The notes under the pieces were generated by a model. The model made no database searches, was not told where the DNA came from, and worked only from the letters and a program-made list of their open reading frames with translations. Made by a program: the position numbers and the translations under genes. This document shows, one piece after another, positions 1 to 64,000 of a stretch of DNA of 64,000 nt. Each line of letters opens with the position of its first letter. Positions within the stretch are counted from its first letter, which is position 1. Origin of the DNA: Ascidia mentula (lineage: Eukaryota > Chordata > Ascidiacea > Phlebobranchia > Ascidiidae); the NCBI GenBank assembly GCA_947561715.1, contig OX387197.1:5027001-5091000 (forward strand), given 5' to 3'.

Positions 1-209
1 TTTTATCTCCTATTCATCTTCTCAACTTTTGTAAGGTTGGCCGACGAATTACAAAAAACTTTAAAAAAACAATGTAACCCCTTCTGATACTATACAACGT
101 GTAGAAAAAAAATCATGTTGCTTGGATTAATTCAGACATGCAGTACCGTTTATTCGTTTCGATATATCCTTGTTGTTCTAAAATACCCGCCCTAATTTCA
201 CAATTGCAG

Positions 210-2497
210 CCTCTAATTTTTCTTTGACTCCGTATTGCAATCGAAGTGCTACTTTGTACGCACTGGCCAAGCAGAGCCGCTCTCTGGGTGCGTTCAAGTT
301 GGCAAGGCACGCTTATGAGAAACTGCACACACTCAAGCTGCCCTTCAGGTTCCAGAATCTGATCGATTTGGGCTCGGTTACCATACGTTCCAAACCCTAC
401 CAAGACAACGAGGTAGGCCAGTGTTTAGAATGTTTAGTCGTATACGTTTTTATCACATTTCCTACAAACATCACACGTGTCTATATATGGCCAATATATT
501 CACCTTCCTGTTAATGCAGATCACACCATTAATTTTTGCACTTTTACTTGCGCGGGCTTAATTTACCACTAATTTTACACATAACAAGAAAATATTCCGT
601 GCCATCAGACTGTTGCAGCTTTGTGGGTGTTAGAGTGATGCATTTGTAACAAAAAGTCTGGCTTCAATGGTTTTTCAAACAGTTTGTACATTTGTGTAAT
701 TTTGGGGACTTTAGTTCTTTATAGGATGTTGGCAAACTTTCAGTATTTTTGACTTCACAGGATTTACAGCCCATGTGTTACCGTTGTTCCACCACAAATC
801 CCCTTCTTAACCCACAGGGAAGTTCTTGCATCAACTGTGGTCAACCCTTCGTCTTCTCCTTCTCTTCCTTCGGTAAGTATACGGGAAGCATGGAATGTTC
901 AAAGATTCTATGTATTGTTATACAACCTCTCTTTATCTTCGAAATGTAGATAAATCACCTAATATTGCCAACTCTTTAAATATAGGCTTTTCACGCCCTG
1001 GCTATCATTTTCATATCTGTTATACACAAATCTAGTTCTTCATGAGGTGTTACGCCGCAATGTTTTAATGTGTTCGTATATACCCATTCACGTCTTCGTG
1101 GTAAGGGTTCAAAGCAGTGTTGTTCAAGTGATGAATTGTTAAAATTTTGTGTAAACTACACTGCACCACGTATTTGAGACTATATAATTTAAAGGTCTAT
1201 TCGCATTTCATTTCTTCCACAGTGTATTTACATGGGCCAGCAAGAATGCACTAAAACCTTGTGGCATTTACATAAAACTAGTTTTTATTCAAAGCAGCGA
1301 ATCCTTGGTAGTTCCGTCGCACCCAAGGGTTGTACTAAGTCTACCCATTTGAAATTTTGTCAATGAAATACGCGGTTTTGCAGAGGTACTTCCTCTGGTG
1401 GAATTCTCCCTCGAGGAGGGGATAACAGACGAAGAAGCTCTCCAATTGGTCGGCTCGGGTCAGCGTAGGCAGGTGAGAGCCAATCACGATTGGCAGAGCG
1501 ATCCCAACACGCAGACGTTACGCATGGACGACGACGAGGATGACGATCCTTTCACAGCCCGACTTTTAACGTTTGAGGTATTTTTTGACCGTAAGGCTGA
1601 GTGCTAGCTATAGAAACTTGCCAATTGACGTTATTCGAATTAGTTTTGACTTGAATGGTATCCAGAAACAGTAAAGGCCTATGTTATCTTTTGCGTTTTA
1701 GATACTTTTTCGTTTGATAAAATTAGTCCAAGAGCATTACATTGTAATTTGAAAAAGAAAGCTTTTTGGTACAACGTCACGTTTTTTTTTGATCACTTGT
1801 GTCGTGTTTGTGCTCCATAAAGTCGTTGCAGTGACAAAGCAAGTTTACAATTGCAACTTTGTTAAATTTACAAAACTTGATTAGCCTCTGCTACTGATTG
1901 TCATTTAAAAATGTGAAAAAAAACATTTTCTTCTAAATCCTATCTCTCGTGTGTATCTCAGGAGGGCGGAAAATACATGCCAGTTGTGGTGAATCGGACA
2001 GTTCTACGTTCCATGTCAAGACGTGAAGTTCTGATCAGAAGGTGGCCCTCCCCTCTGCGGTTCCAGTACTTTAAGAACCTCATGCCCGAAGTGGCGGTTG
2101 CCATGTGCGATTCCTGTTTCCAGGTTAATAATTTGCTTCGGCAATTACTAAGGCTTAAGACATAGTTATGGAAATGTCACCGAGCGATCGAGATTGTTTG
2201 ACACTCCAACTCTGTACATATGCCCGGGGATATATATAAATATTCTTTAAAAATTGCCATGTCGATTTTTTTTTATATTAGCAAGAAGCGTTTAGGCTGT
2301 GGCTTCGCTGAAATTTTAATACTTTCTGGCGTCTATCCAACACTTACGGTCTTGTTGTGTGACGTTATGTTGTTATTTAATAATTGCGTTTGTAGATGTT
2401 TCATGCTGACGATTACGAGCTTATGGTGCTTCAGAAACACCACTGCCCGTTTTGTCGCAAACCGTCCGATGCCATCACCGACAAACCCGAACTGTGA
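210..2497 (+). CDS. IFT122: IFT122 (intraflagellar transport protein 122), C-terminal exons only
   Basis: Five exons of the 3' end of IFT122, an intraflagellar transport complex A subunit needed for retrograde transport and ciliary membrane protein entry. Likely exons: about 210-412, 761-872, 1384-1577, 1962-2123 and 2396-2497 (TGA), all with GT/AG borders. The translated pieces follow the vertebrate C-terminus in order: [20 protein letters not shown], then a zinc-binding pair CYRC...CINC, then [10 protein letters not shown], an acidic stretch ending DPFTARL, then [19 protein letters not shown], and a second cysteine pair CDSC...CPFC. The WD40 repeats and the 5' two thirds of the gene lie left of the window. 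The 5' border of the first exon is uncertain. The protein ends ITDKPEL, close to the usual family end point. Identification rests on recalled family sequence and is very likely right. Confidence 0.9.
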
Positions 2498-3539
2498 AAG
2501 ATTTATGACGTCAGCAAGTGCACTGTGCTGCTCCGGACGAGAGCGTCCAACTTCTTTTCACCTTTTTGTTAATGTATTACCGATATAGACGTAGCGTTGA
2601 TTTATTAAAAGTTGAAAACCAGTGGACCTGGTCGTGTTATTCGTTTGTTTGTCTTTTTAAAGCCAACCAATAGGAAATAATGTCTAAAGGTAAATAGCGA
2701 GCACACATAGTAGCAACAAAATAGAAAAAAATGTATCTAATTCGAGAGCTGGCAGACTTAACTGCAGTATGAATGATAAATTTTTGGCGCATACTTGTTT
2801 GCAGTAATCAAGTAAACGTACTACATCCTAGATCAATGCTGTTTACTTGAAAAATCATGCAACCAAATTGTGTTATTGGGAAAATACTAATACACCGGGA
2901 CACCAAGTTTTCGCCAAACCTGATCCACAATATAGAAATCAGTCAACGATTAGGTGTTAACAAAGCAAACCTGTTATCTTCTGTTGTATATTTGAATCGA
3001 AATATTATACTAAATTATAGGCACGATTTCTATGTTACATAGACTTACACTCCATAGCCCCTTTCACTTTAGAAGTGAAACTAATTTAGCAAAGAAAACT
3101 CTGTGTCCTTGTGTATTAGTACCCTGAAACAAATAAATTTGCCATTATTACGTCAAACAACCGTTTAAGAGCTAACAAGTTACCCCTGGAATCGCACAGT
3201 TAAATGAATTGTAGCAAATTATCAAAAAAACACCCCTGTATGTTTATTGGGATAACCGCATTTTCAACGGCTAGCCAATACAAACTTGGATCCTCTACAT
3301 TTGATTGTTTATTTCAATATTCGCCCAACGTTTTGTAACAGTCAGGTTTCTGCAAATGATTAACCAGTTGTCGAGCATTCAAGGTCACAAAAGCAACCTT
3401 ACCGTATCCAACAAAACGACGGTTTACTGATGTATGCAGTTACTATAAGTTGTTGCCTGATTTGGAGAGCTTTTTGTGAAGGCAGCAGTTGTGCATACAT
3501 GTAACAAGGAGATGCTCTGTACACCTTTAAACCATATAC
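2498..3539. other. intergenic, no gene seen
   Basis: About 1 kb between the IFT122 stop and the region that resembles the 5' flank of the ligase array. Only short open frames without family resemblance are present. From about 3540 the sequence matches the 5' flanks of the later ligase copies. Confidence 0.5.
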
Positions 3540-3775
3540 TTGGTATTGCCTCACATTTTCATCAAGAAAATTGTGCTTGGTACCGGGTTCACCAATGCTG
3601 TAGTAAATAACTTATCTGCAAAGCAAACGTCACAAAATAAGAAAAATGAAAAAGGCAATCACGTTTGTTACGGTTCGGTAACCACGCATTGCTTGACAGC
3701 CCCTGCATACATGTTATTTTGAGGTTTACAGACAGCTGCTTTTAATTTTAAAATCTAGAAATCTTTCTGATAACA

Positions 3776-5311
3776 ATGGTGCTGAAAAGTACGTTTCCAG
3801 ATGTTGAGATTCCCCAAGTTCCAATCGCTCAATATGCTTTGGAAAAGATGGAACATTTCGGCAACTCTGTGGCGTTGGTGGATCCTTATCATGATCAATC
3901 GTGGACATTCAGCCAACTCCGCCAACAGTCAATTGAGTTTGCAGTCAAACTACGTTCAATTGGTGTAGAGAAGGGCGATGTTGTTGGCTTGGTGGTTGAC
4001 TTCCATCCAAAATGCTTTCCGATGATACTTGGAATTATTTTGTGCAAGGCTACACTAGCTACTGGCAATATCAACGCTGTACCTAAAGATATTGCCAAAC
4101 AAATGAAGCATGTGAATGCAAAGTTCTGTATTTGCGAAGAACATGGATTGCAACAGGAATTAAAGTCAGAACTTGAGCAAGTTGATATTTATGACCTTGA
4201 CTTTTTCAAAGCATCTGGCGATTCTGCTTCAGAGAAAGCACTTGAAGAAATATTATCATCCAGCGGTGTTGATCTTCATGAAGATCCACTGACAATCGTT
4301 TTTACAAGCGGTTCAACAGGACAACCAAAAGCCCTGGTTGTTACAAATGCCAGTTTTATGGCTTCCATGGCAATTTATGAATCCATTCAAAACCTGAAAC
4401 CTGCTGAGTGTATGTTAACCGTTTGCAAACAACTACACTTGTTTGGATTCTGGAGTTTCTTTACCCACATTGTTTTGGGAGTGAAGCACATTGTCGCACC
4501 AAATCTACAACCAGAGTTGTTCAGCCACTGCGTGAAAATTTATGGCGTGAATGGCGCCATCATCAGTGACTACGTCACGTTTAACAGAATTACAAACGAA
4601 GCTCTGTTGGAAAATATCTACGCGTTACGATTTATTAGAGTTGGTGGAGCTTCAACACCAAAAGAGTTAATGCAGAAAGCAAGTGATAAGTTCCATGTGG
4701 CTGTAACAAGTGGATATGGAAGTTCTGAAGGAGGGATGGCAACGTGTTCCCCAACAAGTCAGACTCCATTTGAAAGCGTAGGAATGCTTTGTCCCAATGT
4801 TCAACTTAAAGTGATCGATGTTGATAACGGGACAGATCTTGGTCCTTGTAAACAAGGGGAGTTTTTTGTAAAGAGTCCTGGTGTTTTCAAGGGATATTTG
4901 AATGACAAAGAAGCAACTGATGCAGTGTTGGATAAATGTGGTTGGTTTCGGACTGGAGACTTGGGATATTATGACGAGCAAGGATTCGTTTACGTTGTCG
5001 ACAGACTTAAAAACGTGATTAAATCACACGGCAATATGGCAGTTTTTCCCACTCAGCTCGAAGAAGTACTTTTGTCTCATCCAGGTGTGGCGGAAGCCGT
5101 TGTTGTTCGTACAACTCATCCAGTATACAACGAGGCGGCAAAAGGTTTTGTTGTCAAAAAAGACGAATGTTTGACAAAGGAAGAGTTGCTTAAATTCTAC
5201 AACGCACAAGTGGCAGAATACCAGCAACTGTTTGGTGGTTTGGAGTTTATTGATCAAATTCCAAAGACTGGCCTAGGAAAACCTAAAAAGACTGCACTAG
5301 AGTCCCTTTAA
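3776..5311 (+). CDS. acyl-CoA synthetase / 4-coumarate:CoA ligase-like enzyme, copy 1 of 5
   Basis: A single-exon 511-aa adenylate-forming enzyme (ANL superfamily, AMP-binding). The family activates a carboxylic acid with ATP to an acyl-adenylate and usually transfers it to CoA; the substrate cannot be read from sequence. Visible motifs: the ATP loop TSGSTGQPK near residue 177, YGSSEGG near 313 (the YGxTE motif with Ser for Thr), TGDLGYYDEQG near 392, DRLKNVIKSHG near 410, and the C-terminal lysine motif PKTGLGKPKK just before the end. Length fits 4CL-like enzymes. The ATG at MVLKS is chosen because it is shared by all five copies and sits about 20 bp after an AG acceptor-like site (TTTTAAAATCTAG). 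The C-terminal tripeptide ESL is not a standard peroxisomal signal. This copy is the most diverged at its 5' flank. Confidence 0.9.
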   Translation: MVLKSTFPDVEIPQVPIAQYALEKMEHFGNSVALVDPYHDQSWTFSQLRQQSIEFAVKLRSIGVEKGDVVGLVVDFHPKCFPMILGIILCKATLATGNINAVPKDIAKQMKHVNAKFCICEEHGLQQELKSELEQVDIYDLDFFKASGDSASEKALEEILSSSGVDLHEDPLTIVFTSGSTGQPKALVVTNASFMASMAIYESIQNLKPAECMLTVCKQLHLFGFWSFFTHIVLGVKHIVAPNLQPELFSHCVKIYGVNGAIISDYVTFNRITNEALLENIYALRFIRVGGASTPKELMQKASDKFHVAVTSGYGSSEGGMATCSPTSQTPFESVGMLCPNVQLKVIDVDNGTDLGPCKQGEFFVKSPGVFKGYLNDKEATDAVLDKCGWFRTGDLGYYDEQGFVYVVDRLKNVIKSHGNMAVFPTQLEEVLLSHPGVAEAVVVRTTHPVYNEAAKGFVVKKDECLTKEELLKFYNAQVAEYQQLFGGLEFIDQIPKTGLGKPKKTALESL

Positions 5312-7458
5312 CTTGATTTGTGCCCCTGTCATAAAAATACTGAACATACAAGCTTAGCAATTAAAAACACCTAGTAAATAGCTTACAAGCAAAATCTTAT
5401 GATGCAACCATTTGATTGTACTTCATTGCTTAATATTCATGTGTTGTGATTGTATACAAGTTCATTATGTACAAATTGTATTTACGTTGACATTCATTAA
5501 TTTTAACTTTTGAAAACTTGTTGATTATTGGCAATCAATCTATCATTGTACTATTTACGTTACAATTAAAAACAGTCTCGATTTGACATGAGGTTGTGTT
5601 TTGGAGACAAAGGTGGTATAGGATTAAATTTACATGAGCGCAAGTCTTCGGAAAGACGCAAGGCAAGTTAAGTCTATAAACGACTTGGCAAGTACTCTAC
5701 AAGTAGAAAAATCCATGTCTACTTCGAGTTTTTACTGGAAATCAATCCAGCATTCGTCTTGCTGTACCCATGACTAGGCGGGATTAAATGCTGCTCAAAA
5801 TGGAGTCCGTCAGTTTCGAAACCTACTTTATAGAAAGGTAATGCTTCTGTTAAAGACGCGTCAGTTATTTCACAAATAAGTGTACCTCCTGCTCTCGGCG
5901 GACCTCACTTAAACAACAAATTTTTTTATTTTGGCGCCATATTCTTGATAAGATTGGACGCCATAGTGAACGTCCCAAAGCCAATAAGGCTCTGTGTTTC
6001 GGTATATTAGACCCACTGGTATTTTTTTGAAAAAGGTTTCACCGACGGAAAATGCCAACGTGTTATTGTGTTCTCTGCTGTCACAATAGAAGGAGGACGT
6101 CATTAAGCAACCAGTGATGCATGGGGTGAATTTTACGGTTGAGTTAGCACATATGCATGTGCTGTTGCTAGGGGGAATTAGAGCCATCAGTTTTGGGCAG
6201 TTTTTGTGGGGTTTTAAGCGCCTTTAATCAGGTAGCTACTTGGTTCCGGGTGCTACGAAAAATTGAGCTAAAAAGGCAGCTAAAACTTTAGGCTATATTT
6301 ACAGAAAAGTGATTTGTTTAATGGCACAGTTATTTGTATTATGAAATTATTTTGTATAGGTATTATGAAACAACCATCTTCCACACAGACGCATTCTGGT
6401 CAAAATTGGTCGCCGGACAAGTTCATTTGTAACCCCTGGGGGCATTTAATCCCTCCCTGTTGGACATTTGGGACAAAAAAGCAACAAAAATGCAATTGGA
6501 TTTTGCAAGAAAATGATTCGTTTAAGTTTCCCATTTATTGTGGTCCAATGCGAGTCCATCCCCTCCTCCATACAATCGCACCAAAGTTAGTTGCTGAATA
6601 ATTGCCTATAAAGAAACACCACAGGGCTGTTTACGCCCCCTGTAGGTCATAAGATCTTCCAGGAAGCTCAACAAATCCTTGCTGTGTACTGTCCGCTCCA
6701 GGGGCAATATTTTTTTAATGAATATTAGGACCCTTTGTAAGTCACAAGACCCAACAACGGTTACTGGGAAACAAGCGGAAACAGTCGACAGGTGCATTAT
6801 TGTAGAGGGCCTTGAAAACAGCATTTCTTTGGTTTAATTGTCATATAGAAACTTGATAGATAAAAAGTTTCCACCGACCAAAAAAGAACAATCGTATTTT
6901 TTTGTGGATCGCGTTTCCAACGACCGGCCGATACACACTTGGATTCTTTTACTATCAGCCCGACGTTTTGTCTGAGTCAGGTTTCTGCACATGACTAGCT
7001 ATTTGTCGAGCATTCAAAGCCACAAAAGCAACCACATGGTTCACTGATGCGTGTAGTTACTAAACCTTAAAATTGAATGTTGCTTTTTTATTTCTTTGTA
7101 TATAATAAGAAATTGCGAAACAAATGCTCTCATTGCTAAGTAAGTGATAAAGTTTTTGCCAAATTTGGAGAGCTTGTGGTGTTTCGAAAGCAGTTGTGTA
7201 TACTTGTGACTGCGGGATGCTGTATCCACCTTTAAACCATATACTTGGGATTGCCTCACATTTCCATCAAGAAAATTGTGCTTGGTACCGGGTTCACCAA
7301 TGCTGTGGAAAATACCTTATCAGCAAAGTTAACGCCACAAAATAATGAAAACTGAAAAAGGCCATTACGTGCTGTTACGGTTCGGTAGCCATGCAGTACT
7401 TGACAGCCCCTGCACACATGTTCTTTTGAAGTTTACAGTCGACTGCTTTCTGATAAGA

Positions 7459-8994
7459 ATGGTGCTGAAAAGTCCGTTTCCAGATGTTGAGATTCCCCAA
7501 GTTCCAATCGCTCAATATGCTTTGGAAAAGATGGAACATTTCGGCAACTCTGTGGCGTTGGTGGATCCTTATCAAGATCAATCGTGGACATTCAGCCAAC
7601 TCCGCCAACAGTCAATTGAGTTTGCACTCAAACTACGTTCCATTGGTGTAGAGAAGGGCGATGTTGTTGGCTTGGTGGTTGACTTCCATCCAAAATGTTT
7701 TCCGTTGATACTTGGAATTATTTTGTGCAAGGCTACACTAGCTATTGGCAATATCAACGCTGTACCTAAAGATATTGCCAAACAAATGAAGAAAGTGAAT
7801 GCAAAGTTCTGTATTTGCGAAGAACAAGGATTGCAACAGGAGTTAAAGTCAGAACTTGAGCAAGTTATTATTTATGACTTTGACTTTTTCAAGGCATCTG
7901 GCGATTCTGCTTCAGAGAAAGCACTGGAAGAAATATTATCATCCAGCGGTGTTGATCTTCATGAAGATCCACTGACAATCGTTTTTACAAGCGGTTCAAC
8001 AGGAGAACCAAAAGCCCTGGTTGTTACAAATGCCAGTTTTATGCCTTCCATTGGGATTTATGAATTCATTCAAAACCTGAAACCTGCTGAGTGTATGTTA
8101 ACCGTTTGCAAACAACTGCACTTTTTTGGATTCTGGAGTTTTTTTACCCACATTGTTTTGGGTGTGAAGCACATTGTTACAACAAATCTACCACCAGAGT
8201 TGTTCAGTTACTGCGTTAAAATTTATGGCGTGAATGGCGCCATCATCAGTGACTACGTCACGTTTAACAGAATTACAAACGAAGCTGTTTTGGAAAATAT
8301 CAACACATTGCGATTTATTAGAGTTACTGGAGCTTCAACACCCAAGGAGTTAATGCAGAAAGCAAGTGATAAGTTCCATGTGGCTGTAACAAGTGGATAT
8401 GGAATTTCTGAAGGAGGGTTGGTAACGTGTTCCCCAACAAAACAAACTCCATTTGAAAGCGTGGGAATGCTTTGTCCCAATGTTCAACTTAAAGTGATCG
8501 ATGTTGATGACGGGACAGAACTTGGACCTGGTAAACAAGGGGAGTTTTTTGTAAAGAGTCCTGGTATTTTCAAGGGATATTTGAATGACAAAGAAGCAAC
8601 TGATGCAGTGTTGGATAAATGTGGTTGGTTTCGGACTGGAGACTTGGGATATTATGACGAGCAAGGATTTGTTTACGTTGTCGACAGACTGAAAAACGTG
8701 ATTAAATCACACGGCAATATGGCAGTTTTTCCCACTCAGCTCGAAGAAGTACTTTTGTCTCATCCAGGTGTGGCGGAAGCCGTTGTTGTTCGTACAACTC
8801 ATCCAGTATACAACGAGGCGGCAAAAGGTTTTGTTGTCAAAAAAGACGAATGTTTGACAAAGGAAGAGTTGCTTAAATTCTACAACGCACAAGTGGCAGA
8901 ATACCAGCAACTCTTTGGTGGCTTGGAGTTTATTGATCAAATTCCGAAGACTGGCCTAGGAAAACCTAAAAAGACTGCACTAGAGTCCCTTTAA
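7459..8994 (+). CDS. acyl-CoA synthetase / 4CL-like enzyme, copy 2 of 5
   Basis: An intact single-exon 511-aa paralogue of copy 1, with start codon MVLKSPF. The ATP loop is TSGSTGEPK. The later motif reads YGISEGG where copies 1, 4 and 5 have YGSSEGG. TGDLGYY, DRLKNVIKSHG and the C-terminal GLGKPKK lysine motif are present. The frame is open for 38 codons upstream of this ATG, but that part covers the AG acceptor-like sequence GTTTACAG and is frame-disrupted in copy 1, so it is read as 5' untranslated DNA. Several binding-pocket-region residues differ from copy 1 (for example PSIGIYEF for ASMAIYES near residues 197-204), so substrate preference may differ. That is inference. Confidence 0.9.
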   Translation: MVLKSPFPDVEIPQVPIAQYALEKMEHFGNSVALVDPYQDQSWTFSQLRQQSIEFALKLRSIGVEKGDVVGLVVDFHPKCFPLILGIILCKATLAIGNINAVPKDIAKQMKKVNAKFCICEEQGLQQELKSELEQVIIYDFDFFKASGDSASEKALEEILSSSGVDLHEDPLTIVFTSGSTGEPKALVVTNASFMPSIGIYEFIQNLKPAECMLTVCKQLHFFGFWSFFTHIVLGVKHIVTTNLPPELFSYCVKIYGVNGAIISDYVTFNRITNEAVLENINTLRFIRVTGASTPKELMQKASDKFHVAVTSGYGISEGGLVTCSPTKQTPFESVGMLCPNVQLKVIDVDDGTELGPGKQGEFFVKSPGIFKGYLNDKEATDAVLDKCGWFRTGDLGYYDEQGFVYVVDRLKNVIKSHGNMAVFPTQLEEVLLSHPGVAEAVVVRTTHPVYNEAAKGFVVKKDECLTKEELLKFYNAQVAEYQQLFGGLEFIDQIPKTGLGKPKKTALESL

Positions 8995-11143
8995 CTTGAT
9001 TTGTGCCCCTGTCAAAAAAATACTAAACATACAAGCTTAGCAATTAAAAACATCTAGTAAATAGCTTACAAGCAAAATCTTATGATGCAACCATTTGATT
9101 GTACTTCATTGCTTAGTATTCATGTGTTGTGATTGTATACAAGTTCATTATGTACAAATTGTATTTACGTTGACATTCATTAATTTTAACTTTTGAAAAC
9201 TTGTTGATTATTGGCAATCAATCTATCATTGTACTATTTTCGTTACAATTAAAAACAGTCTCGATTTGACATGAGGTTGTGTTTTGGAGACAAAGGTGGT
9301 ATAGGATTAAATTTACATGAGCGCAAGTCTTCGGAAAGACGCAAGGCAAGTTAAGTCTATAAACGACTTGGCAAGTACTCTACAAGTAGAAAAATCCATG
9401 TCTACTTCGAGTTTTTACTGGAAATCAATCCATCATTCGTCTTGCTGTACCCATGACTATAGGCGGGATTAAATGCTGCTCAAAATGGAGTCCGTCAGTT
9501 TCGAAACCTACTTTATAGAAAGGTAATGCTTCTGTTAAAGACGCGTCAGTTATTTCACAAATAAGTGTACCTCCTGCTCTCGGCGGACCTCACTTAAACA
9601 ACAAATTTTTTTATTTTGGCGCCATATTCTTGAAAAGATTGGACGCCATAGTGAACGTCCCAAAGCCAATAAGGCTCTGTGTTTCGGTATATTAGACCCA
9701 CTGGTATTTTTTTGAAAAAGGTTTCACCGACGGAAAATGCCAACGTGTTATTGTGTTCTCTGCTGTCACAATAGAAGGAGGACGTCATTAAGCAACCAGT
9801 GATGCATGGGGTGAATTTTACGGTTGAGTTAGCACATATGCATGTGCTGTTGCTAGGGGGAATTAGAGCCATCAGTTTTGGGCAGTTTTTGTGGGGTTTT
9901 AAGCGCCTTTAATCAGGTAGCTACTTGGTTCCGGGTGCTACGAAAAATTGAGCTAAAAAGGCAGCTAAAACTTTAGGCTATATTTACAGAAAAGTGATTT
10001 GTTTAATGGCACAGTTATTTGTATTATGAAATTATTTTGTATAGGTATTATGAAACAACCATCTTCCACACAGACGCATTCTGGTCAAAATTGGTCGCCG
10101 GACAAGTTCATTTGTAACCCCTGGGGGCATTTAATCCCTCCCTGTTGGACATTTGGGACAAAAAAGCAACAAAAATGCAATTGGATTTTGCAAGAAAATG
10201 ATTCGTTTAAGTTTCCCATTTATTGTGGTCCAATGCGAGTCCATCCCCTCCTCCATACAATCGCACCAAAGTTAGTTGCTGAATAATTGCCTATAAAGAA
10301 ACACCACAGGGCTGTTTACGCCCCCTGTAGGTCATAAGATCTTCCAGGAAGCTCAACAAATCCTTGCTGTGTACTGTCCGCTCCAGGGGCAATATTTTTT
10401 TAATGAATATTAGGACCCTTTGTAAGTCACAAGATCCAACAACGGTTACTGGGAAACAAGCGGAAACAGTCGACAGGTGCATTATTGTAGAGGGCCTTGA
10501 AAACAGCATTTCTTTGGTTTAATTGTCATATAGAAACTTGATAGATAAAAAGTTTCCACCGACCAAAAAAGAACAATCGTATTTTTTTGTGGATCGCGTT
10601 TCCAACGACCGGCCGATACACACTTGGATTCTTTTACTATCAGCCCGACGTTTTGTCTGAGTCAGGTTTCTGCACATGACTAGCTATTTGTCGAGCATTC
10701 AAAGCCACAAAAGCAACCACATGGTTCACTGATGCGTGTAGTTACTAAACCTTAAAATTGAATGTTGCTTTTTTATTTCTTTGTATATAATAAGAAATTG
10801 CGAAACAAATGCTCTCATTGCTAAGTAAGTGATAAAGTTTTTGCCAAATTTGGAGAGCTTGTGGTGTTTCGAAAGCAGTTGTGTATACTTGTGACTGCGG
10901 GATGCTGTATCCACCTTTAAACCATATACTTGGGATTGCCTCACATTTCCATCAAGAAAATTGTGCTTGGTACCGGGTTCACCAATGCTGTGGAAAATAC
11001 CTTATCAGCAAAGTTAACGCCACAAAATAATGAAAACTGAAAAAGGCCATTACGTGCTGTTACGGTTCGGTAGCCATGCAGTACTTGACAGCCCCTGCAC
11101 ACATGTTCTTTTGAAGTTTACAGTCGACTGCTTTCTGATAAGA

Positions 11144-12679
11144 ATGGTGCTGAAAAGTCCGTTTCCAGATGTTGAGATTCCCCAAGTTCCAATCGCTCAA
11201 TATGCTTTGGAAAAGATGGAACATTTCGGCAACTCTGTGGCGTTGGTGGATCCTTATCAAGATCAATCGTGGACATTCAGCCAACTCCGCCAACAGTCAA
11301 TTGAGTTTGCACTCAAACTACGTTCCATTGGTGTAGAGAAGGGCGATGTTGTTGGCTTGGTGGTTGACTTCCATCCAAAATGTTTTCCGTTGATACTTGG
11401 AATTATTTTGTGCAAGGCTACACTAGCTATTGGCAATATCAACGCTGTACCTAAAGATATTGCCAAACAAATGAAGAAAGTGAATGCAAAGTTCTGTATT
11501 TGCGAAGAACAAGGATTGCAACAGGAGTTAAAGTCAGAACTTGAGCAAGTTATTATTTATGACTTTGACTTTTTCAAGGCATCTGGTGATTCTGCTTCAG
11601 AGAAAGCACTGGAAGAAATATTATCATCCAGCGGTGTTGATCTTCATGAAGATCCACTGACAATCGTTTTTACAAGCGGTTCAACAGGAGAACCAAAAGC
11701 CCTGGTTGTTACAAATGCCAGTTTTATGCCTTCCATTGGGATTTATGAATTCATTCAAAACCTGAAACCTGCTGAGTGTATGTTAACCGTTTGCAAACAA
11801 CTGCACTTTTTTGGATTCTGGAGTTTTTTTACCCACATTGTTTTGGGTGTGAAGCACATTGTTACAACAAATCTACCACCAGAGTTGTTCAGTTACTGCG
11901 TTAAAATTTATGGCGTGAATGGCGCCATCATCAGTGACTACGTCACGTTTAACAGAATTACAAACGAAGCTGTTTTGGAAAATATCAACACATTGCGATT
12001 TATTAGAGTTACTGGAGCTTCAACACCCAAGGAGTTAATGCAGAAAGCAAGTGATAAGTTCCATGTGGCTGTAACAAGTGGATATGGAATTTCTGAAGGA
12101 GGGTTGGTAACGTGTTCCCCAACAAAACAAACTCCATTTGAAAGCGTGGGAATGCTTTGTCCCAATGTTCAACTTAAAGTGATCGATGTTGATGACGGGA
12201 CAGAACTTGGACCTGGTAAACAAGGGGAGTTTTTTGTAAAGAGTCCTGGTATTTTCAAAGGATATTTGAACAACAAAGAAGCAACTGATGCAGTGTTGGA
12301 CGAATGTGGTTGGTTTCGGACTGGAGACTTGGGATATTATGACGAGCAAGGATTTGTTTACGTTGTCGACAGACTGAAAAACGTGATTAAATCACACGGG
12401 AATATGGCAGTTTTTCCCACCCAGCTCGAAGAAGTACTTTTGTCTCATCCAGGTGTGGCGGAAGCAGTTGTTGTTCGTACAACTCATCCAGTATACAACG
12501 AAGCGGCAAAAGGTTTTGTTGTCAAAAAAGACGAATGTTTGACAAAAGAAGAGTTGCTTAAATTCTACAACGCACAAGTGGCAGAATACCAGCAACTCTT
12601 TGGTGGTTTGGAGTTTATTGATCAAATTCCGAAGACTGGCCTAGGAAAACCGAAAAAGACTGCACTAGAGTCCCTTTAA
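11144..12679 (+). CDS. acyl-CoA synthetase / 4CL-like enzyme, copy 3 of 5 (chimeric)
   Basis: An intact single-exon 511-aa paralogue. From its 5' flank to about 12256 it is almost identical to copy 2, including YGISEGG and PSIGIYEF. From about 12259 onward it follows copy 5 instead: GYLNNKEATDAVLDECGW rather than GYLNDKEATDAVLDKCGW, the codons of copy 5, and the copy-5 type 3' flank after the stop. This is a clear crossover or conversion tract. All adenylation motifs are present, including TSGSTGEPK. The enzyme should be as active as copy 2. Confidence 0.9.
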   Translation: MVLKSPFPDVEIPQVPIAQYALEKMEHFGNSVALVDPYQDQSWTFSQLRQQSIEFALKLRSIGVEKGDVVGLVVDFHPKCFPLILGIILCKATLAIGNINAVPKDIAKQMKKVNAKFCICEEQGLQQELKSELEQVIIYDFDFFKASGDSASEKALEEILSSSGVDLHEDPLTIVFTSGSTGEPKALVVTNASFMPSIGIYEFIQNLKPAECMLTVCKQLHFFGFWSFFTHIVLGVKHIVTTNLPPELFSYCVKIYGVNGAIISDYVTFNRITNEAVLENINTLRFIRVTGASTPKELMQKASDKFHVAVTSGYGISEGGLVTCSPTKQTPFESVGMLCPNVQLKVIDVDDGTELGPGKQGEFFVKSPGIFKGYLNNKEATDAVLDECGWFRTGDLGYYDEQGFVYVVDRLKNVIKSHGNMAVFPTQLEEVLLSHPGVAEAVVVRTTHPVYNEAAKGFVVKKDECLTKEELLKFYNAQVAEYQQLFGGLEFIDQIPKTGLGKPKKTALESL

Positions 12680-14300
12680 CTTGATTTGTGCCCCTGTCAC
12701 AAAAATACTGAACATACAAGCTTAGCAATTAAAAACATTTAGAAAATGGGTTATTGTTGCAAGCAAAATGGCGTGATGCAGCCATTTTGATTGTACATTG
12801 CTTAAGTTCATGTGGTGTGATTTTTTTCGAGTTCATTATGTACATATTGTATTTATGTTGACTAACTAATTAAATTTTTTAACCATTGTTGATCATTGGA
12901 AATTGTAATCAATGTATTATTGTGTGGAAATGATTATTCATGTGCCTACAAATAAGACTTCATGCATGGGCACTTCAACGCTAAAGACGTAGTAGTCGCT
13001 ACACCACCCAATTCCACAAACGTACAATGCGGAAAATAAATGAACAATCATACATTATTATAGAGTGAGCACAAGATGTATTGTGGGCCTGTCTCTACGC
13101 AGTGGTCACGCAACTGCGACAGGTTTCGTCAGGTCAATTTCTGCAGGCTAGGTCGGTCTACAGAAATTGTTGCCATGCCGTACGCCACAATCCAAAATAA
13201 GCGTTTTTTGGAAAGTCTCAATAACCTTGTACCCTCATAAGGTGCCGGTGGCCGTTGAGTATCTTTCCGTACGAATACGTATTTCGCAGTTAACAGCTTC
13301 CTCGGTGATACTGTTCTATTAGCTCCTTGGCGAGGCATTAATTCCGGAATCTGTCTTATCACTGACTGTCGGAGTTGTGAAAGCAAATTGGGTGATTTAG
13401 CAATGGTGGGTGTGATGAAAACGGCCAAACACCACTTCAGCCGAAATGAAATATTAACATGTTCGCTACACAACTGACCAGAGTTCGGAGGTAAAAGAGG
13501 TCCTCGATTCGTCTTGCTGTACCCATGACTATATGGAATTAAATACTGCTTAAAAGAGATTCCGTCAGTTTCGAAACCTGCTTTATAGAAAAGTACTACT
13601 TCTGTTAACGACGCGTCAGTTATTTCACAAATAGGGATTCGGTGAACCCCTTGCTCTCAGCCAAACTTGTTTAAACAACTAATTTCTGTTTATTTTGGCG
13701 GCAAACTCTTGAAAACATTGACGCCAATGTGAACGTCCCAAAGCCAATAAGGCTCTGTGTCCCAGTGTAAGTACTTTTTTTGTCACTGAAAGGCATAGAT
13801 TTGCAGTCATTACGTCCCACAATTGGTATTTTTTAAAAATAAGATTCGCAGGCCGGAAATGCGCACATGGTATTGTGTCCTCTGTCACAATAGAAGGAGG
13901 ACGTCTCAAAGCAACCAGTGATGCATGGGGGTTAATTTTACCGTTGAGTGAGCACATATTCATGTGCTGTTGCTGGGCGAATTTTTCGGGCAGTTTTAAT
14001 GAGGTTTGGGTCGCTTTGAATCAGGTAATTAATTGGTGCCGGGTGCTGTAGAAAATTGAACTAAAATGACAGCTCATACTTCACGCAATATTTGCAGAAA
14101 AATGAATCGCTTAAAGGGCACAGTCATTTGTGGTTTTGTTAAGGATCTATCTCCCTCATAGACGCATTCTGGTCAAAATTGGTCGCCGGACAAGCGAATT
14201 TTTGACCTCTGTGGGCATTTGATCCCTCCCAGTTTGACATTATTTGGGGTAAATCTAAAAAAGCAACAAAAAATGTAATTGGAATTTGCAGAAAAATGAA
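12680..14300. repeat. array spacer: copy-5 type 3' flank followed by common spacer
   Basis: The first part (12680 to about 13505) resembles the 3' flank of copy 5 (21333 to about 22780, minus the LTR insertion there) and not the flank of copies 1, 2 and 4. From about 13506 to 14300 it returns to the spacer type found after copies 1, 2 and 4, at lower similarity. No gene is seen. The patchwork matches the chimeric structure of copy 3. Confidence 0.7.
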
Positions 14301-15162
14301 TCGTTTAAGGGCTGATGCCCACTGCCGTCGTAAGGACCTTACGATACGTCGGTTACGACCGTCGGAGCAGTTGTATGCCCACTGCATCGGAGCGCTGTCG
14401 GGGCAGCATTCGGCGGCGCCGCTTAAGACGAAAGAAGTTGTAGCGTCTCGTGTTGGTCGTTAAAAAAATTCCTTGTAGTAACCGCATTTTGTTTAAAGTC
14501 ACCGCCAATGTATTCAAACCGTCAGACTGTCGCCACATTGTCGCCAAACCCCGTTGCATGTATTGTGTATTGTTTTCTCGTCTTTTTTTACTTCCCCTTT
14601 GTTTTGCAATCACCGATCTCGTAACTGCACCGCCGATAACAACCACTGCTTGGAACCTCTAATCATTCTTTCTCTCTACTCTTACACCTTCGTTCTTTAT
14701 AAGCCGTCACAATTCCAATCAAGATATACAACGCTAAGATATATATGTTGATACATATACGTTGAAACAGTACGAATAAAACATCGCGGATTTTTAGTTA
14801 CGTTAATCGGTGAGACGTATTGTATGCTGTGTGAGAGGTTAGCAGGCGAATACATTGTCAAACAGATCTACATATATTTAAACTGGTAAGAAACAGAGAA
14901 TAATTTCGTACATATTTTGTTGCGCTTTATTTGGAGTCAGACTGTTAGTACATGAAGGTTCGGTTTTTGTCGCTTTACTAGCATTGGATTTCTTTTGAGT
15001 CAGATAGCGCATTAATAATATTAAGACAAGTAATCGAACGCTTCATTTTGGTGACCTGCGCTTGTGATTGAAACGCAAAATCCTTCTGATTTGAGCGTTG
15101 TTGTTTTTTTTTGGTGAACGCTTAGGTTTTCTTGTTGTAACAGAGTTTCGTTCAGTTTTGAG
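14301..15162 (+). other. sequence unique to the copy 3-4 spacer; possible 5' part of a retroelement
   Basis: This stretch is absent from the other spacers and leads straight into a gag-like reading frame. It may contain the 5' LTR and leader of that element. I could not define LTR ends or a primer-binding site, because no second LTR copy is in the window. Confidence 0.35.
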
Positions 15163-16065
15163 TTGCTACGGAAGATGGCTTTTATGAGTAATATTCTTCC
15201 ATTTGCAAAGCACAAAACTAAACTCACTTCCACGCCTAACGTTTTTGGAGGTGAAAGGTCGCAACAACAACAGAATAGCAATTTAGATGATATCATCAGT
15301 GAGTTAAATCAAATCGGTTCGGACCCTTCTACTATTCATTGGTCAGAACCACGGCCAAGCGTGGTGCCACCTGTTTGTGAGACCAGGTCGAGTTTGTCCG
15401 CCACGCCTTTGAGTGATATACAGCACTGTGAGTTGCCTAGGCGCGTTTGTTTTGTTGATTCGACATCAAGAAAACCTTTAGAACAGAGGAATGAATCGCA
15501 GAAAGGAATGTGGTTGAGCAAGATAGGCATTCCCAAGTTTTGGCCCGATCGTTGCGCGATTTGGTTTGCTACTGTTGAAACGTTGTTTCAAGCGTATGGG
15601 ATAGATAGCGAGTTTGAACGTTTTACCGCTATCATTCCGCGTTTGGGGGACGAACAGATTGCACGAGTCGGTCATTTGATTTTAAATAGAGATGATCGTT
15701 TCCCGTTCTCAGCATTGAAACAGAGCTTACTTAAATTTTATGAGTCTCAGGAACAGGTTCGGTTGACGAAATTGCTAAATTCCTCTTGTTCCGACAACAA
15801 GCGACCCACAGAACTTTAAAGTGAGATGAAAATCTTGCTGTCGAACTATGGGGAATTAAGTGCGTCTTCCACTGCTTTGCTCAAAAAGTTACTGTTGGAT
15901 CGACTACCGAAGGAAATACGGTTAATTCTCTCCGCCAGTATGCACTTAAGTTTAGATGAATTAGCTGAGAAAGCAGATGGCATGATGATGATTAATTCCC
16001 CTAATTTGTTTATGCAAAATGCATCTGCGGCATCCGTGTCTAATGACGTTCCATTGTCGACTGCT
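15163..16065 (+). mobile_element. LTR-retrotransposon gag fragment
   Basis: A gag-type reading frame, better begun at the ATG at 15178, of the arthropod/tunicate Ty3-gypsy style. It has the pattern IPKFWPDRCAIWFATVETLF, then a segment ending in RPTEL, then LLLDRLPKEIRLIL and LSLDELAEKAD. One in-frame TAA at 15817-15819 splits an otherwise continuous frame of about 290 codons. The sequence stops being gag at about 16065, where it joins the ligase copy 4 leader in the middle of the element. No zinc knuckle, protease, reverse transcriptase or 3' LTR is present. It is a truncated, probably dead copy whose 3' part was lost together with the normal 5' flank of copy 4. Confidence 0.75.
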
Positions 16066-16090
16066 TACAGTCGACTGCTTTCTGATAACA

Positions 16091-17623
16091 ATGGTGCTGA
16101 AAAGTACGTTTCCAGATGTTGAGATTCCCCAAGCTCCAATCGCTCAATATGCTTTGGAAAAGATGGAACATTTCGGCAACTGTGTGGCGTTGGTGGATCC
16201 TTATCATGATCAATCGTGGACATTCAGCCAACTCCGCCAACAGTCAATTGAGTTTGCATTCAAACTACGTTCCATTGGTGTAGAGAAGGGCGATGTTGTT
16301 GGCTTGGTGGTTGACTTCCATCCAAAATGCGTTCCGTTGATACTTGGAATTATTTTGTGCAAGGCTACACTAGCTACTGGCAATATCAACGCTGTACCTA
16401 AAGATATTGCCAAACAAATGAAGCATGTGAATGCAAAGTTTAGTATTTGCGAAGAACATGGATTGCAGCAGGAATTAAAGTCAGAACTTGAGCAAGTTGA
16501 TATTTATGACCTTGACTTTTTCAAAGCATCTGGCGATTCTGCTTCAGAGAACGTAATGGAAGAAATATTATCATCCAGTGGAGTTGATATTCATGAAGAT
16601 CCACTGGCAATCGTTTTTACAAGCGGTTCAACAGCAGAACCAAAAGCCCTGGTTGTTACAAATGCCAGTTTTATGTCTTCCGTTACCATCGAATTTATTC
16701 AAAACCTGAAACCTGCTGAGTGTATGTTAACCGTTTGCAAACAGCTAAACTTGTTTGGATTCTGGAGTTTTTTTACCCACATTGTTTTGGGTGTGAAGCA
16801 CATTGTAACAACAAATATATCACCAGAGCTGTTCAGCCACTGCGTTAAACTTTATGGCGTGAATGGCGCCTTCATCAGTGACTACGTCACGTTTAACAGA
16901 ATTACAAACCAAGCTCTGTTGGAAAATATCAACACATTACGATTTATTAGAGTTGGTGGAGCTTCAACACCAAAACAGTTAATGCAGAAAGCAAGTGATA
17001 AGTTCCATGTGGCTGTAACAAGTGGATATGGAAGTTCAGAAGGAGGGTTGGTAACGTGTTCCCCAACAAATCAGACTCCATTTGAAAGCGTAGGAATTCT
17101 CTGTCCCAATGTTCAACTTAAAGTGATCGATGTTGATAACGGGACAGAACTTGGTCCTGGTAAACAAGGGGAGTTTTTTGTAAAGAGTCCTGGTGTTTTC
17201 AAGGGATATTTGAACAACAAAGAAGCAACTGATGCAGTGTTGGATGAATGTGGTTGGTTTCGGACTGGAGACTTGGGATATTATGACGAGCAAGGATTCG
17301 TTTACGTGGTCGACAGACTTAAAAACGTGATTAAATCACACGGCAATATGGCAGTTTTTCCCACCCAGCTCGAAGAAGTACTTTTGTCTCATCCAAGTGT
17401 GGCGGAAGCCGTTGTTGTTCGTACAACTCATCCAGTATACAACGAGGCGGCAAAAGGTTTTGTTGTCAAAAAAGACGAATGTTTGACAAAGGAAGAGTTG
17501 CTTAAATTCTACAACGCACAAGTGGCAGAATACCAGCAACTCTTTGGTGGCTTGGAGTTTATTGATCAAATTCCAAAGACTGGCCTAGGAAAACCTAAAA
17601 AGACTGCACTAGAGTCCCTTTAA
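16091..17623 (+). CDS. acyl-CoA synthetase / 4CL-like enzyme, copy 4 of 5 (altered ATP loop)
   Basis: A 510-aa single-exon paralogue, one residue shorter than copies 1-3 in the segment SSVTIEFIQ. The phosphate-binding loop reads TSGSTAEPK, so the conserved second Gly is Ala. The family pattern allows only Ser or Gly there. Other motifs (YGSSEGG, TGDLGYY, DRLKNVIKSHG, GLGKPKK) are intact, so the protein should fold, but activity could be lowered or changed. Only about 25 bp upstream of the ATG match the other copies; retrotransposon gag DNA replaces the rest of the 5' flank. The AG acceptor-like site TTACAG just before TCGACTGC is kept. Expression from a different promoter, or loss of expression, is likely. 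Confidence 0.88.
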   Translation: MVLKSTFPDVEIPQAPIAQYALEKMEHFGNCVALVDPYHDQSWTFSQLRQQSIEFAFKLRSIGVEKGDVVGLVVDFHPKCVPLILGIILCKATLATGNINAVPKDIAKQMKHVNAKFSICEEHGLQQELKSELEQVDIYDLDFFKASGDSASENVMEEILSSSGVDIHEDPLAIVFTSGSTAEPKALVVTNASFMSSVTIEFIQNLKPAECMLTVCKQLNLFGFWSFFTHIVLGVKHIVTTNISPELFSHCVKLYGVNGAFISDYVTFNRITNQALLENINTLRFIRVGGASTPKQLMQKASDKFHVAVTSGYGSSEGGLVTCSPTNQTPFESVGILCPNVQLKVIDVDNGTELGPGKQGEFFVKSPGVFKGYLNNKEATDAVLDECGWFRTGDLGYYDEQGFVYVVDRLKNVIKSHGNMAVFPTQLEEVLLSHPSVAEAVVVRTTHPVYNEAAKGFVVKKDECLTKEELLKFYNAQVAEYQQLFGGLEFIDQIPKTGLGKPKKTALESL

Positions 17624-19799
17624 CTTGATTTGTGCCCCTGTCATAAAAATACTTAGCATACAAGCTTAGCAATTAAAAACATCTAGTAGATACCTTACAA
17701 GCAAAATGATATGATGCAACCATTTGATTGTACTTCATTGCTTAATATTCATGTGTTGTGATTGTATACAAGTTCATTATGTACAAATTGTATTTACGTT
17801 GACATTCATTAATTTTAACTTTTGAAAACTTGTTGATTATTGGCAATCAATCTATCATGGTATTATTTTCGTTACAATTAAAAACAGTCTTGATTCTCAT
17901 GAAGTTGTGTTTTGGAGACAAAGGTGGTATAGGATTAAATTTACATGAGCGCAAGTCTTCGGAAAGACGCACGGCAAGTTAAGTCTATAAACGACTTGGC
18001 AAGTACTCTACAAGTAGAAAAATCCATGTCTACTTCGAGTTTTTACTGGAAATCAATCCAGCATTCGTCTTGCTGTACCCATGACTATAGGCGGGATTAA
18101 ATGCTGCTCAAAATGGAGTCCGTCAGTTTCGAAACCTACTTTATAGAAAGGTAATGCTTCTGTTAAAGACGCGTCAGTTATTTCACAAATAAGTGTACCT
18201 CCTGCTCTCGGCGGACCTCACTTAAACAACAAATTTTTTTATTTTGGCGCCATATTCTTGAAAAGATTGGACGCCATAGTGAACGTCCCAAAGCCAATAA
18301 GGCTCTGTGTTTCGGTATATTAGACCCACTGGTATTTTTTTTGAAAAAGGTTTCACCGACGGAAAATGCCCACATGTTATTGTGTTCTCTGTCACAATAA
18401 GAGGAGGACGTCACAAAGCAACCAGTGATGCATGGGGTTAATTTTACGGTTGAGTTAGCACATATGCATGCGCTGCTGCCAGGGCGAATTTGAGCCACCA
18501 GTTTTGGACAGTTTTAGTGGGGTTTTGGGCGCTTTAAATCAGGTAGCTACTTTGTGCCGGGTGCTGCAGAAAATTGAGCTAAAAAGACAGCTAACACTTC
18601 AGGCTATATTTATAGAAAAGTGAATTGTTTAATGGCACTGGTATTTGTATTATGAAATTATTTTGTATAGGTATTATGAAACAACCATCTTCCTCACAGA
18701 CGCATTCTGGTCAAAATTGGTCGCCGGACAAGTGCATTTGTAACCCCTTGGGGCATTTAATCCCTCCCTGTTGGACATTTGGGATGAAAAAGCAACAAAA
18801 ATGCAATTGGATTTTGCAGGAAAACGATTCGTTGAAGTATCCCATTTATTGTGGTCCAATGCGAAGTCCATCCCTCCTCCATACAATAGCACCAAAGTTA
18901 GTTGCTGAATAATTGCCTATAAAGGAACACCCCAGGGCTGTTTATGCCCCCTTTAGGTCATAAGATCTTCCAGGAAGCTCAACAAATCCTTGCTGTGTAC
19001 TGTCCGCTCCAGGGGCAATATTTTTTTTAATGAATATTAGGACCCTATGTAAGTCACAAGACCCAACAACGGTTACTGGGAAACAAGCGGGAACAGTCGA
19101 CAGGTGCATTATTGTAGAGGGCCTTGAAAACAGCATTTCTTTGGTTTAATTGTCATATAGGAACTTGACAGATAAAAAGTTTCCATCGACCAAAAAAGAA
19201 CAATCGTATTTTTTTGTAGATCGCGTTTCCAACGACCGGCCGATACACACTTGGATTCTTTACATTCGATTATTTGTTTTACTATCAGCCCGACGTTTTG
19301 TCTGAGCCAGGTTTCTGCACATGACTAACCGTTTGTTGAGCATTCAAAGCCACAAAAGCAACCACATGGTTCACTGATGCGTGTAGTTACTAAACCTTAA
19401 AATTCGAATGTTGCTTTTTTATTTCTTTGTACATAATAATAAATTGCGAAACAAATGCTCTTGTAACGTGATTTTGCTAAGTAAGCGATAAAGTTTTTGC
19501 CTAATATGGGGAGCTTGTGGTGTTTCGAAGACAGTTGTGTATGCTTGTGACTGCGGGATGCTATGTCCACCTTAAAACCATAAACTTGGGATTGCCTCAC
19601 ATTTCCATCAAGAAAATTGTGCTTGGTACCGGGTTCACCAATGCTGTGGAAAATACCTTATCAGCAAAGTAAACGTCACAAAATAGTTAAAACTGAAAAA
19701 GGCCATTACGTGTTGTTACGGTTCGGTAGCCATGCAGTACTTGACAGCCCCTGCAGTCATGTTCTTTGGAAGTTTACAGTCGACTGCTTTCTGATAACA

Positions 19800-21332
19800 A
19801 TGGTGCTGAAAAGTCCGTTTCCAGATGTTGAGATTCCCCAAGTTCTAATCGCTCAATATGCTTTGGAAAAGATGGAACATTTCGGCAACTCTGTGGCGTT
19901 GGTGGATCCTTATCATGATCAATCGTGGACATTTAGCCAACTCCGCCAACAGTCAATTGAGTTTGCACTCAAACTACGTTCCATTGGTGTAGAGAAGGGC
20001 GATGTTGTTGGCTTGGTGGTTGACTTCCATCCAAAATGCTTTCCGATGATACTTGGAATTATTTTGTGCAAGGCTACACTAGCTACTGGCAATATCAACG
20101 CTGTACCTAAAGATATTGCCAAACAAATGAAGAAAGTGAATGCAAAGTTCTGTATTTGCGAAGAACAAGGATTGCAACAGGAGTTAAAGTCAGAACTTGA
20201 GCAAGTTATTATTTATGACTTTGACTTTTTCAAGGCATCTGGCGATTCTGCTTCAGAGAAAGTAATGGAAGAAATATTATCATCCAGTGGAGTTGATATT
20301 CATGAAGATCCACTGGCAATCGTTTTTACAAGCGGTTCAACAGCAGAACCAAAAGCCCTGGTTGTTACAAATGCCAGTTTTATGTCTTCTGTTACCATCG
20401 AATTTATTCAAAACCTGAAACCTGCTGAGTGTATGTTAACCGTTTGCAAACAGCTAAACTTGTTTGGATTCTGGAGTTTTTTTACCCACATTGTTTTGGG
20501 AGTGAAGCACATTGTAACAACAAATATATCACCAGAGCTGTTCAGCCACTGCGTTAAACTTTATGGCGTGAATGGCGCCATCATCAGTGACTACGTCACG
20601 TTTAACAGAATTACAAACGAAGCTGTTTTGGAAAATATCAACGCGTTACGATTTATTAGAGTTGGTGGAGCTTCAACACCAAAACAGTTAAGGCAGAAAG
20701 CAAGTGATAAGTTCCATGTGGCTGTGACAAGTGGATATGGAAGTTCAGAAGGAGGGTTGGTAACGTGTTCCCCAACAAATCAGACTCCATTTGAAAGCGT
20801 AGGAATGCTTTGTCCCAATGTTCAACTTAAAGTGATCGATGTTGATGACGGGACAGAACTTGGACCTGGTAAACAAGGGGAGTTTTTTGTAAAGAGTCCT
20901 GGTGTTTTTAAAGGATATTTGAACAACAAAGAAGCAACTGATGCAGTGTTGGACGAATGTGGTTGGTTTCGGACTGGAGACTTGGGATATTATGACGAGC
21001 AAGGATTTGTTTACGTGGTCGACAGACTTAAAAACGTGATTAAATCACATGGGAATATGGCAGTTTTTCCCACCCAGCTCGAAGGAGTACTTTTGTCTCA
21101 TCCAGGTGTGGCGGAAGCCGTTGTTGTTCGTATAGCTCATCCAGTATACAACGAAGCGGCAAAAGGTTTTGTTGTCAAAAAAGACAAATGTTTGGCAAAA
21201 GAAGAGTTGCTTAAATTCTACAACGCACAAGTGGCAGAATACCAGCAACTCTTTGGTGGTTTGGAGTTTATTGATCAAATTCCAAAGACTGGCCTAGGAA
21301 AACCGAGAAAGACTGCACTGGAGTCCCTTTAA
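19800..21332 (+). CDS. acyl-CoA synthetase / 4CL-like enzyme, copy 5 of 5 (mosaic, altered ATP loop)
   Basis: A 510-aa single-exon paralogue. The first third matches copies 2 and 3 (KKVNAKFCICEEQG, VIIYDFDFFK). The middle matches copy 4 (VMEEILSSSGVDIHEDPLA, TSGSTAEPK, SSVTIEFIQ, TNISPELFSHC). The last part matches copy 3 (NNKEATDAVLDECGW). It shares the Gly-to-Ala change in the ATP loop with copy 4. Its own changes include KQLRQK, EGVLLSHP, RIAHPVY, KDKCLAKEE and GKPRKT near the catalytic C-terminal lysine motif. The frame is open for 61 codons upstream, but the shared ATG at MVLKSPF is preferred. It is the last copy of the array. Confidence 0.88.
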   Translation: MVLKSPFPDVEIPQVLIAQYALEKMEHFGNSVALVDPYHDQSWTFSQLRQQSIEFALKLRSIGVEKGDVVGLVVDFHPKCFPMILGIILCKATLATGNINAVPKDIAKQMKKVNAKFCICEEQGLQQELKSELEQVIIYDFDFFKASGDSASEKVMEEILSSSGVDIHEDPLAIVFTSGSTAEPKALVVTNASFMSSVTIEFIQNLKPAECMLTVCKQLNLFGFWSFFTHIVLGVKHIVTTNISPELFSHCVKLYGVNGAIISDYVTFNRITNEAVLENINALRFIRVGGASTPKQLRQKASDKFHVAVTSGYGSSEGGLVTCSPTNQTPFESVGMLCPNVQLKVIDVDDGTELGPGKQGEFFVKSPGVFKGYLNNKEATDAVLDECGWFRTGDLGYYDEQGFVYVVDRLKNVIKSHGNMAVFPTQLEGVLLSHPGVAEAVVVRIAHPVYNEAAKGFVVKKDKCLAKEELLKFYNAQVAEYQQLFGGLEFIDQIPKTGLGKPRKTALESL

Positions 21333-21937
21333 CTTGATTTGTGCCCCTGTCATAAAAATACTTAACATACAAGCTTAGCAATAAAGAACATCTATAAAAA
21401 AGGTTATTGTTGCAAGCAAAATGACGTGATGCAACCATTTGATTCTAAATTGATTGTAAAGTTCATGTGGTGTGATTGTGTACGAGTGCATTATGTACAT
21501 ATTGTGTTTATGTTGAGTAACTAATTAACAATTTTAACCTTTGTTGATCATTGGAAATTGTAATCAATGTATTATTGTGTGGAAATGATTATTCATGTGC
21601 TGACAAATAAGACTGCATGCATGGGCAGTTCAACGAGATGCATGTCGACGCGTGCCACGGTTCGCTAAAGACGTAGTAGTCGCTACACCACCCCCTTTCA
21701 GAAACTTACAATGCGGAAAATAAATGAACAATTACACATTACTATAGAGTGAGCACAAGATGGTCACGCAACTGCGACAGGTTTCGTCAGCCTAATTTCT
21801 GCGGACTTAGTCGGTCTACAGAAATTGTTGCCATGCCGTACGCCCCAATCCAAAATAGGCGTTTTTTGAGAAGTCTCAATAACTTTGTACCCTCGTAAGG
21901 TGCCGGTGGTCGTTGAGTATCTTTCCGTACGAATACG
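21333..21937. other. 3' flank of copy 5, no gene
   Basis: This resembles the DNA after copy 3 (12680-13295), including the shared stretch around the sequence GGTGCCGGTGG. No coding region is seen. It ends at the target-site duplication TACG of the solo LTR. Confidence 0.6.
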
Positions 21938-22430
21938 TGTAACCGAAATTAGCTTGTCTCTAAACCGGCTAACGCCCAGGTTACTCTGCACTAACGGCCT
22001 ATCGCCAAGACCTAGAGTCACACGACCAAGGTGGTTAGTTTTGTAATAAAATGGAAACGCTAATAGGTATAAAAGAGTAAAATGGTAAAAGTACGGATAA
22101 AACAACGGTTGTTCTTTCACAAAATGGACATTCCACTGCACATATAGCGTTCACAACAATTACTTCTCGCCACAATAAAAACAGTGCTTTCTACTCGCCA
22201 CCACCAGAGAACTGCCTGGCTTTTCGCTTATTATTTCCACTGCCCCCGTTTGCCACGCAAGCGTGACTGCTCGGGCGTATAAAAACGAGTAAAATAGAAA
22301 TAATTACAAGTATATTATAAAAGGTGAGTTTAAGTAAACAAAGAAAAATATGCGAGTAAAAGTGAAGGTGAAGTGAAAATACAAAAATAAATAAAGCGTG
22401 TGAAAAACAAAACGAACAAAGACGATTACA
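21938..22430. mobile_element. solo LTR (493 bp) with TACG target duplication
   Basis: An insertion is visible by comparing the 3' flanks of copies 3 and 5. The uninterrupted site near 13285 (GAATACGTATTTCGC) is here split by 493 bp. The insert begins TGTAA and ends TTACA, the inverted termini of an LTR, and TACG flanks it on both sides (21934-21937 and 22431-22434). It contains TATAAAAG-like and AATAAA signals and no long reading frame. This is the product expected when the two LTRs of a retrotransposon recombine. The source family is not known; it does not obviously match the DNA upstream of the gag fragment. Confidence 0.85.
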
Positions 22431-22434
22431 TACG

Positions 22435-23137
22435 TACTTCGCAGTTGACAGCTTCCTCGGAAGTATTATTCTATTAGCTCCTTGGCGAGACATTAATGTC
22501 GGAATCTGGCTTATTACTGACTGTCGGAGTTGTGAAAGCAAATTGGGTGATTTAACAATGGTGGGTATGACGTATACGGCTCCTTCGAGTGGTGCACCAA
22601 ACACCAGTTCAGTCGTCAAAGTTTATAAATCTTCTTTGGGAGTTGTTCTTATGCTCAGAAGCCTCTCCAGTACAATGCCTGTGGAATCGTTTCGTGGTTG
22701 GGAGCAGTTTGATACCGAGGAGCTAGTTAAAAACTGACCAGAGTTCGGACGTAAAAGAGGTTCTCGATTCGTCGTCAAATCGGTAAGAATGCAAAGGCAG
22801 TCAGTCTAAGCGTCAATAAAAACTATGTTGCAGGTCAAAGCTGTTGGATCCAACATGGGTATGGCTTCTCTCCACCATTCATGGCGTTGTACTTGGTAAG
22901 AAAGAGCGATGGTAAGAAAGACACTGTGGTGCCCAATTTCCTGCAAGTTTTTACATACCACATATAACGTTGCGTAATGAGCTTTTAAATAATGTTATGC
23001 AGTGTATGTTTACCCCTGTCGGTACTGCAGATAGCGTTACTGCAGTGGAGATTATGTGAGCTGCAGACTGTTTCGACCTTTCAGATGTAGTTTGGTGTGG
23101 GAGACTTTTCTGGTTTACTTTGCCGACCAAATTACAA
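22435..23137. other. rest of the copy-5 flank, no gene
   Basis: This continues the similarity to 13286-13505 (TTCGCAG...CTTCCTCGG, GAGTTCGG), then becomes unique sequence. Short open frames show no family resemblance. Confidence 0.5.
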
Positions 23138-23672
23138 TATTATCCCTATATTAACCACTAAACCCAATGATAACTAACTCCTCATAATCCCCTATTAACT
23201 AAACCACCCATAATCCTCTATTAACTAACCACCCATAATCCCCTATTAACTAACCACCCATAATCCCATATTAACTAACCACCCATAATCCCCTATTAAC
23301 TAAACCACCCATAATCCCCTATTAACTAAACCACCCATAATCCCCTATTAACTAAACCACCCATAATCCTCAATTAACTAAACCACCCATAATCCCCTAT
23401 TAACTAACCACCCATAATCCCATATTAACTAACCACCCATAATCCCCTATTAACTAAACCACCCATAATCCCCTATTAACTAAACCACCCATAATCCCCT
23501 ATTAACTAAACCACCCATAATCCCCTATTAACTAAACCACCTATAATCCCCTATTTACTAACCACCCATAATCCCCTATTAACTAAACCACCCATAATCC
23601 CCTATTAACTAAACCACCTATAATCCCCTATTTACTAACCACCCATAATCCCATATTAACTAACTATACAAT
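23138..23672. repeat. minisatellite, about 20 units of 25-27 bp
   Basis: Tandem units of the form CCCATAATCCCCTATTAACT plus AAACCA or AACCA. Units differ by an A insertion (AAACCA/AACCA) and by CCCCT/CCATA/CCTCT variants. Higher-order repeats of several units are visible, as the variant order recurs. There are no unique spacers, so this is a tandem array and not CRISPR. Confidence 0.95.
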
Positions 23673-24313
23673 TCGCATAATACACTAACCTCTCTTTTTT
23701 ATCAAACTAACCACTAATCCACAAGCACTTGTTGGAAGACCTTATGGCCATGATATAAATAGCCCCGGGGGTTGCTTAGATTGCCTAGCACTTTGTTGCC
23801 ATTACATAGAGAAAGTTGTGGCTCACACAAAAATGCAAATGATCGGATAACAATGCACTTGGGTGAGGTTTGTGATATGCGTGATATTTTGGTGCTTGAA
23901 AGACCTGCCGGCAACTGCGCACAGTGCAATCTTTATAGCTCAGCATCATCGGCAACCGAGCAAATTGTTGAAGAATCAGGAAAGGCCGCCCACACACAAA
24001 ATCGTTAAATAAAGTTGACCCACGCATAGTGCGTTGTGTTGGACAGAATTACTGAACGCAGGTTGCTGTGAATCAGCAGATGTTGTCACATGCCGAGTGA
24101 TAGTAAGACAAGTTAACAATGAAAACATATGTACCGCCGGAATGAAATACTCATTTTCCTTCAATATTTCAGCCAGGATCTATTGCTTTCTGAAAAAAGT
24201 TTGTTGATGTTACGCTTGGTTGATATGGCCGTCGAAGCGTGAAGTATCAATTTCGCAGCTTTCGTCTAACGAAACACAGGGAGTGAACAACTACGTATTG
24301 TGTTCTGAATGCC
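23673..24313. other. intergenic, probable 5' region of the TPR gene
   Basis: No gene recognised. Several short open frames overlap on both strands without similarity to known families. The promoter of the downstream TPR gene should lie here. Confidence 0.4.
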
Positions 24314-27300
24314 ATGGAAGGTCGAATGGAGGTTGTTGTAGATTCTAATACTGTGGACGACCTGGAAGACCGTGCTACGGCATCTTCTAGTGTTGGTGAG
24401 AAAATCCTACTTTACCACAGTTCCTACTGTTGGTCAGTCTGTAGTCTATACCTACAGTACTTACTGGTGCACTGTCATTTACAGCACCTGAGGAGGCGAG
24501 TTCAAGCGCGCTAAAGCGTGTACAAATATAAATGTTTAACAGTCAGTCTCTTTTCGAAACAGTAAACCATCAAGAACTATACTTAATGCATGAAATTTAA
24601 TTGTTAGAATATTCGTGACGTTGTAGCTGCTAAAAATGCTAGAAGCTGGTCCTGTAAATGTTACAACGGGTCGGTTTACGCAATGCCTGCGCGGTAAAGT
24701 TTGCTAGGTATCATTGCGTTGTAAACATAGTTGCCTTCGATAAGATACGGTGACGCTTAAAAACTAAGCACCTACACTTCATGTGCTCACTTGAAATTGC
24801 TGTTTCTTTTTTGCAGATAAACAAAACGCCACGATGCCACCATGTGTGGAAGAGGTGGGTTTAGGTAGTGCACTAAGGGAAAAGTGTCGGAAAAACGGCA
24901 GAGAAATAAATTTCGTCGAAACTGCTGGTATCCTGCACGAACTCGGTCTTCTTTACAAACGTCGGAGTCCGGACAAACTAAGTCTTCTGCAGAGTGCGGT
25001 TCTGCTTGTTGGAGCGTACAAGCGTAATCCTGAAAACAAGGAGGCCGTAAAGAAAGATTTGAGGCAACTTTGCGACGATGTGACGTCACTGGCCAAAGCC
25101 AAATACCGAAACGTTGATTTAGTTACGGCTGCAGATAATTTCTACCTCCAGGTGGACATCTACCGCCGTGCTGTACAACGGAAATTGGATTTGGTGAAAT
25201 CAGAATGCGGCACTGATATTGATGGCAAATTCACGCAATTCGCAATGGAAGCCCAACTGGAATCCACGGACGGTTATTTAGGAATAATGAAGGCTGTTGG
25301 CGAGTTTTGTGTGAATGACGTCATGGGAAAGCCCCCTTGTCAGTTCAGTCACGTTGGTTTTGGTTCGTTGGCGCGGAACGAGGCCACAACTCATTCCGAT
25401 TTCGAGAGCATGATTTTGTTGGAGGAAGGTGTCCAAACGAGAGGTGACTACCAAGAGGTTTTAGAGTATTTCGGATGGTATTCCGTCATCTTTCAGCTAA
25501 TTCTGATCATGTTTGGTGAAATGATCATTCCCTTTGCCGCCATTCCGTCTCTTAACGATCCCCACTCAAAGGAAAACAATTGGTTTTACGATTCGTTTGC
25601 AAAATGCGGAATATGTCCGGATGGATTTGCCCCTCAAGCAAGCAAAAATCCAATTAGCGACGGGAAGGATTTTAAACTAATTAAACCAGTAAGTGGCATA
25701 CTGCAGTACCTCACGGAATACCCCGCAGACAAAAAACAGTACTTGGGCGATCTACTAACCAGGACATGCCATGTGTTAGGTGACGTAGATGTGTACAAAT
25801 GTTACGTCACCCAGTTGAGGAAAAATCAGGAAATCCAGAGAAAGACTTTGCGGTTTGCGATGTGGGCACAAAGTGAAGTGGAGGAAAGCTTTAAAAAGTT
25901 TAGTCCACAGAGCAGTTTCATTCAGTTTGAGCATAGTAACAAGTTTGATGTGAAACGTTTCATTTACCGAAGCGTTTCTATGTTGATGATGGTCGTGGGT
26001 AGAGTTTACGGCATTGAGGAAAGCTCAAGTTACGACATCGTAACCAAACTGCATCAACAAGGAAGAATTTCAGAACATTCTGCACGTTCACTGCATTTGA
26101 CTGTGGCTGTGGCTTGTTTTTACAGACTGCAAGCGTACGGAAAATATGGTGGTCAAGACGATATGCTATTTAGCAATAATTTCGATGACACAACAGTTCG
26201 TGGCGAACTGCTTGAAACCATAGGCGAGAAGCTGCTTGTGGAATTCTTTTGCACTGTTGGGTGCCTACAGAGTGTTCTGTATTTTTCCGTACACGCAGAT
26301 CTTAAACTAATCGACAGTTTGTTGCCGAGTATGAAAACATGGATTGAACCAAAGGTTTATCTCTTTCTGAGGCGTTTCAATAAAGCAATAGAAATATTAA
26401 AAACAACCGAAGTAACATCCGATTTTGATCACTGCGTTTTTAGAAAACAGTTCGGTGGGCCGAAGGAAGTTTTCAAAGCCACTCAACTCTCTCTTCTGGG
26501 AGCTTGCTTTTTCGCCCAACATGAATATCGTCTGTCGCTGAAATCGTTTAACGAGGCTCTGACGATCTTCTCGGAAAACCAAACCAAACATGTGGCGATT
26601 TGCTTAAACTCCATTGGTCAATGCTACTACAGACTTAAGCAGTTTGACAAGTGCTACCAAGCATTTGATCAAGTTCTTGCCCTGACGTCGAAAGACCGCA
26701 AACCCCCAACCTCACATCTGCGTTGCTTTACTTTCATATCTATTGCTATGTGTCTATCTCAACAGGGGAAGCACCTTGCTGCAGCAAAAGTCCTAAATAT
26801 AAATTTGGAACATCAGCTAGGATCGGATAGATCTGTTGCGCGGTTCCATTCTGTTCTTGGATTTTGCCTCTCCAACCTTGGTTTGCACGGCAAAGCCCTC
26901 CCACACTTCAAGGCACAGCTGGATGTGGTCTTGAAGTTGACCGATGACCAGCAAAGGGACTTAAAAGTCGCCAATGCTCACTCGCAGTTAGGTGAATGTT
27001 ATCTCCATCTGAGTGAGAATAAAAACGGATTGAAGCATTTTCAAATTGAGATGAAAATACGTGAGAGCAACGACGTAAAATCTATGCACGATATAGTAAT
27101 GTGTAAACTTAACATTGCTCACTGTTTATCATACGAGGGATCCAGAAACGAGGCGTTGGATATTCTACTTGTTTTAATGAAAAGTAGAGATTGTTGGAGA
27201 AAGCTTGCGGAAAGCAACAGTCATTTGGTATATCGCCTTGCAGCAAAGTGCCATTACGATATGAGGAACTTTTCCCAATCGTTAAATTGGAATTTAAAAC

Positions 27301-28247
27301 TTCTGAATCAATATGCGAAAACAAAGCGTACACACTCTAACATGGAACACAGCAGCTGCTTGTACAACGTGGCAAACTGTCAATTTAAGTTACATCAATA
27401 CAACATAGCTTCAAAAACATACTTAGAATTTCTTGTGCTTCAGCTGCAAGCCAGCAAGGACAGCTGCAAGCCAGCAACAAACGACGGCGCCGAGTTACAA
27501 AAATGCATAAACTCCATAAACTGCCTTCAGACGTGTTTTTTAAAAACAGGCCAGTTTTTAAAAAGCTTGAAGTGGTGCAAGGTCGAACTCGAGTACAGAC
27601 AGATCAAGTTGGGTCGCGATCAAGTGAGAATCGCAGAATGCCACAACCATATCGGGGCATGTTACTTCTCAATGGGTTTGCACGCGGCCGCTATTACCTC
27701 TTACCAGAAAGAAGAAACCGCTTGGAGAAGTACAGCAAGTGATACGAACTTTAAGGCTCACTCGGAGTGCCTCCACAACATAGGTTACGTTTTAAGCATC
27801 AGTGGAAACCAATTGGAAGCTGCAAGTTGGTACCGGAAGGAAGCGGAATTGCTGCGGGAATTTGGATCCACAGAAACGGGGAAAGAGAAAATGGCTTCGG
27901 CGTTTTACGAGGCTGGAACGTGCCTTCAAACATGCAAACATTTCCACAATGCTTTGGAACGTTTCGTAGAAGCACTGGAAGCTTTTGACTCATTGCTGCA
28001 TCGAGATAGAGTTTTGCTTGATATTGTGAATACTAAAAGCAGGATGGGTCAATGTTTCATTGCCTTAGGGATGTTCGAGGAAGGATTGGAAATGTTCCGT
28101 ACGTTTGACGATATTTATCGGCTTCAAGCCGAAAGCAGAAGACGTGCAATGCTGTGGCGATTAGATCTAACTGGCCGCTGTCTTTTTAGGATGCGTCGAT
28201 TCCAAGAAGCCTTTGGTGTGTTTAAAACGCTTATTGACATGTTGTAA
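24314..28247 (+). CDS. nucleotidyltransferase-like (GlnD/DUF294-type) + TPR repeat protein, paralogue A
   Basis: A two-exon gene. Exon 1 is 24314-24395 (ATG, phase 1 donor GTGAGA); exon 2 is 24817-28247 after the acceptor TTTTTTGCAG. The joined frame gives 1,170 aa. Residues near 207-224 carry FGSLARNEATTHSDFE, a GS...D-x-E pattern like the metal-binding site of polymerase-beta-type nucleotidyltransferases of the GlnD N-terminal class. The segments around it resemble that family too. The C-terminal half (from about residue 600) is a long run of TPR-like helix pairs (LNSIGQCYYRLKQFDKCYQA, HSQLGECYLHLSENKNGLKH, HNHIGACYFSMGLHAAA), suggesting a partner-binding scaffold. Biochemical activity is unproven. 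An intragenic tandem duplication of CAGCTGCAAGCCAGCAA lies near 27441-27477. Its inverted partner is at 41.5-45.0 kb. Confidence 0.88.
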
Positions 28248-29542
28248 ATTCTGCAGTGGAACTTCGGATATGCGATATATTTAAAATAAGAAACCCAAAG
28301 CTAAGGTCCTGAATTGTGAAAACGTTTCAAACACAAATTTGCTCATATTCAACGGTCCCGTTGAACGACTGGGACTGACACACCCTGACTTACAGCATCT
28401 TAGCATTGGATTTCTTATTTAAAGTCGTCTGTTTTTTGCATCTAGGTGGAATACTGTTGTTTATTCACCGCGTTAAAATCTCACACTGTTTGCAGAACGT
28501 GCGTTAAACAAAACACAAGTATATAAGCTGCCTACAGGGCCACTGTGCCAAAGAATCAGCAAGACCTCCACTTTGTGGTTACTATAGACACAATTGGTCG
28601 AAACAGTGGCCCTGTCTGCAGCTCACTATGAAAACATTATTGGCCATATTGCTTAAACAAATATATAAGTTCAACAAATTGTAATACGGCTGTTATTATA
28701 TCGTTTTTTTTTGAATAATTTTGTTTCCAGCGTATGACAATTAATCATGGAATAAATATTCGCGATTTTTCGCATTTGAACTTCGGGATTATTTCATTGT
28801 TGTTTGCCACACCACTACATTTGGGCGGGCAAAGAACTTGAGGGCGCATATTGGTATTTCTATGAAAATAAGTTTCGGTGGCGGGAAATGCCCACCATGT
28901 ACACCTCTGTCAAAATGAAAAGAGAACGTCACAGAGTAAACAGAGTAAATTTTTCGGTTGAATGAGCGTACATGCATGTGTTGTGTTTCGTCGGTATTGC
29001 ATGGGAAGAATTGGTGACGTAATAATATCCCGGTCCTCATTGTTACCCGAAAACGAACGCCGTTCGATTTCAAAAGGTGCACAAAGTGCCAGGGAAATAC
29101 GAACAGCAGCAGAAGTGGGACTACTTACGTGGATATCCGAATCCAGCACACATTACGTGCAAATATAGTGCAAATGATAACCCGCACAACTTGTCCGACC
29201 TGTCCCATAGTCGTTTGTAGCATTCAATCAAATCATTCTAACGGTTATTTTTAGCGAAAATGATTAAGCTGTCAGTTCTCTTTCCTAATAGCTACCATCT
29301 ACTAGAACTCATATAGGCTGGTAAATATGCAATTACTGACAATCCGAACAACCCGAGTCCTAAAAAAAAGGTTTTAATATAACAGCACTTAACACAGCGT
29401 GGTTACTTGTGCTTTGCTTAAATTGTATCCCTGGTGTCTTAAACGTTTCGTCTTCAACAAATATTTGATCGTAAGCCGATTGTTCATGTGACACCGTGGC
29501 ACCAGAGGACAATTGACCACTACGTAATTTTGATGTGGGATT
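28248..29542. other. intergenic with a dispersed repeat relic
   Basis: 3' flank of the TPR gene. From about 28835 to 28985 the sequence is a diverged relative of a segment in every ligase spacer (for example 6025-6160): similar order of GGTATTT, GAAAATG, CTCTGTCA and a TTTTACGGTTGA-like stretch. It is therefore an interspersed repeat and not part of the ligase genes. No coding region is seen. Confidence 0.5.
28534..28615. repeat. small inverted repeat (13-bp arms, 82 bp overall)
   Basis: Arms ACAGGGCCACTGT (28534-28546) and ACAGTGGCCCTGT (28603-28615) are perfect reverse complements. They could be the ends of a tiny non-autonomous transposon or a simple hairpin. No target duplication is evident. 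Confidence 0.6.
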
Positions 29543-29593
29543 AGGACAAACTCTGAGGCTAAACGTCAGAGCCTATTAATACATTAACGAGGA
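29543..29593. repeat. direct repeat, left copy (partner at 31357-31408)
   Basis: About 50 bp containing CTCTGAGGCTAAACGTCAGA are found again 1.8 kb downstream with only one or two changes. The unit has an internal hairpin (CTCTGA...TCAGAG). The left copy ends just before the truncated discoidin exon. Confidence 0.8.
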
Positions 29594-29610
29594 GGAAACA
29601 AATAAAAAAG

Positions 29611-30115
29611 CAATGGATTCAGGTGGACTTGAATGAGACTCACTGCGTGTCAGGAGTCATCACTCAAGGAGATCCCAGAGGAGAAAAATTACATTACGTC
29701 ACGTCGTACAGAATCAACTACATGAGTCCTGTAGAATCAACTTGGAAGGAAGTGAGCAACTCGTGCGATCAACCCATAGTAAGTAGCAACGCATTTATCA
29801 TTATGTTAAAAAAATCTACGTTTTATAGAGCCGAGCTAATGACACATGAATTACCTTTGGCACACAAAAATGATTTTGATCGATAAAGTGTATTTTGTTA
29901 TACCAAGTCAATCATGCATCTGTAAACTACAAAACTATGCAAGAAAATGCTAAAAATATTTTATAACTATGCAGATCTTTTCTGGAAATGTGGATTACCA
30001 TAGTTTCAAGACCAACATGTTTCCTCATCCTGTTGCAGCTGTTAAACTTCGATTAATTGTCGAAACGAGTAATACATATCAAACTGCTCTCCGACACGAG
30101 TATCTTACATGCTAA
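29611..30115 (+). pseudogene. truncated copy of the F5/8C (discoidin) gene, last two exons
   Basis: Two exons match the last two exons of the gene at 33.2-35.3 kb. The first is about 29611-29778 (WIQVDLNETHCVSGVITQGD..., donor GTAAGT). The second is 29975-30115 (IFSGNVDYHSFKTNMFPHP...HEYLTC, stop TAA). They form the C-terminal two thirds of an F5/8 type C domain. The reading frames are still open and the splice donor and acceptor persist. However, the 5' exons, signal peptide and the acceptor of the first exon are missing; the homology starts abruptly about 18 bp after the left direct repeat. It is a partial duplicate, unless an unseen upstream exon is used. Confidence 0.75.
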
Positions 30116-30512
30116 ATCAATTTTGTTACACCGCTCTTATTATAGCACAGGGCAGTTGCTGCAAGGGCCTCCAAACTCTTTTTAACCATGGCCGAAATAT
30201 TTCTGCAAGCAGGGTTGGAAAGTGCTATGACCGGCAAGCGATATTGAACGTGTTTTGAACTGATACTTATCCTATGTCTTGAATTGTGAACATTGTGTTT
30301 GCTGGCTTTGAGTGTTTTCTCTTTGCACTGCGACAGACGTCGTTCAATTTTTATTGTAAACATGCTTAATGGTTATTTTAATGCGCTTTTGCTGAATCGC
30401 CGTTAAACATAGCGAAAATTTTAATAAAATAATTCATTTTGCAAATAAAAGCTCATATTAGACTAAAAAAAATGTAAGTAAAAACTTTTCATTTCATCTT
30501 CCTTTTGTCCTC

Positions 30513-30622
30513 GTTTTTTTTGTCCACACTGGGATTGGAACCCAGAATGTCCTGGTCACGAATCAGGTTGTCTTCCTGGCATATGAGTCGGGCGCTTGAC
30601 CAATGTTGCCAATCACCCGTCC
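30513..30622 (-). mobile_element. tRNA-derived SINE, copy 1
   Basis: On the minus strand the sequence reads GTGATTGGCAACATTGGTCAAG (A-box-like), then about 50 bp, then GGGTTCCAATCCCAG (B box), then a short A-rich tail (the run of T at 30513-30521 on the plus strand). A second copy at 37252-37372 is about 80% similar. The tail and the dispersed copies mark a SINE and not a working tRNA gene. Confidence 0.75.
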
Positions 30623-33183
30623 GTTACGTAAAACAAGATTAAAACAACCAAACATATACAAACACCAGCTGATGGCGGTTTTCCAACAGTATATAAATGC
30701 GTTCACGCAACCGACCGCTTGTGTTGCAATGCGTTTACCATTCTTATTGCGCTTGTAGCATCCAGAGTTGATCCAACTAGAATATGAATGTCTCTACATA
30801 AGGAAGGACGTTTCGTATGCTTTTGTCACCATTTCTTTCCATTTGTTGCTCAAAGCGTACTTTCATTGAAGTCCCTACAAAAATGCATGACCATGTTGTA
30901 CACAGGCGTAAAGAAGGTTTTGTATGTTTTGTTTCTTTAACTACTGTTACACTTCTTGAAACAACGCTTTCCTAGGCCCTCAGGACGCTGCGTTAATGGC
31001 TAACCACAAGCCTGTTCCCGTACTACGGTTTACCACTTGATTTTCTTGCATAAATCCGCTATCGCTGCGATACGAAATGAACGTGTGGTGACCGTGCAGT
31101 GCGTTCAATTACATAAATTAATATAAAAATTAACATAAACATTAAATCAAGCAGGTGAATGGTGAAGTAATTGAGGTGAGAGAAGTGGAGTAAACGAATG
31201 TAAACGTGAAAGCTTGGAAAAGGAAAAGGTCAAATAGGTGGTCGCAAGTTCTTTCGCAGCTACTGAAAACAAAGTTTTTCGTTCCATGACTTCGATTCCA
31301 GGTCGTTGCAAGACCAGAGTTCATTTGGCCATACCATGTAAGTTTAAAGTGAAATGAGGACCAACTCTGAGGCTAAACGTCAGAGCCTATTAATACATTA
31401 ACGAGGAGTTTGTCCGGATGCGAACACACAATACGTGTTACTGAATACTGGGTATTGCTGACACATGATCAATTTCGGGCTTTAGTCAAACGTATAAAGT
31501 AGAAATGATGACTGTGTTGTTGTTATAGTGATATTTTGCACCTTGAACCCTTAGTAAGTTATACCTGTGGATATTTACATACGCACAATGTTCTCCTCAA
31601 ACATAATCTAAACCTTTATTACTTATTCTCATTTGATTTTATAACGCAATTAGTTCAAGCAAATTCAGACAAATTGCTGTAAAAGTTTTGGGGTTGTATC
31701 GCTTAATTTAGTAACTAATGATCCCGCCAAACTCCTTGAGGTAGAACGACATGGGGAAGTGACGTGGAATGTATCACATTACAGAGTAAATGAATGCAAT
31801 TTACATTTACATTTTTATTTAAAAAATTGAGGTTGATTTTTACGAGGAGAACGCCAGGTTAAAACCAATGTTTGCGCTGCTGTATCCGCGCAATTAAAAC
31901 ACATGATGATGAGAAATGATTGGACTGCAATGTAATTAACTGCAATAGAATCCATACAGATCGTCTGGGTTCAACTGTGAGAGGTGCAGTGTTTTCTGGA
32001 AAATATTCAGTAACAACGCAGGTAGTCTTGTTGGGCAAAATGTGTAAACCCGAATGATACAGAACATGCTGGCGCTTTATTTCTGCTGTTAATCAGGTAC
32101 GTAACAAATCACATGCAGTCAGCGCCTGGCTGGTTAGCTGTCAATATCATTCGGATATATCTGGACGTCACATTTGTGTATGCCTTTAGTACACATCAGG
32201 GTTTTAGTCATGTTAGTTTGGAAACTTAAAATCGAAAAAGTAAATTTATTTTAAATTTGTGCGTCCAAGTTTATAAACCACCTGCCGTTAGTCATAATAC
32301 AGTTATTGTTGGTTGAGGATGTAGTCAGGTATTATTCGATGGCAAATAAACATTTTCACCAACGGTCACCAACACGGCCATATTTTTGACTTTCATACAG
32401 TCCAGTGGTTGAGAAACTTTGGACATCATAACAATGTTTGAAGTTCAGAGAGGTGATACGGCCTCATTATGCTTGTAAATATATGTAATGGATATGAAGA
32501 TTAGGTTAAAATCTGAATTGAAATCTCTGCGCCAATATCATAAAAAAATAAATGATGACGTCATTGCACGTCACCTAATTCCGTTTTCTTTAGAATCGCT
32601 GTTGTTCTGGCTACAGTTGACATGATCGCATCTAGTTGCGGGTACAGATAATTTTCATCAAATAAAAAGTTTCATGTTCTCTTTATTATCAGCAATCATA
32701 TCTGGCAATGAAAATGCCATTTATGAAATGGACCATGAACTATCTAGAATGGAAGCATGGCATAATGCTGTGCATTTACAGTAGTTGACAATGATAATGT
32801 TTTAACTTCTCGAAATCCACCAAACCAGCAACACTTTTTTGGTGTGACACGAGCAAAACTTCAATTTCAAATATTACTATTACAACTTTAATCAAATAGA
32901 TAAGAACTGATGATGCTTAATAAAGCGAAACATGTTTTATAAAACTAGAAGAGTTGACACAAAGTTGTAATAGTAATATTTACAGCGGTTACTATAAGGT
33001 TGTCAGGTTGGAAAATGTGAATCTGTCAGAGAAGATCAGTTATGCATGAAGTTATACTTTTTTGTCAATGACACGATAATATTTGTGCGAAAGGTAAAGT
33101 AAAATTGAAATAAAGATAATATGGCTTAGATTTTCGAAAGTTAATGAAATATTTATTGATTAAATATCAGTTAAAAATTAGCA
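30623..33183. other. intergenic with the right direct repeat and a decayed LCCL-like relic
   Basis: Contains the right copy of the 50-bp direct repeat (31357-31408). At about 31785-31835 a stretch matches the end of exon 2 and the start of intron 2 of the LCCL gene (AGTAAATG, then TGCAATTTACATTT, then TTATTTAAAAAA). It looks like a degraded piece of another gene copy. No intact gene is seen. Confidence 0.45.
31357..31408. repeat. direct repeat, right copy (partner at 29543-29593)
   Basis: Same 50-bp unit as at 29543-29593, same orientation. Together the two copies bracket the truncated discoidin exons and the first SINE. Confidence 0.8.
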
Positions 33184-35262
33184 ATGGAAAACTTCAATTT
33201 GAGTCAAGCCATTTACCGATTTGTCGTGGCTTGTGTCTTTTTATTCCAATTCGAAAGCATTACTGCAACTGTCACTTGTAATACGGAGTTTTCTGCACTC
33301 AACCACTCAATCTCGAAGCTGATATGTCCGGCCCACTGCTGGAAGCAACACTCTACGTTGTGTGGTGTTGGTGTCTACTCTGCAGGACCAGTTTGTCTTG
33401 CAGCTATGCAGGAACAAATAATCGACGGTAAGTTTAAGTAATTTTCTTATTTTTTGAAACTATTCGAGATTTGCTTCCTTTTGTACAAAAACCAGAAATA
33501 TTTTGCAGCATCTGGTGGACTTGTGGAAGTTTACAAGAAAAATAATGGAACCAGAATTTCCAGAGGCAATAGAAATGGTGTTGAAAGTAACACTTGTTCC
33601 ACCGGGCCACCATACTACACATTTCAAAGTAAATGTATGCAATTTACATTTTCATTCTTATTTAAAAAAAAAGCTTTTTCAATACTTTACAGTGACTTGC
33701 TCCACAGACGGCGACACTCAATATCCCATCATCAAGGTCAACTGTCCGCCTGGATGTCAAGGTCAAACTTACCCATGTAGAACCAACGCTTACCACGTGA
33801 CTGGTTCTGTTTGTGCCGCCGCCGTTGAATCAGGAGTAATACCAGGTTGTCATATAAGTTTTCCACAGTACCACAATGGTTGACCTCTAATTTCCATCCG
33901 ATTAGTTACGGGAGGTTTTGTATCGATTTACAAATACACAAATGGAAGCAACATTCAATTAACTTCATATTATGAGGGATGCACTGCCACCTCGTGGTTC
34001 GTATTTACAGGTAAATTCATAATGAGAAAAAATAAAAGTAGAGAATAAACCTGGTAGCGCCTCACCAACTATGATTGCTTGCAAATTGCAATCTTGTGAG
34101 ACTATAAAGTAGTTTTTGCCAGCTCTGAATTAGAGTCGTAACACATTTATATTTTTAAGTCACCAAATGTAATTTCTTGCAAATGACAGTATGACTTCTG
34201 GCAAGAGATTAAGAACGAAACATGATTTTCCAAAAAAAAATATTGTTAACTTCAGATATCAACGAGTGTAGTTTGGGGAATCCTTGCAAGAACCAAGGTA
34301 CCTGTGTTGATCTCTTGGCTGATTACGCTTGCATTTGTTCACCTCCATTCGAAGGCAAGAACTGTGACAAGCAGATAGGTGGGTTGATCGTTTTTTTATT
34401 AGTCACCTTCCCCAGGAAATTTGGACAAACTCTCATTGATTTGTTATTGCTTATGTTTGTTACTGTGACCAGTGGCTATAACAAAAATCTACATTTTAGC
34501 TTGTCAACGCTATTTGGGTCTGGCAAGTGGAGATGTACCAGACAGTGCAATGTCCGCCTCGTCGGTGTGGGAAAACAATTACCATGAATTTGCAGCACAT
34601 AATGGGAGACTCAATCATAAAAGTATTTGGCATGCTGCAATCAACCGTGAGTGTAACTTTTGCTTTTTGGGGCTTTCGGGCCAAAGCCACACCCACTGCC
34701 TATATTGCTGCCCTCACATGGTTATCTGCACAGAGTTTAATTCACGCACAACAACCAATTGATTGGTTTGACAAAAAAACAATACACGCGTACTGCGCAA
34801 TTTTAAAGACATTGTTATATCTACGGTACAGGAGTTGTTGGAGAATGGATTCAGGTGGACTTGAATGAGACACGCTGGGTTTCAGGAGTCATCACTCAAG
34901 GAGATTACAGAGAACATCATCACGTCACGTCGTACAGAATCAACTACACGAGTCCCACAGAATCAACTTGGAAGGAAGTGAGCAACTCGTCCGATCAACC
35001 AATAGTAAGTTGCAAAGCATTTATCATTAAGGTCAATAAAATCTACGTTATATAGAGCCGTGCTAATCACACATGAATTACATTCGGAACACAAAAACCA
35101 ACGTCAAAATTCGTTTTCTTTTAGATATTTCGTGGAAATGAGGATTACCATAGTTTCAAGACCAACATGTTTCCTCATCCTATTGCAGCTGTTAAACTTC
35201 GATTAATTGCAGAAACGAGTGCCAGTTGTGTTGCTCTCCGACACGAGTATCTAATTTGTTAG
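33184..35262 (+). CDS. secreted LCCL-LCCL-EGF-F5/8C domain protein
   Basis: Eight exons: 33184-33427, 33509-33628, 33693-33845, 33906-34010, 34256-34378, 34500-34646, 34832-35004 and 35125-35262. They join to 400 aa with a consistent frame. All introns but the last are phase 1, the pattern of shuffled extracellular modules. A signal peptide (hydrophobic FVVACVFLFQF) precedes LCCL domain 1 (LICPAHCW...GVGVYSAGPVCLAAM, then GGLVEVYKKNNG). LCCL domain 2 follows (VNCPPGCQG...GSVCAAAVESGVIP, then GGFVSIYKYTNG), then a calcium-binding EGF module (DINECSLGNPCKNQGTC...) and an F5/8 type C domain (ASGDVPDSAMSASSVWENN to ALRHEYLIC). These modules bind glycans, lipids or matrix partners outside the cell. 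The combination recalls coagulation-factor/CLCP-type proteins, but no named orthologue is claimed. Confidence 0.88.
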
Positions 35263-36455
35263 TTTGGTTTTTACATCTTGATCTATGATATGTTAGCATG
35301 AGGCAGTCACTTACTCTCTTGGTAGATTACCATACCGTGCTTTGTACTTATATTCACAAGTATTGGTTTTAAAAATGCGAACGTGCTTATTTTCCAATAT
35401 TTGTGCTTATTTTGGGCTTTAAGTGTTCGTGGTGTTCGTCTTCTAACGCCCTTATTTGTCGACTTGTCTGAAAAACTTTTCGGTGAAAAACGCAGGTTAT
35501 GATGTTCGGTGAATTACGCGAACCCGAATGGCGCTGAAGGCAGCGATTGTTTCTACCTAATATGGGACAGGAACGGTAATATGGGACACATGTTCTGATT
35601 TACACATTTAAACATCTGATTTGCACAAGTAGCGGCTAAATTCTATTGCTCGTTGAGCGTTTGCTATCATTGTCTCCAATGTAAATATTAGGCAGAACCA
35701 TTTGGAGAACTGGATACTGATAATTGTTTTTCAGAGTACAAAAGTATGTGAACTGATCACAATCGGCCGAAACGGAAGTGATCATAAATTAAAATGACGT
35801 TTTTTGATTTTTTGTTACCCGTGGCACAAAAATTAAAAAAAAAACGATTCGATTTGCTTCCAGTTCCCGATTCAATTCTATTTACTCAAGTGTGGCGTAT
35901 TTTTGTGTGCTTTATTGCTTACATTTTCTATTATTTGCAGAAACGCGATTTTTCCAAAAAAATCTGCTGACTTAAGTCAGACTTCATAATACATGAAAAA
36001 TGATTGGTTATTGTAACGGAGCGAGAAGAAGTTTTTAAATAGCGATGTCAAAATGCTTGAAGTGCCCGCGGCGTCCAATTGGCCTGAGCGTAAACTCCCC
36101 GCCGTTACACTCATAGCATCCCGAAATCCACACAGAAGGATTTGATCAAAGTCTTTCGCTGCCCCAAGGCGCTGACTCTAAATTTACGCTGTAACGGTCT
36201 TGACATCCGATCCTCTGCGTACACTTTGAACATGACTTTGTAAAGGTTCTCAAGCAACTTAGAGTGAGAGACGACGAGTAATACGAAAGTGAGAGACGAC
36301 GAGTAATATGGTTAATAAAATATTACGTCTTCTTTATCAATGCAGAGGTATGTATAGTATTAGTAAATGCACTTGGTGTAAGCTTGTAAGTTTTGAGCTT
36401 GTAAGTTTGAACTTTTGCTTTCAAGGAAATGGTGATGTTGACTGGCGAGATGTCG
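35263..36455. other. intergenic, no gene seen
   Basis: About 1.2 kb between the F5/8C gene and the convergently transcribed acetyltransferase. Around 35390-35420 there is GTGCTTATTTT-type sequence like that inside the small element at 45210-45395. No coding region is supported. Confidence 0.45.
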
Positions 36456-38201
36456 TCAAAGACGAGCTTTACCGGGGAGGTAATTTACCGCAAAGCTATT
36501 TTGGCTCACTGCCATCACCAAGTCTGTAGCGTTTCCGGTTCGGAATGGATCCAGCACTAAGACGTGCGCGTAGAACAACACAGCGTTGTCCTCGTCGCAA
36601 AATGGAAGCTTTACTGCCGACTCAAATCCGTTCATGGTGTAGAAATGAGAGGCTCGAGTGCTGTGGGTAATGGCAACGACCAGCGGTGCACTTTGAGTTG
36701 GCCTGTCGGTCGCCTGGCGATTTTCTGGGATGTTTACCGGAGCAACATGCGACTTTGGCGCGTCAGTATTCTGGATCTGTTCAAATATGCGCTCGAGGCT
36801 TCGTTTGAATTCTCTCTGCTCCAGTGCTAAATTCATGTCCGTGTCATGAAGCTCCCGTTTTCTGTCTTGCTCTGTTGGGTTAGGCGCCTGTTTGTCCGAA
36901 TGTTCTGGAAGGTTTACGGGGTTCATCTTTCCCAAATAATTAGCTGCAATGTCGATCATTTCCTGATACATGTACGATCCAAAACCTTTCGCCGTGTAGT
37001 CAAGGTCGATGGCACAGAACAATCCGTTCCATATCGGGATTCTTGTTGACGACAATTTCTTAGAAATCATCTCATTTTCCCAGGCTTCGTACCTTTGAAA
37101 AACATTCTTCCGTCAATTTTTTGTGGTTGCGTAAAACAATTTCGACGAGTACCACCTCACTGAGTGTTACAAAGTAACGTAGGGGATGAAGTAACAAACT
37201 TTTTGGGATCACTTACGACTTTTTATAATGGCAATCTGCAAAGACTATTATTATTTTTTTTTGACCGTACCGGGATTTGAATCCAGGATATCCTGGGCAC
37301 GAATACCGATCAGTTTTCTTCTTGGTATATGGGTCGGGCGCTTGACCAATGCTGCCAATCACCCGCCATCTGTATAGATTATGAAAGACCACCTACCTTT
37401 TTACACGTTCCAGTCCATCTTGTGATATTTTGGCCAATCCGTGCTTCTCGTAAGCTTCCCAGTAAGGTTCGTCATTCCCAATCGCCCACCCATATCCGTC
37501 ACTAGATGGCGGCACACCAATCGAACCACCGATGATTTTTTGGCCTTCTTTGCCGACGGTTAGCTTAACTAGAAACCCTTGACCGCTTCCCACTGTGACG
37601 TCATAATTGGCGTCGAGATAAACGCGCAGAAAGCCGTCTCTCTTGGAAGGGTCGGGGACCATGTATTTGTAGAGCGGGTAGTGACGAAATGAGTTGACGT
37701 AACATTCACGAATGACCTTCCAGTCGTCCTTGGAGGTGGTGAGCGACAACTCGTGTTGTCTGCAAAGAAAACGTTTCAGGTTTATCGCCAATGTTTGCGA
37801 ATTCTTGGTACAGTTTATACTGTTTCCTGGAGATGTCTTGTTTTATGAATGCGATCTTCGCTTATGGTCTTAGTCTAAGTGTGCAATTTACACGAACATC
37901 GTTTTAAACAACCATTTCGAACGGAAGTTAATATTCAAGATGTAACATATAGATGAGTTACGAAGTCTACTGTTCGCGTTAACGCACCATTATAGAGTCT
38001 AATTATTACCACTATATCTAAACAATGAACAAAATGCTCACTACAAAAGCAATCTATATAAAAAAAACAATTGCAATAATGTCAAAGTATAGGGGGTAAA
38101 AAAGGTTGGTTTTGATTTCCTGGTTTAAGAAGAAAATACATATGTTCTGGCCTATCTCACTATCATAGTAACATATTCAAATTCGAAACTTACGGTTCCA
38201 T
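36456..38201 (-). CDS. GNAT-family N-acetyltransferase
   Basis: Three coding exons on the minus strand: 38201-38194 (ATG GAA CC, donor GTAAGT), 37759-37397 and 37092-36456. They join in frame to 335 aa (MEPQHELSL...). The fold signature is GNAT. The N-terminal part has strands up to GGSIGVPPSSDG. Motif A follows as GLFCAIDLDYTAKGFGSYMYQEM, whose KGFGSYM fits the acetyl-CoA pyrophosphate-binding (R/Q)xxGxG/A pattern. Motif B is PLVVAITHSTRASHFYTMNGFE. Between A and B lies an unusual charged insertion of about 90 residues (GKMNPVNLPEHSDKQ... to NRQATDRPTQ), poor in hydrophobic residues and probably disordered. The acyl acceptor is unknown. A SINE copy sits in the second intron (37252-37372). 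Confidence 0.85.
37252..37372 (-). mobile_element. tRNA-derived SINE, copy 2 (in an intron of the acetyltransferase gene)
   Basis: Minus-strand sequence GTGATTGGCAGCATTGGTCAAG, a middle part, GGATTCAAATCCCGG, and a tail of A (plus-strand T run at 37252-37262). It matches the copy at 30513-30622. It lies inside the intron between coding exons 2 and 3, in the same orientation as the host gene. Confidence 0.75.
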
Positions 38202-40010
38202 TTTCAAATGTTCTTCGATTTCTAGTTTTGCAACTTTAAACTTAACCTACGACTGGAATGATGAATAGTTGAGTGAAAATGAACAAACACTTATAGGTAT
38301 GTGCGTATACGTATATATATAAATAACACATAAATGTTATGTAACATAGCCGAAACCTTTTTTCCCCGTGAAACACGAGATCTTAAAGGCGAGTGTGTTT
38401 ACGAACAATTTGCAACGTGGCAAGCGCATTTTTCAAACACAAATTAGGCGCAGACCTGTAGCCGTCTGATGAATCGAAGGCAAACTACTTTGAAGTTCGA
38501 GTTCGTCTACTGACACAAGGTTGACACAACAAGAAACTGTACGTAGAACAACTGACGTATCTAAAACCCAAACTTTTAGTCGCTTGACACACTAAAATAT
38601 TCGCCTCAATCCGGAGTTGGTCATTCACAAATGTGACAATATTCTTATACGCGCATTTGCACCTTATATACTCAGCCAAACACGTTTGTCGACAAATCCC
38701 GTTACCTTCGGTGCTTAGAAACTTTATGCAAATAGCATCATATTAAGCATTAGCATTTTCTTCATAATTATCTTTTTGCAGCGGCAAACCGGGGTGTTTA
38801 ACGTACAACGACTTTCAAAAACATTCCCCCTGCCCTACTCGCTGACGGGGCAGAACCAATAGCGGTTGCGCGGAAAATAGTTCACAGTCATTGACCCAAG
38901 ATGGTGACCGCCCCAACGCGAGGAAATGCTGACAAACGGGTGCCCTACCAGGGTCAAGCGCAGATTTACTCTCAATGCAGAAGACATTTCGATTTTTCCG
39001 AGTGTTCTCGCTTTTGGAGAATATTAATTGTTGCCAACTTTAATTTTTGGTCCTGAAGCAAGAGTTCAAATATTTGAGGGGGACTTTATACATTTTTATT
39101 TTGAATTTCTCTTTTTTCTATGTTGTTTGCGCTTATCATCAAAGTGCCTGATGTGCGGTGGTCTGCTCTGCACATTTACATTTTTTCACAATTAAAATAT
39201 TGTTACTTTTTGTTTTGCAACGCAACATTGATCTTGTACATTGGAAACCACGCAGCGTCCCAAGAACCTACGCTAAGACGTTGCTAAAAGAAGCGAGGCA
39301 AAGATGAAGCCAAATAACTTTGTTGTAAAATGAACCAAATAAAACACACCATATGCTTCTGTTCAAACACAGGCTATACTGACAGTCCTAATATAAATCT
39401 CTATAGTTATTATTTCTGACCAACAAAACGCACAACCGCAAAAGCCGTAAAAACTTACTACACGTTCAACATAGTACAACCTTTTCTAGCACCGAATACT
39501 AGCTATGTTCGTTCACGAGCTCGCTCGCCTCTTTACGCTCGATGTCTCATTTTGTGCTGTAGCGTGTATGACTTCATGGGGCCAGAATAATTGAGTTTGT
39601 GGCCATAAAGCGACTACTTCGAGGACCACCTGATGATCAAGGTAACGACAAGATTGTTGTGCTTAAAGGTGGTAATGAGGTTGACGAGTCTCTAATTTGT
39701 GTCAGATGATGGATGGTTAGTTCGCTTGTTGACTAGAGTTTGTTGCAATGGACAGAAGTTGTAAACGAGTTTACGAGATATTGTTAGTATTTACATAAAC
39801 CCAAAACCAGTTGGAACTATGGTTGGTACCATGCAGGCAAAAGCAATTTGATCGTCAGATCTCGTACAATTTTACATTAGTTGCGAGAGAAGAAAATATG
39901 GTTTTCTTTTAAAATAACGTTTGGTTTCTTAAACTCTTTTAACAAATTCACGACATATTTGACCACGTGAGATGAAATTATACTCATACCCAGGGCGTCG
40001 ACTTTTTCTT
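38202..40010. other. intergenic, no gene seen
   Basis: About 1.8 kb upstream of the acetyltransferase. Around 38930-38965 the pattern TGCCCTACCAGGGTCAAGCG resembles TGCCCCATGAGGGCCAAGCG at about 46486, hinting at another old interspersed repeat. No coding region is supported. Confidence 0.4.
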
Positions 40011-40088
40011 GCGTGTCGAAAATATAGAGAAAAGTTATCGTGCGTGTCGAAATATAGAGAAAAGTTATCGTGCGCGTCGAAAATATTT
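40011..40088. repeat. short tandem repeat, 2.5 units of about 30 bp
   Basis: The unit starts GCGTGTCGAAATATAGAG and continues AAAAGTTATCGT. It occurs twice in full and a third time in part. Confidence 0.85.
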
Positions 40089-40579
40089 TTGTCTATGTTT
40101 GGGCATACAAATTTGGGGACGATTTTTCCAATAGTTCTTAAATGTACAAGATCCAATAGACGAAGCAAAGAATGGTATTCTTCATTAAATACCTACGGTA
40201 ACTTCTTTTGCCACCAATTGTACATTCATAACTTTCTTAATAAAGTGTTTGCTCTCATTGCCACAGCTGTGCCTAGACAAATACGAAAACACATTGATTT
40301 TGGTTTGACACGGTAGTGTTTTGCATTAAGTTTGGGTGCCGGCGGTTGTGTGAAATACTTTAGAGTAACGGAGGATGGAAAAAAATAAGCTGTAACCTAT
40401 ATACATGCGTGAACTGAGAAGTACATGATGCACAAAGCTTCGTAGTGAGAAAAACGCAACAGGAAAGATCAGAATTTCAATCAAGTAAATGTTCTTTTGC
40501 TGCGCGGCTAAACATCCAACACGGCATAAGAATCAGATGTTTTATTAAAGTGCTTGCTAAGTGTTATAAGGCTTTTTAA

Positions 40580-40963
40580 AATGTACAATTGCTTGACTAC
40601 TGTCCCTGCTTGCTTTAAATCACCACTTTACCAACGCCTACGACCATACCACGTTGAGAACACCCCATCCCGTCCGATCTGGGAAGTTAAGCAACGTCGG
40701 GCCCGGTTAGTACTTGGATGGGTGACCGCCTGGGAATACCGGGTGTCGTAGGCTTTTGAAATATTCCGCACGTTTTCATTTTCTAAATGCCTTTTAATTT
40801 TTGTCAATATAAAGTTCTTTAACCTGACAGGAGTCAATCCATGCTGCTGTAGCCGAACGTCTTAGTTTCAAAATTTCCAAAGCTTGCGCTTTGCGAAACG
40901 ATGTTACGTTGGTAAAGAAGTGCTTTAAAGCAAGCAGGAACAGTAGTCAAACAATTGTACGTT
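40580..40963. repeat. long inverted repeat enclosing the 5S rRNA gene
   Basis: The left arm (about 40580-40636) and right arm (about 40915-40963) are reverse complements over roughly 50 bp at about 85-90% identity. Matching landmarks are TGTACAATTG, TTGACTACTGT, CTGCTTGCTTTAAA and CTTTACCAACG. The left arm ends exactly at the first base of the 5S gene. The right arm is followed by CTTCCCAGATC, the reverse complement of an 11-bp piece of the 5S gene. Confidence 0.85.
40636..40754 (+). rRNA. 5S ribosomal RNA gene
   Basis: A 119-bp gene beginning GCCTACGACCATACC and ending GGGTGTCGTAGGC(T), whose ends pair as helix I. The internal RNA polymerase III control region is intact: GAAGTTAAGCAACG (A box) and GGATGGGTGACCGCCTGGG (C box). 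A short T run follows directly (CTTTTGAA), fitting a pol III terminator. The sequence is essentially the metazoan consensus, so it may be functional even though it stands alone here and not in a tandem cluster. Confidence 0.95.
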
Positions 40964-41539
40964 ATCTTCCCAGATCACAAAAACAAAACGTGAAGTTTTG
41001 CCAAACCAATTTCCCAATCCAAGTTCATAAAACGTTTATGATGTAAAAAATGCTATTTACTGAATGTAAAATTGTGCTAATTGTTTGCGGTTTGACTCCA
41101 AACGTGACTGTAACTGAAGAAACAATACGTCCATGTATGGTATAATCTTCAGCAAGTCTTGTATTCTTTCTTCATCCAATTTGTGGTTTTTATGCAGTAG
41201 CGCTCCGACACGTGCAAAACTATATTACTCCACCCATGCGAATATTTTTTTAAACCAAAACTAGGATAATAGAAGAAGCACACTATACAACTGATTTATT
41301 TCCATTATTATATTTACAATAAAACAATGCTGAGTTGATGTACGAAAAAACTCGGGTATTATACAGTAATTAATAGTTGTAAGTTGGAATGAACAAATCT
41401 ACAAAGAAATAAAGAATTTTACAAACAAATTAAATGATTACATTTGAATTTTAACGTTTCAACGTACGTTCAACAAACAGTTCGGCATGTTAACGAGACA
41501 AATAAAATATTCCACAATTTGAAAGTTTCACTGTGGAAT
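40964..41539. other. 3' flank of TPR paralogue B
   Basis: AT-rich sequence downstream (on the minus strand) of the TPR gene. It includes AATAAA-type signals read on the minus strand, such as the complement of TTTATTT near 41295 and 41500. No gene is seen. Confidence 0.4.
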
Positions 41540-44500
41540 TTACAAATTGTCATGGAGAGTTTTGAAAGTGTCAAAGGCCTCTTTGTAGCGACGCATCATA
41601 AAATAGCAACGGGCAGTTAGATTTAATCGCCAAAGCAATGCAGGTTTTCTGCTTTCGGCATCGAGTCGATAAATGTCGTCAAAATCACAGAAAAAATCCA
41701 ACCCTTCCTCGAACATTCTTAGTTTAAAGAAACAGTGGCCCACTCTGGTTTTAGCATTTACGATCTTGAGCAAAACGCAATCCCGATCCTGGAGTGTATC
41801 AAAAACTTCCATTGCTTCTACAAAACATATCAAGGCATCGTGGAAGAGTCTACAGATTTGAAGGCACCTTCCAGACTCGTAAAACGCCAAAGCCATTTTC
41901 TCCCGATCTGCTTCTGTGGAGCAAAATTCCCGCAGCAATTCCGCTTCCTTCCGGTACCAACTTGCAGCTTCCAATTGATTTCCACTGATATTTGAAACGT
42001 AACCTAAGTTGTGAAAGCACTCCGAGTGTTCCCTGAAGTTCGCATTGATGGCTGCGTTTGTCCGGGAGGTTTCTTCTTTCCGGTAAGAGGTAATAGCGTT
42101 CGCGTGCAAACCCATTGAGAAGTAACACGCCCCGATATGGTTGTGGCATTCTGCGATTCTCACTTGATCGTGACCCAACTTGATCTCCCTGTACTCGAGT
42201 TCGACCTTGCACCACTTCAAGCTTTGTGAAAACTGGCCTGTTTTTAGAAAACACGCTTGAAGACAGTGTATGGAGTTTATGCACTGCATCATCTCGCCGC
42301 GCGTTGGGTCTTTGACTTGCAACTGAAGCCCAAGAAATTCCAAGTACGTTTTTGAAGCTGTTTTGTATCGATCTAACTTAAATTGACAGTTTGCCACGTT
42401 GTACAAGCAGCTGATGTGTTCCACGTCAGAATTTGTGCGTTTTAATTTCACGTATTGATCCAGAAGTTTTAAATTCCAATTTAACGATTGGGAAAAGTTC
42501 CTCATATCAAAATGGCACTTTGCTGCTAAGCAATAAAACAGATTCCTGTTTCTCATTGTAAGCTTTTTCCAGCAATGCTTATAACTGTCCATTAACGTAT
42601 TGATAATGGCCAGCGCCTTATTCCTTGATCCTTCAAATGATAAACAGTGAACAACGTTAAGTTGACACTTCACTATATCGTGCAAGGATTTTACGTCGTT
42701 ACTCTCACGTATTTTTACCACCTGTTGAAAATGCTTCAATCCGTTTTCATTCTCACTCAGTTGGAGGTAACATTCACCCAACTGCGAGTGAGCATTGGCG
42801 ACTTTTAAGTCCCTTTGTTCGTCATCAGTTAACTTCAATAACACATCCAGTTGTGCTTTGAAATGTGGGAGGGCTTTGCCATGCAAACCAAGCTTGGAGA
42901 GGCAAAATCCAAGAACAGAATGGTACTGAGCAATATCCCTATTGAAAGGAGAATGTGCAACGAGAAAATTATCCGAATTTCTGACCAGGAATTTTACTGC
43001 AGCAAGGTGCTTCCCCTGTTGAGCTAGACACATAGCAATAGATAGGAAAGTAACGCAATACAATTGTGTTTTTTTTTCCAAAAAATACTTTGACATCAGC
43101 GCTAGTACTTGAACATAAGCCTGATGGCACTTGTCAAACTGCTTAAGTTGGTAATGACATTGACCAATGGAGTTGAGGCAATAGGCCATATGACTTGGTT
43201 TGTTTTCCGCGAAGATCGTCAGAGCCTCGTTAAACGGTTTTAGCGACAAACAATATTTCTCCTGGAAAAAATAACAAGCTCCAAGAAGGGAGAGCTGAAA
43301 GGCTTTCAAAACTTCCTTCGGCCCACCGAACTGTTTTCTAAAAACGCTGTGATCAAAATCCGATGTTACTTTGGTTGTTTTTAATATTTCTATTGCTTTA
43401 TTGAAACGCCTCAAAAAGAGGTAAACCTTTGGTTCAATCCATGTTTTCATACTCGGCAACAAACTGTCGATTAGTTTAAGATCCGCGTGTACGGAAAAAT
43501 ACAGAACACTCTGAAGGCAACCAACAGTGCAAAAGAATTCCACAAGCAGCTTCTCGCCTATGGTTTCAAGCAGTTCGCCACGAACTGTTGTGTCATCGAA
43601 ATTATTGCTAAATAGCATATCGTCTTGACCACCATATTTTCCGTACGCTTGCAGTCTGTAAAAACAAGCCACAGCCACAGTCAAATGCAGTGAACGTGCA
43701 GAATATTCTGAAATTCTTCCTTGTTGATGCAGTTTCGTTACGATGTCGTAACTTGAGCTTTCCTCAATGCCGTAAACTCTACCCACGACCATCATCAGCA
43801 TGGAAACGCTTCGGTAAATGAAACGTTTCACATCAAACTTGTTACTATGCTCAAACTGAATGAAACTGCTCTGTGGACTAAAGTTTTTCAAGCTTTCCTC
43901 CACTTTGCTTTGTGCCCACAGCGCAAGCCGTAAAGTCTGTCTCTGTATTTCCTGATTTTTCCTCAACTGTGTGACGTAACATTTGTACACATCTACGTCA
44001 CCTAACACATGGCAAGTCCTGGTTAGTAGATCGCCCAAGTACTGTTTTTTGTCTGTGGGGTATTCTGTGAGGTACTGCAGTATGCAACTTACTGGTTTAA
44101 TTAGTTTAAAATCCTTCCCGTCGCCGATTGGATTTTTACTTGCTTGAGGGGCAAATCCATCCGGACATATTCCGCATTTTGCAAACGAATCGTAAAACCA
44201 ATTGTTTTCCTTTGAGTGGGGATCGTTGAGAGACGGAATGGCGGCAAAGGAAATGATCATTTCACCAAACATGATCAGAATTAGCTGAAAGATGACGGAA
44301 TACCATTCGAAATACTCTAAAACCTCTTGGTAGTCGCCTCTCGTTTGGACACCTTCCTCCAACAAAATCATGCTCTCGAAATCGGAATGAGTTGTGGCCT
44401 CGTTCCGCGCCAACGAACCAAATCCAACGTGACTGAACTGACAAGGGGGCTTTCCAATGACGTCATTCACACAAAACTCGCCGATCGCCTTCATTATTCC

Positions 44501-44964
44501 CAAATAACCGTCCGTGGATTCCTGTTGGGCTTCCATTGCGAATTGCGTGAATTTGCAATCAATATCAGTGCCGCATTCTGATTTAACCAAATCCAATTTC
44601 CGTTGTACAGCACGGCGGTAGTTCACCACCTGGAGGTAGAAATCATCTGCAGCCGTAACCAAATCAACGTTTCGGAATTTGGCTTTGGCCAGTGACATCA
44701 CATCGTCGCAAAGTTGCCTCAAATCTTTCTTTACGGCCTCCTTGCTTTCAGGATTACGCTTGTACGCTCCAACAAGCAGAACTGCACTCTGTAGAAGACT
44801 TAGTTTGTCCGGACTTCGTCGTTTGTACAGTAGACCGAGTTCGTGTAGGATACCAGCAGTTTCCACGAAGTTTATTTCTCTGCCGTTCTTCCGACACTTC
44901 TCCTTGAGCACAGTTGATAAACCGACCTCGTCCGCGCAGACTTGCAACGAAACGTTTTGGTTTT
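41540..44964 (-). CDS. nucleotidyltransferase-like + TPR repeat protein, paralogue B
   Basis: A large 3' exon of 3,425 bp on the minus strand, inverted relative to paralogue A. It begins after the acceptor TTTTAACAG with ENQNVSLQVCADEVGL, matching paralogue A's DKQNATMPPCVEEVGL at the same phase-1 splice position. The open frame that continues upstream (to 45010, MCIALFV...) is intron sequence. The first coding exon should lie further right, but I could not identify it. The nucleotidyltransferase motif FGSLARNEATTHSDFE is conserved. The N-terminal half is nearly identical to paralogue A, whereas the TPR half differs at roughly one residue in four to five. The protein ends FDTFKTLHDNL. It is intact, so probably functional; what it binds is unknown. 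Confidence 0.87.
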
Positions 44965-45209
44965 CTGTTAAAATTAGTACATCAGTTAACACAAAAAGAG
45001 CTATACACAAAGGGGTCGGAAGCTTGTTGATAAGCGTTGGTTTACCTTGTTTGCATATTATTCAGTCCATGGCACCACGATGAATAAAAGCAAACATTTA
45101 TCACTAACTAACGCGGCCCTGCTTTCGATTACACCATGAAGCCGAGCCCAGTACCTAGCAACATAATGTGCTGATTACAGCAAATCAAATTAATACAATA
45201 CCCTTAAAG

Positions 45210-45395
45210 CAGGGTTACCACAGCGTTTTTATGTCTAAGTATCTTCTAAGAAAACACAAAGTGTTTATTTCTAAGAAACGTGCTAATTTTTCTTAAGTTT
45301 TTGCATGAAAACGTGCTTATTTTTGTGAATAAATCCGATATTCAGCATCAAAATTCAGGGTGCTTATTTTTTGGTCCTGAACGATGGCAACCCTG
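45210..45395. mobile_element. small non-autonomous DNA transposon (MITE), 186 bp
   Basis: The ends CAGGGTTACCA and TGGCAACCCTG are reverse complements with one mismatch, a terminal motif common in hAT-type MITEs. The interior contains GTGCTTATTTTT repeats and TTTTTTGGTCCTGA. No clear 8-bp target duplication could be seen, so superfamily assignment is tentative. Confidence 0.55.
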
Positions 45396-46906
45396 TCTTT
45401 ATTATGCAAAATATATACGCTACCAACCAACAGAAACTTCGTATATTTAAAATATAATCAGAAATATTTGCAAGGTTTCACCATGAATTAGGCAAAGTTG
45501 GTTTCCTTACCACCACTCGTAGATCTCGTAGAATGATTGTCATCAGCATTACGAACTACAGCAACCTCCATTCCATTTTTCATGGCGATCAGAAATTTCA
45601 TTCAATTCCTACGTTCCGATAATCGAAATATGTGAAATTAATACCTCAAGGACTTATGGGTTGCTGAACAAAGCGTAAAATCCTTTCATCCGAGCACTGC
45701 TTCAATGGCTGAAATACGTTAAGCTATTGTTGTAATCCAGAGCTTTCGTAATGTTTATTTAGTGGTATCCTCTCGTTTTATGTTACACTTTATGAGGCTG
45801 CGTCTGTCTCGTTTACAACAATCTGCCATTCGTAATTGTACCCAACACAACGCGCTGTCAACACTGTTTGTTGAACTATGTTGTTTGCGCACTGTCTTTG
45901 CTTATTGTTCAGCCGTTTGCTAAGTGTGTGTGACAACATGTTGATCATGTTGACAGTGTAAAGATTGCATGCACTGTGCGTATGTTAAATAGTCAGATCG
46001 GCCCTGGGCATAATTGATTGATTTTGCCAAATCGGGTATCGCGCTTGTGTGAATGTCCCCTAAAAGTGTAGCCTACCAGAGAAGATAATAAACTGCAAAT
46101 CTCTAATTTTCGAAACACAGAAAACGCCTTGTTCTCTTTCACCACCTCAGAATTGGGCGATCACCATCAGAATAACTTATAATCAGGTCTGAAGAGAGCA
46201 GGTACAACCGGGGGGGGGGGGGGGGGGTCATGAATATCGAAAATGGAGTGAACACAAGTTTTGCTCTGAAACTGAGGTATTTCCCCGCGATGGCTTGAAT
46301 TTCCAAAAATAAAAAAATCTCGTACCACAATCTCCAAAGCCCTGGCCGTAATATTGGAAGAACTGTATTGGCAGACGGAACGATTGGTGTAATTTAATCT
46401 CTGGCATGTTTGTCCGACGCTAATTACGTCATTACCTCCAGACGCGGACTCGCTCCTGCACGATAGAATGACGACAGACAAATTGCTGCCCCATGAGGGC
46501 CAAGCGCGGCTTTTTACCAAAAATCTTGCCCAGCCGGGGTCAAATGAAGAGAACGAAGCATTCATCATTATTTTAAACCGCATTCTAAAGCACAATTGGC
46601 CTCCGTGCATCACTAATTTCCTTGTTAAGCAGAGGACATAGAGGAGGAATGTAATTTTGGCAAAACTGTTTTCAATAGAAATACCGACAAGCGTCTCGAG
46701 GGAAACGGCTGTAAACCAAAATTGTGTTGCAGTTTGTGTTTTATTGCAAAGGAATACAAAAGGTTGTCGATATGGCGGTGGGGAGCAAAAAAGCATGTCA
46801 TGATTTGGTGTGGCAGACCGAAATACAAAGCATAAGCGTGCAAGACAAAAAAGCAACCTAATACTGCAGTTGGATTCCATGGTCAGTCCGAGCATATCCC
46901 GCAAGC
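45396..46906. other. intergenic, no gene seen; contains an 18-G homopolymer
   Basis: Downstream of the serpin gene on its strand. A run of 18 G occupies 46210-46227 and breaks the open frames around it. The longer minus-strand open frame crossing this region lacks family resemblance and is read as chance. Confidence 0.45.
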
Positions 46907-47092
46907 TTACAGCTCATCGTGACTTTGAACGCGTCCCTGTGGCCGCTTGAAGGCGCCCATGAGGTGGAAGGCGGGGCTTGAGCGACGGCGGACCAATAGG
47001 ATAAACGGATGGTCGGCATAGACGACAGACCGCTCCCTCGAGCGCTGTGCCTCCGACCTTTCGGCTTCAACCTTGCCACCATCTTCTGACAC
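46907..47092 (-). CDS. serpin terminal exon, cassette 2 (charged hinge, HDEL end)
   Basis: A 62-codon exon (including stop) after the acceptor GGAACCAG, in the same phase as cassette 1. It carries its own loop and C-terminus: VSEDGGKVEAERSEAQRSRE, then YADHPFILLVRR, then FHLMGAFKRP and a final QSHDEL. Aligned without gaps to cassette 1, Arg again falls at P1 (QRSR/ERS), but the hinge is rich in Lys, Glu and Arg where inhibitors need small residues. The loop is three residues shorter. It could be a non-inhibitory isoform, a decayed cassette, or a specialised loop. The perfect HDEL and intact frame argue that it is used. Confidence 0.8.
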   Translation of the reverse strand: MSEDGGKVEAERSEAQRSRERSVVYADHPFILLVRRRSSPAFHLMGAFKRPQGRVQSHDEL

Positions 47093-50000
47093 CTGGTTCC
47101 AGCAGCAATAGGATGAAATATTAGAACTTGTTATTCGTAAACACAGGAATTATGCCATCGGAAATTGGTCATATTGCACTTTGAATACTCCATAAATATA
47201 AACAGGAAACATGTATGTATGAACGGTCATGACGATAAAAATGCGAAGTTTCGAAAAATTAAAACATTTACTTTGGAACTTTTGGTCAATGCTAAAGCAT
47301 AGTTATTGGTTGGAAACATATTTGCAGCTATTGCAAAATTGCACTGTGTATTTTTCGTGAAGTACGTTCTTAAATTTCACCTTATATTTGTCACATGGGT
47401 CGGCGCAACTCTACAATGATGCCGAACGTACTTTAAGGGCCACAATGTATACGTTTTGGACCGCAGGGGCATGTGAAAAATGAACATGACAAATGAACTT
47501 CAAATAATTGCATTTTTAAAACTCATCGTGATCGTAATGTTCATCGAGAAGGGGGCCTTCGGGACGCTTGAGGCGCCCAAGGAAAAGGATAAGGCCGCTC
47601 TGCTGGTGCCGGATGGCCCAAAAGAACGGTTGATCAGCGATGAAGCGGGGCCTGGAATCCAAGGAGCGCGCTACTATGGTAACGGTTGTGGCCGCAGCCG
47701 CCTCGCTGCCTTCTTCGTTGACCTGGTGAAATTAAGTTGAACCCACTGCTGGTTTACCGATAATTGGGTCACGGGGCCAATTCGAGCGAGTACACGTCTT
47801 ATCATTTCCAGGGGTAAACGAAGTAAAAATAATAAGTGGACTTTTTATGCCAATAGCAAATCGGAAACTGCCTACATTTACATGTTGCCGGGTCAAAAAT
47901 TTCCTTTTCATCAAATTCAGGTTAATGTTACTCGTTTGTCTCTAGAGAACGCAAATATTTCACTTTGCCTTTCCGTGGTTTACCACTGTTTCATTTGAAC
48001 CGCATCAAGTCTATTTTGTCGCTACCACGTCATCGAAAACGTCTTCCCGTTTGCTGTTTAAGTACGCTCGGCACCAAAACAGTACTGCAGTGTTTTTATG
48101 TATTGGTCGAGGTGTTTTAATATGTAAAGTTACATAAGTTTTAGGACTTTTCGGTTAATCACGTACCTCTACCACTGCTTTGTGGAGCACCTTGTCAACG
48201 CTCAAGTTGTCTTTGTTGGCAAAACCGGACAAATCCGCTTTGCTCTGGTCGAAAACGTCAGTCACGCCCAACTTGGGGAGAATTTCATGCAGGTTGAGAG
48301 ATTCCTCGAGTTTGAACTTGGGTATTGTTACCTGTTGTCAACATTTACTTTATTGTTCATCGCACTCAAAATAAAGGGAGTGCTTTGCCAGGAAGGCCTA
48401 ACTGGGGCTTGTGCCCGTAATTTTTAAACCTGGAGATTGGTACATGTGTTCCAGTCGAAATTTGTCAATTATAGTATGATCACCTCTTAACTATGCTGCT
48501 CATTCCTTGCAGTCCAATTTAGGCTTACAAGGCCAAACCAACGTGTTTTAAATTCAATGCTTCACCAAAAAATCGTGTAACCGTTTACTTACATCCACAG
48601 TCCTGTAGCTAATCTCCGAAAGCCAACGAGTCAGATTTTCAGCATTCAGATTACGCTCCACCTTGTCAAGGTCAAAGTTTTCCGGCAGCAAGATCACCAT
48701 GCTGTATTCCTTGCCAGCATATGGAAGTTCGAGCACCTGCAGAGTCAGAGATTCCACATAGCCGTAGCGAAATTTGCCTGCGTATAAATGCATCGAGGTA
48801 AATTTTGCTCGAAAATAAAAGCGACTCGGTAGGCATTCCGTTCGAGGAAAAACGCAGTGCAATGCAATCGTTTACTCCAAAACTTGTGCGCTAACGACCC
48901 TTTCTAATTTACCAAAAATTTTAACTTCCCTTTATGTTTGACAGGTATCTAGTTTTTAGTTACACAGCAATTGGACTGAAAAACTTGTCAATATAGTGGC
49001 CGTAAAATGTTGTGTTTGGTATGACATTTGTAAATTCTTTGCGGCCTAAAGAATTCGTCGTATTTAACCACTCGGCGGGCCGCGACTCTATTTTTGGAAC
49101 CCCTGGTTAAACACACCTAATTAAGAAAGAACATGCTGATATGAAAGCTAAGCTGTAGCATTAGCAGATATTGGTACCCTGTAGTTGATCTGCTCCAGTT
49201 TTAGCACAAATCAAGTTGATAATTTAAGAAACAAGAGTCCTTACCTTTTTGGAACATGAATGGGGTCTTGACCACTTTGTAATGGGAAACGTAGAAGCTT
49301 CTTCTTTCCGTCTGGTGTTCGTTGAACTTTGAATGCCAGTTACCACGGAAATAGATGGCGTTGGCAATGACGAGCGCAGTGTTACTGTCTACTGAGCCTC
49401 TTTCCATCATGTTTTCGATTTTTCCTTCCGTTTTTTCACTGATCCAATTGTTGATCGATTCAACAGACTGATCAGCTTCTTGACCAAAGTTCAGCTTAAA
49501 ACATAATCGTAATGTTATTGAAAATGTTTTTCAAACATATGTTTTATTTAATGTTATTCAAAATCTACTAGAAAGTCGACTTTACTAGTGTATGCTATCA
49601 CTTACGGAATCGACTTGTGCCCCATACACCGTCAAGGCGTTCTTGTAATCTTCGAGAACTTGAAGCTGATTGTTGGCAAACACTCGATTCGATGAACTGA
49701 TTGTTACGTTTTCAGAACTCTGCAATAAATACGTTGATTGTTTGCTATAGTTTCATGTTACAGTAATCTTCGAGAAAGTTAGGTAATTTTGCAGATTTTT
49801 TTTCAGACAAAGCTCACAAACCTTGTCCAAAAGCAGGCTGTGCAATTCACCAAAAGCGGAGTGAAACTTTCCTTCCAGCTTATTGAAGTTGAACGCCTCG
49901 TCTATCTGTTTCGCCGTGTCACCTTTTGCCCCGAGGTGCGTCATCGCCATTGCTGTTAAATTACATTTAGAATCAACGCATGATTTTATACAAAATATAT

Positions 50001-50208
50001 CTGTTAATGTACCTGCTGCCACACTAACGGGTGAAAATATCAGGTTTTCAGTTGCTGGGTCTTCATACAGTTTCTTGTAGAGCTCGATGCTGAATTGAAT
50101 GTTAGCTTCCGACAATTTGGCAACATCCTCGTCGATGTCCAGGGTTTTTGCTGAGGTAACGACGAACAGCAACACCAAACACGACACACAAAGTACTGTT
50201 CTACCCAT
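46907..50208 (-). CDS. serpin with ER-retention signal and two alternative reactive-loop exons
   Basis: Minus-strand coding exons: 50208-50013, 49952-49822, 49719-49606, 49494-49245, 48777-48593, 48331-48167, then one of two terminal exons, 47722-47516 or 47092-46907. With the first the frame gives 415 aa, with the second 408 aa. A signal peptide (LCVSCLVLLFVVTSA) precedes typical serpin elements: NLIFSPVSVAAGT, THLGAKGDTAKQI, ALVIANAIYFRGNWHSKF, VLELPYAGKEYSMVILLPE, IPKFKLEESLNLHEILPKLG and ADLSG, KVLHKAVVEV. Serpins trap serine or cysteine proteases through the reactive-centre loop. Both terminal exons begin at phase 0 and end in HDEF or HDEL, so the protein probably stays in the secretory pathway. 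ER-targeted serpins of this kind are known from amphioxus and insects. Confidence 0.92.
47516..47722 (-). CDS. serpin terminal exon, cassette 1 (Arg-Ser reactive site, HDEF end)
   Basis: A 69-codon exon after the acceptor TTTCACCAG. It has a canonical inhibitory hinge, EEGSEAAAATT, with small residues at P12-P9. Counting from P17 places Arg at P1 and Ser at P1' (TIVAR/SLDS), close to the antithrombin scissile bond. The strand RFIADQPFFWAIR and GLILFLGRLKRP complete the serpin fold. The protein ends HYDHDEF, with HDEF as an ER-retention-like tetrapeptide. This loop predicts inhibition of a trypsin-like or thrombin-like protease. Confidence 0.88.
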   Translation of the reverse strand, partial: VNEEGSEAAAATTVTIVARSLDSRPRFIADQPFFWAIRHQQSGLILFLGRLKRPEGPLLDEHYDHDEF

Positions 50209-50698
50209 TTTACAGTGGAAGTCTATACGCAACAACCAAGTTCTGAGAGCAAACGGAAACCGGTGTTAACGCCTTCGACTGAGCAAAGCCACAAATGTGA
50301 GCCAGCCGCTCTGCGCGCCGTCTTGTATACCGGCGGCAGAAACTTCTGGAAACGCCGGGTGGCAAATTGCACGTTCCTGTGAACGCCGCGTCGCCTTTTT
50401 ACGCTTGACAGAGAAGTCGGCCATCCAGACAATTTGGGACACACGAAAAAGGTGTAATTTGGAACACCAATTTAGGACACAAGGAAAAGGGGCTCTCATT
50501 TTGACTGTTTATAGTGTGGAAAACTACCTTATGTGAAAGGGGGTAAAAACAGTTGGCAACACATTATTTTAACTTGATTTGAACTGATGCTTTTAAAATA
50601 TTTAAGAAAGATGTCAATTTCGCTTTCATATCATGTGGACACAAAGGCATCACACTACTGCATTCAATGTAAGTGACAAAACAAATTGAAAAAATTAT
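50209..50698. other. serpin 5' region / TSEN54 3' flank
   Basis: 490 bp between two genes on the minus strand. It must hold the serpin promoter and the TSEN54 polyadenylation region. No coding region is supported. Confidence 0.4.
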
Positions 50699-52198
50699 TT
50701 ACCCCAAGTTTACATCAACTGGGATACTTATGCTTTCAGATGAAATGAATATAATTCTTCCAGAGTCCACTATGGCATATTTGACAGGTACAGTGTTTGA
50801 TAGATCATCAAAGCACTTCATGTCATACAGACTGAGCATCTCACTTGATGACGTTAACACCACAACTCTCAAAAATGGTTTACCAGGATGAGTCTTTTTA
50901 AATGGTTTTGTCCTGTCTGTTTGAAAAACATTGAATTTAATGGAATGTTCTGTGACTGAGGTCTCAACGGTTTCACATGGAATTGGATCAAGTTTAACCT
51001 TTTTTAGGATATCCATTGTTGTGTGTGCATTATTTGGATGCAGCAATGGTTTTACATGTCCAGAGTGCATTTTGTTGCATAAGTTGGCATGCCTTTGCAG
51101 CATTTCTTTTTTGTCTTCAAGCATCATTTGCTTGTAGTGTTTCCATGATTTTGATGTGCTACGAATCTGTTCATAATGCAGTTTTTTAGGATAAGAAAAG
51201 TCACTTGGACGAAGTCTGTCACTATTCCCATCGTCACTATGCCGATTTATTCTTTGCATCCATATGGAAGGCAAAAGCTCATACTGAGAATCTGTATTTG
51301 GAGGCAAGAGCATTTTGTCCCAGTTTTGGGAAAATAATTCTGTTCGAGTTTGACCAAAATCCAAAAATTTACCCTTACACAAGTCAGTTTCCAAAGTAGC
51401 CAAAGCTGGACTTGCGGTAAAAGGTTGGAATAGTTTGTCAATAGCTATCCACCAACCACGTGATGTTGACCCGGATCTTGAATATTTCATTTTTTTTAAT
51501 TTATGATGAACAGATTTGTTCCCAATTGGATGCAATTCTTGAGTTTTTGTGACTTTGCTTTTTATCGGGTCATTTGACACTTCGTCATTTTTTCGGCGTT
51601 TTTTGTGATTCTCACTACTATGTGGTTTGTCTTCCTGGGAGGTGCTGATAGTTTGAGTCACATATCTCTGTACCCTATAACCGAGTTTAGTCAAATGTGC
51701 ATAAACTTGGTACTCATCTACAGTACTTAGTTTATCTTCTGGTTTTTCACACAGCAGGGCAGAGTAAGCACTTTGCATTGACATCGGGACTCCATTTAAC
51801 AGCAATTCAATCTCACCCACGTCAAGCAAAAACAAAGCCTCTTCGGGATACAAAGCAAAAAATCCATGTGCATGGTGATGACATTTGCTTTGCATGAATT
51901 TACCTTGTTTTGTGACTTTGGCAACCCCATGTTGGGGGAGCCATTCCGCTGTGCCAAGGTTTCCAAGCTTGGTGACCTTCCACGAAGAATATGTGTTTCT
52001 TAAAGTGCTATAATACGCTTCTAATTTCCTTGTTTCTGCTGCAGATTCAAATTTCTCGCTAAATTTTACACCACCCTTTGGAGGCAAAGTTGATTCTCGA
52101 AATCCTGGCCTCTTGCTCAGTATTTGTTTTGCCAAGGCCACGTCATTTTTGTTCCATTGCTTTAACCCTTCTTCGCCTTCTTCTTCAAACGATTTCAT
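50699..52198 (-). CDS. TSEN54: tRNA-splicing endonuclease subunit Sen54 (single exon)
   Basis: A 499-aa uninterrupted protein resembling TSEN54, a structural subunit of the nuclear heterotetramer that excises introns from pre-tRNA. The N-terminal Sen54 domain is visible: GTAEWLPQHGVAKV, then HGFFALYPEEALFLLDVGE, then VPMSMQSAYSALL and TVDEYQVYAHLTKLGYRVQR. A lysine-rich variable middle (NHKKRRKNDE and KLKKMKYSRS) follows. The C-terminal domain has FLRVVVLTSSSEMLSLYDM and VPVKYAIVDSGRIIFIS. The ATG at MKSFEEEGEEG is preferred; an upstream in-frame ATG (52294) would add 32 residues with no Sen54 likeness. Vertebrate genes have many introns, so the single exon suggests intron loss or an intact retrocopy. 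Confidence 0.88.
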   Translation of the reverse strand: MKSFEEEGEEGLKQWNKNDVALAKQILSKRPGFRESTLPPKGGVKFSEKFESAAETRKLEAYYSTLRNTYSSWKVTKLGNLGTAEWLPQHGVAKVTKQGKFMQSKCHHHAHGFFALYPEEALFLLDVGEIELLLNGVPMSMQSAYSALLCEKPEDKLSTVDEYQVYAHLTKLGYRVQRYVTQTISTSQEDKPHSSENHKKRRKNDEVSNDPIKSKVTKTQELHPIGNKSVHHKLKKMKYSRSGSTSRGWWIAIDKLFQPFTASPALATLETDLCKGKFLDFGQTRTELFSQNWDKMLLPPNTDSQYELLPSIWMQRINRHSDDGNSDRLRPSDFSYPKKLHYEQIRSTSKSWKHYKQMMLEDKKEMLQRHANLCNKMHSGHVKPLLHPNNAHTTMDILKKVKLDPIPCETVETSVTEHSIKFNVFQTDRTKPFKKTHPGKPFLRVVVLTSSSEMLSLYDMKCFDDLSNTVPVKYAIVDSGRIIFISSESISIPVDVNLG

Positions 52199-53830
52199 GC
52201 CGCCCCAGCAATGAACACGCAAGTGCAAACACGTTGAAAATATCAACAACACAAACCTTGCGTCACGAAACTCATTGGAGCGTATTAGTTTCATTCACGC
52301 GTATAAATTCTGCAATCACTAACGCTTCCAAAACCTTGGTGCTTTCAAAACCTTATTTAGCTTACGACACCCTACAAAATACAAAACTATTTTACCCATT
52401 TGGGAACCAAATAACGCCCGCATCGAGATAATGCCATAAATATAACAAAAATTTCCGCAGTGAATACATGGAGAAAAGCTAGAGGCACCCTCATCGCAGT
52501 TTGGGAATCACTGCACTTAACCCATACAATACATTATAAACAGTGTCAACACAAGATACTGAAAAATACCCTTGTTGGATTAGCTTCAGTTGATAATTTT
52601 AAACTTAGGCAAACCCTCCTAGAAACTGTTTTATGTGCTTGGTGATTACAAAATTTGATTTATGTGTGTAGCTTACAACAATAACACAAATAATTATAGG
52701 CTACGCGAGAGGGAGTGCAGGGTCGAGTCTAGGGGGCCATAAATATCAAAAATGACTCATGAATGTCATTATGTGCTTGGAAAGATTTTTTATCACAACG
52801 GTCCACATCTCATGTGATCTTTAAAACAGGTCATCACAACGGATTTTTTTTTCTTTAAGTGCCCTGAAGATTTGAGCGACAAAATAACAACAATTTCTTC
52901 CCATATCCAAGGAAAGAAACCATGTATTTTTATCTTATACTGCAGGTCTTATTGCGACATACGACGGGATGTTTTGCAAGTACTTCCTCACCCACACAAA
53001 AGTCTTACTCACTCACACAAAAGTCTTACTCACTCACACAAAAGTCTTACTCATCCACATAAAAGTTGGCTGCCATTACCGGTTGCCAAACCATTTTCAA
53101 TAAGGGATCCACGATGGAGGACACCTTGTATGAGCAGCCAACACTTGGTACAGAAGTTAGTGGATCAGTTTTGCAATCCACAAACCGACCTCTAGGTCAT
53201 GCAAGTAAGTGCATTTGACATGATGGTATATAAACATGCTACAAAGAATTATTTTGCTTCATTTATTTAGTATTGAGCCAAAGAGAGTTGCCTGCAATAA
53301 AGGACTCCAACAAAAACGATACAAAACGACGTTTTTATTTGAAGTTGGTGTTCTGCAGTATTTTGGTCATTTTAAATTGCCTCATTTTTGCATTCTCCCT
53401 GCACTTAGTTGCACAAGTCGAGGTATGGTAGCACTTATGTTCCGAAACTAGGTGAAATAGTGCGAGAAACCATTTTTTTTGTGCAGAAAATTAACGCTTC
53501 ACTAGGTAAGTTGCTTATGTTTGATGTTAAATACGTGGTTTATACCATGATATGATTCACTCTGTGAGTAAAGAAACATGGATTACAATGTCAAAATGAT
53601 ACTTTATGTCCTAATAATGCAAAAAATGTGACGTTAACGAGAAAACGGAAAGATGGTCACATGACAGGCTACGTCATCATTTGCAGCATGTTTTCACGCA
53701 AAAAAAATATTTTCGGAAAAAGTGTAATGAGTTTAACTGTCACGCAATTCAGCTTATTACTATCGATGTTGTGTGTTTGATGCTAAACTACTACTAAGAA
53801 AACATGCGTAATAGCCACAAAGCAACAAGG
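52199..53830. other. intergenic, no gene seen
   Basis: Contains the 5' side of TSEN54 and, at 52992-53066, a 21-bp tandem repeat (CACACAAAAGTCTTACTCACT, about 3.5 units). The open frame across the repeat (reading SHKSLTH) looks like a consequence of it. No gene is supported. Confidence 0.45.
52992..53066. repeat. 21-bp tandem repeat
   Basis: About 3.5 units of CACACAAAAGTCTTACTCACT; the last unit is degenerate. Confidence 0.9.
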
Positions 53831-53833
53831 CAT

Positions 53834-56800
53834 TGTCTGTTCGTCCACCAACGCAAGCTCCTGCAAGGCGTTAAGATCCACCGGAGTGACAAAAAGCGGA
53901 TATTACGTCATACACCCACCTAACTCACCCGATACAATCCAGGTAACGTCATAAAGAAGTGATTAGGTCGGAACGTGATATCCTGTTTGTTTACTGGGCA
54001 ATCCCATACATACGACGTATTCCATACGAAATCCCACGTATGCCATACGTGCTCGTATTCCTCTTTTGGGGGTTCTATATACAAGTAGCAAAATTACTTC
54101 AAATTGTGGTATTGTTGCCCGTTGGTTTCGCAGGTGTATTGTGACATGGAGACGAATGGAGGCGGTTGGACGTTGGTTGCAAGTGTAAATGAAAATAACC
54201 TTGAACAAACCTGTTCGCAGGGAGACAATTGGTTCAATTTTGAAACAAACCCGGATTATAGCAAACGCCGTAAGTTGGCGAGCGACCAGAAATAGAACAT
54301 TATTTTCTCAAACTTTTCGGTATAGAATTTATGATAGGTTATCTCTTTTTTTGTACATTTTGTATGTCGACACTATGCATATGCATACCGGGATTGAAAA
54401 ATTTAAGAAGGGGTTCTATCAGAATAATAGTGAACCAGGGCTGTCATATGCTTATTTTTATGAGTTTTGTCCTGGAAGAATATCAGTGTAAGCGAATTCA
54501 ACTCTATATAAATTGTCATCATCCTGACGGAATAGATAGAAACCCCCACAAATCGGGCAACTTTAAACAAATAATCATAAATCTTCTGGTTCATTGAAAA
54601 GCAGGGTCGTTATTTATTCATCCAGGCTCTTGGTGATCTTAAATATAAATGAGTACATGCTTAATCATACCGAACATCACCCATTATCACTTCAATTGGC
54701 GTATAATATAGGAACTTAAATATAGGTGTTTTAAATCTTCCAATATATTTATGTTAAACAGCTCAACACTAGCAACAATGCAGAATGTTGTTTATGGAGA
54801 AATTTACGCAATCATCAGTTCACAAATTTCTTCCAGTTTTTAATAATTTAAGCGTTTTGAAAAAGGTGTCAAACAATGTTTTCTGCATTATGCTGGGCAA
54901 GCTATTTGTTAGTTCACAACCAATACTGTTTCAGCTTTTTTCACATAGAATTCAGAAACTGGGAGAATATGATCACTTTTGGAGCTGCCCACACGGCCGT
55001 TCAGTCAGATTACAAGAGCACTGCGTATTACACAATGAATGTAAGTTATAATTTGATACCAATATCAACGTTGTACAAATTTTACATTTGAATAACTTTA
55101 CCAATTTTTAATACGATCGCTTGTAAAAAAAAGTACTGACGTTTGTAAAAGAGTACATAGCTTTAGTGACAAATGGGCTATTTAGCCTATTATCAATGTT
55201 AAAATCTTCGTTTTTTTATGTGTTACCTTTAGTTTTTTTTTTACATAAATTCACATTCAGGCTGAGGACCTGATGGTTCGACACGTTCCAAACACTAGCC
55301 CTGTTTACATGGACGTCTAAAGCGGGTTCGCGGCACGCTTCTTACCCGCTTCCCGCCATTATCAGAAAAAGCGTTACGCATCACAGCCCAAGCTAGTTCG
55401 GAAGCGGTTTCGGCGAACTAGCTTAATAGGGGTGGGTTCGGAAGCTAGTTCGCCCAACTAGCTTCTTTTCGCGAACCAGCTGTTCGAAAAATTTGGCGGC
55501 AAAATCAAGTTAGGTTAGGTTTGCTTGTCGATGTTTTTCGAAGATATTCTTTTTGAGGTTTTAATTTATGTGCTTGGTATTAATATTTATTTCATAAAAA
55601 ATGACAAAAATATTGCGAAAAAGTCCAGTAATTTGGACCAACGAAGCAATACACCGGTTATTAAAAAGTGTTGAAGAACACCCAAAGCATTCTTTACTCA
55701 ATCTGAAATGGGTCAACCACTGGGAATCATTGAAACCGGGAACTATAACATTCCACCATTGTCCTGACCTAAAACAAACGAAAATAACATTTAACTTAAC
55801 CAAGATACAAAACTATGAATGCAAAGCGAAGCACAGTATTCCAGTAAGCATAAAGTTTGGCCCATAAATACCACCAATATCTCACCTCTGTAATCGCCAC
55901 GGCCGTTCAAGTCTTCGATTGTGAGAAAGCAGCGCATTGACATGTAACAACAGCAAAGCCTTTCTTCGTTTGCACCGTTTTTGGTAATTATGAAGTAAAA
56001 GTAGAGCCCTAACTTCCAATAAACTATCTGTTGCCGCCATATCCATTTTGCGAGAACCGAATTTCGCGCTCATGTAAATTGAGCCCCGAAGCTCGCTCGT
56101 TATGGTATGTTAGTTCTTCACGGCTCGATGCCGCAAGCTCGTTCGCAAACCATTTCATGTAAACAGGGCTACTGTTGCGACAATTACATCAGAAGCCACC
56201 ACTTTTTTGCAATACCAAACAACCAATCACTTCCTAAAATCATACGGCGGAAATCTCCATAGCTTCTTTAACAAACATTACCCGTTAAAACCCAAACCGG
56301 GCAAGTCAGGCATTTTCATTCAGTGACAATACAATATGGTACAGTGCTGTTATTTTTCTGCAGAAATCTTCTTCGATACCAAAAGACTTCTTGACGCTCT
56401 CGAAGTCAAAGCTCCGGAGATTTCGGCATTGGTGCCAAACTTTTACAAATACAAGTATCCTGAGACGAAGGACGCATATCAAATACAGAATGACAGTAGC
56501 GGTTTTTTTACCCGACATGGAATGCACGTAAGTGTAATGATGATGTGCGTGATTTTTATTTCGTTGTGTCGAAACGTTTTCTTTATCTACAGATTCATGT
56601 TTTTTCTAATTCATGTTCAATATCCATGGTCTATTCCAAAGAAATAAGGTGAACAACCAACCATTTTATTTTACTGTTTGTGATCAAAGAATATAAGAAT
56701 ATAATATGCAAAAAACATAAAAATCCAACGAAACTCCAAATTATTTATTTTTATATGACATAACTTTTCAAGATGCGCAGAAACCAGTACCATACTGGCA

Positions 56801-57907
56801 AGCCGCTCCACCTATCCATTTTTTGGTTTGACTTTCGTTGGCAACTTAAGGACCACCAAAGCACAAATTTTCGGTTTCACGTAGGAATATATGAGAAATA
56901 CGTTCGCCCGGTTAATGCAAAGCTTACATGTTATGAATATAGGTCGCACACTATCGCCCAAACACGGACAACAGAATCAGTTACACGGGAACCATGAACG
57001 AAGGAAATTTCGAGATGAACTACGCAGCATTTTGCAGAGATGGCGTAAATGCATCGATTCCAAACCTATGTGATTTGATATATTTAGTAAAGAATGAGAA
57101 GGTGAACGTTTGTTTTGTCGGAATATATCGCGTATATTATATTATTGCCATTGTTTCAGATGTGGTGATCCCCCCTCAATGCAGGACTAACCTTTTCTCA
57201 CGTTTACGAAACGGCCAAATTTCATCATGACGCCAATCCAATAGGAACATTATCGAGCGTTGTAATTGGCTACAGTCTTTTGGCCAGGTTGCACTTGACT
57301 CAATTCCTGTTTTCGTTTCGGCGATTTCTTTGCTTGTCATCTGCATTAACAAAATATACTGAATAATTTATTATTTGTTTTGTTTTTTTCAGCACAAACG
57401 ATGGGTTTATTGCAGAGTCTAACGTGACAAATGTGCTGAAAAAGGTTCTAAGCGTATTTGCAAGTGTTGAAAACATAGGTAGGCGTTCGCCATTATTCAT
57501 TCAGTTTACTAGAATTCATATTACTTTTTATAGATCTGTGCAGCAAAAATATGCCAGTGTGAACCCGGTCGTAATTAAGTTTCGTCCATTTTTCAGGCCC
57601 ACAATGTTCTGGTCCTGCTTTCCCAATCTCTGTTAGCAAAGGGCACAATATTCTAAATTCGACCATTCCTCCCTCGGTGGCTGGGGTTACTTCAGGATAT
57701 TTGCAATTCAGAACTTACAACAGGCGCGGGACGGTTTATGCGATGTGTCCTGGTGTCAAGTAGGTTTGACCTGCGACGTTTTAGTTGAACTTTTTCCACA
57801 CATATTGGTCTCGCAACTTTACAGAACTACCAGCTGTCTTGGTGAGTATCTTTGTATAGGCGGAGTGAGAAACACAACCTACGCTGACGACTGCAACGAT
57901 TTCGCAA
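53834..57907 (+). pseudogene. intelectin-like (X-type lectin) gene, one exon split by a transposon
   Basis: Exons matching intelectins: about 53834-53942 (SCKALRSTGVTKSGYYVIHP), 54134-54269 (VYCDMETNGGGWTLVASV, the fibrinogen-like signature), 54949-55040 (NWENMITFGAAHTAVQSDYK), 55261-55296 plus 56174-56304 (one exon split by an 874-bp insertion), 57393-57478, 57597-57759 (GPAFPISV...SGYLQFRTYN) and 57825-57907 (LCIGGVRNTTYADDCNDF). Phases 0,1,0,2,1,2,1 agree throughout if the insertion is ignored. Intelectins bind exocyclic diols of microbial glycans with calcium. The insertion brings a stop codon a few codons past the exon break, so this allele should be null. The 57393-57478 exon is extra compared with vertebrate intelectins. 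The 3' terminal exon was not found. Open segments at 56364-56527 and about 56980-57105 are unassigned. Confidence 0.72.
55297..56170. mobile_element. 874-bp non-autonomous DNA transposon inside an intelectin exon
   Basis: Perfect 15-bp terminal inverted repeats, AGCCCTGTTTACATG at the left end and its complement at the right. The direct duplication ACT flanks them (55294-55296 and 56171-56173). Removing the element and one ACT restores an open intelectin exon. A 3-bp duplication fits PIF/Harbinger elements, although the ACT site is not the favoured TWA. Inside, a plus-strand frame at 55601-55867 (WTNEAIHRLLKSVEEHPK...) looks Myb/SANT-like. A minus-strand frame at 56073-55882 (LLLLHNYQKRCKRRKALLLL) is like the N-terminus of Harbinger transposases. 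These would be relics of an autonomous parent. Confidence 0.88.
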
Positions 57908-59539
57908 GTGAGTTTTCCTGTTCTAAAAGCTATGGCGCTTATTTGTTACCAAGGTTCGCCGCAGATAATATAAAGTTTCAGCTCATCCAATGTTGTATTA
58001 CTACAGAAAAACATATCGTTGTTTCAATAGTTTTGTTCCATAACAAAATGGCATCTGGACATGGAAAAAAAACTTTAGAATAGAAATTTTAAATTGCTAG
58101 TGGGAATTTTACCAGCTATCCCAACCTTTTAATATTATTGCAACAACTAACCAATGGTATGCAGTGACTGACTGAATGGTTTATTACTGCCCTGCTTGGG
58201 CGTGGTCAAGAAAGCGACCAATCTCAGGAGTCAAATAAACTTCTACTTGTGTATGGGACAACTTTGTTGACCATAAATTCCCAACATTTCATGAATGTTT
58301 TGACGCCAATAACTTACGCTGTTTAGATTGGAATGGGAAACCGTCTGACGTCATTCTACCGTCAAGGGCAAATGGATATTCACATTCCCTTCGAGATATT
58401 TACTCCACCGTTTTAATATTTTACAGATAACTACAGAAAATATCTACATCACAAGCATATTAAAATTTATGCGTTAGTTGTTTCATAATAGCCTATAATG
58501 TGAAACCACCCAAGCAGTTATTTCATAAAATGAAATTGTAATTTGCGTCGGTTAGTAAGTGCAATGTAGGCTATATCCACTCGAAAACGTAAATAAAAAC
58601 AGCATGTTGCACCTACCAGCCGTAGTTACGGGTTGCCCATTACTGCTGTACTTACAAAAACGTCTTTTTACGAAATTTGCATGTGTCTTCACGCAATAAT
58701 AATGTGTATGTATACATTATAACTACTGCAACGTATTTAAACCGATACGCTTTCTTGTTGATATGCTGACAGTTTGTTGGTAATATTATTAACCGTTTGT
58801 TTGTCAATTACCAAATTTTGGAAATTAACTTTTCGGTTACAGGTGGGTAGACAAAAATGTTAATTTATGCGGGAAACAACAAAAAAGGGAAAACAGAAAA
58901 AGTAAAATTTATTTGCTGGTCATGTGCTTATTTTCTCGTTCGCGGACCTCTGTAATTATATAATTATATCTCCCCCGGTTACTAGGGTTTTGCGAATCCC
59001 AGGTTCAAAACATGCAGGCTATATATATATAGCCGCGCAGACCAACATCCAACAAATGGAGGTCAAACATATAATTTTCACTCACATCGTAGGTCTTCAT
59101 CAGTGATCGAATTTAAACTTTTGGAAATATGCCGTGTGGTTTGTAATGTCTTGAAAATTGTGTTCAGTAAAGGTCCCAAAGCGGAATAAATTCACAGCGT
59201 TCCTGCAAGAATTATTTACGGACCGTTACGGACCACTTTCAGCACTGCTCACTATACACACTTTCATGCTTTGGGGGCATGGGTTTCTGTATCTGTAGCG
59301 AAAAAACAATTCACGTGATTATGTTCCTGCTTTTACAATGGTCAGAGTTTGTGGTGTTTTTTTTGAGACATAATAATGCCAATTATGCCTACAATTCCTT
59401 CGATGCCTACCATGCCTGTTTACAGTGACGTAATTTTTTCACAGCTTGCCCCGACCTTTATGGTGACGTAATATGGTAGTTCCTCTGCGTTTGAAACATA
59501 GGACGTAGCTATTGGCCTGCGGTCAAGCCACAAGAAACA
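57908..59539. other. intergenic / possible lectin 3' region, no gene seen
   Basis: 1.6 kb in which the expected last intelectin exon (a Trp/Gly-rich C-terminus) was not found. No other coding region is supported. Confidence 0.4.
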
Positions 59540-60715
59540 GCGCCAACTACCGGTACAATCGTTTTGCCATATTTTCCGGTTTTGACAGACACGCTTAAGT
59601 GTATGATGTTGGACTATGGTATTGGGGTCTACACTAAGCCACACAGAACACTGGACAGGATGCTGTCTCACCCTGTCGAGAAGGGTACGGCTTGTGGCAA
59701 CACGCATGTTTTCCCTGGCCTAGTTCTGACCACGCCGCATGTTTCCTGAAATTCAATACTGGAACACTAGACGGAAAGGATGCAGGCGGAGCTAAGCCTT
59801 CCTGCAGAGTTCAAACCAAGCTGCTGATACCCTGCTGGACAACCACGTTTTTCCTGAATGTTTGTTATAAAACGCCCTCGTAGTAAATTGTTCGCTCTCT
59901 CAGTCGCTCGTATTCTCTCGGCCCTGTCGTTATTCTTGCCATCGCGCTGTAAACGTTCGCACGTTCTTTTGATAGTTAAATTCGCTGCAATTCAGTCACG
60001 TGTTAAACGCGCTTGAAACAAGCTAAACTTAAGCCACCTGGTAATTGCAATCGTGTGTTTCCATTAATAAAGAAGTCTGTCCACGGAGCTTTTAATTCAG
60101 TAGTCTATATTAGCAAGAACACACAAACAGACTTTAGCTTCAGCAAAGCAGCGACTGGGAATCCTACTTGTACGCTGCAGGCTCAACCAAAAAGCGTTTT
60201 CTGTTACATTGCGTGCAAGGACTGCGGTGGAGCGTACATCGGTGAAACAGGGAGAACGTTACAGACTCGGTTAAAACGTCGTTGCGACGTTGCAGCGAAG
60301 AATAGCCAGGACAGCACTGGCGAAACACGCTGCCACACTCGGCCACCGAGTTAACTTTGATGAGGTCCAAATCCTAGAGATGGAGGAGGACCACACAAAG
60401 CGTTTATTCCTAGAGACGCTCCACGTTCACAAGAACAACCAATGCGTGAATGACAAGGGGCAATGTGTGTACTTTCCAGCGGTTTAAAACAATTTGTTGC
60501 AACTGTTACGCCCCGCTACACACCTGGTCACGTGACAATACAAGCGGTGCCAATGTTATCCGTTCCCTTTTTTCTTGTGTTTTTCTTACGTTTTTCTTGC
60601 GTTTTTACTGTTTTTTATGCGTTTGATGCATTATTGTTGACATAACCCTGAGGAAGTCTCGCCGAATGGCGGACGAAACGTCGGTTGCAAATAAACACTT
60701 TAGAAACTTAAGTGC
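59540..60715 (+). mobile_element. degraded Penelope-like retroelement, C-terminal part with GIY-YIG endonuclease
   Basis: The order of pieces matches the 3' end of Penelope-like elements. First is a reverse-transcriptase tail and linker (LPYFPVLTDTLKCMMLDYG, then HRTLDRMLSHPVEK). Next is the GIY-YIG endonuclease (FCYIACKDCGGAYIGETGRT, then LAKHAATLGHRVNFDEVQIL and KRLFLETLHVHK), and a 3' tail with GAGGAAGTCTCGCCGAATGG and ACGAAACGTCGGTTGC. A one-base deletion near 60317 breaks the endonuclease frame, and about 250 bp around 59760-60010 do not fit the family. No reverse-transcriptase core is present, so this copy is dead. Confidence 0.8.
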
Positions 60716-60985
60716 CAGAAGAGCAATTCCGATTAATTAGTATGCCTGGCAACAAAAATAGCAGTAGCTATGTTACGTACGTACAATCGTACACTACTTG
60801 ACCTTAATTCTTGTTCTTCGGTAATACAAACCTAAAGCTGAAAAACACACAAATAAAACCTATTATTTTGTTCCTACAGCCCAATATTATCATTTTGAAA
60901 GTCTTATGGATTAATGGATATGTCTGACTTTCATCCACCAAGTTAAAAACATGGCGCACTTGGATTTGTTTCACTTTAAATCACC

Positions 60986-62852
60986 ATGAAAGTAAAAAAT
61001 CTGGCTGTGGGCGTTGTCATGTGTATCGGTTATAGTATTGTATCATTGTACACTGCATACTCCATGCTGCAGCAGAGGAAAACAGGCAACGTGGAAGCAG
61101 AAAGCCAACTGCTTAGAACTGAATACAGTCACAGAGGTGGGGTAAACTTTCTTTAGTTTGTTATAATAAGCTTAAACTAACCAACATTTTTAGGGATAGA
61201 CCAACAAAATTCTTCGGTATCTGTGGTTCAAATTTGGGACATTGGTACAGCAGCTGCCTTTCTGTGGCATGATGTGCTGCAAGGCATGCATCCATTGTCT
61301 TCAAACAATGGGTGGTTTCAAAGTTCTTTACAACTGGAAGACATTACTTTCTGGTACATTAGTTAACTGATTTTGTTGAGTATCTGACATGTGACTAATT
61401 GACTATACTCTTTCATAGACACTTTTGATATGTGTTTTTAATTCTGGTTAAACACGTAGGCCTACATTAAATAACTTAGAATTGTTTGGAAAAAATGATT
61501 CACACATTTGAATGTTTATAAACAGGCATTAGTTTGTGCAATCAACAATTGATTAAAAAAATCTGTGCTATTAATTTTCACTTAAAAAAATCCTTGGTGC
61601 GCAGTATAAACTTTCTGATATGGAGTGCTGTAGGGTTCCTTCAAATAAAAATGCTTTATTTTTGGAACAGGTACCGCCAAAGTAGAAATATACAACCCAA
61701 GAATGCTCCACTGTTTATGGACCAATGTCTGATACTAGGGTTGGAGGCACACACTGAATCAAGCAAGGGGCTATCAAAAGCCTGGCTTGATTTTGCCTTA
61801 AACTTGCATCACACATGTGGAATTGGATTAATTGTCCTTGGAAATCCTGAATGCCAAAATGATTGGCTGCGACCTTATCTCCAAGAGGATAAAATAAAAT
61901 TTGTGTTCTTGGTGTATGATTCTCCATTTATTGATAGCAAAAAGGTCTTTTCGTGGCCCTTGGGCCCGAAAAGGTAAGTTAGGTATTCAATATAATGAGT
62001 AAACTTATCTGAATTTTCTGTTTTCAAGTAATATTGGTCGTAAGTTTGAAAACTTTTCGGTCCTAAAATTAAGGTCTGTTGCCAACCAGCTACTATTCAG
62101 TTTCAATAGTTAATTGGTGTGCAAGGCAGGATTGGTAGTTTTTGTGCATTTTTTATTTTGTTTGAAGGTCAGCAGAGATAGGGTCTTACTCTGAACTTCT
62201 TGACGTAACTGCTCCAAGAAAGTACACTTGCAACTTTGTGGGGACCACTTTGCCAAACACTTCGAGACAAACAATTTTTCAACTCAACAAAGAAAATATT
62301 CTAAAACATTGCCAGGTTAAGTTTAAAAACAGGTACGTTTCTAAAATAGCATATTTTCTAAATATATTTGCATTAAAATTGGAGCTATCTTATTACTACT
62401 TGTATCTATGTAGAATACTTAGTTTGTTTCTAAACTGTGGTATGTACATTTGCATCAGGTATGCAAGTCAAAATCTATATGCGGATAGCTACAGACAAAT
62501 AATCAAAGATAGTGATCTCACTCTATCTCCATCATGTAAAAATTCCGAATGCTCAAGGACATATGAAGCCATGTCTCTTGGCTCAGTACCTGTGATAGAA
62601 GATGTCATTGGTCCAAGAACATGCAACAGCTCCAAATATGGATCTTACAGCATTTTTAAACAGAAAAAGGCACCAGTAATTTTTGTCAAAGACTGGAGAA
62701 AAGAACTGCCAAAGATATTGACTGAGTATGAGCAGTTAACTTCATCTCAAAAGGTCAGGCGTAGGATCAATCTTTTAAAATGGTACGATATATTTAAAAA
62801 CGATTTAAAGCAGCATTTTATTGGAGTAGTACAGAAAACATTTGTCAACTAA
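60986..62852 (+). CDS. RXYLT1: ribitol-5-phosphate xylosyltransferase 1 homologue
   Basis: Five exons: 60986-61136, 61194-61353, 61671-61973, 62168-62332 and 62459-62852. They join to 390 aa with matching phases. RXYLT1 (TMEM5) is a Golgi type II membrane enzyme that adds xylose to ribitol-5-phosphate while building the matriglycan of alpha-dystroglycan. A membrane anchor (LAVGVVMCIGYSIVSLYTAY, residues about 6-25) starts the protein. Shared segments with the vertebrate enzyme are VQIWDIGTAAAFLWHDVLQG, IGLIVLGNPECQNDWLRPYL, FLVYDSPFIDSKKVFSWPLG, YTCNFVGTTLPNTSRQ, SDLTLSP...ECSRTYEAMSLGSVP and VIFVKDWRKELPKIL. Length is somewhat shorter than the human protein, mostly at the N-terminus. The start is the first ATG before the anchor. 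It ends 360 bp from the convergent MESH1 gene. Confidence 0.9.
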
Positions 62853-63212
62853 AGTGTTTGTGTGCACTGATATGAAGCTGTTCACACCATTTTACCACCT
62901 GTAATAGTTGCAACTCAGGTTTACAGTAAATCTACCTTCCACTGTTTCTGTTTGCATAGTTTCATACATTTTAAGTGCCTAATTAACATTTGTTGCACTG
63001 TGTACTTTTCTGAAGCTCAAGAGTTTTCATTTGCTTGATTTTTTATGCTGTAGGTGCAATGCAGTATTCTTCAAAATCTTTTCTTTACAGCGGTTGTTAT
63101 TTTTTGTTTTTATTTGCAAACATATGGGAGTGCAAGAGCAGTAATTTTATGACAACCAACATATGTGCAAATGTTTTCAGAAATAAAAGAAAACTATCCT
63201 CTTTCACTTGTG

Positions 63213-63896
63213 TCACACAGCTATATTTCTTGCTTTAAACAGCTTGTCCAGTTCTCCTTCCAGGACAGAATCTGTTCCTCTCAGTCCACTGACAACTTTC
63301 GATGCCCAGTTGAAGTATTCTTCCACGCGTTGATCAGACCAACCTAATTATTAAAGAGACCCAGTGTCATAGGAGAAACACAGTTACCATTCACACAAGT
63401 TTGTTATAACTGTTTTGTTACCACACTGGGCTGTTTCAAACTTGCTATTTTTAAAATTATGAAAGAAACAAACTGTCCATATCTTACCAACTGGAGTGCA
63501 CCGATTTAGATCGCGCAAATTATAAAGCTTGTCTGCTAGTTTCACCAGCTTGGCTTTGGGGCTTTTGTTTGGGGCATTGATGACTTGCTGCCTCTTTCTC
63601 TCTTGTTTTGGAAGGCTTTTGTCATCTGTGACCTCTGCCACAATCTTCCTAAAATGCCAGTTATCTCCTTTCAGGTCAAAGTGACTAATTTACCACCGTA
63701 CATAATTATTTTTGCATGTAATACAGGAAAAGAATTGGAACCAACTGGGTTAGTACTCACCTTACGTTGGAACCAAACTGTTCCTCAATTTCATCCAGTG
63801 TGGTTTCTGTGTCCTCTACTGTGTCATGCAACAAAGCTCCTTGCAGCACTTCGATGTCTGTAATGCCTGCTTCCTGACTTAAAATGTTTGCAACAC
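63213..63896 (-). CDS. HDDC3: MESH1 / HDDC3 (ppGpp and NADPH phosphohydrolase), 3' exons
   Basis: The last three exons on the minus strand: 63896-63761, 63648-63488 and 63343-63213 (stop TGA). Phases agree. The product is the animal SpoT-like HD hydrolase, which removes the 3'-pyrophosphate of ppGpp in vitro and acts on NADPH. Visible segments: ITDIEVLQGALLHDTVEDTE (with the metal-binding HDxxED), then VAEVTDDKSLPKQERKRQQ, then AKLVKLADKLYNLRDLNRCT and WSDQRVEEYFNWASKVVSGL, ending FKARNIAV. The 5' exon(s), with the first histidine of the HD site, lie beyond the right edge of the window. Identification by recalled human HDDC3 sequence is strong. Confidence 0.92.
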
Positions 63897-64000
63897 CTAT
63901 GACAAATCAAAGTTTGAAAAAGTTAACACAAAACACCACTTCAGGTGGAATGGTCACCAATTGGATGGTTGATGTATGGTGTTCTGTCTTGGTCTTTTCT

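Follow-up and report, generated by a model that had tools for sequence, protein, structure and literature searches.

A serpin gene of the tunicate Ascidia mentula carries two alternative terminal exons, of which one, cassette 1, has the sequence of an ordinary inhibitory reactive loop, and the other, cassette 2, is HSP47-like (SERPINH1) in sequence and probably non-inhibitory. The gene is located in the window, i.e., the whole 64,000-nucleotide stretch of DNA that was analyzed, and we lean towards a two-isoform ER model in which alternative splicing at intron 339c, to either terminal exon, would yield one inhibitor and one non-inhibitor from a common serpin body. The first-pass annotation of this DNA had missed the HSP47-like and probably non-inhibitory nature of cassette 2, owing to which the gene is probably not choosing between two inhibitors.

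Gene structure and ER signals

The gene is encoded on the minus strand and comprises six common exons (50208-48167) followed by two terminal exons of equal phase:

50013..50208, minus strand: exon 1, start codon, signal peptide MGRTVLCVSCLVLLFVVTSA (recognized by inspection) and start of the serpin body; donor at 50012, intron at antitrypsin position 60a
49822..49952, minus strand: exon 2, serpin body; followed by intron 105c
49606..49719, minus strand: exon 3, serpin body; followed by intron 144c
49245..49494, minus strand: exon 4, two-residue insert at 173/174 and the Arg aligned to HSP47 Arg222; followed by intron 225a
48593..48777, minus strand: exon 5, serpin body; followed by intron 285c
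48167..48331, minus strand: exon 6, final common exon; donor AGAG/gtacgt, intron 339c
47516..47722, minus strand: cassette 1, hinge GSEAAAAT, predicted P1-P1' Arg-Ser, strands s1C/s4B/s5B, tail YDHDEF, stop
46907..47092, minus strand: cassette 2, charged hinge GGKVEAER, YADHPFILLVR (HSP47-like s1C/s4B), tail QSHDEL, stop
46740..46745, minus strand: AATAAA, the sole one from 48167 to 46000

The layout given by the first-pass annotation (coordinates, phases, peptides, both stops, and the HDEF and HDEL ends) was reproduced throughout, including its two loop exons of equal phase. The acceptors of cassette 1 (ttcaccag/GTCA, 47722) and cassette 2 (ggaaccag/GTGT, 47092) are both positioned at a codon boundary, and each cassette (68 and 61 aa, respectively) completes the serpin fold, as judged by sequence. 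No third cassette was detected in the 64 kb window when all stop-free stretches of at least 25 residues in six frames were scanned with a C-terminal serpin profile. The AATAAA at 46745 is probably common to both isoforms. Variant ATTAAA motifs are encountered at 48121 and 46398.

The proposed ER targeting of this serpin agrees with the signal peptide and with the tails, which had both been described as ER-retention-like. This description fits HDEL, which matches the PROSITE pattern [KRHQSA][DENQ]EL (quoted in PMC4476131; here and below, published statements are taken from the available excerpts of the papers cited), but HDEF falls outside this pattern, although HDEF reporters are retained, to a lesser extent than HDEL and a greater extent than HDEA (PMC7617889). 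None of the other serpin C-termini detected in this genome, 21 distinct ones in total (17 plus 4 more, the underlying search providing lower bounds), ends in an ER-type tail. The suspected tunicate host was confirmed by the mitochondrial code, and neither a haplotype copy nor a pseudogene of the gene was found in the assembly, which gave a single DNA match to the locus and a single protein match to cassette 2.

Coding evidence for cassette 2

The Pfam Serpin profile (PF00079) scored the body at 328 bits, cassette 1 at 50.6 bits, and cassette 2 at 22.2 bits; the body and cassette 1 classify with the serpin superfamily, and cassette 2 by itself stays under the 27-bit cut-off. With the C-terminal profile, built from seven other serpins including HSP47, E was 4e-21 for cassette 1 and 7e-7 for cassette 2, as compared to 0.54 for the next best stretch of the 64 kb. 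Moreover, the GC content of cassette 2 is 0.61 as compared to 0.23-0.40 across seven intron stretches, and its in-frame codon score of 16.6 bits is the highest of its six frames and was matched by 0 of 1333 control windows (stop-free, overlapping, and mostly non-coding), with the qualification that this score is not strand-proof, as a reverse-strand frame of cassette 1 (27.8) exceeds its true frame (19.2). Identity between the two cassettes at the three codon positions is 0.52/0.61/0.38 in a protein-guided alignment, which favors positions 1 and 2. By its profile match, GC content, codon score, and codon-position identities, cassette 2 has the appearance of genuine coding DNA. Its Pfam score, and HLMGAF in the position where LF.GR is usual, speak against the two-isoform model. 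The length of the open frame by itself was dropped as coding proof, being too weak: an open frame survives in about 9% of copies mutated neutrally (1904 and 1820 of 20000), and the chance that 61 random codons contain no stop is P 0.035.

Hinges and reactive loops

The cassette 1 hinge, GSEAAAAT, resembles those of antithrombin and neuroserpin, and has the small residues at P12-P9 and the canonical hinge of inhibitory serpins, with a single charge in P14-P8, as in 78 of 85 background serpins; the canonical inhibitory hinge and antithrombin-like Arg-Ser bond proposed earlier were corroborated. The best solved-structure match of cassette 1 is neuroserpin (44.3 bits), and with the neuroserpin C-terminus as query an intronless C73 serpin scored higher (56.8 bits) than cassette 1 (51.6 bits).

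The cassette 2 hinge, GGKVEAER, does not classify as inhibitory, and its P14-P8 stretch (GKVEAER) contains four charged residues, whereas at least four charges are found in only 2 of the 85 background serpins (rows keeping Gly at P15). The highly charged, non-canonical hinge noted before is therefore real, and it is probably non-inhibitory. HSP47's own hinge has two charges in comparison to four in cassette 2, and the two hinges differ in detail. From the P15 Gly to the PF motif the loop spans 23 residues in cassette 2 and HSP47, and 26 residues in cassette 1 and neuroserpin; a 23-residue loop occurs in 6 of 92 background serpins, about eight of which 92 have implausible lengths there. The Arg that had been placed at P1 of cassette 2 holds this position when counted from the hinge, but loses it when counted from the PF motif, as the loop is three residues shorter. 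The residue background consisted of 80 prokaryotic serpins and 12 others, including some rows (L032 and L043) that are probably not serpin frames; these two were kept in the counts of loop length, residues, and hinge charge, and were left out of a second tree (branch length 10).

Resemblance of cassette 2 to HSP47

The solved-structure matches of cassette 2 (n=11) are led by four distinct HSP47 sequences, at no more than 22.2 bits, with neuroserpin at 17.8 bits. Among 11 serpin C-termini, its top partner is HSP47 (score 85, z 17.3), followed by a paralogue in terms of z (L026, 13.1) and by cassette 1 in terms of score (67, z 11.8). The HSP47 residues Arg222, Ser305, Leu381, Tyr383, and Asp385, which contact collagen (PMC8301893, PMC7877763), correspond to Arg, Thr, Val, Tyr, and Asp in isoform 2, three being identical and two conservative; both Leu381 and Phe382 are replaced by Val in cassette 2. 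The positions for counting were chosen only after the HSP47 match had been seen: the Tyr383 equivalent, present in cassette 2, was encountered in none of the 89 ungapped background rows, the Arg222 equivalent, present in the common body, in 1 of 90, and the Asp385 equivalent, also in cassette 2, is common (76 of 88). PAI-1 presumably has Arg at the 222 site as well. Judged from its sequence only, isoform 2 shares with HSP47 the combination of a non-inhibitory loop and an ER retrieval tail, besides the loop length, the YADHPFI.LVR segment, and intron 225a, a position that is used by HSP47 too (PMC2746811).

HSP47 differs from the gene in having introns 192a and 300c, in lacking intron 339c and the 173/174 insert, and in its body, which is identical at 92 of 319 positions. 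Aligned to HSP47, cassette 2 is identical at 21/57 positions, as compared to 20/61 for cassette 1 and 19/59 for neuroserpin. When the HSP47 C-terminus was used to search the genome, cassette 1 was the first of nine matches (31.8 bits) and cassette 2 the second (26.2 bits), and downstream of the PF motif HSP47 scores 91 with cassette 1 versus 76 with cassette 2.

Relationships of the common body

The best solved-structure match of the body is SERPINB1 (237 and 235.7 bits), followed by conserpin and antithrombin. In a tree of 30 rows (the window, 4 human, 5 of 9 tunicate, and 20 of 80 prokaryotic rows, without SERPINB1) the window joins the antithrombin side and not HSP47, with support of 84/78 that is not decisive; neither a grouping with HSP47 (AU p 0.09) nor one with neuroserpin (p 0.20) was rejected in this tree, which is limited by long branches and few animal sequences. 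The gene has introns 60a, 105c, 144c, 225a, 285c, and 339c, and thus only 225a of the HSP47 set of 192a, 225a, and 300c (PMC2746811). The 173/174 region contains 20 residues in the window, neuroserpin, and antithrombin, and 18 in HSP47 and antitrypsin; since the 20-residue state occurs in 67 of 95 aligned rows, the insert may be ancestral. HSP47 is linked with a P2RY6-like GPCR (PMC5583329), and no GPCR family was present among 10 window frames scanned with Pfam. Orthology with HSP47 is not established, as the body is nearer to SERPINB1 and antithrombin, two of the three HSP47 introns and the two-residue deletion of the HSP47 group are missing, and the HSP47 C-terminus prefers cassette 1.

Neuroserpin orthologues neighbor PDCD10 in head-to-head linkage. 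Neuroserpin orthology through such synteny was considered and rejected, because PDCD10 is located on another contig (C69, 6.86 Mb) than the window (C1); among the matches listed, those to serpins on C69 are found only at 22.3 Mb, with none near PDCD10.

Proposed model and alternative explanations

In the favored two-isoform model, the exon 6 donor would be joined to the acceptor at either 47722 or 47092, the two being in competition, and the single AATAAA at 46745 would serve the transcripts of both isoforms, placing cassette 2 within the 3' UTR of isoform 1. This isoform would trap and inhibit a serine protease specific for Arg (P4-P1' I-V-A-R/S), and HDEF may confer on it weak retrieval and perhaps partial secretion. 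The loop of isoform 2 is unlikely to insert, and this isoform would therefore not act as a protease inhibitor; it would be kept in the ER by HDEL and could bind a client via its C-sheet face as HSP47 does. By analogy with HSP47, such binding is a tentative and rather doubtful proposal, and collagen as the client is unlikely.

That cassette 2 represents an exon copy in decay, spliced in rarely or never, would account for its Pfam score below the cut-off, its noncanonical hinge, and the open frame, which neutral mutation sometimes preserves, but we consider it improbable given the intact acceptor, the stop immediately after HDEL, the codon score unmatched among the control windows, and the recognizable s1C/s4B core. 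A pair of inhibitors differing in specificity, which the first-pass annotation implies, with cassette 2 as a fast-evolving second reactive loop comparable to those of Drosophila Spn42Da, would agree with the identical exon position and phase of the cassettes, with the known use of this architecture for loop-cassette exchange (PMC4006314), and with the Arg at P1 when counted from the hinge; the four charges in GKVEAER, in contrast to the one charge that prevails in the background, and a loop shortened as in HSP47 make it hardly probable.

It is quite possible, even if not what we expect, that cassette 2 provides an expressed non-inhibitory ER serpin, up to this point in accordance with the favored model, but is similar to HSP47 by convergence or chance, and has a role in general ER chaperoning or another role unrelated to collagen. 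The cassette 2 identities, the preference of the HSP47 C-terminus for cassette 1, the SERPINB1, conserpin, and antithrombin scores of the body, its position in the tree, the absence of introns 192a and 300c, and the 173/174 insert all agree with convergence or chance, against which stands the joint occurrence of Tyr383, Arg222, the 23-residue loop, the lost hinge, HDEL, and intron 225a.

Implications

HSP47 is described as indispensable in mammals (PMC6874656) and as vertebrate-only (group V6), missing from invertebrates including tunicates (PMC5583329). Fibrillar collagen is reported for the tunicate Ciona (PMC3973637), and fibrillar collagen C-domains are present in this genome, which in our reading raises the question of how tunicates cope without HSP47. 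It seems improbable, but would be consequential, that a single gene provides both a neuroserpin/antithrombin-type ER inhibitor and an HSP47-type collagen chaperone and that HSP47 is not a vertebrate invention. If true, the collagen-binding face of HSP47 would have originated within an ER serpin subject to alternative splicing, and in vertebrates it would be carried by a gene of its own; an isoform with the lost hinge, the HDEL, and the three main contact residues of HSP47 next to an inhibitor in the same gene would provide a concrete intermediate. If the HSP47 link fails, splicing would still toggle one ER body between inhibitor and non-inhibitor.

Comparison with known serpins

Antithrombin (SERPINC1) is the tree partner of the body, has an IAGR/SL bond like that of cassette 1, and shares intron 339c, but is secreted, lacks an ER tail and cassettes, and has otherwise different introns. 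SERPINB1 (leukocyte elastase inhibitor), the top structural match of the body, has a C-terminus without an ER tail, and we take it to be an intracellular protein without a signal peptide. Spn-1 of lancelet, sea urchin, and Nematostella has ER-type tails (KDEL, HEEL, SDEL) and the 173/174 insert (PMC2556349), for which human neuroserpin represented the neuroserpin/Spn-1 lineage in our comparison, and a signal peptide is reported for the lancelet and sea urchin proteins (PMC2556349). The tunicate gene differs from Spn-1 in the absence of PDCD10 linkage, its two terminal cassettes, and its introns, and cassette 1 has Ala-Arg at P2-P1 (Ala-Arg/Ser) in place of the Lys-Arg of the neuroserpin/Spn-1 convertase inhibitors.

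Splicing of the loop has been noted for 'nematodes and urochodates' (PMC4006314), and some urochordate serpins have C-terminal localization signals (PMC4476131). The supposed novelty of ER tail and loop cassettes in one gene was not upheld, as Drosophila Spn42Da (Spn4), structurally similar to neuroserpin, already combines a single body, four alternative C-terminal loop exons, and, at the end of the crystallized A/B form, a likely ER retention signal (PMC4006314). An HSP47-like invertebrate cassette was not found in the literature searched, and an earlier report of the same exon pair is possible. The isoforms of Spn42Da are described as typical inhibitory serpins (PMC4006314), whereas the tunicate gene has two loop exons, an ER-type tail on both, and one probably non-inhibitory hinge; cassettes with ER tails are thus a known architecture, and the pairing of an inhibitor with an HSP47-like cassette appears to be new.

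Gene structure and genomic context

The serpin gene lies on the minus strand, with its ATG at 50208 and its AATAAA at 46745. Re-derivation of the gene model reproduced the exon coordinates and peptides of the first-pass annotation, with six shared exons followed by two terminal exons in the same phase:

50208-50013, minus, shared exon 1
49952-49822, minus, shared exon 2
49719-49606, minus, shared exon 3
49494-49245, minus, shared exon 4
48777-48593, minus, shared exon 5
48331-48167, minus, shared exon 6
47722-47516, minus, terminal exon, cassette 1, starting on a codon boundary
47092-46907, minus, terminal exon, cassette 2, starting on a codon boundary

The shared exons encode 347 residues that make up the serpin body and, by inspection, a signal peptide, and the predicted proteins measure 415 residues with cassette 1 (isoform 1) and 408 residues with cassette 2 (isoform 2). 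At the level of the gene model, a common body with signal peptide, two cassettes and two tails are shown. The introns are located at 60a, 105c, 144c, 225a, 285c, and 339c. Within the 195.8 Mb assembly a single match was obtained for the locus by DNA, and likewise for cassette 2 by protein. The suspected tunicate host was corroborated by mitochondrial COX1 (contig C79), in which AGA/AGG stand opposite human COX1 glycines in 13 of 16 aligned codons, i.e., the ascidian code.

A SEN54 homologue (tRNA-splicing endonuclease subunit, PF12928) is present as a single open frame at 50702-52294 on the same strand as the serpin, with 491 bases between its stop and the downstream serpin start codon. Five similar plus-strand frames (3752-5308, 7333-8991, 11018-12676, 15992-17620, and 19584-21329), with ends approximately 3.7 kb apart (4.9 kb from third to fourth), probably form a tandem array; the first, the sole member scanned, is an AMP-binding enzyme (PF00501, 184 bits). 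The similar frames 24795-28244 (plus, 1150 aa) and 41543-45061 (minus, 1173 aa) contain TPR repeats and weakly match the DUF294 nucleotidyltransferase family, and 62166-62849 (plus) matches the RXYLT1 C-terminal domain (PF24785, 176 bits).

Coding potential of cassette 2

In Pfam the body scored 328 bits, cassette 1 50.6 bits, and cassette 2 22.2 bits, the latter below the curated cut-off. A profile built from the C-termini of seven other serpins, HSP47 (SERPINH1, the vertebrate collagen-folding ER serpin) included, detected cassette 1 with E 4e-21 and cassette 2 with E 7e-7, the next best stretch having E 0.54. The GC fraction of cassette 2 is 0.61 vs 0.23-0.40 in the introns. Its in-frame codon score (16.6 bits) is the highest of its six frames and was reached by none of 1333 overlapping, stop-free control windows, with a score that is not strand-proof, as a reverse-strand frame of cassette 1 (27.8) exceeds the true frame (19.2). 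Identity between the cassettes is 0.52, 0.61, and 0.38 at codon positions 1, 2, and 3, a drop as would be expected for coding sequence and towards which protein-guided alignment is itself biased. As about 9% of neutrally mutated copies stay open, the open frame alone is weak evidence for coding.

Character of the two cassettes

The first-pass assignment of a canonical inhibitory hinge and an antithrombin-like Arg-Ser site to cassette 1 was borne out by the hinge GSEAAAAT and the bond IVAR/SL, near antithrombin IAGR/SL (slash marking the bond). Neuroserpin was its top solved-structure match (44.3 bits); since the neuroserpin C-terminus slightly prefers an intronless serpin on contig C73 of this genome (56.8 vs 51.6 bits), cassette 1 is most aptly described as a generic inhibitory loop.

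The hinge of cassette 2, GGKVEAER, is highly charged as described earlier, with four charged residues in P14-P8 vs two in HSP47; among background serpins (92 rows: 80 prokaryotic, 9 tunicate, 3 human) one charge is found in 78/85 and four or more in 2/85. Four distinct HSP47 sequences headed its solved-structure matches (to 22.2 bits), followed by neuroserpin (17.8). In pairwise comparison with 11 serpin C-termini the maximum was again HSP47 (score 85, z 17.3), ahead of the paralogue L026 (59, z 13.1), SERPINB1 (57, z 12.1), cassette 1 (67, z 11.8), and neuroserpin (62, z 11.3). The likeness to HSP47 is divided at the PF motif: before it cassette 2 scores higher than cassette 1 (46 vs 15), and after it lower (76 vs 91). 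Measured from P15 Gly to PF, the loop has 23 residues in cassette 2 and HSP47 and 26 in cassette 1 and neuroserpin; a length of 23 occurs in 6/92 background rows, about 8 rows having implausible lengths there.

HSP47 contacts collagen through Asp385, Arg222, and Ser305, with Leu381, Phe382, and Tyr383 on the same face (excerpts of PMC8301893), and the patient allele Arg222Ser weakens binding (excerpt of PMC7877763). Opposite HSP47 222/305/381/383/385, the residues are Arg, Thr, Val, Tyr, Asp in isoform 2 and Arg, Thr, Arg, Ile, Asp in isoform 1. The Asp385 equivalent is common in the background (76/88), the Arg222 equivalent occurs in 1/90 ungapped rows and that of Tyr383 in 0/89, and no row of the 92 combines the latter two; Arg was also absent at the 222 site from nine intronless serpin stretches of this genome, a scan that missed multi-exon serpins. 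Because the positions were picked after the HSP47 match was known and animal serpins are few in the background, these HSP47-like contact residues in the predicted isoform 2 are suggestive only.

Relationship of the body to HSP47

Evidence from the body argues against HSP47 membership. SERPINB1 (237 bits) led its solved-structure matches, with conserpin, SERPINB9, and antithrombin next and HSP47 absent from the best 60 of 203, and its identity to antithrombin is 126/335, to the tunicate paralogue L001 113/317, to neuroserpin 95/316, and to HSP47 92/319. The body groups with antithrombin in the tree (support 84/78); grouping with HSP47 (AU p 0.09) or neuroserpin (p 0.20) was not rejected. HSP47 has introns 192a, 225a, and 300c (excerpt of PMC2746811), of which only 225a is shared; 339c is shared with antithrombin and the lancelet L2/L3 genes (same source). 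Moreover, the two-residue 173/174 insert is present in this serpin, neuroserpin, and antithrombin, but not in HSP47. The HSP47 C-terminus gave nine genomic matches, the best being cassette 1 (31.8 bits), followed directly by cassette 2 (26.2 bits); with full-length HSP47 the intronless C73 cluster came top (148.6 bits), probably because its matches are unbroken by introns.

On contig C73, G000:C73:14228000-14255000 (L023-L025) holds a clade-B-like, mostly intronless serpin cluster with differing reactive loops, loop variety arising via gene copies, not exons. At G000:C73:3750500-3771500 (L015-L017), about five multi-exon serpin genes, with five C-terminal exons among them, stand in a tandem array; their loops lack the usual EEG hinge start, e.g., HLGTRAAAASAAM.

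Tails and proposed mechanism

Both tails had been considered ER-retention-like; HDEL of cassette 2 matches the PROSITE pattern (as given in an excerpt of PMC4476131), whereas HDEF of cassette 1 does not and finds its support in reported receptor binding and retention. The KDEL receptor binds HDEF peptide at 23 uM vs 18 uM for HDEL, a crystal structure exists for the HDEF peptide, and reporter retention follows HDEL > HDEF > HDEA (passages of PMC7617889). Of 21 further distinct serpin C-termini inspected in this genome, none has an ER-type tail; therefore, judged by predicted C-termini, this is the only ER-tailed serpin gene among those found.

We propose that alternative 3' splice sites are chosen, with one poly(A) signal probably serving both isoforms, since the AATAAA at 46745 is the only one between 48167 and 46000. 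Isoform 1 would act as a trap for an Arg-specific protease within the early secretory pathway, from which it may leak, and isoform 2 would be held in the ER, binding a client via its C-sheet face without inhibition. Collagen is a possible, unproven client, as fibrillar collagen C-domains were found in this genome.

Comparison with known serpins

Invertebrates are stated to be without HSP47 (passage of PMC5583329), and no report of an inhibitory cassette paired with an HSP47-like non-inhibitory one was found in the literature covered, the key tunicate paper excepted. As noted before, alternative loop cassettes are known in nematodes and Drosophila, and ER-tailed serpins in lancelet and Drosophila (excerpts of PMC4006314 and PMC2556349). 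Their combination in one gene already occurs in Drosophila Spn42Da, which like the present gene has alternative loop exons together with a likely ER tail (PMC4006314, in part). Since, besides Spn42Da, loop splicing is said to exist in 'nematodes and urochodates' (PMC4006314), some urochordate serpins have localisation tails (cited in PMC4476131), and Spn-1 proteins of lancelet, sea urchin, and Nematostella have ER tails (PMC2556349), the architecture of loop cassettes and ER tail is, by these excerpts, already known.
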